DNA of 59,984 nucleotides from a virus. Shown in pieces: positions 1 to 59,984 of this stretch (positions are counted from its first letter, which is position 1; every line of letters starts with the position of its first letter). The stretch is taken from positions 1-59,984 of IMG/VR virus record IMGVR_UViG_3300022602_000102. One strand, 5' to 3'. The notes under the pieces were generated by a model, which did no database searches, had not been told where the DNA came from, and worked only from the letters and a program-made list of their open reading frames with translations. Both the position numbers and the translations under genes were made by a program.

Positions 1-14
1 TGAAAAATACTACG

Positions 15-188
15 ATGGAAAAATTCACAATTAAACGTGAAGTAGGTGATAATTGGATGCCAAATGGCACTATTCCATTTGACCTTCGAGCCAGTAAAGG
101 TATAGCTACATTTGAAGTATGGGCTGAGAGTATTCAAGATGCAGAAGATCAAGTAAGTCAATTTTTAGAGAAAGACGAAGATGAGTAA
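15..188 (+). CDS. Small hypothetical protein, start possibly just outside the window
   Basis: An open frame encodes about 57 residues from the ATG at 15 (MEKFTIKREV...) and ends at TAA 186-188. The frame stays open to the left edge. The window begins with TGAAAAAT, so a single A before base 1 would create an earlier in-frame ATG adding MKNT-type residues, and the true start may lie outside. The product is acidic at its C-terminus (QFLEKDEDE). It overlaps the next gene by 8 bases, as usual for translationally coupled phage genes. I do not recognise the family. Confidence 0.6.
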   Translation: MEKFTIKREVGDNWMPNGTIPFDLRASKGIATFEVWAESIQDAEDQVSQFLEKDEDE

Positions 189-1038
189 AATTAAGATTGC
201 CGAGTTATTTTATAGTGTGCAAGGCGAGGGTAGATATATGGGAGTACCTAGCGTGTTCCTTAGAACTTTTGGCTGCAATTTTTCTTGTAGGGGCTTTGGC
301 ATGCCACGTGGCGAACTAAGTGCGGAAGCCGAAGACATTGCTACAGTAGTACATCTATATAACAAATATGAAGAACTTCCTTTGGTTAGTACGGGGTGTG
401 ATAGTTATGCTAGTTGGCATCCTAGCTTTAAAGAACTTAGCCCAATGCTTACATCAGATGCCATCGCAGAGAGGATCGGAGAGATTCTACCCTTCGGAGA
501 ATGGAGAGAAGAACACCTCGTCATCACAGGAGGAGAGCCACTACTAGGTTGGCAACGTGCATATCCAGATTTGTTAAATCATCCTAAGATGCAAAATCTT
601 AAAGAGATTACATTTGAAACAAACGGTACTCAACCGCTTACTCAAGAATTTAAAGATTATTTAAAAGACTGGGGATACAAAAACGGACGTACTTGGTGTC
701 AAGGTCTTACCTTTAGTGTTAGTGCTAAATTGCCAGGTAGTGGTGAAGCATGGGAAGAAGCTATTCGACCAGAAGTTGTTTGTGATTACGAACAAGTAGG
801 TTACACATATTTAAAATTTGTAGTTGCAACAGAAGAGGATATTAAAGATGCAAAACGAGCAGTTGAACAATACAGAGCGGCTGGCTTTGAAGGTCACGTA
901 TATCTTATGCCTGTTGGCGGTGTTGAGTCTGTTTACAGTCTCAATGCTAAGTCCGTGGCCATTGCCGCAATGAAGAGAGGGTGGCGCTATAGTGATAGAC
1001 TACAAGTGCCATTATTTAAAAACGAATGGGGGACTTAA
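181..1038 (+). CDS. queE: QueE-like radical SAM protein (7-carboxy-7-deazaguanine synthase family)
   Basis: QueE converts carboxy-tetrahydropterin to 7-carboxy-7-deazaguanine, the first deazapurine of the queuosine/preQ0 pathway. Phages use this pathway to make modified bases in DNA or tRNA. The N-terminus (IAELFYSVQGEGRYMG, residues 6-21) is the typical QueE opening, TGGEP (116-120) is the radical SAM GGE motif, and FETNGT follows near 144. The cluster motif is unusual: C32 and C36 are present but the third canonical cysteine (position 39) is Phe. An insertion follows that carries TGCDS with C73, a candidate third ligand. At 285 residues it is longer than bacterial QueE (about 210-240). It sits in an operon of overlapping small genes, and no QueC, QueD or transglycosylase is visible in this window. 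The family is fairly certain; the exact reaction is less so. Confidence 0.85.
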   Translation: MSKIKIAELFYSVQGEGRYMGVPSVFLRTFGCNFSCRGFGMPRGELSAEAEDIATVVHLYNKYEELPLVSTGCDSYASWHPSFKELSPMLTSDAIAERIGEILPFGEWREEHLVITGGEPLLGWQRAYPDLLNHPKMQNLKEITFETNGTQPLTQEFKDYLKDWGYKNGRTWCQGLTFSVSAKLPGSGEAWEEAIRPEVVCDYEQVGYTYLKFVVATEEDIKDAKRAVEQYRAAGFEGHVYLMPVGGVESVYSLNAKSVAIAAMKRGWRYSDRLQVPLFKNEWGT

Positions 1039-1039
1039 T

Positions 1040-1195
1040 ATGTTCTTTTGGATCTGTATTATATGCGGTTGGGTACTACTTAGTTTTCCACTAGGTATTT
1101 TGATTGGAAGGATCTTTAAACTTCCAGAAAGTAGTTGCACAGGCGATTGTAATCAAGGTCGTAATTGTACATGTATGGAAAAGAAAAATGATTAA
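1040..1195 (+). CDS. Small single-pass membrane protein with Cys-rich tail
   Basis: A 51-residue protein. Residues 2-25 (FFWICIICGWVLLSFPLGIL) form one hydrophobic segment. The short hydrophilic tail carries four cysteines (C33, C37, C43, C45) in a CxxxC...CxC pattern. I chose the ATG at 1040, two bases after the queE stop, because the longer in-frame alternative at 992 lies inside queE. It overlaps the next gene by 8 bases. The family is unknown; a small inner-membrane protein is the simplest reading, and the cysteine tail could bind metal or be oxidised. Confidence 0.6.
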   Translation: MFFWICIICGWVLLSFPLGILIGRIFKLPESSCTGDCNQGRNCTCMEKKND

Positions 1196-1622
1196 AAAAT
1201 TATTTAAAAAAATTCTGGGTATTGATAAGTTAGAAGAAAATTTAAAAGTACTCAAAGAACTAGAAGAAAAGGCTGTAGCATCAACAGCAGAAGCACAAAA
1301 AGCAGAAGAACACGCTAAGGCTAGCCCAAAAGAACGTGCTACTGAAAGAGGCGAGCCATATGTTGCTGTTTTGGACACGCATGTAAACAAAGACAATATT
1401 AGAAATGGCTTCTTTGAGCTTGACTGGAACGACGAGTTTATAGTACAATTGAAAAAAGCTGGATACGGCTTTGAAGGCGATCCAGACGAAGAAATCGTAG
1501 ACCGATGGTTCAGAGACTTAGCCGGCAATATGCTTGCAGAGGCTGGTCAGGATACAAGTCGCGTCTTTGGTGGTTATATTAATGTAAACAGACTTGGTAA
1601 CGGTAAAGCTTCAGTAGAATGA
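1188..1622 (+). CDS. Conserved T4-like phage hypothetical protein
   Basis: A 144-residue protein from ATG 1188 (MIKKLFKKILGI). A longer frame from 1104 is rejected because it would lie almost wholly inside the previous gene. Residues 1-50 are lysine- and alanine/glutamate-rich and look like an amphipathic helix followed by a coiled coil (EENLKVLKELEEKAVASTAEAQ). The C-terminal two thirds (YVAVLDTHVNKDNIRNGFFELDW, GYGFEGDPDEEIVDRWFRDL) look like a conserved globular domain that I recall from hypothetical proteins of marine T4-like phages. No enzymatic motif is evident. The stop overlaps the start of the oxygenase-like gene by 4 bases (ATGA). Confidence 0.7.
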   Translation: MIKKLFKKILGIDKLEENLKVLKELEEKAVASTAEAQKAEEHAKASPKERATERGEPYVAVLDTHVNKDNIRNGFFELDWNDEFIVQLKKAGYGFEGDPDEEIVDRWFRDLAGNMLAEAGQDTSRVFGGYINVNRLGNGKASVE

Positions 1623-2320
1623 ACATTTTTAAAATACGCAGTCCATTGCCTAGAACAGACTTTGCACCTTACTGGGACATCTCATTAGGGCAAACACAAT
1701 GGCACGAAACTGCTAAAATAGATGCTATCCGTAATTGGATGATTTCCAATGAACAGAACATTTTAGACAAGTTTCCTGTTTATAACGATGGTGGAACAGG
1801 ATTAGGTAATAACAGTACTACTAGTAGATTTGGATATTATAATACATTTGATTTTGTAAATGAATGTCCAGAACTTGCCGACTTACTAACATTTTTTAGA
1901 AAGTCTTACGTTAATTTTGTTGCGTCTAATTATTTTGATCCTATTGATCTATATTTCGAGTCCTGGTTTAACATCGTACACAATGGACAAGCTATAACCG
2001 AACATATTCACGGAAATCAAGCAGATACGTATCTAAGTGGTAATATACATTTAGACAACTATCCAACACATACTTATTACCGAACACCGTATGATGTAAC
2101 CACTCCAATTCCTTTTAAAAATATCAAAGGCGGTTTGACTATATTCCCCGGTTATGTTCCGCATTTTACCGATCCGTATGAATCAAATGGACAACCGCGT
2201 GTTAGTATTGCATTTGACTTATGGACTGTAGACACGTATAATGCTACTAAGGGCAAAAGCACTAGATTATTTTTAAACAGAGAGATTATTCAGGAACTTC
2301 ATAGAAGTAATAAACAATGA
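1619..2320 (+). CDS. Putative 2OG-Fe(II) oxygenase family protein
   Basis: A 233-residue protein with the layout of the phage 2-oxoglutarate/Fe(II) dioxygenase-like family, which is common in marine T4-like phages. Residues 115-131 (ESWFNIVHNGQAITEHIHG) contain H129 and H131. SGNIHLD (about 140-146) is a core strand. The segment GGLTIFPGYVPHFTDP (171-186) supplies a distal H182. R194 in QPRVSIAFD is placed where these enzymes bind the 2OG carboxylate. The HxH pair in place of the more usual HxD is typical of this subfamily. The substrate is unknown. It is coupled by 4-base overlaps to both neighbours. Confidence 0.65.
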   Translation: MNIFKIRSPLPRTDFAPYWDISLGQTQWHETAKIDAIRNWMISNEQNILDKFPVYNDGGTGLGNNSTTSRFGYYNTFDFVNECPELADLLTFFRKSYVNFVASNYFDPIDLYFESWFNIVHNGQAITEHIHGNQADTYLSGNIHLDNYPTHTYYRTPYDVTTPIPFKNIKGGLTIFPGYVPHFTDPYESNGQPRVSIAFDLWTVDTYNATKGKSTRLFLNREIIQELHRSNKQ

Positions 2321-3309
2321 CATATATTATAGTCGATACTGCTAACACATTTTTTCGTGCTAGACACGTAGTTCAAGGTTCATCCGATATCAAACTTGGT
2401 ATGGCTTTTCATATCACTTTTAACAGTATCAAAAAAGCATGGCAAGACTTTGGCGGAACCCATGTAGTGTTCTGTCTCGAAGGTCGCTCGTGGCGCAAAG
2501 ACTATTACAAGCCTTACAAGGCAAATAGGCAAGAAACTCGTGCGGCTATGACACAAAAAGAACAAGATGAAGATAAATTGTTCTGGGAAGCGTTTGATGA
2601 GTTTAAGAATTTCATTACAGAAAAGACTAACTGTACTGTAATGCGTCATGAGAACTTAGAAGCAGATGACTTAATTGCAGGTTGGATTCAATCTCATCCA
2701 GATGCAAAACACGTTATTATTTCAACAGATGGCGACTTTGCACAATTAGTAAGCCCTACTGTTAGTCAATATAACGGTGTAGGCGACTTGCATATTACAC
2801 ACGAAGGAATCTTTGATGCCAAAGGTAAACCCGTTAAAGACAAAAAGACAGGCGAGCCAAAGCCAGCACAAGATCCAGAATGGATGCTATTCGAAAAATG
2901 TATGCGTGGTGATACCAGTGATAATGTCTTCTCGGCGTATCCAGGTGTGCGTACTAAAGGTTCTAAAAACAAAGTTGGTCTTATTGAAGCGTTCGAAGAT
3001 CGTAAAGCCAAAGGATTTGCGTGGAACAATCTCATGCTGCAGAGATGGGTTGACCATAATGGATTAGAACACAGAGTCTTAGAAGATTATCAACGTAATG
3101 TACAGTTATGCGATTTAACTGCACAACCAGAAGATATTAAAGAGAAAATTCGAGAAACAATCGAAGCTAATGCCAAACCAAAAGACGTTAGCCAAGTTGG
3201 TATCCGTATGCTTAAATTCTGCAACGCATGGGATATGAAAAAGATAGCTGATAACATTCAGCAGTACGCAGAGCCATTTCAGGCAAAATATCAAGGAGAA
3301 ACAAAATGA
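2317..3309 (+). CDS. rnh: 5'-3' exonuclease / RNase H, T4 Rnh type (FEN1 family)
   Basis: The protein has 330 residues, close to T4 Rnh (305). Family function is removal of RNA primers and flaps from lagging-strand fragments during phage replication. Visible FEN1/PIN motifs are IIVDTAN (D7), the arch-region basic stretch WRKDYYKPYKANR (about 59-71), LEADDLI (about 114-120), ISTDGDFAQL (about 135-144) and RGDTSDNV, the helix-3-turn-helix metal/DNA-binding part near 198. These acidic residues form the two metal sites. It overlaps the flanking genes by 4 bases on each side. Confidence in the family is high; the Rnh name rests on the T4-like context. Confidence 0.88.
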   Translation: MTYIIVDTANTFFRARHVVQGSSDIKLGMAFHITFNSIKKAWQDFGGTHVVFCLEGRSWRKDYYKPYKANRQETRAAMTQKEQDEDKLFWEAFDEFKNFITEKTNCTVMRHENLEADDLIAGWIQSHPDAKHVIISTDGDFAQLVSPTVSQYNGVGDLHITHEGIFDAKGKPVKDKKTGEPKPAQDPEWMLFEKCMRGDTSDNVFSAYPGVRTKGSKNKVGLIEAFEDRKAKGFAWNNLMLQRWVDHNGLEHRVLEDYQRNVQLCDLTAQPEDIKEKIRETIEANAKPKDVSQVGIRMLKFCNAWDMKKIADNIQQYAEPFQAKYQGETK

Positions 3310-3500
3310 GTGCAATTACAAATAAACTAGCCAAGGCAAATGAGAGCTTTACGATTAATCGGTATGACAACGGTTTTATGATCGAAGTCGGTGGACGTGA
3401 TGATAACGATGACTGGAAAACAGCCAAAGTCATTGTCGGTACAGAAGATGAACTTATCGATTTGATTCGCGAAACTCTAGCATTGCCAATCGCAGAATAA
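3306..3500 (+). CDS. Small hypothetical protein
   Basis: A 64-residue acidic protein (MSAITNKLAKANESF...) that overlaps the exonuclease stop by 4 bases. The RBS AAGGAG is at about 3294, inside the end of the exonuclease gene. The sequence alternates charged and hydrophobic residues (GGRDDNDDWKTAKVIVGTEDELIDLIRETLALP), which suggests a small alpha/beta fold with a C-terminal helix. I know no family. Confidence 0.7.
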   Translation: MSAITNKLAKANESFTINRYDNGFMIEVGGRDDNDDWKTAKVIVGTEDELIDLIRETLALPIAE

Positions 3501-3510
3501 GGAGAACAAC

Positions 3511-4014
3511 ATGGCTCAATGGACTGTTAGCACATACTACAAGAAATCTTGTCAAGAAGTTGAAACATACGTACAACGTGAAGGTAATGGTAAAGTTACT
3601 GTTGTTAACGGATTCCGTTGGGGCAGTTGGGACGTTGAAACAACCGACGACAATCCTCCAGAATTTGAATTTACATTTGTACCCGGTGGAGATGGTAAGA
3701 AAGACAGCATCAATATGCTAGATTGTTCTTACAATAACATCGAAAATGTAGAGCTAATTAGCATGGATGACGGTGGATGTTGGTATGATGTTGATATTGA
3801 AGGCTTAGACGAAGAAGCTGAAGAAGAAATTCGCGAGTTTCTCGAAGACAATAGTCCATATGAACTAGAAGAACGTGAAACAGATTCCTGGTACCAGGAT
3901 GACAGTGAATGGTGGATCTGGGGTCCTATTAAAATCGAAGATGCTGACGGCAATACTGTACGCATTATTTGTGCAGATGCTGACGGCAATGTCGTAGATT
4001 TTATCGAAGAATAA
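3511..4014 (+). CDS. Acidic hypothetical protein
   Basis: A 167-residue protein rich in Asp, Glu and Trp, with a clear RBS (AAGGAGAAC) before ATG 3511. A glutamate-rich helix (EGLDEEAEEEIREFLEDNSPYE) lies near residues 97-118 and is followed by WYQDDSEWWIWGPIKIED. The strong negative charge could mean DNA mimicry or protein binding, but that is inference only. I do not recognise the family. It ends just before a predicted late promoter. Confidence 0.7.
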   Translation: MAQWTVSTYYKKSCQEVETYVQREGNGKVTVVNGFRWGSWDVETTDDNPPEFEFTFVPGGDGKKDSINMLDCSYNNIENVELISMDDGGCWYDVDIEGLDEEAEEEIREFLEDNSPYELEERETDSWYQDDSEWWIWGPIKIEDADGNTVRIICADADGNVVDFIEE

Positions 4015-4016
4015 GA

Positions 4017-4024
4017 GATAAATA
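4017..4024 (+). promoter_or_regulatory. Predicted T4-type late promoter GATAAATA
   Basis: GATAAATA differs from the T4 late consensus TATAAATA only at its first base. It sits 3 bases after the stop of the upstream gene. With T4 spacing (element at -13 to -6) transcription would begin near 4030, at the base of the hairpin at 4030-4060 and ahead of the gene at 4076. Confidence 0.6.
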
Positions 4025-4029
4025 CGTAC

Positions 4030-4060
4030 ATTACTCGGGTGCCGTCAGGGCCCTTGTAAT
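4030..4060 (+). other. Hairpin at the predicted 5' end of the late transcript
   Basis: ATTAC (4030-4034) pairs with GTAAT (4056-4060). Inside it, GGGT (4037-4040) pairs with GCCC (4050-4053), and after a bulged G, CC (4042-4043) pairs with GG (4048-4049) around a GTCA loop. The ribosome binding site AAGGAG (4064-4069) lies just after and stays free. A 5'-terminal stem could protect the mRNA; that role is inferred. Confidence 0.5.
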
Positions 4061-4075
4061 ACTAAGGAGAATAAT

Positions 4076-4555
4076 ATGACCGAAATACACGCCAAGCCAA
4101 TTGTGGATGGTAAGTTTTGGATCGTAGAACAAGATGGTTCTAAGATCGCAACACTACACAAAAAAGAAAATAACAAATTTGTTATGAGCAGTACTACTGG
4201 TGAAGTTATGTTTAATCGTAAACAAGACTTAACCAAACAGTTTGGGGAAGGATTTTTCCTAACTAGTACAAAAGTAAAAGTTACTACACCAGACATTCAT
4301 GAATGCCATGGATTCCCTACTAGCGTAAAACCATACAACAGTATGTACGATGTACGCAACAAATTACCCCTATTCACTAAAAGTAATGCAAGTAAAAGTT
4401 TGTATTGCGCCGGGTACTATGTAATTAAATTCAATAAAGGGTGGGTTAAATCATTCTGTCCTAAAGTTATTACATTAGAACGTAATGAATATAAAGGCCC
4501 ATATAAAACTGAATTCGAAATGAAACAGGTATTGTCCAATGTCAAATCAGATTAA
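4076..4555 (+). CDS. Conserved T4-like phage hypothetical protein
   Basis: A 159-residue protein with a strong RBS (AAGGAG, 7 bases before ATG). Residues 78-140 (HGFPTSVKPYNSMYDVRNKLPLFTKS, CAGYYVIKFNKGWVKSFCPKVITL) resemble a conserved block that I recall in hypothetical proteins of marine T4-like phages. The N-terminal 70 residues look like a separate small beta-rich domain. There are no catalytic motifs. It is preceded by a predicted late promoter and hairpin, and overlaps the next gene by 17 bases. Confidence 0.7.
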   Translation: MTEIHAKPIVDGKFWIVEQDGSKIATLHKKENNKFVMSSTTGEVMFNRKQDLTKQFGEGFFLTSTKVKVTTPDIHECHGFPTSVKPYNSMYDVRNKLPLFTKSNASKSLYCAGYYVIKFNKGWVKSFCPKVITLERNEYKGPYKTEFEMKQVLSNVKSD

Positions 4556-4784
4556 TCTTACACCTATTACACAATTTATACAATTACTACGTGCTAGTGA
4601 ACTAGCACAAGGTAAAGAAGTAAAAATTCCTATTCAACAGGCTAGACTATTGAATATGGCATTAACAGAGTTACTGGATAAGATGAATCAAGATTATGAA
4701 ACAATGTATAACACTCTTAAAAACAGTACAAATACAGAAATTGTTAGTGTAAGTATGGATGGCGGAGGGTTTGGCGACTCTTAA
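4539..4784 (+). CDS. Small hypothetical protein
   Basis: An 81-residue protein overlapping the preceding gene by 17 bases. It is mostly helical: ITQFIQLLRASELAQGKEVKIPIQQARLLNMALTELLDKM looks like two helices. It ends in a short Gly/Asp tail (MDGGGFGDS). No family is recognised. The downstream late promoter GATAAATA begins one base after its stop. Confidence 0.65.
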   Translation: MSNQINLTPITQFIQLLRASELAQGKEVKIPIQQARLLNMALTELLDKMNQDYETMYNTLKNSTNTEIVSVSMDGGGFGDS

Positions 4785-4792
4785 GATAAATA
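4785..4792 (+). promoter_or_regulatory. Predicted T4-type late promoter GATAAATA
   Basis: GATAAATA lies one base past the upstream stop codon. The predicted start point is near 4798. That would leave the in-frame ATG at 4794 outside the transcript and supports the ATG at 4818, which has GAGG 8 bases upstream. Confidence 0.6.
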
Positions 4793-4817
4793 TATGCGTA
4801 TATATCGAGGATACGCA

Positions 4818-5102
4818 ATGAGTCGCCCAAAGCCAAAAGTACTGTTAGAACACACTAACAAAAGAACTTATAAATCTGAACAGATTTTAGAAGCCGAAGC
4901 CATTTGGGCAGTATTTTATAAAAATGAGCCTTTTAATCTAAAATCGTTTAATAGTCTTACCTCTTATCCTGGACCTAAATACAAAAAAACAAGTTTTAGT
5001 AATCCTGGACACGCTATTAATCTTGCTAAAAAACTTAATCAACAATTTGGAACAGATGAGTTCCAAGTAGTTAAGTTAACGCAAGGCACCATAATGAAAT
5101 GA
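4818..5102 (+). CDS. Conserved T4-like phage hypothetical protein
   Basis: A 94-residue basic protein (MSRPKPKVLLEHTNKRTYK...). I chose ATG 4818 over ATG 4794 because it has a GAGG ribosome binding site, and because 4794 falls between the late promoter and its predicted start point. The core EAEAIWAVFYKNEPFNLKSFN and the C-terminal part (GHAINLAKKLNQQFGTDEFQVVKL) look like a small compact domain shared among T4-like phages. Function is unknown. The stop overlaps the next start (ATGA). Confidence 0.65.
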   Translation: MSRPKPKVLLEHTNKRTYKSEQILEAEAIWAVFYKNEPFNLKSFNSLTSYPGPKYKKTSFSNPGHAINLAKKLNQQFGTDEFQVVKLTQGTIMK

Positions 5103-5494
5103 TTACAAGAGATGCATTAACTCAAATATTCTTACAACAATGGGGTAAGAGTATCGATGAGGCTAATATTAAAATTTTTAGTCGTAAATGGTGGCAAAGT
5201 ACTCGTGCTGGCAAACAAACCAATTTTAGACTTAGTGAGGAAGGTTACGAGTTTTTGGTAAAAGAATTGGATTTGAAAGAGTACGAAATTCCATTTACCG
5301 AACCTATCGAATTAAGTCCCCAAACTATCATATTTTTAGAAAGGTATGTGGATTGTCCATACTACCTAACTCCAATGTCAATCACTGTCTTTTCAGAACG
5401 CAAAGGTTTTGAGCTAATGTTGTTTTCAGACGACATCAGAAAATTTGGCTTGATTAAAGCCATGAATGAGCGAGAAAAAGATTTAGCAGAATAA
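5099..5494 (+). CDS. Conserved T4-like phage hypothetical protein
   Basis: A 131-residue protein starting in an ATGA overlap. The segment KIFSRKWWQSTRAGKQTNFRL (about 25-45) and the later IIFLERYVDCPYYLTPMSITVFSERKGFELMLFSDDIRKFG resemble a conserved hypothetical of marine T4-like phages. No catalytic motif is seen. The stop codon lies inside the left arm of the inverted repeat that flanks the promoter of the next gene. Confidence 0.65.
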   Translation: MITRDALTQIFLQQWGKSIDEANIKIFSRKWWQSTRAGKQTNFRLSEEGYEFLVKELDLKEYEIPFTEPIELSPQTIIFLERYVDCPYYLTPMSITVFSERKGFELMLFSDDIRKFGLIKAMNEREKDLAE

Positions 5495-5571
5495 AAAAAT
5501 TGTTGACATACTAGGCAAAGTGCCGTATAATACATACATAGACAGCGTTATTCGTAACAACAATTTTTTTA
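5492..5571. repeat. Perfect 14-base inverted repeat flanking a sigma70 promoter
   Basis: TAAAAAAATTGTTG at 5492-5505 is the exact reverse complement of CAACAATTTTTTTA at 5558-5571, with 52 bases between. The left arm runs into the -35 box and the right arm lies in the predicted leader of the MoxR mRNA. It could be an operator pair, or form a stem in read-through RNA. The role is inferred. Confidence 0.75.
5503..5531 (+). promoter_or_regulatory. Consensus sigma70 promoter of the MoxR gene
   Basis: TTGACA at 5503-5508 and TATAAT at 5526-5531 are both perfect consensus hexamers with the ideal 17-base spacer. Transcription would start near 5538, giving a leader of about 53 bases before ATG 5591 with RBS ATAGGA. 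Confidence 0.9.
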
Positions 5572-5590
5572 ACTAAAGATAGGAAATAAA

Positions 5591-6679
5591 ATGGCAGAAA
5601 TCAGTAGCCGTACAGTGGGCCCAAGTAGCGCCAAAAAGTCTTTGCGTAAGGCTTTCAAAAATCAGCGTCCAATCTTCCTTTGGGGTCCTCCAGGTATTGG
5701 CAAGTCTGACATTATCAAACAACTTGGTGCTGAGACAGAAGCTCATGTTATCGACGTTCGTTTGAGTTTGTGGGAACCTACAGACATTAAAGGTATTCCA
5801 TATTTCGATTCCAACGATAGCACAATGCGTTGGGCACCTCCATCAGAATTGCCAAGTGCAGAAATGGCAAAACAACATAAAAATATCATTTTGTTCTTGG
5901 ACGAAATGAACTCTGCGGCTCCTGCTGTACAGGCTGCAGCTTACCAATTGATTTTGAATCGCCGTGTTGGCGCATATAACTTGCCAGACAATGTTGTAAT
6001 TGTTGCCGCAGGTAACCGTGAAACTGACAAAGGTGTTACTTTCCGTATGCCTGCTCCGTTGGCTAACCGTTTTGTTCACTTGGAAATGACTGTTAACTGG
6101 GATGACTACTTTGAGTGGGCTGTTGAAAACAAAATCCATAAAGACGTAGTTGGCTTCTTGAGCTTTTCTAAAAAGAGCTTGTACGACTTTGATCCAAAGT
6201 CTAGCTCACGTGCGTTTGCTACTCCACGTTCTTGGAGCTTTGTAAGCGAATTGCTAACAGATGACGATGTCGATGTAGATACACTTACAGACTTGGTATC
6301 AGGTTCTGTAGGCGAAGGTCTTGCAATCAGCTTTATGGCTCACCGCAAAATTGCAGGTAAAATGCCTAACCCAACTGATATTCTTGGAGGCAAAATTAAG
6401 AAAATGGATTCCAAAGAAATCTCAGCTATGTACTCTTTGACTGTGTCATTGTGCTACGAGTTGAAGGACGCTTGCGATAAGAAAGCTAAAAACTGGAATG
6501 AACAAGTTAACAACTTCTTCGAATTTATGATGAATAACTTCGAAACTGAATTGGTTATTATGGGCACTAAATTGGCTTTGAGTACTTACAAGTTGCCGTT
6601 GGACCCAGATGAGATCAAGTGTTTCGATGATTTCCATGCTAAGTTTGGCAAGTATATTAGCGCCGCAACTGAGAAATAA
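5591..6679 (+). CDS. MoxR-type AAA+ ATPase
   Basis: A 362-residue AAA+ ATPase of the MoxR class. These are chaperone-like machines that act with von Willebrand factor A partners to remodel or insert cofactors into target proteins. Walker A is GPPGIGKS (32-39), Walker B is LFLDE (101-105), sensor 1 is AAGN with N142, and R160 in PLANRF is placed as the arginine finger. The C-terminal 150 residues are helical (lid and adaptor). The gene has its own consensus sigma70 promoter. The next gene encodes a VWA protein, the standard MoxR pairing (as in RavA-ViaA). The target in the infected cell is unknown. Codon use does not look different from its neighbours. Confidence 0.85.
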   Translation: MAEISSRTVGPSSAKKSLRKAFKNQRPIFLWGPPGIGKSDIIKQLGAETEAHVIDVRLSLWEPTDIKGIPYFDSNDSTMRWAPPSELPSAEMAKQHKNIILFLDEMNSAAPAVQAAAYQLILNRRVGAYNLPDNVVIVAAGNRETDKGVTFRMPAPLANRFVHLEMTVNWDDYFEWAVENKIHKDVVGFLSFSKKSLYDFDPKSSSRAFATPRSWSFVSELLTDDDVDVDTLTDLVSGSVGEGLAISFMAHRKIAGKMPNPTDILGGKIKKMDSKEISAMYSLTVSLCYELKDACDKKAKNWNEQVNNFFEFMMNNFETELVIMGTKLALSTYKLPLDPDEIKCFDDFHAKFGKYISAATEK

Positions 6680-6695
6680 TTGGATTTAGCACTAT

Positions 6696-6724
6696 TTGAC
6701 ACCACCTTCGGGTGGTGTTATAAT
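6696..6724 (+). promoter_or_regulatory. Consensus sigma70 promoter with a hairpin filling its spacer
   Basis: TTGACA (6696-6701) and TATAAT (6719-6724) are perfect hexamers with a 17-base spacer. Transcription would start near 6731, giving a short leader with RBS AGGAAAGGAA before ATG 6750. Confidence 0.9.
6699..6718 (+). terminator. UUCG-capped hairpin between the MoxR and VWA genes
   Basis: ACACCACC (6699-6706) pairs perfectly with GGTGGTGT (6711-6718) around the loop TTCG, closed by C-G (the very stable cUUCGg tetraloop). A G-U and a U-A pair can extend it. It is followed by TATAAT rather than a run of T. It may therefore be a weak terminator or RNA 3'-end stabiliser for the MoxR mRNA rather than a classical terminator. 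Confidence 0.55.
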
Positions 6725-6749
6725 ATATACATATAGGAAAGGAACATTC

Positions 6750-7940
6750 ATGTCACATACAGATCCAATTATCGATAAAATTATTGTAGCTCGAGTAGGC
6801 CTGCTACTTCGCCACCCATTCTTTGGTAATATGGCTACACGTTTGAAAATCGAAGAAGGTACAGGCTGGATGGGTACTGCCGCAACAGACGGCCGCACCA
6901 TTTATTTTAATCGTGAATTTTTTACTCCTCTTAGTGTTAAACAAGTTGAGTTTGTTATTGCTCACGAAATTTTGCATAACGTATTTGACCACATGGGCCG
7001 TAGAGAAGGTCGTAACCCACGCATCTTTAATATTGCCGCAGACTATTGTGTAAACGGACAATTAGTACGTGATCGCATCGGCGAGCATAATATCGAAGGT
7101 ATTAAAATTTTCCACGATACTAAGTATTACGGTATGGGTGCGGAAGAAGTATACGATAAAATTTATGACGAAATGGACGAAGACGAGCTGAACCAATTAG
7201 GTCAGCTATTGGACGATCACATTGACTGGGACAAAGACGGCAATGGTAAAGACGGTCAGCCAAAGTTCACTAAAGAAGAATTGAAACAAATTCGTGACGA
7301 GATTCGTGAAGCTACAATGCAAGCGGCTCAGGCGGCGGGTGCAGGAAATACTCCTGCTAGTGTACAACGCATGATTAAGGAACTTACAGAGCCTAAAATG
7401 AATTGGCGTGAAATTTTGCGTCAACAAATTCAAAGCACTATTAAGAATGACTATTCATTTATGCGTCCTAATCGTAAGGGCTGGCACATGAACGCTATCT
7501 TGCCTGGAACTCAATTCCAAGATACTATCGACATCTGTGTTGCAATTGACATGTCAGGTTCTATCGGAGATGAACAAGCTAAAGATTTCTTAGGGGAAAT
7601 CAAAGGCATTATGCAAGAATATAAAGACTTTAAGATTAAAGTTTGGTGCTTTGATACAAAAGTTTATAATGAAGCAGACTTTGACGGCTACAACATCGAC
7701 GAGTTTGACTACTACGAACCTATGGGTGGTGGCGGTACAGAATTTGATGCTAACTGGAATTACATGAAAGAACACGATATTCAACCTAAAAAGTTTATCA
7801 TGTTTACTGATGGATACCCTTGGGGTAGCTGGGGAGATGAAGACTATTGCGATACGGTATTCATTATCCACGGCAATGATAAGATTGTTCCACCTTTTGG
7901 AGAACACGCTTACTATCAGTTTGCTACGGAATCAGCATAA
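6750..7940 (+). CDS. Metallopeptidase-like plus VWA domain protein, partner of the MoxR ATPase
   Basis: A 396-residue protein with two domains. Residues 1-110 resemble the putative metallopeptidase domain found with VWA-like domains (DUF2201 type), with HEILH at 72-76 as an HExxH zinc motif followed by N94/D98. The middle (130-230) is acidic and helical. Residues 258-396 form a VWA domain with a complete metal-ion-dependent adhesion site: DMSGS (267-271), T330 in GGGGTEF and D354 in FTDGYPWG. MoxR ATPases act with such VWA proteins. The ATG at 6750 is chosen because the open frame upstream of it is occupied by the promoter and because a good RBS precedes it. The stop overlaps the next start by one base. 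Confidence 0.8.
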   Translation: MSHTDPIIDKIIVARVGLLLRHPFFGNMATRLKIEEGTGWMGTAATDGRTIYFNREFFTPLSVKQVEFVIAHEILHNVFDHMGRREGRNPRIFNIAADYCVNGQLVRDRIGEHNIEGIKIFHDTKYYGMGAEEVYDKIYDEMDEDELNQLGQLLDDHIDWDKDGNGKDGQPKFTKEELKQIRDEIREATMQAAQAAGAGNTPASVQRMIKELTEPKMNWREILRQQIQSTIKNDYSFMRPNRKGWHMNAILPGTQFQDTIDICVAIDMSGSIGDEQAKDFLGEIKGIMQEYKDFKIKVWCFDTKVYNEADFDGYNIDEFDYYEPMGGGGTEFDANWNYMKEHDIQPKKFIMFTDGYPWGSWGDEDYCDTVFIIHGNDKIVPPFGEHAYYQFATESA

Positions 7941-8227
7941 TGGCATTAAAGAACGGCAAGCCCAATCCTCTGGATTATTACAACTTAAGGAGGGTTGAGT
8001 TTGCCTGCCCTCATTTTAAATACACTACTGTAGACAAATATAATCCTACTATAATCAAATCTATCGATACTTGGATACGCAAGCATTTAAATAATAGGTA
8101 TTACATAGGGCAAGGCATTGCACTGGATAATACCAATACAATAGTGTATAATACACGTATCGGTTTTGAAAGTGAGAAAGAACTCAGTTTTTTCACAATT
8201 GCCTGTCCTTTGTTACAAAGTAGATAA
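7940..8227 (+). CDS. Small hypothetical protein
   Basis: A 95-residue protein that starts in a TAATG overlap with the VWA gene, so it is probably co-translated with it. It contains NPLDYYNLRRVEFACPHFKYTTV and a C-terminal part with alternating hydrophobic strands (IALDNTNTIVYNTRIGFESEKELSFFTIACPLL). No family is recognised. Its tight coupling to the MoxR/VWA pair makes it a possible third member of that module. Confidence 0.65.
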   Translation: MALKNGKPNPLDYYNLRRVEFACPHFKYTTVDKYNPTIIKSIDTWIRKHLNNRYYIGQGIALDNTNTIVYNTRIGFESEKELSFFTIACPLLQSR

Positions 8228-8262
8228 TTAAGTTAGTACTTTATCAAACAAGGAGATTCTAA

Positions 8263-8529
8263 ATGGCTGATGTACAAAATCAACAACCCGCAACAGATGC
8301 ACAAGGTTCTACAGAACTAACAATCAATGACCTAAACGCAATGAAAGTTATCATTGATATCGCTAGCTCACGTGGCGCTTTTAAACCAAACGAAATGGTT
8401 GCTATAGGTCAAACTTACACCAAACTAGAAACATTTTTAAATGCTGTAGCCGCACAACAAGCCGCAAATCCAGCGCCAGCTGCTCCAACAGCCGCAGACG
8501 CCGCAGGTGCAGTATCCGCAGGAGCTTAA
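8263..8529 (+). CDS. Small hypothetical protein with Ala/Pro-rich tail
   Basis: An 88-residue protein with a strong RBS (AAGGAG, 8 bases before ATG). Residues 20-65 (ELTINDLNAMKVIIDIASSRGAFKPNEMVAIGQTYTKLETFLNAV) form a compact helical domain that I recall from many marine phage hypotheticals. The last 25 residues are almost only Ala, Pro and Gln and look unstructured. Function is unknown. Confidence 0.7.
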   Translation: MADVQNQQPATDAQGSTELTINDLNAMKVIIDIASSRGAFKPNEMVAIGQTYTKLETFLNAVAAQQAANPAPAAPTAADAAGAVSAGA

Positions 8530-8530
8530 T

Positions 8531-9127
8531 ATGGCCGAAATTAAACACGTAGGCCGTGTTATTGCCACTAACAAAAAATGCTTAGTGGCATATCGTACCC
8601 TACCAGGCGATGCAAGTTTCTGTTTGATCATTCCAACAGAAAATTTACCAGATATCTACCACGATGCTATTATCAACTTAGTTGAAAGTCAAACAGGACA
8701 AGATGCTAATGAGTTTGCAGATGCGTTGGCAAGATCGCAATTCCCCGATGGTAACAATATGTTACGTTCCTTACATGGTTCAAATCGATTAATCAAAGCG
8801 CCGACGAGTGCGATCGAAATGCTTCCTGCTCCTGGAACTAGTATTGTCCTAAGTGAATTGAATCAGATGATTGCCGAAATGCGCGGTGTAACCGTAGATG
8901 ACCTAAGCATTAAAGAAAGCTTTGAAAAGAAAGTTGAAGAACCGAAAGCTACTGCTACAGTAAAAGAAACACCTGCTATTGTTAACGCTGAAGTAATTCC
9001 AACAACATTTGAAAGCCCAGAAGCTGAGGCAAAATTCTATCGTAGCCAAGCTGATAAATTAGCTAAAGAGGCGGCTAACTTCCGTCGTAAAGCAGAGGAA
9101 CTGGCTCCGACCAAGAAAAAGGCGTAA
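8531..9127 (+). CDS. Conserved T4-like phage hypothetical protein
   Basis: A 198-residue protein from ATG 8531 (MAEIKHVGRVIATNKKCLVAYRTLPGDA). An in-frame start at 8507 is rejected because it lies inside the previous gene and lacks spacing. The first 120 residues (YHDAIINLVESQTGQDANEFADALARSQFPDG, MLPAPGTSIVLSELNQMIAEMRG) match a hypothetical family that I recall in marine T4-like phages. The C-terminal 70 residues are charged and predicted helical (AEAKFYRSQADKLAKEAANFRRKAEEL), probably a coiled coil. Function is unknown. Confidence 0.7.
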   Translation: MAEIKHVGRVIATNKKCLVAYRTLPGDASFCLIIPTENLPDIYHDAIINLVESQTGQDANEFADALARSQFPDGNNMLRSLHGSNRLIKAPTSAIEMLPAPGTSIVLSELNQMIAEMRGVTVDDLSIKESFEKKVEEPKATATVKETPAIVNAEVIPTTFESPEAEAKFYRSQADKLAKEAANFRRKAEELAPTKKKA

Positions 9128-9448
9128 ATGACAAAATCGGGAAGAGTACTTCCCAAGGATGTCATAGCGCATTGGCCGGAAGTATTCGGTGATGTAAGAC
9201 TAAATGTAGTACCTCTTAGGTACTTACATTCCGTGCTGGTCAATTTTAAAGATGGTAAAACTTGGGAAATAAAAGTAACAGCGAAAACAAAACGTGAAGG
9301 TTGGAGTACGTTTGAAAGAAATCTCTCCGAACTGGTAAAGAACTACGAGGCTAATATAGACAATGTAGATTTTAAACTAGATACTGACCGTGTAAGAAAA
9401 GATGTCGAAAAAGGCACCGAGAAATTTTTAAAGAAAAAGAAGTTATAA
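9128..9448 (+). CDS. Conserved T4-like phage hypothetical protein
   Basis: A 106-residue basic protein that begins immediately after the previous stop. The C-terminal half (KNYEANIDNVDFKLDTDRVRKDVEKGTEKFLKKKKL) resembles a small protein found near this position in other T4-like phages. The highly basic tail could bind nucleic acid. No catalytic motif is seen. Confidence 0.65.
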   Translation: MTKSGRVLPKDVIAHWPEVFGDVRLNVVPLRYLHSVLVNFKDGKTWEIKVTAKTKREGWSTFERNLSELVKNYEANIDNVDFKLDTDRVRKDVEKGTEKFLKKKKL

Positions 9449-9451
9449 ATA

Positions 9452-10129
9452 ATGAATGTCCGACTACTTAGCTACAGCCAGCCAACAGCAGAATTCTCCA
9501 ATATGGGAATCGCTGATGCCCAGGAACTTATTGCCTATTGCGCCAGAGTTTCAAACCCAAGTAATCAATTCAACACAGAAACTAGTGAGAAGCTTATCAA
9601 GTACCTCATTAAACATCAGCACTGGAGCCCTCTTGAAATGGTCTCAGCTTGCATTGAAATTACAACAACTCGAGACATTGCCCGTCAGATCCTTAGACAC
9701 AGAAGTTTTAGTTTCCAAGAGTTTAGCCAACGCTATGCTGACCCGACAAAGGATCTCAACTTTGTACTTAGAGATGCCAGAAAACAAGACCTCGAGAATA
9801 GACAAAATAGTGTAGAGTTAGATGTTCATAATAATGACGAAGATCGATTCCTTGCCTATCAATGGGAACGTATGCAAGAGCTAGTTATTAAACAAAGTCG
9901 TGAAGCATACGAATGGGCTATTCTAAAAGGTATCGCCAAAGAACAAGCCCGTGCTGTACTACCAGAAGGGTTGATTGAAAGTAGAATTTATATGAATGGT
10001 ACTCTACGCAGTTGGGTACATTTTATAGAACTACGTAGTGCCCACGGCACACAAAAAGAGCACCAACTAGTGGCGCTCGAATGTGCTCGTGTTATTAGCG
10101 AAATATTCCCAATGCTGGGTGATCTTTAA
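9452..10129 (+). CDS. thyX: Flavin-dependent thymidylate synthase ThyX
   Basis: ThyX makes dTMP from dUMP using FAD, NADPH and methylene-tetrahydrofolate, and so supplies thymidine for phage DNA synthesis. The signature RHRSFSFQEFS (82-92) fits RHRx7S, and QRY follows. ARVSNPSNQF (31-40) and HWSPLEM (57-63) are typical N-terminal ThyX blocks. Near the C-terminus NGTLRSWVHFIELRSAHGTQKEHQ carries the substrate-binding arginines. Its 225-residue length is normal for the family. The RBS is weak. Its stop codon interleaves with that of the convergent tail-fibre gene in TTAA. Confidence 0.95.
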   Translation: MNVRLLSYSQPTAEFSNMGIADAQELIAYCARVSNPSNQFNTETSEKLIKYLIKHQHWSPLEMVSACIEITTTRDIARQILRHRSFSFQEFSQRYADPTKDLNFVLRDARKQDLENRQNSVELDVHNNDEDRFLAYQWERMQELVIKQSREAYEWAILKGIAKEQARAVLPEGLIESRIYMNGTLRSWVHFIELRSAHGTQKEHQLVALECARVISEIFPMLGDL

Positions 10130-11289
10130 ACTACTACAGTCCAAGAACTATTTAAATAAATCATTAAATGCTGTTTGCCATCGCTAGCTGGATTCCATCC
10201 AGTGCCGTTGGCAACTGCCATTTGTCCGGCAATAGGGGTAGCAGGAGCTGTACCTAACGGTAACAATGTTGATGAAACACTATAGAAATTATTATAGTAA
10301 GCAGTACTTGTACCTAGTGTAGTTGTTCCGCTATTACCTGGATATATTGTATTACCTAATAATTGTAAAGTTGTAACCGCTGTTGACCCTGTCTTAGTTT
10401 GAAATACTAATGGAACTCCAGCAGTGGTACTAGATAGTACTGGAGTAGTTTGTTGCGATCCGCCATTGAAACTAAACTGAGTAGTTGCAACATTTAACTG
10501 ACTGCCTACAGTTAAGCCTGCTCCAACAAAATTCACAGCCGCTGTAAAACTAGCACTACCCGCTTGAATATAACTGTTTGCAGGTTGGCCACCTAGTGAG
10601 TCTGAATCGCTAGCAGTTCCCCAAAATTTATAATTAGTGCCTCTAGTAGAATAAACTGTAGTTCCGCTAACAGTAGTTTCAACTAACGAATTTAATGTAA
10701 TACCTTGGAATATACCATTTGTAGTAAATCCTGAAATATTACCACTACTAACACTAGTGTTTAATGCAAATGCAGTATTACTTACTGTGAATACTGTGTT
10801 GCTTCCATTTACAATAGCTTGAATAATTGGATAAGATCCGCTTGGACTTGCACTAGCTTGGTTAATTTGAAACTGTGTTGTACCGCTGTTTGTACTAGTA
10901 GTAAATGGGCCAATATGTACGTATGTTGAACCATTATACACATTCAATTGTTGGTTTGTGCTGTCCCACCAAAAGTCGCCAGTAGCTACATCACTAGGAG
11001 GTGCTGTACTTGCGGCTACTTCTGCGCTACCTGCTACTCTGAAACGTAGTCCGTCATAAAATCTTAATTTGTTTGAAGTAGTATCATACCAAATTTGACC
11101 AGCGATAGGTTGCGGAGGTTGTGTAGAGTTGGCAAAATTTTCCAACATATACACAAAATTCTCATTTTGACTTTGCCCATAGCCAGCATAATTTTTACCA
11201 ATTAGAGTAATATCTAAGGTATTATTAATTGTACCGTCTTGAACAGTGGCAATGCTGTTCCCGTTGTAATGATTGATTGTGTATGACAT
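10126..11289 (-). CDS. Tail fibre-like structural protein (paralogue 1)
   Basis: A 387-residue protein. Residues 1-60 (SYTINHYNGNSIATVQDGTINNTLDITLIGKNYAGYG) belong to an N-terminal module shared with the three fibre genes at 12981-19596, presumably the attachment part. Next comes a repeated WYD/WWDS ...VYNGSTYVHIGP element (about 65-130). The remainder is Ser/Thr/Gly-rich beta structure as in trimeric fibres. The C-terminus WTVVV is the last strand. It is the last gene of the minus-strand block and has a possible late promoter (CATAAATA) of its own. Confidence 0.75.
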   Translation of the reverse strand: MSYTINHYNGNSIATVQDGTINNTLDITLIGKNYAGYGQSQNENFVYMLENFANSTQPPQPIAGQIWYDTTSNKLRFYDGLRFRVAGSAEVAASTAPPSDVATGDFWWDSTNQQLNVYNGSTYVHIGPFTTSTNSGTTQFQINQASASPSGSYPIIQAIVNGSNTVFTVSNTAFALNTSVSSGNISGFTTNGIFQGITLNSLVETTVSGTTVYSTRGTNYKFWGTASDSDSLGGQPANSYIQAGSASFTAAVNFVGAGLTVGSQLNVATTQFSFNGGSQQTTPVLSSTTAGVPLVFQTKTGSTAVTTLQLLGNTIYPGNSGTTTLGTSTAYYNNFYSVSSTLLPLGTAPATPIAGQMAVANGTGWNPASDGKQHLMIYLNSSWTVVV

Positions 11290-11309
11290 TCTACTCGTTC
11301 CTTATTCTA

Positions 11310-11317
11310 TATTTATG
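11310..11317 (-). promoter_or_regulatory. Possible T4-type late promoter CATAAATA (minus strand)
   Basis: TATTTATG on the plus strand reads CATAAATA on the minus strand. The predicted start is near 11304, 15 bases before the start codon at 11289, with AAGGAA in the short leader. It overlaps the stop codon of the upstream gene. Confidence 0.45.
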
Positions 11318-12002
11318 CTGGATCTGTTGAGCCAGGTGCTGGCTGTGTAGCTGCCCAGGCATTCAATGCCGCTAATCCGTCAGAATTGTAAGCATATAAT
11401 TCTGGATAAACTGATAACCATGTTGTTGTAAGCTCAGGAACAAGCACTTTAAAACGTATAGTTACACGCCCTTGGTCTTGTAGAGTTAACGTTACCGGTT
11501 GGGTGTTTGTACATGTTCCTTTATAATCGCTTGTAGGTTGTCCAGCGATACTAACCGCAAATTCTGTTTTAGCCATATTTTTAATTTGCACAGTTGTGAC
11601 ATCATTCCATACAGCGCCATTTTGATCTACACACTGAGGAATTAATGTGATTGTGTTGTTTAACCCTACAATGCACTGTCTTTGACCATCTAAGTAAGTA
11701 TTAGGACCAAAATTAACAATAATTTTTCTAATTTTTAAAGTAGAATTAGCAGGATTCCAAAATGCTAAACTAATAGGATTGTAAATGCTGTTGGCAATAG
11801 CGTCGTACATATCTTGTGTAATTGCACCAAGATAATGATTATCTGTGTTTGCAGCAGTGTTTATAATATCGACAAATGGAGCTATAGCGCCGTATAAACC
11901 GACAATCAGCCCGCTGGACAGATCATATGTAATGCTGTATAAGTTAGTTTCAGACCAACCTGCTGCTAGTGTAGTTGGTGCTGCTGATACGGTTGTAGTC
12001 AT
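11313..12002 (-). CDS. Hypothetical protein of the tail-fibre cluster
   Basis: A 229-residue protein rich in Thr, Asn and beta-strand patterns. The central part (IVNFGPNTYLDGQRQCIVGLNNTITLIPQCVDQNGAVW, VTLTLQDQGRVTIRFKVLVPEL) looks like an immunoglobulin-like or jelly-roll beta domain. It may be an accessory fibre or fibre-tip protein; this is inferred from position only. It overlaps the upstream U32-like gene by 4 bases, so the two are probably translated together. Confidence 0.6.
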   Translation of the reverse strand: MTTTVSAAPTTLAAGWSETNLYSITYDLSSGLIVGLYGAIAPFVDIINTAANTDNHYLGAITQDMYDAIANSIYNPISLAFWNPANSTLKIRKIIVNFGPNTYLDGQRQCIVGLNNTITLIPQCVDQNGAVWNDVTTVQIKNMAKTEFAVSIAGQPTSDYKGTCTNTQPVTLTLQDQGRVTIRFKVLVPELTTTWLSVYPELYAYNSDGLAALNAWAATQPAPGSTDPA

Positions 12003-12997
12003 GCGTAATTCCTTGTTATTTGTTTATATACTTTATCACAGTGGTCGCATTCTATTCCGCACACTGTTTTACAATTTTTAGTTAATTCGTTAAATCCTAA
12101 ATCTGTAATTTGATTAACTGAAATAGTAGACAATTTTAAATCGCCTGTAGTACTTAATAATTCACCAAATCTTATATTTCCGCTACGTTTTTGATAAGCA
12201 TCGATTACACGAAACCATCTATCCAACGGAAATCCACGTCCGGCAATTTTTATTGTATTCACTAACCCGTCAAATTTATCTATATCATTAGGAAATGTAA
12301 AAGCTGTTTTTAGCCACTCAGCTGGATTATTTTTAAAATAACTTATACATCCAAGTTTACTATGAACATCGTCTGTTCTGGTTCTATCGTCTTGGAATTT
12401 AATTTGACTAATAATAATATCGTCCCATTGTTTCCATTTACAATCGACTATACATCCTTCATTGACTAACATAGTTATTTTAATATCATGCTGTTTAGCA
12501 TAATTACTCATTTTAGTTAGTGTATCTAAATCTCTATTTAAACTACGGTCAACTATGATGCTTTTCATGTGCAAAACTTCGTGCATAAACACAAAATCTT
12601 TTAATGTGCGAACTAAATTGTTTACACTATTTTTTAATTCTAAATCAGGATTTGCAACACGAAAATCATTTATAATATTTGCTCTTAACAAATAAGTGTT
12701 ATTAAGTGTAACAATATCTGCTTTGATATTTTTTACATGTTCGATTAATTCCGGAACTTGTCCATAAAAATCATTGTCATATACACTAGGATTTACCAAA
12801 TAGTGTACCTTTATTCCATATTTGTCTCTTATGGCATAAAGTTCGTCGAACATATCTTGTCCATTAAAAATACTTCTGGCACTACCAAATCTATTATCGC
12901 TAAAATATATATCCGTAATGGTGCTAGTATCCAAAGAGGCAAGTGGTTCTGACATACCTTGTGTATAAGGTATGCTAAACTTATGGGTTATAGACAT
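11999..12997 (-). CDS. Peptidase U32 / UbiU-UbiV / TrhP-like protein with Fe-S type cysteines
   Basis: A 332-residue protein that looks like a TIM-barrel member of the U32 family. Matching stretches are DIYFSDNRFGSAR (29-41), GIKVHYLVNP (61-70), PDLELKNSVNNLVRT (117-131), KSIIVDRSLNRDL (145-157), a cysteine pair in NEGCIVDC (C182, C186) and NTIKIAGRGFPLDRWFRVIDAYQK (247-270), which parallels the U32 KIEGR...YR block. Seven cysteines (C182, C186, C217, C309, C313, C317, C320) include a C-terminal CxxxCxxxCxxC. Related bacterial proteins bind 4Fe-4S and act in oxygen-independent hydroxylation of ubiquinone or tRNA. The gene overlaps fibre genes on both sides (17 and 4 bases), so it is co-expressed with tail fibres. 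Its substrate is unknown. Remote homology judged by eye. Confidence 0.55.
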   Translation of the reverse strand: MSITHKFSIPYTQGMSEPLASLDTSTITDIYFSDNRFGSARSIFNGQDMFDELYAIRDKYGIKVHYLVNPSVYDNDFYGQVPELIEHVKNIKADIVTLNNTYLLRANIINDFRVANPDLELKNSVNNLVRTLKDFVFMHEVLHMKSIIVDRSLNRDLDTLTKMSNYAKQHDIKITMLVNEGCIVDCKWKQWDDIIISQIKFQDDRTRTDDVHSKLGCISYFKNNPAEWLKTAFTFPNDIDKFDGLVNTIKIAGRGFPLDRWFRVIDAYQKRSGNIRFGELLSTTGDLKLSTISVNQITDLGFNELTKNCKTVCGIECDHCDKVYKQITRNYA

Positions 12998-15900
12998 TTG
13001 TTGTTCTCGATCCTATTCCAATCCACCCAGCTTGAACATTAGTTCCATGGTACCAGTGTCCGGCATCTAATACATTAACAGTTATTTGAAATTGTCCGTA
13101 AGAACCGCTAGTGTTACTTGTAGTTACAGGAGCGCAACTTACTGACCAATTACCCTCTCCCATACCATAGTATGCATTACGAAAATCTTGAACTCTAGTT
13201 AAACTAGGTGCAATATTAAATTGATAATTGCCTTTCCAATTTACAGCAGTACTATCACTACTTAACCCCATAAATGCCGCTAGATCCACAGTTAATGTAA
13301 TAGTTGGATTTCCGCTGTAACTTCCGCCAACCACTGTATGATTGCCAGAACCGTTCATATAGCTGTACCAACTACTTACTTCACCAGAAATTGAAGGAAC
13401 GCCTGAGACTGTGCCGCCGTTACTCTGTGGACTTAAATATAAATCAATAGTGCCAACTATACTTTGTACAATGGCTGCTAAATTTTGATTTAAACGAGTT
13501 ACGTTTACTGGGTCTGGAATGCTTGGCTGATTACTTAAATCAGTATAGCTACCTGTAGCAGCTACTCTGGCTAGTGTATTTCCAAAGTTTACATCAGTAA
13601 GAATTTTTGCCCATGGACTCCAAGTAGTGCCAACATCTCGACGACTACGTACAAAATTATCAGCGTGTGCGCCTGTTACGCCACTCCAGCCAATTAATAA
13701 TTCACCACCGCCTTCACCGCCCAACGATAATAAATTACCATACGTGTCTGGATATCCGTTAGCATAAACATCTCGTAAAGTTAATACATTTCTAGGTTCA
13801 TATGTATTATTATCTTCAATAGTTACACGGCCTTGGTTGTTAATAACAGTAGCAGAACTAGCATTACCATACAAACTACCAGTTACATTACCAGTTACAT
13901 TACCAGTTACATTACCAGTTACATTACCAGTTACATTACCGCTAAAGTTAGGAGCTGTTACAGTTCCTACCATTGTTAATGCGCCGCCTGGTCCAAATTG
14001 TCCAGAATATTGACCGTTATTGGTCATATTTGTATAACCGTCTCCGCCCCAATAAAATCCAGTATCTTGAGCGCCATCGCTGGACCATACAAGACTTGGA
14101 TTGGTTGCAGTGCCATCAGCTAAGAATATTCTACCAGCTTGTGCATATACGTTTCCAGTTACGTTTCCAGTTACGTTTCCAGTTACGTTTCCAGTTACGT
14201 TTCCAGTTACGTTTCCAGTTAAATTACCGCTAAAATTTGGAGCAGTAACAGTTCCAACCATATCTAAGTTTCCGCCTGGACGGAATCTACCCGAATACAC
14301 ACCGGCATTAGTCATTGCTATATAACCGTCAGTATTTCCATAAAATCCAGTTGCTTGGTTAGTACTGTTATACCATGCAATACTTGGTGCCGATGCTGAG
14401 CCGCCACCGATGAATATTCTTCCACCTTGTGCATATATCGAGCCAGTGACGGTGCCATTTAAAGGACCAGTAAAATTTCCAAGAACTTCTGCACCTAGAT
14501 AGCCAATTATTTTTCCAACAGCATCAATCATAAGTGTACTGTCTGTAGCGTATACTGATCCAGTTACGTTTCCAGTTACGTTTCCAGTTACGTTTCCAGT
14601 TACGTTTCCAGTTAAATTACCAACAACGTTTGCATTAGTATAACCTATTTGTCTTGTTGTAGAATTAACAATAACAGTTAAATTATCTGCGGCTAACAAA
14701 TTGCCAGTCACATTACCAGTTAAATTGCCAGTCACATTACCAGTTAAATTACCAACAACGTTTGCGTTGGTATATCCAAGTTGTTTAGTGCTAGAATTCC
14801 AAATACGTGTAGAATCAGCAGCTAATACATCACCAGTTAAATTACCTAATACATTACCAGTTACATTACCAGACAAAGGTCCGGTAAAGTTACCTATAAC
14901 ATTAGCATTTGTATACCCAAGTTGCTTTGTTATAGCATTCCAAACAGTCGTGCTATCATTTGCTTTTAGACTACCAGTTAAATCACCGATGATATTTGCA
15001 CTTGTATATCCAATTGTTTTGTTGTTAGATATAGTGTTAATCATTACAGTACCATCCGAAGATACTGTATTACCTGTAATATTAATATTGTATAAACCGT
15101 TGTCGTTATAAACAAAATCTAAAGGTTTGTCTGCAACATTTGTCCATTCTACTAAACTTGCTACCGCAGCTAATTGAGCTGTTCCAGCTGCATTTGAATA
15201 ATTTGCTGTATCTGCACTAGTAGCATGTCCGTAAAAATTAGCAGCTGTAACAGAAGTTGCTGTAATGCTTCCAGAACTGTTAATGTTTCCAGACGAAATT
15301 ACCGCTGTAGATAAATTGTTTACAGCCGTATTACCTAAACTATCACGTCCAACAACAGTATTTGGAGTATTAGTAGTTGTTGCGCTTACATAAGCACCGC
15401 CTAAATTTAATTTATCTGATTTTTGTGCTATAGAATATACATAGCCTGCATAGATATTTTGAAACTGTAGTGTACTACTACCGATGTTACTAGTTGCTGT
15501 TGTGCTTGGTAATATATCGCTTCCAGTAAGTGTTACAGTACCATTACTATTAGTTCCTAAAGTTAATACGTTGCCAACGGCTTGAATACTAGAATTGTTA
15601 ACAACTGCTCCGCCTGTAGTAAGTCCTGCTGAAAATGTTGTTAGTGTTGGAAATACTGTATTACGTAAAGGTGCATAATAACTTGCAGGTTCATTACCTA
15701 AATTATCTGCGTTAGTTGCAGTTCCATATACTTTAAAATTAGTGCTTAATGTTATACCTGGATAAATTATTGGAAAATTTGTTGCTATACCCGAGTCGGC
15801 TGGTGTAAATTCTGGATCTGCACTAACAATATATAATAACTGTCCATTGGCGTATGCTTGTTGAACAGCGTGTATCGCTGATGGAACTGCATTATCTGCT

Positions 15901-16331
15901 ATTCCTGCAGATACAGTTTGTGTTTGGCCGAACCCGGCAACACTTTGTGGTCCTACAAGAAGATAAGTTGTGCCATTCCACACATTTAATTGGTTATTTA
16001 CGCTGTCATACCATAAGTCGCCAACTGTGTGCGCTGTGGGAGCAGTAGCACTAATATTACTAACTGCTAGAGTTTTCCATGCTGCGCCATCATATACATT
16101 GATTTTTAAATTAGCAGTAGTGTTGTCAAACCATAACTCACCTGCAATTGGTTTTTTAGGAGGTTGATTACCGGCAAAATTTTCTAATAGCCAAACAAAA
16201 TTGTCATTTAAACTTTGACCGTAGCCGGCATAATTTTTTCCAATTAATGTAAGATCCAGTATTGTACTAATTGTTCCATCGACAACAGTAGCTACCGGTG
16301 TTCCATTATAATTGTTTATTGAGTATGCCAT
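12981..16331 (-). CDS. Large tail fibre protein with GNVT repeats (paralogue 2)
   Basis: An 1116-residue fibre. Residues 1-60 are the shared N-terminal module (YSINNYNGTPVATVVDGTI...LIGKNYAGYG). Repeated WYDS/VWNGTTYLLVGP elements follow, and residues 450-830 hold tandem GNVTGNVT stretches interleaved with longer repeats (two copies of RIF..G..A..PS..W...TGFY...GY..MTN.G.YSG.F.PGG...MVGTVTAPNFSG). A segment near residue 880 (LLIGWSGVTGAHADNFVRSRRDVGTTWSPWAKI) resembles pyocin-knob type fibre domains. The last 180 residues are probably the receptor-binding tip (GAGHWYH-like DAGHWYHGTNVQAGWIGIG). The protein is probably trimeric. Its end overlaps the U32-like gene by 17 bases. Confidence 0.8.
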   Translation of the reverse strand: MAYSINNYNGTPVATVVDGTISTILDLTLIGKNYAGYGQSLNDNFVWLLENFAGNQPPKKPIAGELWFDNTTANLKINVYDGAAWKTLAVSNISATAPTAHTVGDLWYDSVNNQLNVWNGTTYLLVGPQSVAGFGQTQTVSAGIADNAVPSAIHAVQQAYANGQLLYIVSADPEFTPADSGIATNFPIIYPGITLSTNFKVYGTATNADNLGNEPASYYAPLRNTVFPTLTTFSAGLTTGGAVVNNSSIQAVGNVLTLGTNSNGTVTLTGSDILPSTTATSNIGSSTLQFQNIYAGYVYSIAQKSDKLNLGGAYVSATTTNTPNTVVGRDSLGNTAVNNLSTAVISSGNINSSGSITATSVTAANFYGHATSADTANYSNAAGTAQLAAVASLVEWTNVADKPLDFVYNDNGLYNINITGNTVSSDGTVMINTISNNKTIGYTSANIIGDLTGSLKANDSTTVWNAITKQLGYTNANVIGNFTGPLSGNVTGNVLGNLTGDVLAADSTRIWNSSTKQLGYTNANVVGNLTGNVTGNLTGNVTGNLLAADNLTVIVNSTTRQIGYTNANVVGNLTGNVTGNVTGNVTGNVTGSVYATDSTLMIDAVGKIIGYLGAEVLGNFTGPLNGTVTGSIYAQGGRIFIGGGSASAPSIAWYNSTNQATGFYGNTDGYIAMTNAGVYSGRFRPGGNLDMVGTVTAPNFSGNLTGNVTGNVTGNVTGNVTGNVTGNVYAQAGRIFLADGTATNPSLVWSSDGAQDTGFYWGGDGYTNMTNNGQYSGQFGPGGALTMVGTVTAPNFSGNVTGNVTGNVTGNVTGNVTGSLYGNASSATVINNQGRVTIEDNNTYEPRNVLTLRDVYANGYPDTYGNLLSLGGEGGGELLIGWSGVTGAHADNFVRSRRDVGTTWSPWAKILTDVNFGNTLARVAATGSYTDLSNQPSIPDPVNVTRLNQNLAAIVQSIVGTIDLYLSPQSNGGTVSGVPSISGEVSSWYSYMNGSGNHTVVGGSYSGNPTITLTVDLAAFMGLSSDSTAVNWKGNYQFNIAPSLTRVQDFRNAYYGMGEGNWSVSCAPVTTSNTSGSYGQFQITVNVLDAGHWYHGTNVQAGWIGIGSRTTNVYNP
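13879..13938 (-). repeat. Tandem 12-base repeat, array A (five units, GNVT coding)
   Basis: Five exact copies of CCAGTTACATTA (plus strand), read on the minus strand as AAT GTA ACT GGT = N-V-T-G. Part of the tail-fibre gene. Confidence 0.9.
14155..14226 (-). repeat. Tandem 12-base repeat, array B (five units plus a variant, GNVT coding)
   Basis: Five exact copies of CCAGTTACGTTT followed by the variant CCAGTTAAATTA. The minus strand reads AAC GTA ACT GGA = N-V-T-G: the same peptide as array A, with different Asn and Gly codons in every unit. Confidence 0.9.
14560..14619 (-). repeat. Tandem 12-base repeat, array C (four units plus a variant, GNVT coding)
   Basis: Four copies of CCAGTTACGTTT and then CCAGTTAAATTA, the same unit type as array B. 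A further mixed array near 14703-14754 alternates CCAGTCACATTA and CCAGTTAAATTG-like units (GNVT/GNLT). Confidence 0.85.
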
Positions 16332-16348
16332 TTTTTTCGCCCCTTATA

Positions 16349-17455
16349 TTACCAAGTTGTTAATGCTGATCTTTTCCATGTGTTTGTCGATGTACACACA
16401 TAAACGTAATTTTCGTCCCATGCAATTTGGCCTGCTACGCCTGCTGAACTACTTGTAGCAGGAGCTTTGCCAGATGCAATTCTAAATGTTCCGCCTACAT
16501 CAAGAGTTGCTTGTGGGTTATTATTGTAGAATCCAGCGTATTCTAATTGTGCGTTAATAAAAAATGCACTTGTAGAACCGTTAGATGAATTATTTAAATT
16601 AATATCAAAATTTTGGTTAGCTGTATTTGATTTAATTTGGAATGCTTGAGCTAGTGTGTATTCAGGTTGAACACTAATTTCAATGTCGTTTCCTGGGCCT
16701 AAAATTAATTGTATCGCAGAAGTAATTGATAATGCACCAAGACCAGTTGTATCTGGAGCGATAATAGAAGATCCTGTTGTTTTTACCAATGCACTTGGAG
16801 GATACAGAGTATTGCCATCGTATAATGCACTAGCTTGGCTTGACAATACATTGAATTGTAACCCAGTTAGTGTACTAGCATTAAACCCAACAACTACATC
16901 GCCTGTAAATCCAGCTATAGGAGACTGAGGAGTAAACGCATCTTTACTAAAAAATCCAATTAATGCGCCTGCTACATATACATTAGCGATAGTATGGCTA
17001 ATGTTATATACATCTAAAATATCTTCCGGAACTTCAAATCCGCAAACACCTTGACTTTGTGAATAAACTGGACCTGCTAATATATCCCCGGTACCTGCAT
17101 TAAAATGCAGTTGTCCATTGACACTATCGATCCACAAATCGCCTGCTGAATAAGAACTAGGTGGTGTAGATGAAACAGTTGTTCCTCCTACTGGAGAAAA
17201 TGTATTGTTGTTATAGACTTTTAAAACAGCATTTTGTGTGTCATACCATAACTGACCTTGAATAGGATTCGAAGGTTGGTTAGTGTTGGCAAAATTTTCT
17301 AACAAATGAACAAAATTATCATTTATAAAAAGTCCGTATCCTGTGGCATTTTGGCCGATTAAGGTTAAATCGGTTGCAGTTTGATTTACTTGTCCGTCAA
17401 TTAACCCACCTTGTATTAACTGGTCGCCGTTAGTTTTAAGTATTTGGTAAGCCAT
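16349..17455 (-). CDS. Tail fibre-like structural protein (paralogue 3)
   Basis: A 368-residue protein. Its N-terminal 55 residues (YQILKTNGDQLIQGGLIDGQVNQTATDLTLIGQNATGYGLFINDNFVHLLENFAN) are a diverged copy of the module in the other fibre genes. WYDTQNAVLKVYNNNTFSPVGG and WIDSVNGQLHFNAGTGDILAGP follow, the double tryptophan repeat also seen in the paralogues. The rest is low-complexity beta structure. The C-terminus (AGVAGQIAWDENYVYVCTSTNTWKRSALTTW) is a typical short fibre end. The start codon overlaps the stop of the upstream fibre gene (TAATG). Confidence 0.75.
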   Translation of the reverse strand: MAYQILKTNGDQLIQGGLIDGQVNQTATDLTLIGQNATGYGLFINDNFVHLLENFANTNQPSNPIQGQLWYDTQNAVLKVYNNNTFSPVGGTTVSSTPPSSYSAGDLWIDSVNGQLHFNAGTGDILAGPVYSQSQGVCGFEVPEDILDVYNISHTIANVYVAGALIGFFSKDAFTPQSPIAGFTGDVVVGFNASTLTGLQFNVLSSQASALYDGNTLYPPSALVKTTGSSIIAPDTTGLGALSITSAIQLILGPGNDIEISVQPEYTLAQAFQIKSNTANQNFDINLNNSSNGSTSAFFINAQLEYAGFYNNNPQATLDVGGTFRIASGKAPATSSSAGVAGQIAWDENYVYVCTSTNTWKRSALTTW

Positions 17456-19596
17456 TAGATTCCAACTCCAGTGTAAATGATATAATTTATAGTTAAGTAC
17501 GGATTCATAATGTTGATTGCTTGTCCAGTCAATGTAGAACCACTTGACTGATTCAATACAGGACCAGCATCTGCTAATCCTCGATTAGTTCCACTTGGAG
17601 TAATACCGTATCCTGCTCTTGTTGCAGCATCTGAATCTGAAATACTTGAAGTATCGCCAACTGCATAGTATTGCGTGTTTCCATTGCTTTTTAAACTATG
17701 TGTATGCTGTGGTATTTGACTTGTTGTCAATGTTAATGTGCTTGCTCCTGGTCCAGATAAAGCATCTGAACCGGCTCCAATATTATCTGCTGTAGTATCT
17801 GTCACACGGTTAGCCGCTGATCCAACTGTACTAATCAAATTATTAGCATTACCACTGCTAGGTACTTGAATATTATTGTTCATATTATCAGCACCTAATG
17901 GGAAACGGCCTCTTAAGTCTGGTAATTTAAATGTTGCAGCACCTTTTAAATCGTTTGATGTTCCGTTACTATATGTGTATCCAATTAATTTAAAAAGTAC
18001 AGGGTATGTTTGTTGTAAAACTTCGCTACCGTCACATAGTAAATATCCAGCAGGTACATTAGCTGCCGGGCCTGCAAAAGGAAATATACAACCAACAGGA
18101 ACTAACGGTACATGATTAAAGAATGTAGTCTTACTCATCTGTACCAACGACTGTGTGCCTTGTTGATAAACTACTAATTTGTCTGGAAATACAGAATTTA
18201 ATGATGACGAATCTGTTGCAACTATTGATTGCCCTGTAACAAACGATGAAGTTAATTTAGTATTAAATGTAGCTGTACCGTTAACTGTTGCTCCATTAAA
18301 ATTAATAGAATTACTTGTTACATCGCCTTGTAAACTAAAAATTGTAGGATTAGCCAATTGTGTAGCTGCACCATCAACTGATCCTGAAAAATATCCAGAA
18401 AAAGTTCCGCTAAAATCTCCTACAAAGTTTTGTGCATATATGTTTCTAAATTGTGCAGTCGGTGTTCCGATATCGTATTGAGATGAAGCACTTGGCTGAA
18501 TTGCAACACCACTTGAATTGCCAACTATTAATTCGCCCGATGTAGTAATATTTCCGCCAACTGTTGCATTTCCGGTAATTGTTGCATTTCCAGTTGCGGC
18601 AATATTACCACTAGTTGTAATCCCAACGCTTGAATTAATAGATCCGACTACATCTAATGCTACAATCGGACTAGGGTTGTTTATACCTACATTGCCATTT
18701 GCGCTGATTTGAATTGCATTGCTAGTAGTGCCTACTGAAAACGCCACGCTATTGTTTGGATTAATAGAATTAAAAATTGTACCGGTACCAGTAGTTTTTA
18801 TTTGAAAACTTAAATCGCTACCAATAACTAGACCATCATTATTTCTAACATTCAACACAGAATTAGTAGTATTAGTTCCACCAACATACGTTGTTAAAAA
18901 ATTTGTTGACGCTACAACTTGATTATTAACTAATAATCCGTTAGCTGAACTAGCAGTTCCCCACACTCCAGCAGAATTTCCATTACTAGGATTGAGACTG
19001 TTTGGAGATGTGTAAAGATTAAGACCTTTATTAATAGATGTAAAACCCACTAGTGTTTGTTTAGGAGTAAAACTATCTTGACTTACTATTGCAACTCTGT
19101 TATTATTTGAATATAAACTAATAACATAGTGTGTAGTATTTGTAGTATCAACTATTTCTTCTGCTTGAGGGCCTGTATTAGAACTTGAACTAAATTGAGG
19201 GCCAACTAAGACCCAGCTAGATCCTGACCACACGTATAGTTGACTTGTATCAGTACTAACCCAAACATCGCCTGTATTAGCAGTTGAAGGAGGATTGTTA
19301 CTTAAAGATTTTTTAATTGCGCCTGCTGGATTCCATGTTCCGGCGCCATCATAAACTTTAAGTAAATTGTTAACATTATCATACCATAACTGCCCTTGAA
19401 CAGGAGTAGTAGGTGCTGTAGGATTTGCAAAGTTTTCTAATAAATGCAAAAAATCTGTTGCAAACACAGGAGCGTAACCACTGTAACCCTGGCCAACAAA
19501 AGTCATGCTAGTGGTAGTATCTAAACTTTGATCCTGTACTGTAATAGGAGGCTTGTTTGGATTATTAGTTTCTGTATAGGTAATGGTATACGGCAT
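17455..19596 (-). CDS. Tail fibre protein with tail-collar domain (paralogue 4)
   Basis: A 713-residue protein. The shared N-terminal module (residues 1-60) and two tryptophan repeats (WYDNVNNLLKVYDGAGTW, VWVSTDTSQLYVWSGSSWVLVGP) are followed by a beta-helical or repeat region (TGNATITGNATVGGNITTSG). At about residues 495-570 there is a clear phage tail-collar domain (VGCIFPFAGPAANVPAGYLLCDG...KLPDLRGRFPLGAD). The C-terminal part (SQIPQHTHSLKSNG...NIMNPYLTINYII) completes the collar family pattern found at the ends of short and long tail fibres. Likely role: receptor-binding fibre. The start is 4 bases from the upstream gene's end. Confidence 0.85.
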   Translation of the reverse strand: MPYTITYTETNNPNKPPITVQDQSLDTTTSMTFVGQGYSGYAPVFATDFLHLLENFANPTAPTTPVQGQLWYDNVNNLLKVYDGAGTWNPAGAIKKSLSNNPPSTANTGDVWVSTDTSQLYVWSGSSWVLVGPQFSSSSNTGPQAEEIVDTTNTTHYVISLYSNNNRVAIVSQDSFTPKQTLVGFTSINKGLNLYTSPNSLNPSNGNSAGVWGTASSANGLLVNNQVVASTNFLTTYVGGTNTTNSVLNVRNNDGLVIGSDLSFQIKTTGTGTIFNSINPNNSVAFSVGTTSNAIQISANGNVGINNPSPIVALDVVGSINSSVGITTSGNIAATGNATITGNATVGGNITTSGELIVGNSSGVAIQPSASSQYDIGTPTAQFRNIYAQNFVGDFSGTFSGYFSGSVDGAATQLANPTIFSLQGDVTSNSINFNGATVNGTATFNTKLTSSFVTGQSIVATDSSSLNSVFPDKLVVYQQGTQSLVQMSKTTFFNHVPLVPVGCIFPFAGPAANVPAGYLLCDGSEVLQQTYPVLFKLIGYTYSNGTSNDLKGAATFKLPDLRGRFPLGADNMNNNIQVPSSGNANNLISTVGSAANRVTDTTADNIGAGSDALSGPGASTLTLTTSQIPQHTHSLKSNGNTQYYAVGDTSSISDSDAATRAGYGITPSGTNRGLADAGPVLNQSSGSTLTGQAINIMNPYLTINYIIYTGVGI

Positions 19597-19599
19597 CTA

Positions 19600-20208
19600 T
19601 TATACTCCTACTAAGCCAGTTAAACTTTGAATACGTACTGTGTAGTCAACTTGAATAAGTCTGTTTAAGCTCTTTAATACTGGGTGAAAAATAACATGTG
19701 TTAATAACAAACTTTCGCCTGTAGAACTATAACTTTGTAGTCCTAATTCGTCAAATACGTAAGTAGATGTGCCATCACTATTAGTATCATATGCAGCTTG
19801 ACCGCTTGGCTCACCGTAATCTAACAAACAACTTACAAATATATCTGTATAATTTTGCCCTGTTGTATGTCTAACTTCAGTGAAATTACGAGTAGAATCG
19901 ACGTTGGTACTTGAATTAGGATCAACTATCTTTTGATATGTTTGATTGTACAAACTTGCGTTAGTACCACTGGTATTTGGTGTAAGATATGTAATAATAC
20001 CAGTGGGATCAATACTTGTCCCGCCGTTCCCGAAGGCCATTTGGTATACAAATCCCTGGCCGCTGTTGGTCATTGCTTCCACAATAGCGACGCTGATGTT
20101 TTCATAGTGAATGGCATTACGTTTATTAATATAAACTTCGTCTGAAATAGGGTCATAAATCTTAATATGGCCCTCAATATGAATTCCGGTTTCGTCTTTA
20201 GTCTGCAT
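19600..20208 (-). CDS. Putative virion structural protein
   Basis: A 202-residue protein (MQTKDETGIHIEGHIKIYDPISDEVYINKRNAIHYENIS). It resembles a structural protein that I recall at the head of fibre clusters in marine T4-like phages, with the block SVAIVEAMTNSGQGFVYQMAFGNGGTSID. It has its own late promoter (GATAAATA, predicted start 15 bases before the ATG) and RBS AAAGAGAG, so it appears to begin the fibre operon. The precise location in the virion is unknown. Confidence 0.65.
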   Translation of the reverse strand: MQTKDETGIHIEGHIKIYDPISDEVYINKRNAIHYENISVAIVEAMTNSGQGFVYQMAFGNGGTSIDPTGIITYLTPNTSGTNASLYNQTYQKIVDPNSSTNVDSTRNFTEVRHTTGQNYTDIFVSCLLDYGEPSGQAAYDTNSDGTSTYVFDELGLQSYSSTGESLLLTHVIFHPVLKSLNRLIQVDYTVRIQSLTGLVGV

Positions 20209-20228
20209 ATCAATCTCTCTTTATCTTA

Positions 20229-20236
20229 TATTTATC
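20229..20236 (-). promoter_or_regulatory. Predicted T4-type late promoter GATAAATA (minus strand)
   Basis: TATTTATC on the plus strand reads GATAAATA on the minus strand, and the longer string GATAAATATA matches the sites at 4785 and 54049. The predicted start is near 20223, 15 bases before the start codon of the fibre-cluster leader gene at 20208. Confidence 0.65.
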
Positions 20237-20256
20237 TTGTACTATAAACCGATAGT

Positions 20257-23200
20257 TTAATCCTTAAATCCTGTGTACCAAACACCCGGTTCTGCTTTGA
20301 TAAAATCAGGTATTGTACCAGAATCATTGAGGATATTTACTGGATTATTCTTATTTCCGTCCCATGCTACACCGGTAGTTTGAACTACTGAAACCTGAGT
20401 ACCTTGTGTCATTGGGTTAGTCAATGTTAATTCAGCTGTAGTCGAAGAAACGTTGGAAATAGTGAAATCAGCTGGGTATGTAACATCCCCGGCAGGGCTA
20501 TATGGTGCTTGATTTATGTCAAATATCTTATAAGATGATTTTTTCAAACGAACCATGTCACTAGTTCCACCGACAAATACCTCGTATAAAGATCCGTAGT
20601 TAGTAAACTTAGATCCAACAACTGCAACGTTGGTTAATGTAAGTGTATTTGTAACACCGTCTGCTATGAAATTCTGTACAGAAACTGTATCAGTATATGG
20701 AACTGTTGAACTAGACCCAATATCTTGTACATAAACTCCTGCTCTGTATAAATTACGCATGCCAGTACCCAACGTTCCGCGTCTTAATTTACTTAATGTA
20801 TTACCATTAATTGCAAAGAACTCTATACGTTCGCCCTGTATCTCAATAATACCTGGTCTGTTTGTCGAAACATTAGGAATATCAAAAATAGAACCATTAT
20901 CGACAACGATTTCTGTGTCATTCCAATTTAAATCTTGAGCTAACTTAGTTTGCTTGTTAAGACTTAGACGTTTATAACTTACTCTATTAAGCATATCTTT
21001 AAATTGCATGTAAGAAACATTACCTACTACAGAACTGACCCCGTACGTCATTAAGGAATATGTGTCACTGCTAATCGGAGTAACATTTAGTCTTACTGAC
21101 TGTCTATCATCTTGTACAATATAATCAACTCCTGGAATTAATAATGTCTTATTTTTACTCAACCATACGTATTGATCATCGAATACTGGTCTATCTAATG
21201 GAATTACTCCACTAGCTAGTTGTTGATAATAAGAATACTGTACTGTGCCTGGTGTTAATGTTGAAGTAGTTGAAATAGTCACAGCGGTTCTTTCAATATC
21301 AATGATTGAATTATTATAAGAACTGAATACTTGTATCTTTTTCGTAGGATCTGGTGCTTGTGCAAGATTTAAATTTGCAGAGCCTGTTTTGGTATTTGTA
21401 ATATTAACAGTATAATCAGCGTTAGTGTTTATAGTAACAATTAACTGATTTCCGATATTAGCATTATATATTTTATTCAATAATGTAACAGTAATTGTTG
21501 TTAAATCAATAGTGTAATCTTTTGTCAACGATAGTTTAGTTCCATTAATGTAAACTCCAACATCGGTAAACTTTGTTGTATTATCTGGAACATATTTTTT
21601 AGTATCGAATATATATGTTTTTACACCTTTTTCAATTGTAAAATAATCTGCTACTGGAGGTGTTAACACGGTATTACCTAACATAACAACCATACCTAAT
21701 TCAACTGGTAATCCAATTCCCTGAGGAGTTGATATCGGATATGTTGTTACACCCGACTGAACAATAATATCACTAGTTGTAGTAACTGCAAAGTTTTGTT
21801 GCAACCCTTCTGTAATAATATAAGTTATAGTCGAATTTAATGAAGGTGCTACTGCAAATCTAAAACCAATTAACCCACTCACTGTGTATGTGGAATCTGT
21901 TTTAAATAACAATGGTGTAACAACATTACCGTTTAAGTAGATTAAAGATGTAATGTTAGTTAACCAAGGAGCTTTGGTTACAAATTCTGTAGTAACCCCA
22001 TCGCAAATAAAATAATCACCATCCAAAGTATTTTTACTATTATGTCCTAAACTAAAAATACTTACAAGTTGTCCAGCTGTTAACCCTGTAACAAAAACGA
22101 TTGTATTATTAGAAGTATTAACGTTATAATCTGTTGCAGAAACTGCAATTTCATTATCTACTTTAACAATAACACCTGTTGAGCTTGTAGGAGATTGTGT
22201 TATATTAAAAACTGATTGGCCGGCAGATGCAACATACGTATCAGTTTTAACTGACGCATAAACATCGTATGGCTGGTCAAATACTTTAATAGCTAAAGTG
22301 TCTACTACTTGGCCCGGAACTACTTCTTCAGGTGCTGGGCTTGAAGTCGGTGTTACTAAACCGTCACCATCTATCACTATATCATCTGCTAGTAACCCTG
22401 TAGCAGTTGAATAAGCTAGATCGCCGCCCGATATAGCGGTATCGTAATCTTGCACTGGCGGAGCGATTGAACCATCACTAGTACTCTTACGCAATATAAA
22501 TTCATCACCATCGTTAACTGTATAAGATTGAGGAATACTTATAATAGTTTCTGGTAAGCCGCTATTGAATTGCTGAATTGTTGCAGTTGCAGTAGCGGTT
22601 TGAATTCCAGAACTAATAGTAACTGTTGGATTGTTTAAGTAGCCACCACCTGGATTAGTAATAGTTATTGAACTCAAACCATATACTATCGATATAGTAG
22701 CATACTGGCCTGTGCCGCCAGTTAAAGTTAAATGTGATTCATCTAACGATCCAGTAAATGTAGTTGATGACACAATAGACATTGTGTCAATTGGGCCTAC
22801 TGGAACTACTTGGTTGCTAGCTACTCTAGTAACTTCAAATATAACCGCACCGCTACCAGTAATCGTAGTAGAAGAATGTCCGCTTAATAATGCTGTAGTT
22901 TGTTTAAGGTTAACGGTCCAAGTACTACCAGCACCTGTACCACTTATATTTCCAGTAATATAGGTAATAGCATTACTTGTTATAATACCTGCGGTAATTT
23001 GAGTTGCTACACTAGACATGTAAATAGTACCGTTGATAGAAAGTGGTGTATTAATAGTGTAAACTCCCACTCCTCCTGCGGTTCCAGATACTTGACTTGT
23101 AATTGATACAGTATTTGAAGGTATATTACTACCTGAAATCACTTGTCCAACTGCTATTGTACCGCTTGATACACTGGTTACAAATAAGTATTCACCAGTT

Positions 23201-26200
23201 CCAGAACCACTAGATGAACTAATTGTACCTGCAAAGTTAGATAAAGTAACAACTTTAGAATAAGAAACAGTAGTATCTGTTGCAGCTATTACTGTAAAGG
23301 TACCGTTATATGCAACTGGTGCTATACCCGATACTGTAATTAGTTGTCCTATTGCAAAAGGCACATAGCCTGCGCTTAATGCTGTAAATGTTAATGTAAC
23401 AGTACCAGTTGTTGTATCACAACTTGCGCCAGTTGTTGTAATTCCACTATGACTCTGTGCAATACCCGAACCAGTAAGTATCATACCAACTTGTACAGTG
23501 CCGGATGCAACAGTGCCTACTGTTAATATTGTGTTAGAAATTACAGAATTATTCAATACCGCAGGAACAACACCGTCAGCTGGTTGGGCAACTAGTATAT
23601 CACCTACGTTATAACCAACTCCGTTGTTACTTCCATCATAATTAACGCCAATAGCAGTCATGACTGCTGCACCAGTTGCAGTATATAAAGGAGCATTTAA
23701 ATCACTAGGACTAAATGTTACCGTTGGAATTGTAACATACTGTCCTGCATTAGTAACAGTTGTAGATAATACAGGGAAAGGCGTTTGCATTATAGCATTA
23801 CCGTTGGTCTGATTAGATGTTCCAAATTTAGAATCGTCTAATCTAATTGGATTTATGTTGCCAGTAATAACTAAATTGGATCCTATTGTCAAAGGTTTAA
23901 GTAACTGTATTGTTCCATCACTAAACACATCAACATCGATAGTTTCTTCCAATACTCTAGTAAATGATATAGTCGAACCATCTGGGATATCTTGATAAAC
24001 AATGGTATCAATAACTTTAGTAATGCTACCATACCCTGTAACGCTAGCAGTTAGTGTACTTGCAAAAGTTACACTGTTGGTGGTGTAATTTGTTACTACA
24101 AATAATCCATTGTATTTGTCTGGAGTGAATCCAGTAACGCTAATTAAATCTCCAGTAATATAAGGAGCTGTAGATTTAGTTGCAAAAGTCATTGTAACTG
24201 TAGTACCGTTACTTGTTACTGTTAATATATTCAAACTTGTGGTTATATCCAACACACCAAGTTTGACAGTATTTTCAGAACTGTTAACTGTTTGAACTAC
24301 TGTGTTATAAGAAATTGCTGGGATTGTTCGACCATTAACTGTTTGGTTAATAGTAGAAGTTATTACATCGTTAATAGCTATATCAGTCGTGCTGGTCAAA
24401 CTCAACAAGTTACTTCCTGGATAATTAAATCTGAAATTTAAAGGTATTGCTGGAGGAGAAGTAAACACTGTTCTAACAGAGGTTATTGCTCCTGTAGATG
24501 ACACACCTGTAATTACAACCAACACATCGTTACCTGGTGTAACACCGTCGACGAAAGATGTTCCTAGAATCTTAATACTATTAGTAGTAGCTTGATTTAT
24601 ATTTGCAACATAATTTGATCCGCCGTTAACAATTACAGCAGTATAGCCGGTGTCAGTTGCTACTATGTTAAACACGGCACCTGAACCTGGAATGCTTCCA
24701 ACTTTTGTACCAGTTAAATTTAAATACTCTCTACTTGCCGGATTGCTATCAGGAGCAGCACTAATTTTTAAAGTATGACTGTCAATTACAGAAACAACTG
24801 TTTGATTGGATGCAAATCCGTTACCGATAATAGTCATTCCTAAATTACCGTCAACACTTCCGATAATCCCAGTAGTACTTGAAACTTTCAATGTTGTATA
24901 GTAACTACCAGTTGCAATATAGTTTGTCGATGTGCTGGTTGTTTCGACGGTAATTACATTTGTCACCACTGGAGCAGATGCATTGATATTGTAATCATAT
25001 TTTAATTCTGATACATCGGTTATAGTATGAGTATCAACGCTAGTAGATTTTTTGTAAATGTTAATTTCTGTTCCAAGAGCTGCTGAATTAGGCAAAATAA
25101 TTGAATGAGTGTTAGAAGCTACAGTTACAAAATAATTGTTATCTGTAAATGAAGTATCAAAATTGTCCCATTTATCTGTATAGTATGGAGTAGTTCCCCA
25201 TCCGCCACTAACATTAAATCCTAATCCTGTAACTTGAACGCCACCGTAGTCAACTCCTGTCATTAATTGCGACAACTCTTTTCCTAGTTGTCCAGTAGTT
25301 GGATTATAATAATATTGAATACGATCCGTTGCAGATAACACAGATTGATCGATAGTATAGTTAACTACGATTGTACTTCCAGATGCTGGCGCATTAGTAA
25401 ATGTAATAGTGCCTGAATATTGAGTGTAACCGTTACTAGTTGATGTAACTATTGCAAAAGAATACAATTCACGGAGGACTGGCACACCATTAATTGTTAC
25501 CGATGAAGTTCCAACGGTAGAATCTGGGGCCCATGTTAATGCAAATTGTATTTTAGATCCTGTACCTGTAAATGTCTGAGACTGAGTAAGATTAGTAATA
25601 ACATAATTACCACTAGTTCTATCAAACTTTATACCAATTAATGAAGATCTGACAACACTGTCTCCGATAATAGCTGTTGCAGTTGCAGGAGTTCCTCCAA
25701 TGCCAACACCGCCAGATATAGTAATTGTTGGAGCTGATAAGTATCCACTACCTCCAGATATTAATACAATTCTGTTAACAACACCGTTAGCGATAAATGC
25801 GGTAGCTGAGGCGCCGGATCCACTAGAACCTGTAAACACAACCTCTGGAGGTGTAACATACCCAGATCCACCATTAACTAAAACAATTTCGGTTATACTA
25901 AATCCAACATTATCCAACCAAAACTTCCAAGGATATGTCTGTATAGCAGTATTATCCGCATCGATTAAACCGTTAGCGACTACTGTATTAATCGGAACTA
26001 CCCTATTTGTATAAATTGGTTGCAAATCAAAGTCGGAAATTGCAGTAGATCCTAAATCTAAATTAGTATAGTTACTGATATACTCGCGCAGTTTTGTTCT
26101 GTAAGGTTTTACTTCACTTACATAATCTTCAAAATTGGCAATATTATCTACAGGATAGTTCACTGGTTGATCTAGATTGCCAACATTGTGTGTAGCACGT

Positions 26201-29200
26201 ACAAAACTAGTTTTGAACGCCCAGTCAATAAACACTTGCTCGCTATGTGCATATTTTATTGCGGCAATAAACAAATCTAGATAGTTTTGTTTTAAATCAC
26301 CGATGAAAATATCTTGTTTAATAGCATTTAAAATAATACGTAATTCTGTAGAAGCTACAACGTCGAACCCGTTATCGTAAATATCAGAATCATATCCAAT
26401 ATTAGTAGTTTCAAAGTTGTATAATTTAGTGCTTAGTTGAATTGTTCCGTTTTGTATACCAACTACATTGTAACTTTGTGTCCAGTCAACGCTAGTACTG
26501 TTAGCATATTTTTCTAACAATAACCAGCCGCCGGAGTTTACAGTAGAAACTTTTACAAGCTCTCCAATTTTAGGCTGAATTGAATTTAATTCAACTAAAG
26601 TAGAAATTAAATAATCAGCAGATGTATACTGACTATATCCAGTTGCATACCAATCTGCATAATTCCAATAATTTCTAACATCATACGCTTGTGTTAGAAT
26701 TCTTGACCATGTGCCGGCGCCTGTGCTAGTTGAACTAGGTGTCCAGGAATAGATACTCCAGTTACCATTAGCCTGACTATCGCTAGATACTAACACACAA
26801 TAACTTCTTACAACAAGTGTAGTATTATCAGGATCATATCCTGCGCCGCCGTTATATACTGAAACTCCTGTTATTTTACCATTAGTAATAGTTGTAGTAA
26901 TCTTGGCGTTTTTACCAGATCCTACAATTTCAACACTTGGGCCAATACCGGTATTGTCATCAGTACCATTACCATAACCGCTACCTGCAAATGTTATAGT
27001 AACGTTTGTAATCGTTCCATTTACAATTACTGGTGTTAATTGCGCTTGTCTAAACGAATTAATGTTAACGTATGCTAAATCTGCATCTGTATTTTGTGTT
27101 TGGTCGTATAAACCTGTAACAGTAGTAGGAGTTGTGTCATAACTTTCTAACTGAGTAAGATTATAATTTTCACTTATTTGATTTAGTAGTAGTGTAACGT
27201 TAACACGTTCAACAAATTCTTTCAATGCCTCAATGCGATTTACAAACATGCTTTGACGAGGTCTATTTAAAATACCGTAACGTAGTTTAACAGGTTGTTT
27301 AGGATCCGGTACAGGGCGGCCTGCGCTGTCAACACCGCATAAACTATCAAACCATTTTTGTTCAATCGTTGCTGGCAAGTCAACATTTGTATCATCGCTG
27401 ATTAAACTCCACTGACTATGTACATTTTGATCTGTCTTATCTGTTAACCAATATTCTACAGCTAGGACTACATCTTTTGATTTCAAATATGAACGAGCAT
27501 TTACTAAACTAAAGCTATCAGCACCTAGTAGTGCAAGATATGTATATGCTTGACCTCGAGGATTTGATATTAATAAAGACACATCCAGAGCAGACATGTT
27601 TCTGCCTGGGGCTGCTGGTGTAACGTTTTTATTTTTTACCCAGAAATAGTAAGTATTTGTAAATTTCTTAGTAATGTTATTATATTTTTGTGTAGTACAA
27701 TAAGCATTATTTCCGTACAAACTTGTTCCACTAATACCCTGTGCTAAACCAGCAGGAGTGTCTGCTTGAGCATCCCATGCTTCTGGTAACAATTTTGTGC
27801 TTACCCATTCGTAAATATCTACACTTGCGCCAACAGCCAATGTATTCCAAGAATTGTTTCTGTAACTTACATCATCTAGATAAGCGTTAACAAACTTAGC
27901 TGTTGATAGATTCCACCATAGTTGACCAACTTGCGCTGGGCCCCAGAATGATTTAGTATCTGTATTCACAGGTGCATTATTAGCTGAGTAAGAGTATGTA
28001 GAAGGATCATAGAATGATTTATATTTTATTTCTTCATCAGCTGGGCCTGGTATTTTTCCCTGATTTGGATCAATAACATCTAGATAAGTCGACAATGTGC
28101 CAAGTGCTTTATTGTATAAGAACGCTTTTTTAATTTTCTTAACATTGGCTATTGATACACCTGTTCGACCTACAGTCCAAGAAAGAGCACTCTGAGGTTT
28201 ACTATAAGCATATATTAAACCAGAATGTGTGTATGTTCTATCAGTTGCATACGGTGCGCTGACTATAATTTGATTATTACAAACTGCAAATCCAATACCG
28301 TATCCATCAGTTGAACTATTAGTTGTTGATAAACTTTCACTGAATACCCAAGTGTTTGCATACATGTCATATATGTCTACTCGTCCACTGCCTGGATGCT
28401 GTGTTACGAAATCAGTACTTGATTTATCAAAGGTTGTTGTATTCTTATCTAATGTAGTTGTAATACTTGTATTGCCATGCTCGCTATAGACTATCAGTGT
28501 TTGATAGTCGTTCATGAAGGCAATCTTACTACCAAAATTACTGTATGGTTGCGGATATTGATTAGTTATAGTAAACACAGGATTTTGATTATAACTACCA
28601 TTTACACGTTGATACACATATACAGCGCCTACTGTATAATCCGATACGGCAATATATGTTCCGTTGTTAGAAACTGCAACAGATTGTCCGTATGAACTGC
28701 TATATCGAATAGTCTCTGTAGAGCTTAATTGCTCCGAAGTATTAGAATTAAGGTTGTATATAAATGCGTTGTAAGGAGGAGCTCCTGCCGATGTTGTAAC
28801 TACAAGTGTTGAATTATCAGCACTTACTGTTAAATTATTACCAAAACCGGTATTAGTAATCGATGGCGTTGGATCAAATGTATTGCCAAAACTCCAACTT
28901 TCTTCAACAAATTTTAATGCTCCAGTAGGTGTTGAGTCTGGAGCAGCATTTAATGTAACTGTGTTAACGCTAGTTATAGCAGTAACATACTGTCCCGAAG
29001 TAAATCCAGTACCTTGAACGTACATTCCAACTGAAATTCCATACACAGGAACAGCGACATTGCTTGACAACACTAGTTGATAAGGGTCTGCTGTTGTAAA
29101 ACTTCCAACAGGATTATAATTTGCTGGTACATAGTTTGTTATTCCGTAATTTAATGAATACACTCTACCTGTACTGCTATTATAACCTTCTGCCGATATG

Positions 29201-32200
29201 TATAGGGTGTTGCTTCCAAACTCTAAATTAGATCCAAACAATTCATAGTCAACAGGTACTGGGCTTACAATAGTATCCACTAGTGAATAAAAATTGTTGT
29301 TGTCTTTCTTATACAATGATACAACACCTTGTTGAACATGTATAGATTGATTTGCTAATATTTTTAGTATTGCAGTTCCAGATCCTTGATATGCATAACC
29401 AGTGCCTGGAGTAACACCTGAACTGCTAGCAGTTGCAGTAAAAATAGTACCAACTGCATTAGGAGTTGAGCCAGATGCACCAACAAAGGCAAAATTAGTT
29501 GTTCCTGGGTTTACAATAATATATGTTTTACCTACAACAAATTGTCCATCTGCAACTAACCCTGTACCATTAGCTACAAAAGTAGTTCCAATGTTGTTAT
29601 TAGAAGCACCAATCAAAGTAAAATCAGTTAACAACCCAGCAGAGCCTACACTATTAATCTGATAAGTGTTACCTATTTGGAAATTTCCTGATTCAATAAT
29701 ATCACCATAAGATGTAATGGCGCTTGATAGATAGTTAATTTTTGTCCACGCAGATTGTCCAGTTTGGCTTTGAGATACAAACCCATATATAACTCCGTTA
29801 GTTGCTTGAACTTCAAATGTTAAATCATTTATAATATCCTGGCCGCCGAGATCACTGCCCGAGATTACAATTTTGTCGCCAGTTAAGTACCCAGTACCGC
29901 CATTTGTAATACCTTGTGAAACAATACTATATCCACCGATATATGTAGATACTGTAAATGTTGCGCCAGTTCCAGGAACTATTACACCGCTTACATTAGC
30001 TTTAGTAGCGGCAAGTAACACAGAATTTTCTTTAGAACTAGGCACTCCACTCACAATAGAAATTGCAGAAATTCCTGATACTGAATTCAAACTATTCACT
30101 TGAATTAAAATATCATCATTAGGACTTATTCCGCCGAGCTGTGTTCCAACAATTTTTATTATGTTGCCAACTTTATAGCCAATGCCTCCATAATTTACAT
30201 TCACTTGATAAGTTCCATTTGTAGGAACACTTATGCCGTTTACTACAGTAGTAGTTGTAGGAACAACAATTACATCAAATATTGCGCCTGTTCCAGTTAC
30301 AGTAACAGTACCTGTTACACTAGTATATTGAGGAGATATAGCATTTAAAGTTTCATAATAATTTGTGACACCGTCAACAGTGTATGAAACAATAGAACCT
30401 GAACTATAAGTGTGAGTTTGATCGTAAGTACCAGCATATCTAGTAGATACTTCGCCTGCTGTTTTTGATCCTACTGCCAACCATGTGCCATCAGAACTAA
30501 ATTTAACTGCACTTGGTAACGTATTACCAGAACCCCATGTCACTGGAGACGCAATCAGTTGGTGTTCTGCCCAACTAGTAGTTGTGCCCGATTTATAGTA
30601 TACTGTAACATCGCCACTATTATCTGCAACTGCTAATAAATTTCCAATTTTAGATACATCTAATATGCTACCAAATGCTAAATTGTTAGAAGGAAATTCA
30701 TTAATTACAGATGATTCGCTGTAAACACGGTTGTATTGCCATGATGCCCAATTGCCATCTCCCGGGAATGTGTTGTCTACCCAAATTATTTCACCATTGT
30801 TAAGTTTAGGTGTTAAGATAGAATCAATACTATCCATGTCACTTGCACGTTGACTAATTAACGCAAATATTGTAATGCTGCTTAACTGTGTAAACGGTTC
30901 TGGGAATCCTTTAATAGTAGTGTTGATAGAGATTGAATTTAAAGTTACACTTGAAACTTGATAAAAACCGGCAAACACACTTACTTGACTAATTCCTATA
31001 TACGATCCAGCAGTAATATTAACAATTTCATTTGCTTTGATTGTTAATACATTTTTAGTCGAATCATAAGTAACACTTTCAACTTTTAAATTAATATCTG
31101 TAAAACGATATACATTCCAGAATCCAGCCTGAGGAGTATCAAACGTTACCCAGATGTAATCGCCGTTGTTAAAAGTTGTAATATCTTGGCTTGTAAGATT
31201 TGATAAAGAACTTAATGTTACATGCACATCTGAAGGATTTACATAACCAGCACTACGTAACAACGGTTTATAGTTTGTAACTGTAGGGAAAGGTGTTGAA
31301 GAATATCCAACAGGTGCTAGGTAAATGTCATTTGGTGTTTGTTGTATAACAAATGGGTTAATAGAAACATCTACTCTAGGAACTAACAAAATTCCTTGAG
31401 GGTTATTTTTAAATTTGTTTTCGTCTAATACAAATTCAATGTCTTCAAATGCGTTGCTTGCACCATATTGCCCAACACGTAACGCCCACTCTTCGTAAAA
31501 TACTAAACTTTCTTCTTGGTCCGAACTTAATACATTAAACAATTTATTAAGTACGTTCTGTGTACCTTTTTCACGAATCATTCCTTGATAGAATTTAAAT
31601 TCGCTAACATCATCTTGAATAATATTATCAAGATATTGACGTTTTTGGTAACCAATTAAATGTTGTGCAATTTTTTGTTGCTCTGAATTAAAATTATCAA
31701 CTTCTGTACTGTAAAAATCTACGAATTGTGTAGCCACAGTTGTCCAGTTAGGCAGTATTTGACTACTTGGTTTAGAAGGTAACTGAGTCCAGTTACTAGA
31801 TTCAAAGGTACTAGTACCTGGTAAAAACTCGTTAGCACTATAATAATAACCTTGATAGGCTATAATATCTCCCATATTATAGTCTTTCCATGGTTGCCAA
31901 TTTTGTATCTTAGCAGCATCAAAAATAAATCCTGGGATATCTAATCCGCCGTACCAATCAATAGTTACATAGCCACTGACTTTAATTCGCTCTCTGCGGT
32001 AGCCGCTTGGAGGATTATAAATCACATCATTAAAGATGTCAGTGTTATTAAGAATAATAACATGTTCGTTTTGTATTAGATAAAAACTAGCACAATAAAT
32101 TCCAGATGTAGTACGTGGAGCATAAGTTACTAAATTTCCATTTCTGTAACTATCTAATTCATTTGGTGTTATCGGAGTGCCGTCAACTTTAAAAATTTCA

Positions 32201-35200
32201 TAACTATTGAACTTATTACTAATGTCATCAACTACAGTCAATGCTGTTTTAAAAGTTATAGATGCTGCGCTAGGACTTAAACTAATAACACCTGCGCCGA
32301 CTGGGCTTAGTCCATCTAATTTTTCAAAATCGTCTGGATTAAAATCAGGACTAGCTGGAATGCTGGTTATTGCACTATAATATTCGCCTTCATAACGAAC
32401 TATTGTACCATAGGCAATAGGTTTATTAGGCAACCAGTCACTCCATTTATCTTGTCCTGTACTCCAGTTTTGTGTGCTCCAGAACATAAATTCTTTTGCA
32501 CTAGTTGTCCAGTTTGCTACTAATCCAAGATTACTGTTAAAATCATCAAAGATAAACCCTTGGTCTGTTAGATATTGCTCGTAGCCAAGTAAAAAGTCAA
32601 TAACTTCTTGTACTGTACCTAATTCTGTTCCGTACGGTATTGTTAAAACTTCAGTACGGTCAAAATTAGTTCTAAATTGAGCACTTACTCCGCCTACTAC
32701 AGGCAAAGAACTTAGTACTTGGAAATACATAGGTTCAAAACTATCGCTGGCAACATTGGCTACAACTGTATTATAGTATCGTCCATTATAAACAACAATA
32801 GTTCCTGGAACATATTGTTCGTCAGTAGTCCATTGTGTATAACTTTTACTAATGCCGCCAATATTAACTGTTGATCCAGATTCAATATAATTGTAATAAT
32901 TAAAATAAGGTTGTGTTCTGCTGTAACCTTGTATTTGGTATCCAGTTGATAACTTAGTAATACGAACACCACTATAAGTTAAACGTGTAACTGGACTGCT
33001 AGTGTTTAAAAATACTTGATAATCTTCTGGTGGAATAAAAATACTACCAGTACTCATTGGAGTTTTAGACTCCAATAACAAATTAAACTGGCTTTGATTT
33101 GTAAATGCACCCACACGATAACTTAATTGTGGAGTCATCGTAGCTAAATCATTCGCATAGCTATTGTATGATTCAATATTATTACTAAAAATATAATTTA
33201 AGATAAGATCAACAACATAGTTAATAATACCTGCTGTTTGTGTTCTAGTAGTATTACTATATAAATTTGGTAGCCTGATATCTGCGGGTCTTACACGCAA
33301 ACCTGTATCGGCGTAAACTAACTGTCCTGCTAAGTTACGAACAATTCTAGATCTATCAATTAATGTACCAAATGTTTTTGCAGGAGTTAATAACATACTA
33401 GTAATCAATACGCTAAATGGATAATGACTACTTCTTCTCCAAGCAGATTCGACAGGAGCTACATCTCCAAATACAAAATCAGATGCCGATTGGTCTGGTT
33501 TAATTAGACCACGTGCTAGACCCGAAGTTGTCGGATCTAATAAATTTCCTGATTCATCAACAGGAATGTGTTGTAATAAAAATGGTTTTGCAAATTTAGT
33601 AGAATAAATTACAGGTACACCCGGTTCTTTAATTGCTCCTAAACTGATATCTGTCCACATTGGAAGATTATCACTAGTATACGGAGCTGGTCCATACAAT
33701 TTAATCCACCAACTTGGCATTACGCTAAACCCTAACATTTCCCATGGAGTTAAATGAGGGCGATCAGTGTCTAGTAACCAACGATAAATTCCACGCCAGT
33801 ATCCTGGAACGTTTGTTCCATTAGGTGCCAGACTAGTAGAATAGTTATAGGTAAAAGGATTACTTAGATTATAACTTAAAGGTTTAGTAAAGTCGCTGCC
33901 AATTAACCCAGTCCATTTATAAAAGTTAGGAGACAATACTTGATTAAATTCTGCCAAACTGTATGGATTTGTTCTATTGTAACTAGGAATAATTTCAGAT
34001 ATATCAAAAATATCAGGATTATATTTTACTTTGATGTTGTTGTAAATTCTAGTTTCTAATTCTAAAATAATATCATCTCTGTAATCACCGTAGGCTAATA
34101 TAATACTGCCATCATGGCCTTGTATAACATTTTGCGGTGTTAATAATGTAGTATCTAAATAAATTTGAGGAATATACGCAGGCCAAATACCTAATTTAGT
34201 CGGAGTTTCTGGAACAAAACAACCGTCAGTATTATCATATTCATATGTAGTTAACACATCTCCGTTGTTAAGTTGCACATTTGAATCAATAATAAACATT
34301 GATTGGTCATTAAATGTATAATCTCTTCCATATACAAGCTGTGTTGTTACACCAGCTGTAGTTTGATATATGCAAACTGCTTTATTAGATAACTTGTTTA
34401 AATCAAAACTAGTTGTTAGAGGATAATATTTTATTCTGTAATCAACAACATCAATATTCGAGACGATTGCAGCACCGTGCGGTACCATATCGCTAAAATA
34501 ATATGGAGCAGTATTAGGTAAGGTTGAATTTAATTTTGATAAAATTAAATCTACCATTTTAACTGGAGTAGTATCGACTCCTAACGAACCAGCTATGGCT
34601 ACAAATTTACGTTTAAAATTACTATAATCATCTCTAGCTGTTTGAATTGCATCGATAACATTAGTAGACTCGCTAGTCATATGATATAAACTAAGACTTA
34701 ACGGTCCGCTGTGTTGTACAAATTTAGTACCATATTGTGTTATGTTGCCGAGGTCTCTTAAATTACTAGTTCCTGGAAATACTCCAATAAATGTAACACC
34801 ATTAACATCGTTAGATGTTTTATCATATCCAAGATTATCGATATCAGATGCATCGTTTCCTTGTTCAGGATTGTATACGTTATCAATAATACTATTAACA
34901 TGGTCAATGACTTCGCCTAATGTAAATGTTCCCATTACATCGTTCATTGGATTATTTTGAAGATTTACTGGAATTTCATAATAGCCATTTGAATTAATTG
35001 GCTCGGTTGAATAAACTTTAATTGTTACAATGTCAGTCAACGCCACAGGTTGTGCAAATACAACTTGATAGTAAGTAGGTGCAGAAACAAGTGACCAGTG
35101 ATCTATCGCAACTCTATTTGAATTAATATAAACTCTAACATCGTCTTGATCTAAATCAAATGCAGTATTTGGTGTATCAAAAATATCAATATTAAAATTA

Positions 35201-37233
35201 TTAGTTAAACCCGAATTATTATAAATTCTTATTGCAGCTTGTACATATCTAGCATTACATTGTTGCCATCCATTTTGATACAAAGTATTTCCTGCATAAT
35301 CTAAACTTAACAAGTATCCACGTTCGACATTTGTAGTAACTAGAGAAGTTGATTGTTTGTATTGAAATGTATCAGTTGCAAAATTAAAATCAAAAACAAT
35401 GTCGCCAATGTTTCCAACGTTTTGATAACTTAAATTAAATCCTAATACAGAGTCTGCTGAGCCGGTTGTTCCTACTTTATAAGAAAAAAGTTTAGTACCT
35501 AAAAATGTTGTACCAGCATATACGGTAGTATCTCCGTAACTAACGCCGTTATCATCAACTACATCAAATAATGGTGGCTGGTTAGTATCAGTTTTTTGCT
35601 GTCCTTTAACCCAGATAGTGCCGTTAAACCAATACATTAGGCTTTGGTTCGCTGTACCTGATTTTACAATTACACACTGATTTGCACTAGGTGTTTCCAC
35701 TTCTACTAAGTGAATTTGTTTACTTGTTGATACGCCTGTGCTGTCAGTTAAATGTTTTACATCAACAAATTCCACTTGATAGATTTTGTTTATTACCAAT
35801 GGATCTGTATCAGCAGTAACTAAAATTCTATGGCCGTCGATTAATGCAACACCGTCAATGCTATATCCAACTGTTCCTTCTATTTTTGAAAAGATATCAG
35901 TTGTATAATCGTCTATTAAATCAACATCTGCTATTGCTTTAGTACCAAAATTAAATAATTTTAAATCTGCTGAAAATTCAATAATAGGTCTATTAGCACG
36001 AGCTAATTGATCTAAACTTGGAATATCATTATTGTAAGCGGCCGCAACATTAATCACATCTTTATGGAACCATCTATTATAACGACTCCATGGATTGTGG
36101 TCTCTACTTGCACGGTTAATAGTAATATAATCTTTTTCGCTGGCATATCCAGTAGCATTACTAAAAGGTAATGATCCAAAAGGATCACTGGCAAACTCTA
36201 CTGTTTGATCAGTAGTATAAGGAGTTATAATTTCTAATACGTTTGTCGGTACTAATTTGATAGCACTACCTACGCCTTCAACATAGTACTCGCCGGTGGC
36301 ATACGTTGCAGGGGTAACATTTCCGCCAAACGATACTTTCATACCGTTACTGATTTGTGTGCCGTCAGTTAATTTGTATGTAACTTTACCTAAGAAATCT
36401 TTTTCAACATCAATATAAGTAGCATCGTTAACACCGGATACTTCTATACTACCGCCTAAATTAATATCTGTTTCACTTTGATAGTATAGCACACTAGGTG
36501 CATCTAATGGAACTGTAAAAGTAATAGACCCGTTAGTTACGCCATGCGCATTAATTCCGTCGGTGATATATCTATAAATTGTTCCAGTAGAACGTTCAGT
36601 CATAATGCTAAACGGGTTACCAGCACTGGTAATATTAAAAGTGTAAGTGTGACCTTTATAAAGTTTCAATCTTGGATTAGGGCTAAATCCATCCGGTGTG
36701 AACACGTATTGATTATTTGCACCTTCATTTTGCATTTGTACTGTATAAGTACTTGTAACTGTTAAAGGTTGGCCGTAGATAGTAATAGTATCAGGGCCGT
36801 ATGGAACCCAATAATAATTTTGAAAGTTTGTAAATTTATCCCAATCGATATGCGGATCCCAACTATAAAATTCTTGCGAATTTAATCGAGCATGGTTAGT
36901 AGTATTGCCGCCAAACACTCCAATCTGATTGATATAATCGATGTAATCTTTAAAGAAAGTCACATTGTTTAAACTGTCTTTAACAACGATTCCTGGTTCT
37001 AATTGATAATGTTGTCGTGTTGCATCTGCCGCAGTAACATAAATGTCTTTTCCGGTAGCTGCTTTGGCATTTTCTCTGCCAACAAACCCGTTAACTTTAG
37101 TTAATGTACCTGGTTGATATAATTGATCAAGCGTTGCCTGTAAAAATTTCTTATTGGTAGAAGTTTGATAAAAATCAGGCAATAAATTTGCCGTTAATCC
37201 TGTGTTTCCTAGTGGATTTTTGGTGTTAGCCAT
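20257..37233 (-). CDS. Giant virion-associated protein, 5658 residues
   Basis: One uninterrupted frame of 17 kb. The N-terminal about 150 residues (LLPDFYQTSTNKKFLQATLDQL, RLNSQEFYSWDPHIDWDKF) resemble large proteins that I recall in marine T4-like phages. A KLYKGHTYTFNITSAGNPFSI beta domain lies near residues 188-215. Residues about 2150-3030 have beta-propeller-like repeats (KIGNLLAVADNSGDVTVYY, FSSDGTWLAVGSK, VSNNGTYIAVSDY, DYQTLIVYSEHGN). The C-terminal third has many GGSGY..PP.V repeats (near 3400-3850 and 4870) and VSSGTIAVGQVISGSNI-type phage fibre repeats. No signal peptide or enzymatic motif was seen. It lies between gp6 and the fibre genes and its start overlaps the gp6 stop (TAATG). 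A baseplate-attached fibre or host-contact protein is the likely role (inference). Confidence 0.75.
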   Translation of the reverse strand: MANTKNPLGNTGLTANLLPDFYQTSTNKKFLQATLDQLYQPGTLTKVNGFVGRENAKAATGKDIYVTAADATRQHYQLEPGIVVKDSLNNVTFFKDYIDYINQIGVFGGNTTNHARLNSQEFYSWDPHIDWDKFTNFQNYYWVPYGPDTITIYGQPLTVTSTYTVQMQNEGANNQYVFTPDGFSPNPRLKLYKGHTYTFNITSAGNPFSIMTERSTGTIYRYITDGINAHGVTNGSITFTVPLDAPSVLYYQSETDINLGGSIEVSGVNDATYIDVEKDFLGKVTYKLTDGTQISNGMKVSFGGNVTPATYATGEYYVEGVGSAIKLVPTNVLEIITPYTTDQTVEFASDPFGSLPFSNATGYASEKDYITINRASRDHNPWSRYNRWFHKDVINVAAAYNNDIPSLDQLARANRPIIEFSADLKLFNFGTKAIADVDLIDDYTTDIFSKIEGTVGYSIDGVALIDGHRILVTADTDPLVINKIYQVEFVDVKHLTDSTGVSTSKQIHLVEVETPSANQCVIVKSGTANQSLMYWFNGTIWVKGQQKTDTNQPPLFDVVDDNGVSYGDTTVYAGTTFLGTKLFSYKVGTTGSADSVLGFNLSYQNVGNIGDIVFDFNFATDTFQYKQSTSLVTTNVERGYLLSLDYAGNTLYQNGWQQCNARYVQAAIRIYNNSGLTNNFNIDIFDTPNTAFDLDQDDVRVYINSNRVAIDHWSLVSAPTYYQVVFAQPVALTDIVTIKVYSTEPINSNGYYEIPVNLQNNPMNDVMGTFTLGEVIDHVNSIIDNVYNPEQGNDASDIDNLGYDKTSNDVNGVTFIGVFPGTSNLRDLGNITQYGTKFVQHSGPLSLSLYHMTSESTNVIDAIQTARDDYSNFKRKFVAIAGSLGVDTTPVKMVDLILSKLNSTLPNTAPYYFSDMVPHGAAIVSNIDVVDYRIKYYPLTTSFDLNKLSNKAVCIYQTTAGVTTQLVYGRDYTFNDQSMFIIDSNVQLNNGDVLTTYEYDNTDGCFVPETPTKLGIWPAYIPQIYLDTTLLTPQNVIQGHDGSIILAYGDYRDDIILELETRIYNNIKVKYNPDIFDISEIIPSYNRTNPYSLAEFNQVLSPNFYKWTGLIGSDFTKPLSYNLSNPFTYNYSTSLAPNGTNVPGYWRGIYRWLLDTDRPHLTPWEMLGFSVMPSWWIKLYGPAPYTSDNLPMWTDISLGAIKEPGVPVIYSTKFAKPFLLQHIPVDESGNLLDPTTSGLARGLIKPDQSASDFVFGDVAPVESAWRRSSHYPFSVLITSMLLTPAKTFGTLIDRSRIVRNLAGQLVYADTGLRVRPADIRLPNLYSNTTRTQTAGIINYVVDLILNYIFSNNIESYNSYANDLATMTPQLSYRVGAFTNQSQFNLLLESKTPMSTGSIFIPPEDYQVFLNTSSPVTRLTYSGVRITKLSTGYQIQGYSRTQPYFNYYNYIESGSTVNIGGISKSYTQWTTDEQYVPGTIVVYNGRYYNTVVANVASDSFEPMYFQVLSSLPVVGGVSAQFRTNFDRTEVLTIPYGTELGTVQEVIDFLLGYEQYLTDQGFIFDDFNSNLGLVANWTTSAKEFMFWSTQNWSTGQDKWSDWLPNKPIAYGTIVRYEGEYYSAITSIPASPDFNPDDFEKLDGLSPVGAGVISLSPSAASITFKTALTVVDDISNKFNSYEIFKVDGTPITPNELDSYRNGNLVTYAPRTTSGIYCASFYLIQNEHVIILNNTDIFNDVIYNPPSGYRRERIKVSGYVTIDWYGGLDIPGFIFDAAKIQNWQPWKDYNMGDIIAYQGYYYSANEFLPGTSTFESSNWTQLPSKPSSQILPNWTTVATQFVDFYSTEVDNFNSEQQKIAQHLIGYQKRQYLDNIIQDDVSEFKFYQGMIREKGTQNVLNKLFNVLSSDQEESLVFYEEWALRVGQYGASNAFEDIEFVLDENKFKNNPQGILLVPRVDVSINPFVIQQTPNDIYLAPVGYSSTPFPTVTNYKPLLRSAGYVNPSDVHVTLSSLSNLTSQDITTFNNGDYIWVTFDTPQAGFWNVYRFTDINLKVESVTYDSTKNVLTIKANEIVNITAGSYIGISQVSVFAGFYQVSSVTLNSISINTTIKGFPEPFTQLSSITIFALISQRASDMDSIDSILTPKLNNGEIIWVDNTFPGDGNWASWQYNRVYSESSVINEFPSNNLAFGSILDVSKIGNLLAVADNSGDVTVYYKSGTTTSWAEHQLIASPVTWGSGNTLPSAVKFSSDGTWLAVGSKTAGEVSTRYAGTYDQTHTYSSGSIVSYTVDGVTNYYETLNAISPQYTSVTGTVTVTGTGAIFDVIVVPTTTTVVNGISVPTNGTYQVNVNYGGIGYKVGNIIKIVGTQLGGISPNDDILIQVNSLNSVSGISAISIVSGVPSSKENSVLLAATKANVSGVIVPGTGATFTVSTYIGGYSIVSQGITNGGTGYLTGDKIVISGSDLGGQDIINDLTFEVQATNGVIYGFVSQSQTGQSAWTKINYLSSAITSYGDIIESGNFQIGNTYQINSVGSAGLLTDFTLIGASNNNIGTTFVANGTGLVADGQFVVGKTYIIVNPGTTNFAFVGASGSTPNAVGTIFTATASSSGVTPGTGYAYQGSGTAILKILANQSIHVQQGVVSLYKKDNNNFYSLVDTIVSPVPVDYELFGSNLEFGSNTLYISAEGYNSSTGRVYSLNYGITNYVPANYNPVGSFTTADPYQLVLSSNVAVPVYGISVGMYVQGTGFTSGQYVTAITSVNTVTLNAAPDSTPTGALKFVEESWSFGNTFDPTPSITNTGFGNNLTVSADNSTLVVTTSAGAPPYNAFIYNLNSNTSEQLSSTETIRYSSSYGQSVAVSNNGTYIAVSDYTVGAVYVYQRVNGSYNQNPVFTITNQYPQPYSNFGSKIAFMNDYQTLIVYSEHGNTSITTTLDKNTTTFDKSSTDFVTQHPGSGRVDIYDMYANTWVFSESLSTTNSSTDGYGIGFAVCNNQIIVSAPYATDRTYTHSGLIYAYSKPQSALSWTVGRTGVSIANVKKIKKAFLYNKALGTLSTYLDVIDPNQGKIPGPADEEIKYKSFYDPSTYSYSANNAPVNTDTKSFWGPAQVGQLWWNLSTAKFVNAYLDDVSYRNNSWNTLAVGASVDIYEWVSTKLLPEAWDAQADTPAGLAQGISGTSLYGNNAYCTTQKYNNITKKFTNTYYFWVKNKNVTPAAPGRNMSALDVSLLISNPRGQAYTYLALLGADSFSLVNARSYLKSKDVVLAVEYWLTDKTDQNVHSQWSLISDDTNVDLPATIEQKWFDSLCGVDSAGRPVPDPKQPVKLRYGILNRPRQSMFVNRIEALKEFVERVNVTLLLNQISENYNLTQLESYDTTPTTVTGLYDQTQNTDADLAYVNINSFRQAQLTPVIVNGTITNVTITFAGSGYGNGTDDNTGIGPSVEIVGSGKNAKITTTITNGKITGVSVYNGGAGYDPDNTTLVVRSYCVLVSSDSQANGNWSIYSWTPSSTSTGAGTWSRILTQAYDVRNYWNYADWYATGYSQYTSADYLISTLVELNSIQPKIGELVKVSTVNSGGWLLLEKYANSTSVDWTQSYNVVGIQNGTIQLSTKLYNFETTNIGYDSDIYDNGFDVVASTELRIILNAIKQDIFIGDLKQNYLDLFIAAIKYAHSEQVFIDWAFKTSFVRATHNVGNLDQPVNYPVDNIANFEDYVSEVKPYRTKLREYISNYTNLDLGSTAISDFDLQPIYTNRVVPINTVVANGLIDADNTAIQTYPWKFWLDNVGFSITEIVLVNGGSGYVTPPEVVFTGSSGSGASATAFIANGVVNRIVLISGGSGYLSAPTITISGGVGIGGTPATATAIIGDSVVRSSLIGIKFDRTSGNYVITNLTQSQTFTGTGSKIQFALTWAPDSTVGTSSVTINGVPVLRELYSFAIVTSTSNGYTQYSGTITFTNAPASGSTIVVNYTIDQSVLSATDRIQYYYNPTTGQLGKELSQLMTGVDYGGVQVTGLGFNVSGGWGTTPYYTDKWDNFDTSFTDNNYFVTVASNTHSIILPNSAALGTEINIYKKSTSVDTHTITDVSELKYDYNINASAPVVTNVITVETTSTSTNYIATGSYYTTLKVSSTTGIIGSVDGNLGMTIIGNGFASNQTVVSVIDSHTLKISAAPDSNPASREYLNLTGTKVGSIPGSGAVFNIVATDTGYTAVIVNGGSNYVANINQATTNSIKILGTSFVDGVTPGNDVLVVITGVSSTGAITSVRTVFTSPPAIPLNFRFNYPGSNLLSLTSTTDIAINDVITSTINQTVNGRTIPAISYNTVVQTVNSSENTVKLGVLDITTSLNILTVTSNGTTVTMTFATKSTAPYITGDLISVTGFTPDKYNGLFVVTNYTTNSVTFASTLTASVTGYGSITKVIDTIVYQDIPDGSTISFTRVLEETIDVDVFSDGTIQLLKPLTIGSNLVITGNINPIRLDDSKFGTSNQTNGNAIMQTPFPVLSTTVTNAGQYVTIPTVTFSPSDLNAPLYTATGAAVMTAIGVNYDGSNNGVGYNVGDILVAQPADGVVPAVLNNSVISNTILTVGTVASGTVQVGMILTGSGIAQSHSGITTTGASCDTTTGTVTLTFTALSAGYVPFAIGQLITVSGIAPVAYNGTFTVIAATDTTVSYSKVVTLSNFAGTISSSSGSGTGEYLFVTSVSSGTIAVGQVISGSNIPSNTVSITSQVSGTAGGVGVYTINTPLSINGTIYMSSVATQITAGIITSNAITYITGNISGTGAGSTWTVNLKQTTALLSGHSSTTITGSGAVIFEVTRVASNQVVPVGPIDTMSIVSSTTFTGSLDESHLTLTGGTGQYATISIVYGLSSITITNPGGGYLNNPTVTISSGIQTATATATIQQFNSGLPETIISIPQSYTVNDGDEFILRKSTSDGSIAPPVQDYDTAISGGDLAYSTATGLLADDIVIDGDGLVTPTSSPAPEEVVPGQVVDTLAIKVFDQPYDVYASVKTDTYVASAGQSVFNITQSPTSSTGVIVKVDNEIAVSATDYNVNTSNNTIVFVTGLTAGQLVSIFSLGHNSKNTLDGDYFICDGVTTEFVTKAPWLTNITSLIYLNGNVVTPLLFKTDSTYTVSGLIGFRFAVAPSLNSTITYIITEGLQQNFAVTTTSDIIVQSGVTTYPISTPQGIGLPVELGMVVMLGNTVLTPPVADYFTIEKGVKTYIFDTKKYVPDNTTKFTDVGVYINGTKLSLTKDYTIDLTTITVTLLNKIYNANIGNQLIVTINTNADYTVNITNTKTGSANLNLAQAPDPTKKIQVFSSYNNSIIDIERTAVTISTTSTLTPGTVQYSYYQQLASGVIPLDRPVFDDQYVWLSKNKTLLIPGVDYIVQDDRQSVRLNVTPISSDTYSLMTYGVSSVVGNVSYMQFKDMLNRVSYKRLSLNKQTKLAQDLNWNDTEIVVDNGSIFDIPNVSTNRPGIIEIQGERIEFFAINGNTLSKLRRGTLGTGMRNLYRAGVYVQDIGSSSTVPYTDTVSVQNFIADGVTNTLTLTNVAVVGSKFTNYGSLYEVFVGGTSDMVRLKKSSYKIFDINQAPYSPAGDVTYPADFTISNVSSTTAELTLTNPMTQGTQVSVVQTTGVAWDGNKNNPVNILNDSGTIPDFIKAEPGVWYTGFKD

Positions 37234-40200
37234 TAGTTATCTGCTCCAAGCGGTGCGCTAATTACGTTTTGTGATGTGACTACTGAATTCAATGCGTTTC
37301 CAGTGACTGTTTTAAGATTGGTTGCTGTTAACCCAGATACAATTACTATGTTATCTGTTGTGGCACAACTGATGAATATCTGATTGCTAGGGCATTGTAT
37401 TTCAAACAAACTACCAAAATATAAGTTTGGTTGTGTTGGGACAATAACAAAACTGATTACATCAGGTGCTAGCTGTGTTAATACATAAGTTGACAACTCT
37501 GAGAAATAAAATGTATCGCCAAAGTTCCAATTATCTAAACTAAAGAATGTATTAATAGCTGCTAATATTCTTGCACTAACATCTGCACTAGATGTAGCAC
37601 TAGCAGGATTAATCACCACATTAAAATTAGCTTGTAAACTAGGATCTGCGGCAGCACCAAACAATAAATTATAACTTACTGGGTGATAGATAATTTCATC
37701 GCTGATAGATTTAATTAAATTTAAACTTGGACTCAACAACACATTTAATTCGTCCGAACTTGGAGGTAACGGTTCTTGACCATCAGGTGCTCCGGCTGTG
37801 ATCCATAATCTAAATGCTGTATCATAATCATTAGTTAATACATATAAATCCATAATGTTGCTTGCGCCTGGATCTATACGACTATCATAATCTGCACTAT
37901 GAATATACTGGAATTTTAAATTATCTCGGCCTTTATAAACAATATAATCTAATGTAGGAACAAATTTACCAGTTGATGCATTGTATTTTGTAACTAGGTT
38001 AGTGCCAGCAGTATAATAATAGCTTCCGTCTACTGGATTAGTTTGACTAAAAAATACAGGGCCTGTTAATTGATTATTAGAAACATATCGATAATCTTCT
38101 TGACCTTGGCTGATAGAATATAATTGTTGAACAACATAAGAACTATTAGGAACAATGTCGTTAAACAGTTGTGGATTATCTACTACTCCAGTATTATTAC
38201 TATCTGCAAAACTTAAAACAATTTTAGTTGGATCAATATAGCCATCTTGTCCCAGATATTCGCTGACAATTTGCCATGTCAAATCAGTTGTATATGGCAG
38301 TGCTCCGCCTGCTGTAGACGGATTAATGTTAATACTTAAAACTTTTAAAGTGTCCGTAACAGTTGAGCTTGAAACAGTATCATAAATTTTAACATTTGAA
38401 TCAAAGTAGAAAGTAACTTCCTGATTACTTTCAAACACATAACGCAATTGTCTTGAAGTTATAGTATAGTACTCATTGTTTGTAGTAAACAATAAGAACC
38501 AGCTAGCATCAAGTTGAAGCGGACTTGTACTACCTTGATTAGCGAGACTAAACGGGCTAGACTGATCTAAATTATTTTCAAAAATAACTACCCAGGTTTG
38601 TGTAGTCACATCGTAACGTAGACCAAAAGGAACATTAGCGAATATCAAATCAATCATTGTAGTAATAACTGACGAGCTAATAGTTGTAGTAAATTTAGGT
38701 ATAATTTGCGATAATGTCGAACCTGTTGGAATAATTTTATCCAACACAATAGGACCAAATCCAGTTGATAATACGCCAGTACCAGATGCTGTTCCATCGT
38801 TATTTACAGACACTACTTGTGCCCACAGATAAGTCGCAGCGCCTGCCGGCAATATGCCATTCATAGGCACACTAGTTAATGTGTTATTGTTAGTTGTATC
38901 AAAATAAAATCCGCTAGGTGGCAAGAATTTAATTATCGAGTTTAATGTAACATATTTTAAATCTGTATATGTATAACTGCCTACCGAATTTATTACGTTA
39001 CTAGAAATATCATAAATGTAACCACTCACAGTATTACTATCGGTAGTAACACTACTCCATGCAACATTTAAACTTGTTGTAAGTTGGTCAATAAATTGTG
39101 TATAATAAAAATCTCGTAAACTTGGAGTTTGAAGAATGTCGTACACTGTGTTGTAAATTACATTTTGAATGTCAGTTTGTGTAACGTATGTAAAATTAGT
39201 TGTTGTAGTAAATAAATCTTGATACAATACACCATCATCTGCAAATAAATTAGTACTACTATATTTGCCGGTTGGATCTGTTAAATCAAAATAACGACTG
39301 ATTCCGCTACTAGCTCTATTAAGAGCTTTAATTTTTGCAACACTAGTTGAAGCAGACAACGGACTAATATTATAGTCTTCACCGGTAACCATTCTATTTT
39401 GTGTATAGTAAGTCTGCGGAGCATTTGTTTTAATGCTAGCATTAGTTTCTGTTGCAGTTGCATTGGCTACTGTTGTTGCTAAACTTAGGCTTAGTGATAA
39501 TGTTTGAGCTTGGTTGTTTACATTTAAATATGGAATATTAATAATAATATTAACAACGTCTGCCGGGTTTATGGTATAAGACAACCCATTACTAACTCTG
39601 TAGTAAACTCTAAAATTGCCTAGGGGTAATTGTCCAAAGACACCATCGCTAAAATTCAAAGTGATGGCATCATTTACTCTGCTGATTACACTATAAATTG
39701 TTTTAATTTTACTACTTAAACTGTTGTATATAATATTATTACCAGTTAACGCAGGAACTTTTGTCCACAATGTATCTTCTAGTCCAGTACTCTGATTTAA
39801 ACTATACAACCATACATCTGAATTGTTAATGTTCTGAGTAGACACATCCAACGTTTGATTACTTGTTGGCTGACTAATTGTAAATGTACCTTGATTTAAT
39901 GTACCTTGTGTAAAATTAAAAAAGAAACCTGTTCCAGGACTTCCGGCGCCAAAGCCGTCATCTCTATACACACATGCAATACTGTTTCCTAATTTTGGTG
40001 CTTCTTCATATATAAAAGATTCATTTGCAAATGTTGTGCTGGTGATTTCAAACACCATGTTTCGTCCTGATATAGACTTAGTAAAACTATAAATTGGAAT
40101 GTCTGTATTAGTTGCGTTAAATCTATACTGCGCTGTCGGTATTCCGTAAATTGTAGCTTGGTCAACAGGATTACCAAATTGTTGTGTTTGTGGAAGCGCG

Positions 40201-40685
40201 GCATTAACTATGCTAATAAACTGATCATACCAATTAGCATTGCTAGGATCGTTCCAATTAATATATTGCCCTGCTAAATTTCTACCATTGCTATCAAGAA
40301 CATTTTCTGTAGTTTGTATACTATTAACTTTTAATAAGCCTGCTGCAGGTGTATTACGACTAGCATTATAGCTAATCATACGTGCTAAACGTAACACGCT
40401 GTCACGGCGCTCGGCTAACTCTAAGAAGTTTTCACGAGCATTTAAGTCAACACGGAAAGCTATGCTTTGGCCCACATAGGCAATAAGATCGATTAGGGCA
40501 AGGTATTCGCTAGACTCAATATAATCGTTAAAATCTTCAGGAAAATTAGTACGGATATAATCAATCATCGTACGGCGCAAGTTATCAAAATCGTAACTTG
40601 TAAAGTCGGCGTTCTTAAATGATTGGTAAATTTTCTGCCAGTCTTCACTGACTAGCAGGTTATTTTGACGATCCGTTGAGCTCAT
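37233..40685 (-). CDS. 6: Baseplate wedge protein gp6-like
   Basis: A 1150-residue protein, compared with 660 in T4 gp6. The N-terminus is characteristic: NLRRTMIDYIRTNFPEDFNDYIESSEYLALIDLIAYVGQSIAFRVDLNARENFLELAERRDSVLRLARMISY (about 39-110) is the gp6/baseplate-J-like signature. gp6 dimers tie the six wedges together around the hub. The C-terminus (ISDEIIYHPVSYNLLFGAAADPSLQANFNVVINP..., about 1000-1080) resembles the baseplate-J end. The extra length lies in the middle, where beta-rich stretches appear inserted. It is preceded by a late promoter with a 13-base leader and directly followed by the giant gene. Confidence 0.88.
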   Translation of the reverse strand: MSSTDRQNNLLVSEDWQKIYQSFKNADFTSYDFDNLRRTMIDYIRTNFPEDFNDYIESSEYLALIDLIAYVGQSIAFRVDLNARENFLELAERRDSVLRLARMISYNASRNTPAAGLLKVNSIQTTENVLDSNGRNLAGQYINWNDPSNANWYDQFISIVNAALPQTQQFGNPVDQATIYGIPTAQYRFNATNTDIPIYSFTKSISGRNMVFEITSTTFANESFIYEEAPKLGNSIACVYRDDGFGAGSPGTGFFFNFTQGTLNQGTFTISQPTSNQTLDVSTQNINNSDVWLYSLNQSTGLEDTLWTKVPALTGNNIIYNSLSSKIKTIYSVISRVNDAITLNFSDGVFGQLPLGNFRVYYRVSNGLSYTINPADVVNIIINIPYLNVNNQAQTLSLSLSLATTVANATATETNASIKTNAPQTYYTQNRMVTGEDYNISPLSASTSVAKIKALNRASSGISRYFDLTDPTGKYSSTNLFADDGVLYQDLFTTTTNFTYVTQTDIQNVIYNTVYDILQTPSLRDFYYTQFIDQLTTSLNVAWSSVTTDSNTVSGYIYDISSNVINSVGSYTYTDLKYVTLNSIIKFLPPSGFYFDTTNNNTLTSVPMNGILPAGAATYLWAQVVSVNNDGTASGTGVLSTGFGPIVLDKIIPTGSTLSQIIPKFTTTISSSVITTMIDLIFANVPFGLRYDVTTQTWVVIFENNLDQSSPFSLANQGSTSPLQLDASWFLLFTTNNEYYTITSRQLRYVFESNQEVTFYFDSNVKIYDTVSSSTVTDTLKVLSININPSTAGGALPYTTDLTWQIVSEYLGQDGYIDPTKIVLSFADSNNTGVVDNPQLFNDIVPNSSYVVQQLYSISQGQEDYRYVSNNQLTGPVFFSQTNPVDGSYYYTAGTNLVTKYNASTGKFVPTLDYIVYKGRDNLKFQYIHSADYDSRIDPGASNIMDLYVLTNDYDTAFRLWITAGAPDGQEPLPPSSDELNVLLSPSLNLIKSISDEIIYHPVSYNLLFGAAADPSLQANFNVVINPASATSSADVSARILAAINTFFSLDNWNFGDTFYFSELSTYVLTQLAPDVISFVIVPTQPNLYFGSLFEIQCPSNQIFISCATTDNIVIVSGLTATNLKTVTGNALNSVVTSQNVISAPLGADN

Positions 40686-40703
40686 AATATGTCCTAATAA
40701 TGA

Positions 40704-40711
40704 TATTTATC
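40704..40711 (-). promoter_or_regulatory. Predicted T4-type late promoter GATAAATA (minus strand)
   Basis: GATATTTATC on the plus strand reads GATAAATATC on the minus strand, the same ten bases as the site at 51956. The predicted start near 40698 leaves a 13-base leader (with AGGA) before the gp6 start at 40685. Confidence 0.65.
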
Positions 40712-40735
40712 GATTAAAATTATGTGCGTAGTTAA

Positions 40736-41164
40736 TTAACTTGTTAGCCCATTCACCTGATCGAACTGTATTTTTAGTTGGTCTTGGATGTTATACAACA
40801 GATAAGTCAGTGTGGCTTGTATTTGTAACCCAGTGTCATACGGAGTAACAACAATATTACTGGCTTGAATCCTAGGTTCATTATTAAAAATGTTGTTAAC
40901 ATCTGATAAAATTAAATTTTTAACTTCGTCAGTTAAAGGTTCAAACAATAAATCCCATATAACTGTTCCGTATGTAGGGTTCATTAAACGTTCGCCCTGT
41001 TTTACGTGAAAATTATTAATTAAATCTTGTTTAATCAATTCAAAATCATATAACGCAAAGTTATTAGTTGCACCACTTACTGTACTAAATCCTCTGTATC
41101 GTTGAATTCTTTGTGCAGGTGGTGTTCTTGTTTGTGGAATGTTTGTTGTAGTATATAAGGCCAT
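40736..41164 (-). CDS. 25: Baseplate wedge protein gp25-like
   Basis: A 142-residue protein of the gp25/GPW family, part of the conserved core of contractile injection baseplates, where it bridges the wedge and the sheath initiator. Family features: DFELIKQDLINNFHVKQGERLMNPTYGTVIWDLLFEPLTDEVKNLILSDVNNIFNNEPR (about 40-98) contains the EPR core and the G-R/L-M-P..G segment. Length is normal (T4 gp25 is 132). It follows gp5 with a one-base gap and lies just before the late promoter of gp6. Confidence 0.9.
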   Translation of the reverse strand: MALYTTTNIPQTRTPPAQRIQRYRGFSTVSGATNNFALYDFELIKQDLINNFHVKQGERLMNPTYGTVIWDLLFEPLTDEVKNLILSDVNNIFNNEPRIQASNIVVTPYDTGLQIQATLTYLLYNIQDQLKIQFDQVNGLTS

Positions 41165-41165
41165 A

Positions 41166-42785
41166 TTAATTTCCTTTTAAGAATGTATCCATTGGGACAC
41201 CGTAAGTTTTCCAAGCATCGGGCGGCTCTATAGCACTACCAGACTCTCTATCTGTTTGATCCGGTTTAAAACTTGTAGGATCTAAATTTTCATGACCAGG
41301 ATAAGGCTCAGTAGTTGGAACACGTAGCATAATGCTGGTAATTGTTGTGCCGTCTGTTTCTGTAGGATTATCAAATGTGCTTAAAGGATCAGGCGGAGTT
41401 GCTGTTGTTGCTGTTGGGGTCCCGCTAGCTGTGCCAGAATTGAGATTGATATTGCCTCCGTCAATCGCAGTATTTGCGGCTTTGATATGTGTATCACCTG
41501 AGGTATTAATATTTAATGCCGATCCCGATGTCAATTGTGTTATACCCGTAGCATTGATATCTAAAGTGTCTTCAACAGTAATCTTAGTAGCACCTGTTAT
41601 TTGTTCATCATGTGTGCCATCTATTTTAATGGCAACGTTGCCATTAACAATTAAATTTTTGTCGCCGCCAATTTCTGTTTGATGACGTTCTGCCACTTTA
41701 AGATTAAAATTACGACCACATTCTATGTTTATATCTCTGTCAGCATAAAAATTCATATCGTTGCCTGTATGCACACTAATACTGTCAGTTGCAAAGATAT
41801 CTATTTTACCATCGCTAGTCATTTCAATCCAACTAGTGCCTCTGGAATTAGTAATGTATATTAAATCCTCAGTATTATGCATCAATATTTGATGACCAGT
41901 TCGAGTACGTAATCTAATTAATTCATTAGCTGGTCTTGTGACATCACCGTCTGTATCTCCTGCATCGATACTAGCGTAATCTGGTGGACCAGAACTAGCA
42001 TCGGTCCTACGTAACCAGTTAGCGTCACCGTCATCCATAACAAATGTGCTACCGCCTAAACGGCTTACAAATGCATTTAAAACTTTCCATTCCGCTTTAC
42101 CGATATCTGCTTGTTTTGCACCTGATTGCTTATCAACTGGTCCCGGTGTGCTGATACCAAATACAGTACTAGGAGTTTCTCTTCGAGCACTACTACTAGT
42201 AATGCCTCGCACATCATCTAACAACAAACCTTGATCATCAAGTACTTTAGAAAAAGGATGAATTGGTTTTTTATTTGTATCTGGATCTTTAAGATTATTA
42301 TTACTTGTCACAGATTTATCATATTCAGCAGTTGGTGCTCTACCAGTATTGCCTGAATTATCTGCTGATACATCTTCTACTACACTTTGCGTTGCCGCAA
42401 GACCTGGTAACATGAAATTCATGCCTTCATCAGGAACACACCCTATCCAATAACCACGTTTAGGATCACCGTCAATGAAAATAATTACAACTGTCACTCC
42501 TACATCGGGAGGAACCATCCACATACCATAACTTTTTTGTGTATCATTGTAATCATTGTTTGGGCCAGTAGCGCCAACTGGTGTGACACCATAAAAAGGA
42601 CTCATGTATCGTACTTGGTGTAGTTGACTTTCTGAACTCGAAGCACCAACTGGTCTAAGAATTTCAACCTCAAGTATACCCATATAAGTAGGATCAAGAT
42701 TACTTACTACAGTCGCAAGAAAGGGCCCCGGTTTTTGTTCTTTAGGGGACGAGCTATACTCTTCATTTTCGTGTTCAACTGCCAT
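41166..42785 (-). CDS. 5: Baseplate central spike protein gp5-like, no lysozyme domain
   Basis: A 539-residue protein. Residues 18-130 form the OB-fold of gp5/VgrG spikes (GPFLATVVSNLDPTYMGILEVEIL, YGMWMVPPDVGVTVVIIFIDGDPKRGYWIG). Residues 290-460 are beta-helix repeats (HNTEDLIYITNSRGTSWIEMTSDGKIDIFATDSISVHTG, GGDKNLIVNGNVAIKIDG). T4 gp5 carries a lysozyme domain between these two parts. Here that interval (about 150-285) is polar and shows no lysozyme-like E...D/T pattern, so the spike probably lacks cell-wall hydrolase activity. The C-terminus is Pro-rich. It overlaps the upstream hub gene by one base (TAATG). Confidence 0.82.
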   Translation of the reverse strand: MAVEHENEEYSSSPKEQKPGPFLATVVSNLDPTYMGILEVEILRPVGASSSESQLHQVRYMSPFYGVTPVGATGPNNDYNDTQKSYGMWMVPPDVGVTVVIIFIDGDPKRGYWIGCVPDEGMNFMLPGLAATQSVVEDVSADNSGNTGRAPTAEYDKSVTSNNNLKDPDTNKKPIHPFSKVLDDQGLLLDDVRGITSSSARRETPSTVFGISTPGPVDKQSGAKQADIGKAEWKVLNAFVSRLGGSTFVMDDGDANWLRRTDASSGPPDYASIDAGDTDGDVTRPANELIRLRTRTGHQILMHNTEDLIYITNSRGTSWIEMTSDGKIDIFATDSISVHTGNDMNFYADRDINIECGRNFNLKVAERHQTEIGGDKNLIVNGNVAIKIDGTHDEQITGATKITVEDTLDINATGITQLTSGSALNINTSGDTHIKAANTAIDGGNINLNSGTASGTPTATTATPPDPLSTFDNPTETDGTTITSIMLRVPTTEPYPGHENLDPTSFKPDQTDRESGSAIEPPDAWKTYGVPMDTFLKGN

Positions 42786-45043
42786 TAATCATCCTTAGTA
42801 TCGTTAGGTTTCTGATCTGTAGTGTTAAGAGTATTAGCACTGCTTCCAGTTCCTGCATACTCTTGGCCATTTCTACGTGGGCCAGTTAATGTTTGTGTAA
42901 ACTGGCCGCCATCAAAGTAACTCTTAACTGTAACAACTCTATAAATTCCACTCCAAGTCATTACAGGAGCAGTTTTTGCACTTTTACCAAAATCAAATAA
43001 ACCAGTAGTTTGATTTAAATCAACAGGTGTTCTAAAATTTACCTTAATGTCGACTTCACTATTTTGATAACTCACACTACCATCTTTATTTAGGTTAGAA
43101 AATTGTGTAGGAGAACTTGTATAATTGCCCATACCGCTTTGTGCAATAAAATATGGATCTCCAATAATTTTTAAATCTAAATTTAGCATTCCAGCAGCAC
43201 TGGTGATAGCATCATGGAATTGTTTAGCGGCTCGGGTTTGTTCAGTTTCTTGACCGCCGCCACCTTTTCCGTCATTAAATTTTGTACCTGTAAATCTTAC
43301 TGCTGTTGGTACATCACCTAACTTCTTAGGTGGTGTTTGTCCGTCTGGTAATGGTTGATCATTTTGTTCTTTTCCGCTACTTGCACCGTTTGCCGCTTCT
43401 TGTCGTTTAGCATCAGTTGTTCTCTTAGACGAAGTTGCAGCCATTTTTGCTGTAAATCCTGTTTTAAATTCAATATGGAAACTTAAAACATCAACGTTCT
43501 TTCCTGTGTAAATGTAATCATATACTTTAACAACTTGTTTTTCAAGTTCATCAAACCCTGGGGCTTTTGTGCCAGGAGCAGTTACAGCACTAGTATGGAC
43601 TCCGTATGGAACAACACGATATACAATAATTCTAGGAGAAGTTCCTTGTTGTTGTACTGTTTTAGGATCATCGATCTGATAAACTTGTGTATCAATTCTC
43701 CACCACTTTCTCATCCCAGCAGAATCGATATTTTGTTCTTGCAGTTGTGCCGTTGAATAATCACTGTTAAGTAATACCGCATCAATAGCAGTTGTAATAT
43801 CAGTATCTTGACTAAATCTCATATCACTGATTTGTCTGTTTATTGTATTATTACTTCTAATCGGATTTCCATTAGAATCATACACTACGTTATCTTTTCC
43901 TATAGGAGCGTCACCTTTACGAGTATCGCCAAATCCCATTTTTGCTTTACCAATTAAATTAACACTGCCTGCATCTTGTACTAATGTGTCATTGCCCACT
44001 ACCGTACTTTGAGATAAGCCAAGTTTAGTTGCAATAGCATCTTGACTAGATGCTGACATTAAAGTTGTAGCACCATCTGAATTTTCACCAGAGCTACCTT
44101 GGCCTTCTGAAGAAATATCTGTTGGAAATAATATAACAATTTGGTCAGGAGTGTTAACAACTTTATCATCTTTCAATTGTTTTAAACGTTTGTTTAACAT
44201 TACTTGGAGACTTTTTTCTCCTGTTTGTAAAACTTCTTGTACAGTAAGTCCAGTAATACTGCCATCTGTTTTTAATTCAGAAACATGGCTGCTTAATGCT
44301 TCGCTGTTAACAGGAAATCCTTCACACTGATAAACTGCGCCGGCTTCTGTAACTGTCATTACCACATTACGCAATCTAAAAGGAATTTTACGAGCACTAT
44401 TTGGTACATTAACCATTGTGCCAGTTTCAGTATTTCCTCTGAAATCAATAGTCATTAAAAAAAATGCTTGCGTATAATTGGCATGGCCCGCATCCCATGC
44501 CGCTTGTTGTATACTCATCATAAACATGCCCATACTGTATGGTTCAGTTACCTGAAAACTGATCTTGTGCATGTTTGTATTGTGGCCTTTTTCAAAACCA
44601 ATAGTACTTTCAATTTCTAGCTTGTCTATGAAAAAGTCAAATTGCCCGTACTCTGTTTGTATTCTATTTGTTGGATCTGCATTTGCAGATTTAGCTATTA
44701 AAGGTAATCTTTGACCTTTCATATAGCCTGTATCAGGTTTGTTTAATTGATCTTTAGTTAGTACTGCCATGCCTAAAACATAGTCGTATGTTGCATAGGC
44801 AAATAATGGATTAGGCAGTGGAAGAGTTACGCCCGATATAGATTTAAATGCTGTACCAAAAGAACTTAATGCGCTACCGATACCGCCTACTACACCACTA
44901 ATTGCACTGCCAATACCAGACAATGCGCTTGCAGGTCCCGAACTTAAGAATCCAGCTACTCCGCTAACTGCTCCGCTAACTGCATCACTTACTGAAGTAG
45001 TTGCAGAATCTACCGCACCTGAAATATCTCCAAATAATGACAT
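42785..45043 (-). CDS. Putative baseplate hub structural protein
   Basis: A 752-residue protein between gp53-like and gp5-like genes. The first 70 residues are Ala/Gly/Ser-rich (ISGAVDSATTSVSDAVSGAVSGVAG), like the N-terminus of the protein two genes upstream. Residues 115-260 (FDFFIDKLEIESTIGFEKGHNTNMHKISFQVTEPYSMGMFMMSIQQAA, KIPFRLRNVVMTVTEAGAVYQCEG) resemble a large structural protein of marine T4-like phages. The position next to gp5 suggests it forms the hub that holds the spike (the gp27 role). This is inference from context; I cannot see convincing gp27 similarity. The C-terminus is disordered (TLNTTDQKPNDTKDD). Confidence 0.6.
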   Translation of the reverse strand: MSLFGDISGAVDSATTSVSDAVSGAVSGVAGFLSSGPASALSGIGSAISGVVGGIGSALSSFGTAFKSISGVTLPLPNPLFAYATYDYVLGMAVLTKDQLNKPDTGYMKGQRLPLIAKSANADPTNRIQTEYGQFDFFIDKLEIESTIGFEKGHNTNMHKISFQVTEPYSMGMFMMSIQQAAWDAGHANYTQAFFLMTIDFRGNTETGTMVNVPNSARKIPFRLRNVVMTVTEAGAVYQCEGFPVNSEALSSHVSELKTDGSITGLTVQEVLQTGEKSLQVMLNKRLKQLKDDKVVNTPDQIVILFPTDISSEGQGSSGENSDGATTLMSASSQDAIATKLGLSQSTVVGNDTLVQDAGSVNLIGKAKMGFGDTRKGDAPIGKDNVVYDSNGNPIRSNNTINRQISDMRFSQDTDITTAIDAVLLNSDYSTAQLQEQNIDSAGMRKWWRIDTQVYQIDDPKTVQQQGTSPRIIVYRVVPYGVHTSAVTAPGTKAPGFDELEKQVVKVYDYIYTGKNVDVLSFHIEFKTGFTAKMAATSSKRTTDAKRQEAANGASSGKEQNDQPLPDGQTPPKKLGDVPTAVRFTGTKFNDGKGGGGQETEQTRAAKQFHDAITSAAGMLNLDLKIIGDPYFIAQSGMGNYTSSPTQFSNLNKDGSVSYQNSEVDIKVNFRTPVDLNQTTGLFDFGKSAKTAPVMTWSGIYRVVTVKSYFDGGQFTQTLTGPRRNGQEYAGTGSSANTLNTTDQKPNDTKDD

Positions 45044-45044
45044 A

Positions 45045-45347
45045 TTATAAACCTAACACAGTTGTTAAATCAGCATTTTTACAAAGATATATTTGAACCC
45101 CTGGTACAAAATCAAGAATAGGATCTTGAATTACATCTAAATTTCGTTGCATAAACACCCACCATAAACTTGAAGTACCATACAAATCGTATGCTAACAA
45201 GTCTGGACGAAATGCATATTGCGGTTCTAATGTATACAAAAAATCATTTGTAGATTTACTAACCGGTCTAATGGTCAACACATCTAAGTATGTGTTTGTT
45301 ATTTGAGTAGTGTACCAAGGACTTGTGTTAGTGTATTTTGCAGTCAT
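45045..45347 (-). CDS. 53: Baseplate wedge protein gp53-like
   Basis: A 100-residue protein. YSI-like content includes TNTYLDVLTIRPV (18-30), FLYTLEPQYAFRPDLLAYDLYGTSSLWWVFMQRNLDVIQDPILDFVPGVQIYLCKNADL (36-95), which follows the gp53 pattern of two strands, RPDLLAYDLYG, LWWVF and DPI.DFV.G..IYLP. T4 gp53 is 196 residues; this short form keeps only the conserved LysM-like core. gp53 clamps wedges together. One base separates it from the downstream gene. Confidence 0.8.
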   Translation of the reverse strand: MTAKYTNTSPWYTTQITNTYLDVLTIRPVSKSTNDFLYTLEPQYAFRPDLLAYDLYGTSSLWWVFMQRNLDVIQDPILDFVPGVQIYLCKNADLTTVLGL

Positions 45348-45349
45348 GA

Positions 45350-46351
45350 TTAAATGTATCCAAATGAATTATTAAGATAGCCGCCGCCAACAAATCTATC
45401 AAGACTAAAGTTACGAGCACTGTTTCTACTGTATACTGGTTGTAATGTTACACTGAAACTACTCTTAGTAGGAACATGTGTTACTCCGCCACTTGTTGTG
45501 CCGCCAAGACCTAAACTGCCAGCTAGTCCTGCTATCTGTCCAACACCGCCGGCTATGGTACTTATTTCGCCGGTAATGCTACCTAACCCAGGAACGGCAC
45601 TACCTAATGCGCCGCCAATCGATCCTGCTAAACCACCAATACTGTCCGATACGCCTTGAATATTTCCAGCCATGCTTCCTACAACATTACATCCGATGTA
45701 ATCACAATCGTTAGGCAAAGTACAATTAAAACTAGTAACTACCACTGGTACGTTTTTAAAAATATAATTCCCATATCCGTTTAGCATAATCACAGGGGGA
45801 GGGTTACCTGCTTTAGGATCAGATCCAGTGAACATTTTGGTAAGACTTCTTAAATAATGAACTGCTGCAATCCAATATAATGCTTGAGTAGAATCTTCTA
45901 CGTTCATCGGTGCTGTAACTGAAATGCTTCCAGGGTCACTGTTTTTGTATGCTTGAAAAGTATAGTTGGTATGTGTAGTAGTAACTGCTTGATAGCTTGC
46001 AGTACTGTTAATTGTAATCTGAGGAGTGTATGGAAATATGAGTCCGCCGGCATCTTTTAATGGTTTTAAAACAGGACTACCTTTAAAACTAGTCCATTTT
46101 GCAAGACTTAATCTTACACGCCAATCAGCAGGATCTGCATCTCCACCAAAACTAGATATAGCACTCATAACATCACCAGCGCCTTCTGCTAACCCACTAA
46201 GTGCTCCGCTTAAACGGCCAGATGACGCAAAATCTGCTAGGGATCCGCTATCTGCTAAACCTGATGCAAAGTTAGAAATTGCATTTCCACCGCTTGCAGC
46301 GGCGTTTACAAGCTGGGATGCATCGGTTAATGAACTAAGGTCTAGTGCCAT
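45350..46351 (-). CDS. Putative baseplate tail-tube cap protein (gp48/gp54-type position)
   Basis: A 333-residue protein. The first 75 residues are Ala/Gly/Ser-rich helices. Residues 75-230 (DWRVRLSLAKWTSFKGSPVLKPLKDAGGLIFPYTPQITINSTASYQAV, SISVTAPMNVEDSTQALYWIAAVHYLRSLTKMFTG, PPPVIMLNGYGNYIFKNVPVVVTSFNCTLPNDCDYIGC) form a beta-rich domain that I recall from baseplate-tube-junction proteins of marine T4-like phages. The Gly-rich stretch (235-285) has small-residue repeats. It is the first gene of the long minus-strand structural block. Assignment to gp48 or gp54 is tentative. Confidence 0.6.
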   Translation of the reverse strand: MALDLSSLTDASQLVNAAASGGNAISNFASGLADSGSLADFASSGRLSGALSGLAEGAGDVMSAISSFGGDADPADWRVRLSLAKWTSFKGSPVLKPLKDAGGLIFPYTPQITINSTASYQAVTTTHTNYTFQAYKNSDPGSISVTAPMNVEDSTQALYWIAAVHYLRSLTKMFTGSDPKAGNPPPVIMLNGYGNYIFKNVPVVVTSFNCTLPNDCDYIGCNVVGSMAGNIQGVSDSIGGLAGSIGGALGSAVPGLGSITGEISTIAGGVGQIAGLAGSLGLGGTTSGGVTHVPTKSSFSVTLQPVYSRNSARNFSLDRFVGGGYLNNSFGYI

Positions 46352-46376
46352 ATAATATTATTTCCTTTTGGTATAA

Positions 46377-46384
46377 TATTTAGT
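46377..46384 (-). promoter_or_regulatory. Possible variant late promoter ACTAAATA (minus strand)
   Basis: TATTTAGT on the plus strand reads ACTAAATA, two mismatches from TATAAATA. The predicted start near 46371 gives a 20-base leader with AAGGA before the ATG at 46351. It is kept because of its position at the head of the structural block; the match itself is weak. Confidence 0.3.
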
Positions 46385-46412
46385 TGACTTTATTAAGTGC
46401 GTAGTTTATAAT
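46384..46412 (+). promoter_or_regulatory. Sigma70 promoter of the gp55 gene
   Basis: TTGACT (46384-46389) and TATAAT (46407-46412) are separated by 17 bases; only one base differs from consensus. Transcription would begin near 46419, just before ATG 46436. This fits a late sigma factor that must be made by host polymerase before late genes can be read. Confidence 0.8.
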
Positions 46413-46435
46413 TACACAAACGAGGATTGTTCTGA

Positions 46436-47266
46436 ATGACACCAACGAAAGTAAATTACCTAAACAACAAGGATATGTTGTTAGAAATACATAGAAGTAA
46501 AAGCTCATATTGTAGCTTTACACAACCAGAATATCACCAATACGACATAATTGTTCCAAGTTTGGATAAAATTAACATCCGAACGATTGCAGAGGCCAAA
46601 CGCAATAGAGCAAAACGAATCGGTGATTTAGATTATCAAACACGTAAAAAGGCTGGAGAAAAAGTTAAACAAGCTGACTGCGAAATTGACTATAAAAAGA
46701 TTCTTAAAACAGATGTAGTTTTTAGAGTCATGACGTTTGATCATATTCCGCTTAATAACACCCGTAAAAAGAATCCAAAGAGTCTAGCCGACCATAGAGA
46801 TAAAGTTAATTTTCCTCCGTTCCAACACTGGAAATTTGATGAAGAAGATAATCTTATTTGCGTGGGCAAAAGCCATTGGAAGGGAGATTTGGTTAAAGGA
46901 CACTTTGATAAAGATGCCGGCCAAATAACTAACACCTTAGCTAGGATGATGTTAAAATTGTGTGAACGTTATGCCACACGTGGCAACGTGCGTGGCTACA
47001 CATATAACGACGAAATGAAAGGACAAGCCATTTTGCAGTTAACACAAATTGGATTACAGTTTGATGAAAGTAAATCGGATAACCCATTTGCATATTTTAC
47101 TGCGGCTGTTACTAATAGTTTCGTTCGTATTATTAATATTGAAAAACGTAACCAAAATATCCGTGATGACATTTTAGAAATCAACGGTATGAACCCAAGT
47201 TATAGTAGAACTGGTGCAGGCGAACATGCGGCCGCACTAAAACGAAACGAGGAAGCTAGTGAGTAA
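46436..47266 (+). CDS. 55: Late transcription sigma factor gp55
   Basis: A 276-residue protein (T4 gp55 is 185). The C-terminal part ITNTLARMMLKLCERYATRGNVRGYTYNDEMKGQAILQLTQIGLQFDESKSDNPFAYFTAAVTNSFVRIINIEKRNQNIRDD (about 161-245) has the gp55 region-2-like core that binds the polymerase coiled coil and the TATAAATA-type -10 element. The N-terminal 140 residues are an extension (IRTIAEAKRNRAKRIGDLDYQTRKKAGEKV). With the sliding clamp and gp33, gp55 directs late transcription; those partners are not in this window. The many GATAAATA sites here are its expected targets. It has its own sigma70-type promoter. Confidence 0.92.
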   Translation: MTPTKVNYLNNKDMLLEIHRSKSSYCSFTQPEYHQYDIIVPSLDKINIRTIAEAKRNRAKRIGDLDYQTRKKAGEKVKQADCEIDYKKILKTDVVFRVMTFDHIPLNNTRKKNPKSLADHRDKVNFPPFQHWKFDEEDNLICVGKSHWKGDLVKGHFDKDAGQITNTLARMMLKLCERYATRGNVRGYTYNDEMKGQAILQLTQIGLQFDESKSDNPFAYFTAAVTNSFVRIINIEKRNQNIRDDILEINGMNPSYSRTGAGEHAAALKRNEEASE

Positions 47267-47286
47267 TAAGTACACAATGCCAATCG

Positions 47287-47307
47287 CCTATGATAAATAA
47301 TTATAGG
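47287..47307 (+). promoter_or_regulatory. Hairpin that covers the RBS of the GIY-YIG gene in read-through RNA
   Basis: CCTATGAT (47287-47294) pairs with ATTATAGG (47300-47307), with one G-U pair and the loop AAATA. The 3' arm includes AGG of the ribosome binding site AGGAGA (47305-47310). RNA starting at the late promoter would lack the 5' arm. This matches the logic known for T4 I-TevI. Confidence 0.55.
47292..47299 (+). promoter_or_regulatory. Predicted T4-type late promoter GATAAATA of the GIY-YIG gene
   Basis: GATAAATA lies inside the inverted repeat at 47287-47307. The predicted start is near 47305, at the RBS itself, 14 bases before ATG 47319. Confidence 0.65.
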
Positions 47308-47318
47308 AGACATTAACT

Positions 47319-47975
47319 ATGAAATATAAAATTGATTATTATGGATACGTTTACGAGTGGACAAATACTAAGAATGAGAAAAAGTATATTGGATCTCATT
47401 ACGGATCTGTGGATGATTATTATATAGGATCTGGTAAGGCATTTAAGCCAGCATACACTCGAAATCCAGATCTTTTTAAGATGAATGTATTAGAATATCT
47501 TATTGAAGACGATAAAAAACTACTGTTAAAAAAAGAGCAAGAATGGTTGGACCGTATTCCCAATATTAGAGAAAATAAAACTTATTATAATCTAAATAAT
47601 TATTCTTTAGGCGGGTCGAGCCATATAACAAGAAAACATATTGAAAAAAGATCAAATACATTAAAAGAAAAACACGCAAAATTAGGTCTGAGCGAGGCGG
47701 AACGATTATCCTACAAAACTAAAATTGAAACAAGACTAACAAGAATCGCGTCCGTAGGGTTTACAAAAAAAGAAAAAGAACAACATGCAAAATACGGATT
47801 CCAGGTACAAGTAACTACACCCAACGGCGAGATTAAAATATTTGATTCATGCGGGCAAGCAACAAGAGCATTAGGAATAGATGTACAATACGGATTAAAA
47901 GTTTGCATCAAAAATCTTGATTTTCGAGGTTATAAGATAGTAAAATTAAGAGATCCATTAGTGGATTGTAGATAA
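47319..47975 (+). CDS. Free-standing GIY-YIG homing endonuclease (Seg-like)
   Basis: A 218-residue protein. The N-terminus has the GIY-YIG fold: GYVYEWTN (9-16) for GIY and KKYIGSHYGS (21-30) for YIG, then DDYYIGSGKAF and a KKEQEWLDRI helix (68-77) with the catalytic Glu E69 or E71. Residues 110-165 are basic and helical (KRSNTLKEKHAKLGLSEAERLSY). The C-terminus (VTTPNGEIKIFDSCGQATRALGIDVQYGLKVC) looks like a NUMOD/helix-turn-helix DNA-binding repeat. Such enzymes cut related phages lacking the gene and spread by repair. It is inserted between gp55 and gp47, with a late promoter and an RBS hairpin of its own. Confidence 0.85.
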   Translation: MKYKIDYYGYVYEWTNTKNEKKYIGSHYGSVDDYYIGSGKAFKPAYTRNPDLFKMNVLEYLIEDDKKLLLKKEQEWLDRIPNIRENKTYYNLNNYSLGGSSHITRKHIEKRSNTLKEKHAKLGLSEAERLSYKTKIETRLTRIASVGFTKKEKEQHAKYGFQVQVTTPNGEIKIFDSCGQATRALGIDVQYGLKVCIKNLDFRGYKIVKLRDPLVDCR

Positions 47976-47983
47976 AGGAAAAT

Positions 47984-48997
47984 ATGGAAAATTTATTTAA
48001 GAAAGCGGCTGTATTTACAGATCTCCATCTTGGACTGAAAAGTAATTCGTCAATTCATAATCAAGACTGCGAAGATTTTGTTGACTGGTTCATATCTAAA
48101 GCAAAATCCGAAGGATGTGACACAGGATTATTTCTTGGAGATTTTCATCATAATCGAAATACATTAAATGTAGTTACAATGGATTACTCGTTGAGAGTTC
48201 TGGAAAAGCTCGGTCAGGCGTTTGATAACTTCTATTTCTTTCCTGGTAATCATGATTTGTATTACAAAGACAAACGGGACATACACAGTGTGGAGTTTGG
48301 AAAGTATATACCTGGTATCACTGTGGTACATGAGCCTACTACTATTGGAGATGTCACGCTGTGTCCCTGGCTGGTTGGTGAAGAATGGAAATCAATAAGC
48401 AAAAAAGGTGGCAAGTATTGTTTTGGACATTTTGAATTACCTAAATTCTTTATGAATGCCATGGTACAAATGCCTGATCACGGCGAACTTCAAGTAGATG
48501 CGTTCAAGGGGTTTGAACTAGGATTCAGTGGGCACTTTCATAAACGCCAACAAAATGAAAATATGATTTATATTGGCAACGCATTTCCGCACAATTATTC
48601 AGATGCTTGGGATGATGAGCGTGGTATGATGGTGTTAGAGTGGGGAGGCACTCCCACGTATTTTACTTGGCCTGGACAACCTACATTTCGTACAGTTAAA
48701 TTAAGCCAGCTAATCGATGAAGCTGATAAAATTATTAAACCTAAACAACATCTTCGTGTGACTTTAGACATTGATATTAGTTTTGAAGAAGCTAGTTTTA
48801 TTAAAGAAAAATTTATTGGTGATTATGACATTCGTGAACTAACACTAATTGCAGAAAAGAAAGAAGCTGAAATTAATACTAGTATTGATATCCAGGCTTT
48901 TGAAAGCGTAGATCAAATTGTAAGCAATCAGATTATTAGTATTGACAGCGAAACATATAACAAAAACACCTTGTTGGAAATTTATAATAGCTTATGA
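47984..48997 (+). CDS. 47: Recombination nuclease subunit gp47 (Mre11-like)
   Basis: A 337-residue protein, the same size as T4 gp47 (339). Phosphoesterase motifs in order are FTDLHLG (D13, H15), LGDFHH (D53), PGNHD (about 87-91), FGHFEL (near 147) and GHFHKR (near 184), which together form the two-metal nuclease site. With gp46 it resects DNA ends for recombination-dependent replication. The stop overlaps the gp46 start by 4 bases, consistent with the two subunits being made together. Confidence 0.93.
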   Translation: MENLFKKAAVFTDLHLGLKSNSSIHNQDCEDFVDWFISKAKSEGCDTGLFLGDFHHNRNTLNVVTMDYSLRVLEKLGQAFDNFYFFPGNHDLYYKDKRDIHSVEFGKYIPGITVVHEPTTIGDVTLCPWLVGEEWKSISKKGGKYCFGHFELPKFFMNAMVQMPDHGELQVDAFKGFELGFSGHFHKRQQNENMIYIGNAFPHNYSDAWDDERGMMVLEWGGTPTYFTWPGQPTFRTVKLSQLIDEADKIIKPKQHLRVTLDIDISFEEASFIKEKFIGDYDIRELTLIAEKKEAEINTSIDIQAFESVDQIVSNQIISIDSETYNKNTLLEIYNSL

Positions 48998-50775
48998 GTA
49001 TAAAACTTAAAGAATTAACAGTTAAAAATTTTATGAGTGTGGGCAACCAGACCCAGGCAGTAAACTTTGCCCAAGAAAATCTAACCCTTGTACTGGGTGA
49101 AAATTTAGATCAAGGCGGCGATGATAGTGGTTCACGTAACGGTACAGGTAAGACAACTATTGTAAATGCCTTGAGTTTTGCCCTGTTTGGCAATGCATTA
49201 ACTAATATTAAAAAAGATAACTTGATTAATAAAACCAACAATAAAAATATGTTGGTAACACTGGCTTTTGAAAAAGATGGCACAGACTATCGAATTGAAC
49301 GTGGCCGCAAACCTAATGTACTACAGTTTTTTGTTAACGACCAAGCTCAAGAAACTGAAGAAACAGATGATGCACAAGGCGACATGCGTGAAACACAAAA
49401 GGATTTAGATGACCTGTTAGGCATGAGCCATGACATGTTCAAACATATTGTTGCTCTTAACACATACACTGAGCCGTTTTTAAGTATGCGGGCCAATGAC
49501 CAGCGTGTGATCATTGAGCAATTACTAGGTATTACGCTTCTTAGTGAAAAAGCAGATGCACTCAAGGAATTGGTCAAACTGACCAAAGATGCTATTACAC
49601 AAGAAACAGCTAACATTGAAGCTACCAAACGCAGTAACGAAGGCATACAAAAAAGTATTGATAGTCTACTGACTAAACAAAATGCCTGGAATACACAACA
49701 TGCACAAGATTTAGAAAAGATTGGTCGTGCTATTGTAGAACTTGAAAGTGTGGATATTGAAACTGAACTTGCGAAGCACAGCGAGCTGAAAGATTTTTCT
49801 GAAAAATCAGCGAAGCTGAAAAGCCTAGAAAAGGAGCAAGCTACTTTGAATAGCGCGATAGCGCAAGCAGAGCGAAGCGTTACGAAGTATAACGGCGAGC
49901 TTGCCAAGTTGGCTAACAAGACCTGTCACGCATGTGAACAAGAACTACATGATCACAAACATGAAGAAATGACCACTGTTGCACAGGGTCACCTCGATGA
50001 AGCAAAAAAATACTATGACAAAGTTTCAAAAGACTTAGAAAAAATTCAAGCCGAGATTCAAGCAGTGGGCGAAATACCCCGCAAGCCTGTTACTTACTAT
50101 GATACAATTGAGCAAGCTCTTAAGCATCAAAACAACTTAAAGACCTTGGAAAATCAACTGGTACAAAAAAGCCACGATGCTGATCCTTATCAAGAGCAAA
50201 TTGACGAACTAACCGACACAGCTCTCCAGGAAATTTCATGGGACCGTGTTAATGAACTTAGCAGTCTCAAGGATCATCAAGAGTTCTTGCTTAAACTGTT
50301 GACATCAAAAGATTCGTTTATTCGTAAAAAGATCATAGATCAAAATCTAGCCTACTTGAACAATCGTCTAACCTATTACTTGGACAAGATGGGTTTGCCA
50401 CACAGCGTACTATTTCAAAATGATCTTACAGTTATGATTACTCAACTGGGGCAGGACTTGGATTTTGACAACCTATCACGGGGTGAGCGCAATCGTCTTA
50501 TCTTGGGTCTGAGTTGGGCGTTCCGCGATGTATGGGAAAGCCTATATCAAAACATCAATTTACTGTTTGTAGATGAACTAATTGACAATGGCTTGGATGC
50601 TTCGGGTGTAGAAGGCGCACTGGCTGTATTGAAAAAAATGGCTCGTGAACGCAAAAAGAACATATTCTTGATATCACACAAGGACGAACTAATTGGTCGT
50701 GTGAACAATGTGCTAAAAGTCGTTAAGGAAAATGGCTATACTAGCTATGCCAACGACTTAGAGATCAATGAGTAA
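48994..50775 (+). CDS. 46: Recombination nuclease subunit gp46 (Rad50-like ATPase)
   Basis: A 593-residue SMC/Rad50-type protein (T4 gp46 is 560). The Walker A region SGSRNGTGKTT (45-55) is followed by IVNALSFALFGN. Long coiled coils fill about 170-300 and 320-450. The zinc hook CHAC at about 311-314 links two Rad50 coils. The ABC signature LSRGERNRL lies near 495, Walker B INLLFVDELIDNGLD near 522, and LISHKDE near 560. It works with gp47. A short segment just before the hook (49760-49910) uses GCG, AGC and GAG codons more than its flanks. Confidence 0.93.
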   Translation: MSIKLKELTVKNFMSVGNQTQAVNFAQENLTLVLGENLDQGGDDSGSRNGTGKTTIVNALSFALFGNALTNIKKDNLINKTNNKNMLVTLAFEKDGTDYRIERGRKPNVLQFFVNDQAQETEETDDAQGDMRETQKDLDDLLGMSHDMFKHIVALNTYTEPFLSMRANDQRVIIEQLLGITLLSEKADALKELVKLTKDAITQETANIEATKRSNEGIQKSIDSLLTKQNAWNTQHAQDLEKIGRAIVELESVDIETELAKHSELKDFSEKSAKLKSLEKEQATLNSAIAQAERSVTKYNGELAKLANKTCHACEQELHDHKHEEMTTVAQGHLDEAKKYYDKVSKDLEKIQAEIQAVGEIPRKPVTYYDTIEQALKHQNNLKTLENQLVQKSHDADPYQEQIDELTDTALQEISWDRVNELSSLKDHQEFLLKLLTSKDSFIRKKIIDQNLAYLNNRLTYYLDKMGLPHSVLFQNDLTVMITQLGQDLDFDNLSRGERNRLILGLSWAFRDVWESLYQNINLLFVDELIDNGLDASGVEGALAVLKKMARERKKNIFLISHKDELIGRVNNVLKVVKENGYTSYANDLEINE

Positions 50776-51037
50776 ACACGTTGAGCCCACTCCATATCAA
50801 AATGAAGAGTCGCATGAGCAACTCATGGCGGCGTTTAGGGAATATTTTAAGGCAAATCAAGATTGGCAAGCAAAAGGCACTCGCAGGGCAGGTGAAAACA
50901 TGCGCTACTGGCTAGCGCAGATTCGTATAATAGCTCGTGATCGCAGAGCACATGTACAGCAGTACCGTGTATGGCTGGATCGAGACAAGGCTCTACGCAA
51001 GGCAAACCAAAAGGCAAAGGGTACCAATGAAGAATAA
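50768..51037 (+). CDS. Small conserved phage hypothetical protein
   Basis: An 89-residue protein overlapping the gp46 stop by 8 bases, so it is probably translated with gp46/gp47. It is strongly basic and helical (FREYFKANQDWQAKGTRRAGENMRYWLAQIRIIARDRRAHVQQYRVWLDRDKAL). Small basic proteins of this type follow gp46 in other T4-like phages; a DNA-associated role is possible but unproven. The N-terminus (MSKHVEPTPYQNEESHEQ) is polar. Confidence 0.65.
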   Translation: MSKHVEPTPYQNEESHEQLMAAFREYFKANQDWQAKGTRRAGENMRYWLAQIRIIARDRRAHVQQYRVWLDRDKALRKANQKAKGTNEE

Positions 51038-51049
51038 TATACATACATT

Positions 51050-51475
51050 ATGTCTTGGTACTATAACAATGAAATCGTTGAATCGCTTCCGGAAGAATGT
51101 GTTGGGTTTGTATATTTGATAACAAACATGACTTCTGGGCGTATGTACATAGGCAAAAAATTAGCAAAATTCTCAAAAACTACTTACAAAACAGTAAAAC
51201 TCAAGAACGGCACTAAGAAGAAAAAGAAAATCCGTAGCAAAATTGATTCAGACTGGCGGGACTATTACGGTAGTTCGCCTGAATTAACCAAGGATGTTAC
51301 GCAGTTAGGTACAGAAAATTTTCGCAGAGAAATACTTTTCTATTGTAAATCAAAGGCAGAGTGTAGTTATATCGAAGCTCGTGAACAGTTTTCACGCAGA
51401 GTTCTTGAATCCGATCTCTATTATAATGGTCATATTCAAGTGCGTGTACATGGTTCACATATACTCAAGTCCTAA
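51050..51475 (+). CDS. GIY-YIG domain protein, putative endonuclease
   Basis: A 141-residue protein. GFVYLITNMTSGRMYIGKK (19-37) carries the VYL and YIG elements, and KIDSDWRDYYGSSPELTKDV with ENFRREILFYCKSKAECSYIEAREQ (about 64-110) completes the fold with E106 as the likely metal-binding Glu. No separate DNA-binding domain follows, so it could be a minimal homing nuclease or a phage nuclease of another role. It has no clear RBS or late promoter, and lies just before the 500-base non-coding region. This is the second GIY-YIG gene around gp46/gp47. Confidence 0.75.
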   Translation: MSWYYNNEIVESLPEECVGFVYLITNMTSGRMYIGKKLAKFSKTTYKTVKLKNGTKKKKKIRSKIDSDWRDYYGSSPELTKDVTQLGTENFRREILFYCKSKAECSYIEAREQFSRRVLESDLYYNGHIQVRVHGSHILKS

Positions 51476-51814
51476 TAATTCAGGCCGTTTAATCACCAAA
51501 TAAGCCCGCACTGGCGTTGTTAAAGTGCCCGAAATCCGTTCTGATGTGTGACGGTAAGGTAGTTCTGCTTGGTGACAGAGTTATACATTACTATCCTTTA
51601 CAGGACGATGATCAGATACGCCGCTAACTGGTTTAATGTGTAAGTAGTTGAGAATAAGGCTAAAAGAGGGGTAGTAGCCCCACGGTTTAATATGTGTTAG
51701 CGTATGTATTAAGCCCGCCGTCATATAAAGACATAGCTCGTGGTACCGGATGACCGCCACTGTAATGCTATAACGCTAAGGTGATATTGTGCAACTCAGA
51801 TAATGTCCATTTCG

Positions 51815-51834
51815 CTTTGCCCGCCAGGGCAAAG
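51815..51834. other. Perfect 8-bp hairpin in the non-coding region
   Basis: CTTTGCCC (51815-51822) and GGGCAAAG (51827-51834) pair fully around the loop GCCA. It is GC-rich compared with the surroundings and has no following T-run, so it is not a typical terminator. Confidence 0.7.
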
Positions 51835-51925
51835 TGTGACTGAACAATCTAGATAATATCTTAACGCTTCGCGTTTTAATTAAAAGATTAACTACTCCTT
51901 AATAGTTCGAGCTCAAGCGAAGAAC

Positions 51926-51945
51926 AGAAGAACGCAAGTTCTTCT
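51926..51945. other. Perfect 8-bp hairpin with GCAA tetraloop
   Basis: AGAAGAAC (51926-51933) and GTTCTTCT (51938-51945) pair fully around GCAA, a GNRA loop common in structured RNA. It ends 10 bases before the late promoter at 51956, and the order is stem then promoter, so the hairpin belongs to upstream RNA. It could act as a 3' end or processing signal. Confidence 0.65.
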
Positions 51946-51955
51946 TCCAGTACTA

Positions 51956-51963
51956 GATAAATA
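51956..51963 (+). promoter_or_regulatory. Predicted T4-type late promoter GATAAATA
   Basis: GATAAATATC is identical to the site before gp6 on the other strand. The predicted start near 51969 leaves a 13-base leader with TAGGAAA before ATG 51982. Confidence 0.65.
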
Positions 51964-51981
51964 TCACATAGGAAACAACAA

Positions 51982-52992
51982 ATGCGTGTTATTGACATTA
52001 TAAGCCAAGATCTCAATGAGGGTAAAATCAGTACTCCTGTTGAGTTTATATGGGATTTATTTTTAAAATCTGAAGGACGTGCGGCTGCTCGAGAAGCAGT
52101 TGCGGCTACTGAAGCAGTTACCAAAGCGGCTGTTAAAAAAGGTGCTCCGTTAACTCCGGCAGAAATGGAACGTCTTGGCATTAAACCTGAACTACGTAAT
52201 AATCCTCAATGGACTAGACAAACCGAAGACAATGTTCGTATAGAGCTGGCCAAACGTGCTCCTAAACCTAAACCAATTAAAGAACCTAAGGCAACTGCCA
52301 AACCAACTACGGTCAAAGGTGCTCTCTCAGCCGCTGGTCTTTGGACTAACAAGGCCACAAGTCTGCTGAGCAAATTGGCCGCAGTGGGCATCAGTGTTGC
52401 TCCTTTTTATACCTACAACGAGAGAGTTGACATGTGGAAGGCCAAATTAGATGCAGGCGAATTACCAGGTGGACAAACACAGTTTGAAGAACTACGTCAA
52501 AAAGAAATGAGCATTGCTATTGCTACCTTTGCGGCCAGCTTAACTGGATTTTTTGCCATCAAGAGTGTTGGCCGTGGATCTAGTTGGTTGCTAGGATGGA
52601 TTCCAGGATTTAAACCTCTAATGAGTGTGGGCACAACTGTAGGCGGTGTTGCCCTAGAAGAATGGTTGCGTGGAGATGAAGGACGTAAATTGATTGCTCG
52701 AGCATTTGCCGAAGAAATATTCAAGTTGGACGAAATACTTGGTGCACCTGTTATACACGCAATAGATTTGTTTAAAGATAAAATTAAAGATGTTGTACCA
52801 CAAGCTGACAATAATATACGCAGTGACACTACATTGACTCCTGCAGACAAGGCTAGAATTGATGCTACCAGTGCTAAAGAACCTGATCAAAGCATGCCCA
52901 GTACAGATCCTAAAACTCAAGAATATCTAAAAGCCTATGGGTTTAAACAAACTCCAGGAACAGGTGGCGGCTTTAATTTTAAAAAGAATTAA
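51982..52992 (+). CDS. Hypothetical protein, possibly membrane-associated or virion protein
   Basis: A 336-residue protein under a late promoter. The N-terminal 110 residues are Ala- and Lys-rich helices (GRAAAREAVAATEAVTKAAVKKG, RAPKPKPIKEPKATAKPTT). Residues about 180-220 contain hydrophobic stretches (SIAIATFAASLTGFFAIKSVG, SWLLGWIPGFKPLMSVGTTVGGVALEEW) that could be membrane segments or buried helices. The C-terminal tail is polar and Gly-rich (FKQTPGTGGGFNFKKN). I do not recognise the family; late expression suggests a virion or lysis-stage role. Its stop interleaves with that of the convergent gene in TTAA. Confidence 0.65.
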   Translation: MRVIDIISQDLNEGKISTPVEFIWDLFLKSEGRAAAREAVAATEAVTKAAVKKGAPLTPAEMERLGIKPELRNNPQWTRQTEDNVRIELAKRAPKPKPIKEPKATAKPTTVKGALSAAGLWTNKATSLLSKLAAVGISVAPFYTYNERVDMWKAKLDAGELPGGQTQFEELRQKEMSIAIATFAASLTGFFAIKSVGRGSSWLLGWIPGFKPLMSVGTTVGGVALEEWLRGDEGRKLIARAFAEEIFKLDEILGAPVIHAIDLFKDKIKDVVPQADNNIRSDTTLTPADKARIDATSAKEPDQSMPSTDPKTQEYLKAYGFKQTPGTGGGFNFKKN

Positions 52993-53273
52993 ATTAAAGG
53001 CATTTGACTATTTTTAGTCAGTTCAATATTTTCTTTTACAACTTCATACATAGCCTGGCGATCATCGTGGCTGTATCGATCCAGTAGGTCATTAACACTA
53101 ACTCCACCACGCATGTACCAACTGAGTCTGAATAATTCTTCTTTGAATTTTTTAATTTGTGTATCTAGCCTAACTAGATATTCAACTATAGACTCATTAT
53201 CCAGTCTAATTAGGCTTTCGCGAAAAAACTTGATTCGTCTAGTTCCAAGTAAACTGAATTCTTTTCGCCACAT
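52989..53273 (-). CDS. Small baseplate-hub-associated protein (follows the gp26-like gene)
   Basis: A 94-residue helical protein from the ATG at 53273 (MWRKEFSLLGTRR). A TTG three codons earlier is possible, but its spacing to the GAAGG motif is too short. RLSWYMRGGVSVNDLLDRYSHDDRQAMYEVVKENIELTKNSQMPLI (about 50-94) resembles a short protein that follows gp26 in marine T4-like phages and may help hub assembly; the gp51 role is not established here. It overlaps the end of the gp26-like gene by 64 bases in another frame, a long overlap for this genome. Confidence 0.6.
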   Translation of the reverse strand: MWRKEFSLLGTRRIKFFRESLIRLDNESIVEYLVRLDTQIKKFKEELFRLSWYMRGGVSVNDLLDRYSHDDRQAMYEVVKENIELTKNSQMPLI

Positions 53274-54037
53274 GAATCGCAAACACCTTCAAAAGGAGGA
53301 GCTCGCATGCTGGATCTATTTTTTTCAAACTGTAGTTTAATACGATCAAATATTTCTTTATCGCAATTGATCATGAATTCTTCAATAAATTCACGTTCAG
53401 TAACTGTCTTGTCTGCAATTTCAACACTTTCAACACTGCTGGTAAAAATTTGATTTTGTAACACACCTAATTCTTTAAACAGTTCTTGGATTATAGCTGT
53501 TTGCTCTTCTTCATTTTCCAGTGCGCTGGCCTGTGCAAGACGTCTTTGTAAATGATAATTTTTAAGATTGTATTCAGTGGCCTGTTTGTAAGTCAACGGT
53601 TGAAGATTAATAGTCAATTGTTCGCACACAACTTTACCATCATATGCAAATGTCTTGAAATGTTCAATGATTTTGCTAAGATCCAAGGTGTATTCATTTT
53701 CAGTTTTGCAACTAGGACAAGTATGACCAATGGTTATCTCATTGCCGTAGGTAGCAATGCGTATGGCGGCCAGCACAGCTTCAAGATCTAGACTACTTAG
53801 TGCCCAAGCATCTTTGATTGCAGGACAACAACTTTGAATTACACGCACTGTACTTTCGCCAGTCATTAAACTGTCTGGAGTTTTTACAATAATTTCGTCC
53901 ATGCCAGTCATACCAAACACGGGCATATTGGTAACATCTCCTTGCAATGTGCCTAGTTGATTAAAGACTCCTTGGCTGGGAAGTCCAATATAGACTTTAG
54001 GCTGTCTAAAGTACTGCTGTAAAGGATTTGTGGGCAT
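53210..54037 (-). CDS. 26: Baseplate hub protein, gp26-like (T4 baseplate protein family)
   Basis: A 275-residue protein. KVYIGLPSQGVFNQLGTLQGDVTNMPVFGMTGMDEIIVKTPDSLMTGESTVRVIQSCCP (14-72) is the typical opening of the T4-type hub/assembly family, and IRIATYGNEITIGHTCPSC (about 92-110) leads into a CxxC. A second CxxC (VCDSC near 257) lies at the C-terminus. Each may be half of a zinc-binding site. T4 gp26 is 208 residues. The 3' end overlaps the next minus-strand gene by 64 bases. It is preceded by a TATAAATA late promoter. Confidence 0.75.
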   Translation of the reverse strand: MPTNPLQQYFRQPKVYIGLPSQGVFNQLGTLQGDVTNMPVFGMTGMDEIIVKTPDSLMTGESTVRVIQSCCPAIKDAWALSSLDLEAVLAAIRIATYGNEITIGHTCPSCKTENEYTLDLSKIIEHFKTFAYDGKVVCEQLTINLQPLTYKQATEYNLKNYHLQRRLAQASALENEEEQTAIIQELFKELGVLQNQIFTSSVESVEIADKTVTEREFIEEFMINCDKEIFDRIKLQFEKNRSSMRAPPFEGVCDSCGEKNSVYLELDESSFFAKA

Positions 54038-54048
54038 TTTTAACTCCA

Positions 54049-54056
54049 GATAAATA
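54049..54056 (+). promoter_or_regulatory. Predicted T4-type late promoter GATAAATA
   Basis: GATAAATATA lies between the divergent gp26-like and tape-measure-like genes. The predicted start near 54062 gives a 38-base leader before ATG 54100. Confidence 0.6.
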
Positions 54057-54066
54057 TACTGTATAG

Positions 54067-54074
54067 TATTTATA
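54067..54074 (-). promoter_or_regulatory. Predicted T4-type late promoter TATAAATA (minus strand)
   Basis: TATTTATA on the plus strand reads TATAAATA, an exact T4 consensus. The predicted start near 54061 gives a 24-base leader with GGAG before the gp26-like start at 54037. It faces the plus-strand late promoter at 54049, with the two start points about one base apart. Confidence 0.65.
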
Positions 54075-54099
54075 TACGTATATTTTCAGGGATTTTTTT

Positions 54100-56712
54100 A
54101 TGGCCAATGAACCGCCGATTAGTAAAGAGGACATGCGACAACTGCTGAATCAGCAGGCTCAAATGTTAGCTGGTTTAATTAGAAGTAATACCAAAGACGG
54201 AAATACATCTTATACTCCGCCTACTTACAATCCTTACGACTATAGCTCAAGTGGCAGTTTGTTTAAGACTGCAACTACTGGTATTATTTCTGATCTTGGT
54301 AAATTAGGTGCGGGCACGTATGATGTATCGGCAGTATTAAAAGATGCTACCGGCATTGTTAGTGAATTTGGCACAGCAGGACAAATTACCGCACAACTAC
54401 TAGGTCAAGTTGGTCAAGGTGCTATTGGTGTTAACTTTGCCATGCAAGAAACTGCCAGATATGGCATGAGTTTTGGACTAAACATTGCAGGATTCAATGA
54501 AGCAATATTAAAAGCTGGACTAACTGTTCCTGAATTTGTAGGCATTGTACAACAAAGCAGTAGACAACTAACAGGTTTATTTGGTGGTGCTAGTACATCA
54601 GGTAAAGCATTTTTAGATCTGCTACAGGACTTTCAAAAATCTGAAGTAGCAAAAGATCTTAAAGAAGCCGGAGTACAAGGTAAAGAACTAGCAGATGCTA
54701 TGGTACTGCAAAGTTCTACAATGACATTTGCTAATCTTAAAGATGCAGATTCAAAAAGGTTAGTTTATATTGCTGCCGGTGGACTAGCAGAAGAACTACT
54801 TAAAGTTTCAGACCTAACAGGTAAAAATAGAAAACAACAAGAAACTGAACTACAAAATATACAAAGTAGAGCAGATGTACAGGCCGCAGTGCTTAAGAGC
54901 ATGAAAACAGATGCCGAATTTGGCACAAAATTAAACGAAGCTACAACAGCAATTGGTCCATTAGGACAACGAGCCCAGCAAGCACTGGCTGAAATTGCCA
55001 CAGCTGGATCGGTACATACACCTGCATTGATAGAATACATGGCCAGCTTAGGTCCTGCTGGTGATCAAATAGAACAGTTAGGTCTAGCTGTTAAAAATGG
55101 TACAGTAGCTCAAGTAAAAGGTATGGAAGCTACAGCAAGAGCCGCTGTAGTTACAGAAATGACATCGGATCAGTATCTGGACAACATGAGTTTCATGAAT
55201 GGTTCTATACTTGGCGCTGGTAAAGATCTAAATGATGCCAACAGTTATCTCAAAGCGGTGCAGGGCGAACGATTAAGACTAGCTGAAGAAGAATCTAAAG
55301 CTACTGGTAAGAAAATTAGTTTAGATCAAATCGATGTGGCTCGTGCTGAAAAAAGTTTAATAGATAAAGGAGAGCTTGATCGCAAGGGTAAAGTACTTAA
55401 ACCATCTGGTGATATTGAAGATGATCCAAGAGCGGCTTTGGCTAAAACACTTAATAATTTAAATCAAATAGGTAAAGCTGCCAGTGGTGTAACAGCTGGT
55501 ATGTTTGATGAACTGAATACTCAACTGAGTACTGTGAATAAAGAAGGATTAACTAATTTTAATAATACACTTAAAAAATTAAGCGATCCTGCAAGCCTAA
55601 GCGGTGATCTTAAAGATTCCATAGATGGTCTAAGACGAGATATTCTTACAGCCGCTGGTATTAAACCTGCAACTAGAACACCTGGCACCAATGACTTATT
55701 AATTAATACACCAACTCCTAAGAAAGAAACTGGCAGTCCAGGTACTGTAGGCAGTATGGTAGAAGACTTTGGCAAAGGAACTTTGATTGAAACACACGGT
55801 CGTGAAGGCGTACTTACAGAACAACAACAGCTAAACCTAGTTCGCGGTAGTGTAGATACTGGTTCAAAGGATGCATTTGCCAATATGCAACGAACTTTAA
55901 CTGCTATGATCAGTAGTTTTAGCAATAAAGAACCTAGTGCTAATCCCGAAACTAGAGAAACTGTTAAAATTGATAGTGATGTGCTGGCAGACAAGATCAA
56001 TAATATTAAAGTACCCGATTTTACAGAACCATTAAATCAATTTATTAGTCAGTTTAGTAAAATAACTCCTCCTGATTTTTCTGAAGTAGAAGGGCATCTA
56101 ATTAAAGAGGCAAGTAACATCAAGTTCCCCGATCTTGCTCCTATATTCAATGATCTTACCAACAGAATGAGTCAGGTGCAGATCCCAGACTTTACAAAAC
56201 CATTGAATGATCTTACTAATCAAATAGGCACATTTGAAATACCCAATCCTGTTGAGCCAAATAGCGATGGCATAAAAGATTTGACCGGTAGAATGGAGTC
56301 AATTTTTAAACAGCTAGCTGGAGATTTTGATGCTACTATCAAAGGACCAGATAGATTAACGGATTTTCTTGATAAATCTAACATTAATACAGAAGAACTA
56401 AACAATCAGATCACTCAAATCAAAGCTCCTGATTTTAATAACCTTCCGGTGTTTAGAGATATACTGACTACACTAACTACAAATAAGACAGAAACGACAA
56501 CTAAGACAGAAACTGAAACTGCTAAACGCGAAGATACAGAAAGATTAGCTCCTGTACAGCGAGATGCTAGTCTAAAAGACGTAGTAGACCATTTAGATAA
56601 GTTAAATAAGAGCATAATGCAAATGGTAGGGCATACCGAGAAGCTAACAGACTATAGCAATAAGCAGATTAGAGCTACTCAGAGCTTGTCAAATAACCGC
56701 TTTGCCGTTTAA
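54100..56712 (+). CDS. Putative tail tape-measure protein
   Basis: An 870-residue, mostly helical protein. The N-terminal part (GIISDLGKLGAGTYDVSAVLKDATGIVSEFGTAG, ARYGMSFGLNIAGFNEAILKAGLTVPEFVGIVQQSS, about 60-170) and the Ala/Gln-rich helices after it fit a tape measure. ETHGREGVLTEQQQLNLV (about 563-580) and a C-terminal block VVDHLDKLNKSIMQMVGHTEKLTDYSNKQIRATQSLSNNRF are typical of phage tape-measure ends. Residues 620-760 hold repeats of the type I..PDF..PLN....Q. T4 gp29 is 590 residues, so this tail may be longer, though the disordered repeat makes length a poor guide. It lies directly before the portal gene, unlike T4 gp29. Confidence 0.65.
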   Translation: MANEPPISKEDMRQLLNQQAQMLAGLIRSNTKDGNTSYTPPTYNPYDYSSSGSLFKTATTGIISDLGKLGAGTYDVSAVLKDATGIVSEFGTAGQITAQLLGQVGQGAIGVNFAMQETARYGMSFGLNIAGFNEAILKAGLTVPEFVGIVQQSSRQLTGLFGGASTSGKAFLDLLQDFQKSEVAKDLKEAGVQGKELADAMVLQSSTMTFANLKDADSKRLVYIAAGGLAEELLKVSDLTGKNRKQQETELQNIQSRADVQAAVLKSMKTDAEFGTKLNEATTAIGPLGQRAQQALAEIATAGSVHTPALIEYMASLGPAGDQIEQLGLAVKNGTVAQVKGMEATARAAVVTEMTSDQYLDNMSFMNGSILGAGKDLNDANSYLKAVQGERLRLAEEESKATGKKISLDQIDVARAEKSLIDKGELDRKGKVLKPSGDIEDDPRAALAKTLNNLNQIGKAASGVTAGMFDELNTQLSTVNKEGLTNFNNTLKKLSDPASLSGDLKDSIDGLRRDILTAAGIKPATRTPGTNDLLINTPTPKKETGSPGTVGSMVEDFGKGTLIETHGREGVLTEQQQLNLVRGSVDTGSKDAFANMQRTLTAMISSFSNKEPSANPETRETVKIDSDVLADKINNIKVPDFTEPLNQFISQFSKITPPDFSEVEGHLIKEASNIKFPDLAPIFNDLTNRMSQVQIPDFTKPLNDLTNQIGTFEIPNPVEPNSDGIKDLTGRMESIFKQLAGDFDATIKGPDRLTDFLDKSNINTEELNNQITQIKAPDFNNLPVFRDILTTLTTNKTETTTKTETETAKREDTERLAPVQRDASLKDVVDHLDKLNKSIMQMVGHTEKLTDYSNKQIRATQSLSNNRFAV

Positions 56713-56723
56713 GGATAAACTAG

Positions 56724-58469
56724 ATGACTTGGAAAAAGTATTTTTCTCCGGTACAAACCACTGGACAACTCAGCACAATATCAGGACTTAACTCTGGTAA
56801 TCGTCCAGGCCCGGCTAGAACTAATTATTCCAGCTATCTTCCTGACGTTTATACAGGTAGTCCAAATCGTATAGAGCGATATGCTCAATATGAAGTCATG
56901 GATTCGGATCCAGAAGTCAATGCGGCATTGGATATTCTAGCTGAGTTCTGTACACAAAAATTAAAAGATTCTAAAAGCCCATTTGCTGTTAAATGGCGTA
57001 GCAAAGCAACTAATGTAGAAGTTCGTGTGCTAGGTGAATATCTACAGCAATGGTGTAAATTGCAAAAGTTTGATACACGTATTTTTCGTATTGTACGTAA
57101 CGTATTCAAATATGGAGATGCGTTCTTTATCCGTGACCCAGAGAATCAAAAATGGTCTTGGGTAGATACTGCACAAGTTATCAAGGTCATTGTTAACGAA
57201 AGTGAAGGCAAAAAGCCAGAACAGTTTGTTATTAAGAATCTAGCACCCAACTTTGAAAATTTAGTTGCTACACAAATTACTCCAAACATAAATCCACGCA
57301 ATGCAGGCGGTGGTGTTGTTGTACCTGCTAGCGGATATACTGGATCAAGCGGTGCAAGTCAAGCTGGTGCTGGTGGCGCAAGCACTAGTTCAAGTAATCG
57401 TTTTGGATTACAGCAAACAGAGCATGCTATTAATTCAGAGCATGTAGTTCATTTGAGTTTAAGTGAAGGTTTAGATAACAATTATCCATTTGGCAATAGC
57501 TTATTAGAAAACATCTTTAAGGTCTACAAACAAAAAGAACTATTAGAAGATGCTATTCTTATCTATCGTATACAACGTGCTCCAGAACGTCGTGTTTTCC
57601 ATATTGACGTAGGTAATATGCCCAGTCACTTAGCCATGGCATTTGTGGAACGTGTTAAAAACGAAATACATCAACGCCGTATTCCTTCGCAAACAGGCGG
57701 AGGACAGAATGTCATAGACTCTGCATACAACCCTCTAAGCATTAACGAAGATTATTTCTTCCCTAAAACAGCAGACGGCAAAGGTTCCGACGTAACAATG
57801 CTAGAAGGCGGTAAGAATATTGGCGAAATTGACGACTTAAAGTACTTTACTAACAAGTTATTCCGTGGATTACGTATTCCAAGTAGCTATTTGCCTACAG
57901 GACAAGACGATAGTCAAAGTAATTTCAATGATGGTCGTGTAGGTACTGCTTACATTCAAGAGCTACGCTTTAACAAATACTGTGAACGACTACAAAGTTT
58001 ACTAACAGATGTATTTGATGAAGAGTTTAAAATGTTCATGCACAGCAAAGGCATGAATATCGACCCTGCGTTGTTTGAATTACAATTCAATCCTCCAATG
58101 AACTTTGCTAGTTCACGTCAAGCAACCATTGACGCAGAACGTATTAACACATTCAATACCATTGTTGCGGTACCATTTATGAGTAAACGCTTTGCTCTTA
58201 AACGATTCCTTGCCCTAACAGACGAAGAAGTAGCAGAAAACGAACGTTTATGGGCAGAAGAAAACGGTAAAGGACAGCCAACTACTACAGATAGTGCTGG
58301 AGAATTGCGTAGTGCAGGACTAAGTGCTGCCGGAATTGAAAATGACATGGGTGATGCTAGTGACATGACTGCTCCTGAAGATTTAACTGCTGAAGCAGGA
58401 GAAGGAGAAGAAGGCCAACAAAGTCCAGCGGCAATGCCACAGCCAGCAACTCCAGGTACTCCTACATAA
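56724..58469 (+). CDS. 20: Portal vertex protein gp20
   Basis: A 581-residue protein (T4 gp20 is 524). GSPNRIERYAQYEVMDSDPEVNAALDILAEFCTQ (45-78), VFKYGDAFFIRDP (near 127-139), YPFGNSLLENIFKVYKQKELLEDAILIYRIQRAPERRVFHIDVGNMP (about 252-298) and GQDDSQSNFNDGRVGTAYIQELRFNKYCERLQ (about 393-424) are gp20 core blocks. It forms the 12-subunit ring through which DNA is packaged and ejected. A Gly/Ser/Ala-rich insert (about 191-230) and an acidic disordered tail (about 520-581) are extra. RBS is AAGGA before ATG 56724. Confidence 0.93.
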   Translation: MTWKKYFSPVQTTGQLSTISGLNSGNRPGPARTNYSSYLPDVYTGSPNRIERYAQYEVMDSDPEVNAALDILAEFCTQKLKDSKSPFAVKWRSKATNVEVRVLGEYLQQWCKLQKFDTRIFRIVRNVFKYGDAFFIRDPENQKWSWVDTAQVIKVIVNESEGKKPEQFVIKNLAPNFENLVATQITPNINPRNAGGGVVVPASGYTGSSGASQAGAGGASTSSSNRFGLQQTEHAINSEHVVHLSLSEGLDNNYPFGNSLLENIFKVYKQKELLEDAILIYRIQRAPERRVFHIDVGNMPSHLAMAFVERVKNEIHQRRIPSQTGGGQNVIDSAYNPLSINEDYFFPKTADGKGSDVTMLEGGKNIGEIDDLKYFTNKLFRGLRIPSSYLPTGQDDSQSNFNDGRVGTAYIQELRFNKYCERLQSLLTDVFDEEFKMFMHSKGMNIDPALFELQFNPPMNFASSRQATIDAERINTFNTIVAVPFMSKRFALKRFLALTDEEVAENERLWAEENGKGQPTTTDSAGELRSAGLSAAGIENDMGDASDMTAPEDLTAEAGEGEEGQQSPAAMPQPATPGTPT

Positions 58470-58476
58470 ATACAAT

Positions 58477-58719
58477 ATGATTTTAAGAGAATTGTTTTAT
58501 ATTGATCCTGATACTAGGCACATAGCCAACGATTTGCGCTATGAGCCAAGTCGCGATACGAGTCAATTGCATAGAAGTGATGCACGTAAGACAAGATTAA
58601 CCTTAAGACAACTTAATGAACTACGCAAAAGTAGTGAAGCACACATACTGGAACAGGAAAGTGAGTTAGAGTTTATTCACGCAATGTACGCAACTCCCGA
58701 GCCTGCACCAGCACAATAA
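58477..58719 (+). CDS. Small conserved T4-like phage protein between gp20 and the prohead core
   Basis: An 80-residue charged helical protein. DARKTRLTLRQLNELRKSSEAHILEQESELEFIHAMYATP (about 34-74) is a motif that I recall in the small gene at this place in many T4-like phages (T4 gp67 position). It may be a minor prohead core component, by location. No good RBS is seen. A CATAAATA sits 5 bases before the start codon, but too close to give a transcript that includes the ATG. Confidence 0.6.
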   Translation: MILRELFYIDPDTRHIANDLRYEPSRDTSQLHRSDARKTRLTLRQLNELRKSSEAHILEQESELEFIHAMYATPEPAPAQ

Positions 58720-58723
58720 ATAA

Positions 58724-58747
58724 AAAACGGCCAAAACAGGCTGTTTT
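58724..58747 (+). terminator. Rho-independent-type hairpin after the small portal-downstream gene
   Basis: AAAACGGCC (58724-58732) pairs with GGCTGTTTT (58739-58747) around AAAACA, with one G-U pair. The stem ends in a T4 run flanked by A-rich sequence, giving a bidirectional look. It would end gp20 transcripts or reduce read-through before the prohead core gene. Confidence 0.6.
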
Positions 58748-58761
58748 CATGCCTTATCTAT

Positions 58762-58782
58762 ACACTTTTTTAACAAAAGTGT
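58762..58782 (+). other. Perfect 8-bp A/T-rich hairpin before the prohead core gene
   Basis: ACACTTTT (58762-58769) pairs with AAAAGTGT (58775-58782) around TTAAC. Overlapping its right end is TGTAAATA (58780-58787), one base from the T4 late consensus, with a predicted start near 58793. Confidence 0.45.
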
Positions 58783-58787
58783 AAATA
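58780..58787 (+). promoter_or_regulatory. Possible variant late promoter TGTAAATA
   Basis: One mismatch from TATAAATA. The predicted start near 58793 leaves a 34-base leader with CAGGAG before ATG 58827. It is plausible because the prohead core gene must be expressed late, but the match is weaker than at the other sites. Confidence 0.35.
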
Positions 58788-58826
58788 TAATACAGCCTTG
58801 TAACACAAATCACAGGAGAAATAAAC

Positions 58827-59726
58827 ATGACTGACCGCGCTCAATTTGAAGCAATGCTAGAAGCCTTGATCAATGAAGATCATGAGCAAGCAAAAGAAAT
58901 ATTCCACAACATCGTTGTTGGAAAATCACGTGAAATTTATGAAGAATTACTAGCTGAAGATTTCAGCCCAGAAGAAGCCAACCGTGCTGCCGGCGGACAC
59001 ATGCATTCTGAAAGTTCAGAAGAGGAAGAAGAGTCTGTAGAGGAAGGCGCTGAAGAAGGCGAAGAGGAAGAAGAAGGCGAAGAGGAAGAAGAAGACGGTG
59101 AAGATGATGCCGAAGATAATCCTTTTGGCGGTGAAGACGATGGCGAGGAAGACGGTGAAGAAGACGGTGAAGAAGACGACATGGGCGGTGACTCCGATCT
59201 AGAAGCCAAAGTATACGATTTAGAAGATGCATTAGAAGATCTAAAAGCAGAATTTGAACAGCTAATGGCTGGCGAAGAAGCAGAAGAACATGATCACCCA
59301 GGTATCCATGACATGGGCGGTGCTGATGCAGACATGGGTGGCGACATGGGTCCAGATGATATGGGCGCAATGGGCGAGCCAGACGAATTAGCAACAATGA
59401 TGGAGTATGTTAACAAAGTTGGTAACGTACAACACGGCGACAATGGACAAAACACCAAGTCAATAATTGATAACATGAAGAACGATATGGGCGGTACAAC
59501 TGCTAATATTGCTCAGAACTTTAGCACAACAACTGGTGGTACACAAGGTGGATTGGCAGCGCCAACTACTAAGCCTTTAATTGGCAAAGTACAAAACAGT
59601 CCAGATGCAAAAGCAGGCAAGACAGCGTTCAAGAAACAAGAACCAGGTCATGGTGCTGAGAAGAAAGGCAAAGGCGAAATGGGCGGCACTGATAAGAAGA
59701 GTCTTATCGGCGGACGCATTCGTTAA
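58827..59726 (+). CDS. Prohead core (scaffold) protein, gp67/gp68-like
   Basis: A 299-residue, extremely acidic protein with a strong RBS (CAGGAG). The N-terminal 60 residues (QFEAMLEALINEDHEQAKEIFHNIVVGKSREIYEELLAEDF) match the start of prohead core proteins in T4-like phages. Residues 63-120 are nearly all Glu, Asp and Gly. A short coiled coil (LEAKVYDLEDALEDLKAEFEQLM) follows near 125-147, then Met/Gly/Asp-rich repeats (DMGGADADMGGDMGPDDMG). The basic C-terminus (KKSLIGGRIR) resembles the end of such proteins. It precedes the gp21 protease, which normally digests the core. Which T4 core gene it equals is uncertain. Confidence 0.75.
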   Translation: MTDRAQFEAMLEALINEDHEQAKEIFHNIVVGKSREIYEELLAEDFSPEEANRAAGGHMHSESSEEEEESVEEGAEEGEEEEEGEEEEEDGEDDAEDNPFGGEDDGEEDGEEDGEEDDMGGDSDLEAKVYDLEDALEDLKAEFEQLMAGEEAEEHDHPGIHDMGGADADMGGDMGPDDMGAMGEPDELATMMEYVNKVGNVQHGDNGQNTKSIIDNMKNDMGGTTANIAQNFSTTTGGTQGGLAAPTTKPLIGKVQNSPDAKAGKTAFKKQEPGHGAEKKGKGEMGGTDKKSLIGGRIR

Positions 59727-59749
59727 TTAACACAGAGTACATATAATAT

Positions 59750-59984
59750 ATGTCACTATACCTCCGAGAGAATCTCAGTTTCAACGAAGCAAAAATGATC
59801 GTTGAGTCTGATGACAAAGATGGGAAAAACTTATACATGTCTGGGATTTGCATCCAAGGCGGTATTCGTAACGCTAACCAGCGTGTTTACCCTGTGAATG
59901 AGATTGGCAAGGCTGTCAAGACCCTAAACGATCAGATTCAAAACGGTTATTCAGTTCTCGGAGAAGTAGATCATCCAGATGATC
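59750..59984 (+). CDS. 21: Prohead core protease gp21 (partial, runs off the window)
   Basis: An open frame from ATG 59750 continues past the right edge, showing 78 residues. YLRENLSFNEAKMIVESDDKDGKNLYMSGICIQGG (4-38), NANQRVYP (41-48) and SVLGEVDHPDD (near 68-78) are the N-terminal signature of the T4 gp21 / S80 family, where the His in GE.DHP is the expected catalytic His. The catalytic Ser lies beyond the window. The start codon is inside the palindrome ACATATA-A-TATATGT (59739-59753). It cleaves the scaffold and head proteins during maturation. Confidence 0.85.
   Translation, partial: MSLYLRENLSFNEAKMIVESDDKDGKNLYMSGICIQGGIRNANQRVYPVNEIGKAVKTLNDQIQNGYSVLGEVDHPDD

Follow-up and report, generated by a model that had tools for sequence, protein, structure and literature searches.

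The locus studied here raises the question of why a gene for a U32-like, cysteine-rich protein lies next to a tail-fibre gene in a phage genome, and what its product might do there. The initial annotation of the window, i.e. the whole stretch of 59,984 bases from a virus record that was analysed, described seven cysteines, a C-terminal CxxxCxxxCxxC and a KIAGR block in this protein. All of these features are present in the reading frame listed in Table 1, with the cysteines at C182, C186, C217, C309, C313, C317 and C320. The same annotation placed fibre genes in overlap with both ends of the gene. This was correct for the upstream side, where the start of the U32-like gene overlaps by 17 nt a gene matching tail-fibre PHROGs; on the downstream side, the overlap is 4 nt (ATGA), but the gene concerned encodes no recognisable fibre protein, since its product has no match in PHROG or Pfam and an Ig-like domain in its model.

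Homologues with 72-87% identity were detected on 24 uncultured IMG/VR contigs (full-length; one partial), and a second, more distant set with 47-49% identity on six further IMG/VR contigs. Many of these contigs are near-identical and, with identical proteins counted once, they provide about 21 distinct full-length sequences. Among the pairs that allowed an estimate of dS, dN/dS for the U32-like gene was about 0.02-0.15; saturation affected many pairs. We conclude that the U32-like gene is real and under strong purifying selection.

Table 1. Coordinates of the U32-like gene, its motifs, its neighbours and the related loci in cultured phages
Feature	Coordinates	Strand	Basis or remark
U32-like seven-cysteine protein, 332 aa	11999..12997	-	ORF, ATG start; PHROG 5757; fold; TrhP/RlhA/UbiU profile match; 30 relatives
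Barrel-mouth loop T175-MLVNEGCIVDC186	12440..12475	-	C182, C186 and E180 invariant; T175 at the TrhP E162 position
Third invariant cysteine, C217	12347..12349	-	Invariant among compared homologues
KIAGR, residues 250-254, counterpart of U32 KIEGR	12236..12250	-	Alignment
C-terminal CxxxCxxxCxxC (C309, C313, C317, C320), possible Fe-S ligands	12038..12073	-	Invariant; model confidence low at 310-316
Tail-fibre protein, 1116 aa	12981..16331	-	PHROG tail-fibre matches
Fibre C-terminal tip domain, 104 aa core, candidate substrate	12984..13295	-	Conserved in every cassette
Cassette partner, 229 aa, predicted Ig-like C-terminal domain	11313..12002	-	ORF; model; overlaps U32-like gene by 4 nt
U32 and TS-family loci of cultured phages	RB69 L026:5911-8075; Thanatos-2 L028:3758-7071; also L027, L029, L030, L031, L032, L033

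The protein has a predicted U32-like fold but no Pfam or NCBIfam match

Pfam and NCBIfam searches with the U32-like protein gave no match, PF01136 included, and the homologue on contig L037 (49% identity) scored 17.1 bits against PF01136, below the gathering score of 22.4 bits. Moreover, PDB and family sequence searches with the single protein or a profile returned nothing useful, and the lead came from PHROG 5757, which matches the protein weakly (2.8e-7). The four RB69-type homologues tested from cultured phages reached 42-44 bits against PF01136, and PF01136-positive phage proteins are homologous across 92% of the window protein. In profile-profile comparisons using hhalign, the whole group aligned with E. 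coli TrhP, RlhA and UbiU with 97.3% probability (E 1.6e-11), with KIAGR on KIEGR, and the fibre-linked branch alone with 86% (E 5e-6); by contrast, the control, a luciferase-like barrel encoded at the same E. coli locus, gave 0.15%. MAFFT misregistered the cysteine blocks when the group was aligned with the E. coli U32 proteins, and the hhalign register was used instead.

The AlphaFold2 model, based on 32 sequences, is a beta/alpha barrel (pLDDT 83, pTM 0.85). Its best match in the PDB was the U32 protein Mk0906 (5d88; Foldseek E 4.5e-7; Z 17.1, rmsd 3.2, 225 residues aligned), followed by generic barrels at Z 14.3, and the top viral-model match was a phage 'Peptidase' (E 8.6e-12). As 'peptidase' is an inherited U32 label and there is no evidence for proteolysis here, we rejected a peptidase function. 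A match to TelK_muzzle (E 0.19) was likewise set aside as chance. Model confidence is lowest in two loops that contain cysteines, at residues 182-186 and 310-316, as might be expected if these loops fold around a metal that is absent from the model.

The structure prediction suggested in the initial annotation thus supports a U32-like barrel, and the proposed resemblance to U32, UbiU-UbiV and TrhP enzymes holds for fold and homology; the implied closeness to UbiU, UbiV and TrhP does not, given the missing Pfam and NCBIfam matches, the cysteine spacing and a Thr in place of a Glu (see below). Because PF01136 is not matched directly, we refer to the protein as U32-like, or as a U32 relative, rather than as a recognised member of the superfamily.

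Relatives in cultured phages and bacteria

Using tblastn, we detected a homologue with 22-25% identity over 92% coverage in 218 cultured phage records, nearly all from T4-like phages of enterobacteria. Proteins of this type, such as RB69 ORF050c (PHROG 5757, 'peptidase'), have all seven cysteines, the NE-x-C motif and the barrel fold in common with the window protein. They differ in having Glu at the TrhP E162 position and in location: the RB69 gene lies between the genes for DNA polymerase and uvsX in a DNA-modification cluster, and a tip domain or Ig-like partner was found beside the homologue in none of 11 RB69-type loci. Against the NCBIfam UbiU model, the RB69 homologue scored 18 bits (cut-off 440).

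In all eight cultured phages inspected, the arabinosyl/pentosyl-5-hydroxycytosine cluster includes a gene for a TS-family 5-hydroxy-dCMP synthase, and the U32 homologue, labelled 'peptidase', lies within a few genes of it; the synthase gene is annotated as such in seven of them, while the syntenic gene of X20 is called 'hypothetical'. Synthesis of 5-hydroxy-dCMP has been assigned to the thymidylate-synthase-family enzyme in a study of this cluster (PMC13390438); the word U32 is absent from this study and from the other papers searched. Formation of 5-hydroxycytidine in rRNA requires RlhA, itself a U32 protein; the RB69-type U32 gene may therefore represent a step that has been overlooked, and its position beside the synthase gene is relevant to the origin of 5-hydroxycytosine in arabinosylated phage DNA. 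The genes of the arabinosyl-5-hydroxycytosine cluster are not adjacent to the U32-like gene of the window. Moreover, neither a TS-family synthase scoring above the cut-off nor an NTP-transferase of the RB69/Thanatos type was detected in the window or in 16 related records, all of which are fragments (the largest of 98 kb). A PF00303 match in G010 lies within a frame of 603 codons and, at 12.7 bits, falls below the cut-off; it was rejected as a TS-family gene and attributed to chance.

A profile scan of genome contigs using the fibre-linked branch alone gave no relatives, and the scan with RB69-type sequences added recovered bacterial ones. Proteins from metagenome-assembled genomes of Desulfuromonadaceae and other deltaproteobacteria (L080, L081, L082) are 30-31% identical to the window protein and have NEGC-x3-C, the third cysteine and the C-terminal cluster of four cysteines as in the window; unlike the window gene, their genes are chromosomal, and that on L080 has no fibre genes nearby. 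They are part of a bacterial U32-like subfamily that has NEGC-x3-C and a four-cysteine C terminus but no Pfam or NCBIfam name (L080:5635-6759, L081:54-1139, L082 from about 5900, L132-L137). In one genome, the homologue adjoins a radical-SAM gene (L082:5016-5798) that by eye resembles RlmN, an rRNA modification enzyme.

Cysteines and active-site residues

From the window through the RB69-type phages to the deltaproteobacterial proteins, all seven cysteines as well as E180, K250 and G253 are invariant, and the cysteines named in the initial annotation are therefore conserved across three divergent groups. Most U32 subfamilies have the four-cysteine motif CX6CX15CX3/4C, from which UbiV and two others deviate (PMC6747719). 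The window protein does not have this spacing and instead contains C182-x3-C186-x30-C217 together with the C-terminal CxxxCxxxCxxC.

A Glu is essential in TrhP (E162) and RlhA (E161) (PMC6599085). In the hhalign register, T175 aligns with TrhP E162; the residue is Thr in every fibre-linked member, Glu in the RB69-type proteins and most bacterial relatives, and Lys in two bacterial ones. Of the KIEGR motif, K, G and R are retained and Glu is replaced by Ala or Ser. With T175 in place of an essential Glu, activity may be changed or lost; however, the two bacterial members also lack this Glu, and its absence need not mean an inactive protein. The conserved residues are concentrated on the catalytic face of the barrel.

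TrhP (YegQ) and RlhA (YdcP) generate 5-hydroxyuridine in tRNA and 5-hydroxycytidine in rRNA, respectively, by prephenate-dependent hydroxylation at C5 (PMC6599085). They have profile-profile homology, a KIEGR-like motif and a cysteine after strand 7 in common with the window protein, which lacks their cysteine spacing, the essential Glu, the E. coli-type C-terminal region and an NCBIfam match. UbiU and UbiV, which function in O2-independent ubiquinone hydroxylation with [4Fe-4S] (PMC6747719), are related through the U32 superfamily and, by analogy, cluster-binding cysteines would be expected in the window protein; by contrast with UbiU and UbiV, it has no partner of the same fold encoded next door, a different cysteine pattern and no family match. 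As both the usual cysteine spacing and the Glu essential in TrhP and RlhA are lost, we conclude that the window protein is a distant U32 relative in a divergent branch without a family name, and is neither TrhP, RlhA nor UbiU/V.

A three-gene cassette is kept in two phage lineages

HMM scans identified the order tip domain, U32-like gene and Ig-like partner of about 220 residues in 29 of 29 IMG/VR loci with both flanks as well as in the window, counts that are partly circular, some of the tested loci having been used to build the HMMs; two further loci are interrupted by contig ends and are not included. In separate collection scans, all matches to the partner and the tip domain were on contigs with the U32-like gene, except for three that run off a contig edge. 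The genes outside the cassette differ between the two phage lineages while the cassette itself is kept, and the fibres of the two lineages are alike only towards the C terminus, where about 130-230 residues align with 27% identity. The 17-nt overlap of the fibre gene and the U32-like gene is present in 11 of 11 close relatives examined, and the distant lineage has a gap of 16-17 nt. A search for the same gene next to fibre genes elsewhere, as the initial annotation had called for, was thus successful for all related uncultured contigs with flanks, and the link to fibres is stronger than that reading could see. In total, we conclude that the U32-like gene is part of a fixed three-gene cassette in two phage lineages, which is the main new result of this analysis.

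The model of the Ig-like partner (pLDDT 86) has a C-terminal Ig-like domain with generic matches only (Z 9 or less). Ig-like domains are common in virion and surface proteins. Tyr22, Trp195 and Trp216 are invariant in the partner, and the tip domain contains invariant Trp, His and Asn residues and a near-invariant Tyr. Because the first tip-domain scan was dominated by a common fibre linker motif, the query was trimmed; L102 was dropped as a carrier of the domain, as it matches only the linker. The trimmed scan missed the more distant lineage and is, therefore, not exhaustive. In tblastn searches of cultured phages, neither the Ig-like partner nor the tip domain was found. In L037 and L038 from the distant lineage, there are three tip-domain HMM matches upstream of 8001, suggesting that more than one fibre carries the domain there.

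Proposed function and alternatives

We tentatively propose that the protein is a U32-like, probably Fe-S-binding barrel enzyme that serves the fibre tip or the Ig-like partner. A [4Fe-4S] cluster would be held near the barrel mouth by C182, C186 and C217, alone or together with one C-terminal cysteine, and the remaining cysteines of CxxxCxxxCxxC may form a second site. TrhP, RlhA and UbiU/V act in O2-independent pathways and add hydroxyl groups to ring carbons; by analogy, the enzyme would introduce a hydroxyl group or another modification into a residue of the tip domain or the partner before assembly. As the known roles of U32 proteins are in ring hydroxylation (pyrimidine C5, quinone precursors), an aromatic side chain in either the tip domain or the partner is a natural guess; a narrower version, in which an O2-independent Fe-S enzyme modifies a residue, perhaps the ring of a Trp or Tyr, of the phage's own fibre tip or accessory Ig-like tip protein, is possible if somewhat doubtful. 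We infer modification of fibre proteins from gene linkage, which by itself does not identify the substrate; nevertheless, strict linkage across rearranged fibre regions fits better with a protein dedicated to its neighbours than with a metabolic passenger. In the literature searched, we found no precedent for U32-mediated hydroxylation of phage fibres, nor any paper describing hydroxylated tail fibres or a U32 protein in phage tails. A comparable concept, in which a virus encodes a hydroxylase that acts on virion or fibre proteins, is the viral prolyl 4-hydroxylase of a Chlorella virus, also proposed for phage fibres, but this enzyme belongs to a class that depends on 2-oxoglutarate and O2 and acts on a different residue (PMC9301287). 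If our proposal is true, virion proteins would be added as substrates to a family known for hydroxylation of RNA and quinones, and phages would enzymatically finish their own receptor-binding tips.

The main rival, and a serious one even if we hold it to be unlikely, is hydroxylation of a nucleic-acid base, either cytosine in phage DNA or a base in host tRNA or rRNA, with the fibre region merely a convenient location. It gains weight because the nearest cultured homologues lie in a DNA-base-modification cluster, close to the 5-hydroxy-dCMP synthase gene in each of the eight phages inspected among the 218 with a homologue (PMC13390438), and the products of RlhA and TrhP are themselves 5-hydroxylated bases in RNA. 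However, base modification leaves the strict linkage with the tip domain and the Ig-like protein unexplained, there are no tRNA genes in the window, and the missing TS-family and NTP-transferase matches also argue against it, albeit weakly because the records are fragments. The loss in all fibre-linked members of the Glu essential in TrhP and RlhA keeps a structural or assembly role in play, in which a catalytically altered U32 barrel would assist assembly or form a metal-bearing component of the virion tip rather than act as an enzyme. Close coupling to the fibre and Ig-like genes is typical of fibre chaperones, and lambda gpL is a precedent for an Fe-S cluster in a tail tip. We nevertheless regard this role as rather unlikely: the concentration of conserved residues on the catalytic face and the presence of the same cysteines in bacterial proteins without fibres nearby suggest retained chemistry, and the two bacterial members without the Glu caution against equating its loss with inactivity.

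Finally, added genes often land in fibre regions, and the chemistry of UbiU/UbiV would suit an auxiliary metabolic gene for host quinone or surface metabolism that is found here by chance; this is very improbable, as both lineages retain the cassette despite changing surroundings and the protein matches neither UbiU nor another NCBIfam model. Altogether, modification of a virion protein is the best, though unproven, explanation; Fe-S binding, enzymatic activity, substrate and timing are inferred, in contrast to the gene, its conservation, its U32-like fold and homology, the invariant cysteines and the three-gene linkage, which the data show.

Genomic context of the window

The window encodes a gp55-like late sigma factor (46436-47266), a T4-type baseplate hub protein and SbcCD-like gp46/47; the closest relatives of its gp46 (50%) are found in jumbo phages, for example PA5oct. 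The window therefore probably represents part of a larger, T4-like genome. Late co-expression of the U32-like gene with the fibres, as assumed in the initial annotation, was not borne out by the promoter sequence TATAAATA, which is present at two sites compared to about 10 expected by chance, neither of which precedes the fibre operon. Because this sequence is rare despite the presence of a gp55-like gene, late promoters may have another consensus.

Further modification-type enzymes encoded in the window are a QueE-like radical SAM protein (181-1038) and a 2OG-Fe(II) oxygenase (1619-2320). A gene for a ThyX-like thymidylate synthase (9452-10129; PHROG 85) is convergent with the fibre operon, and the tail region contains one ORF of 5,658 aa (20257-37233). 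Four fibre-like proteins (10126-11289, 12981-16331, 16349-17455 and 17455-19596) start with similar segments (such as DLTLIGKNYAGYGQ), which suggests that several fibres use one attachment module.
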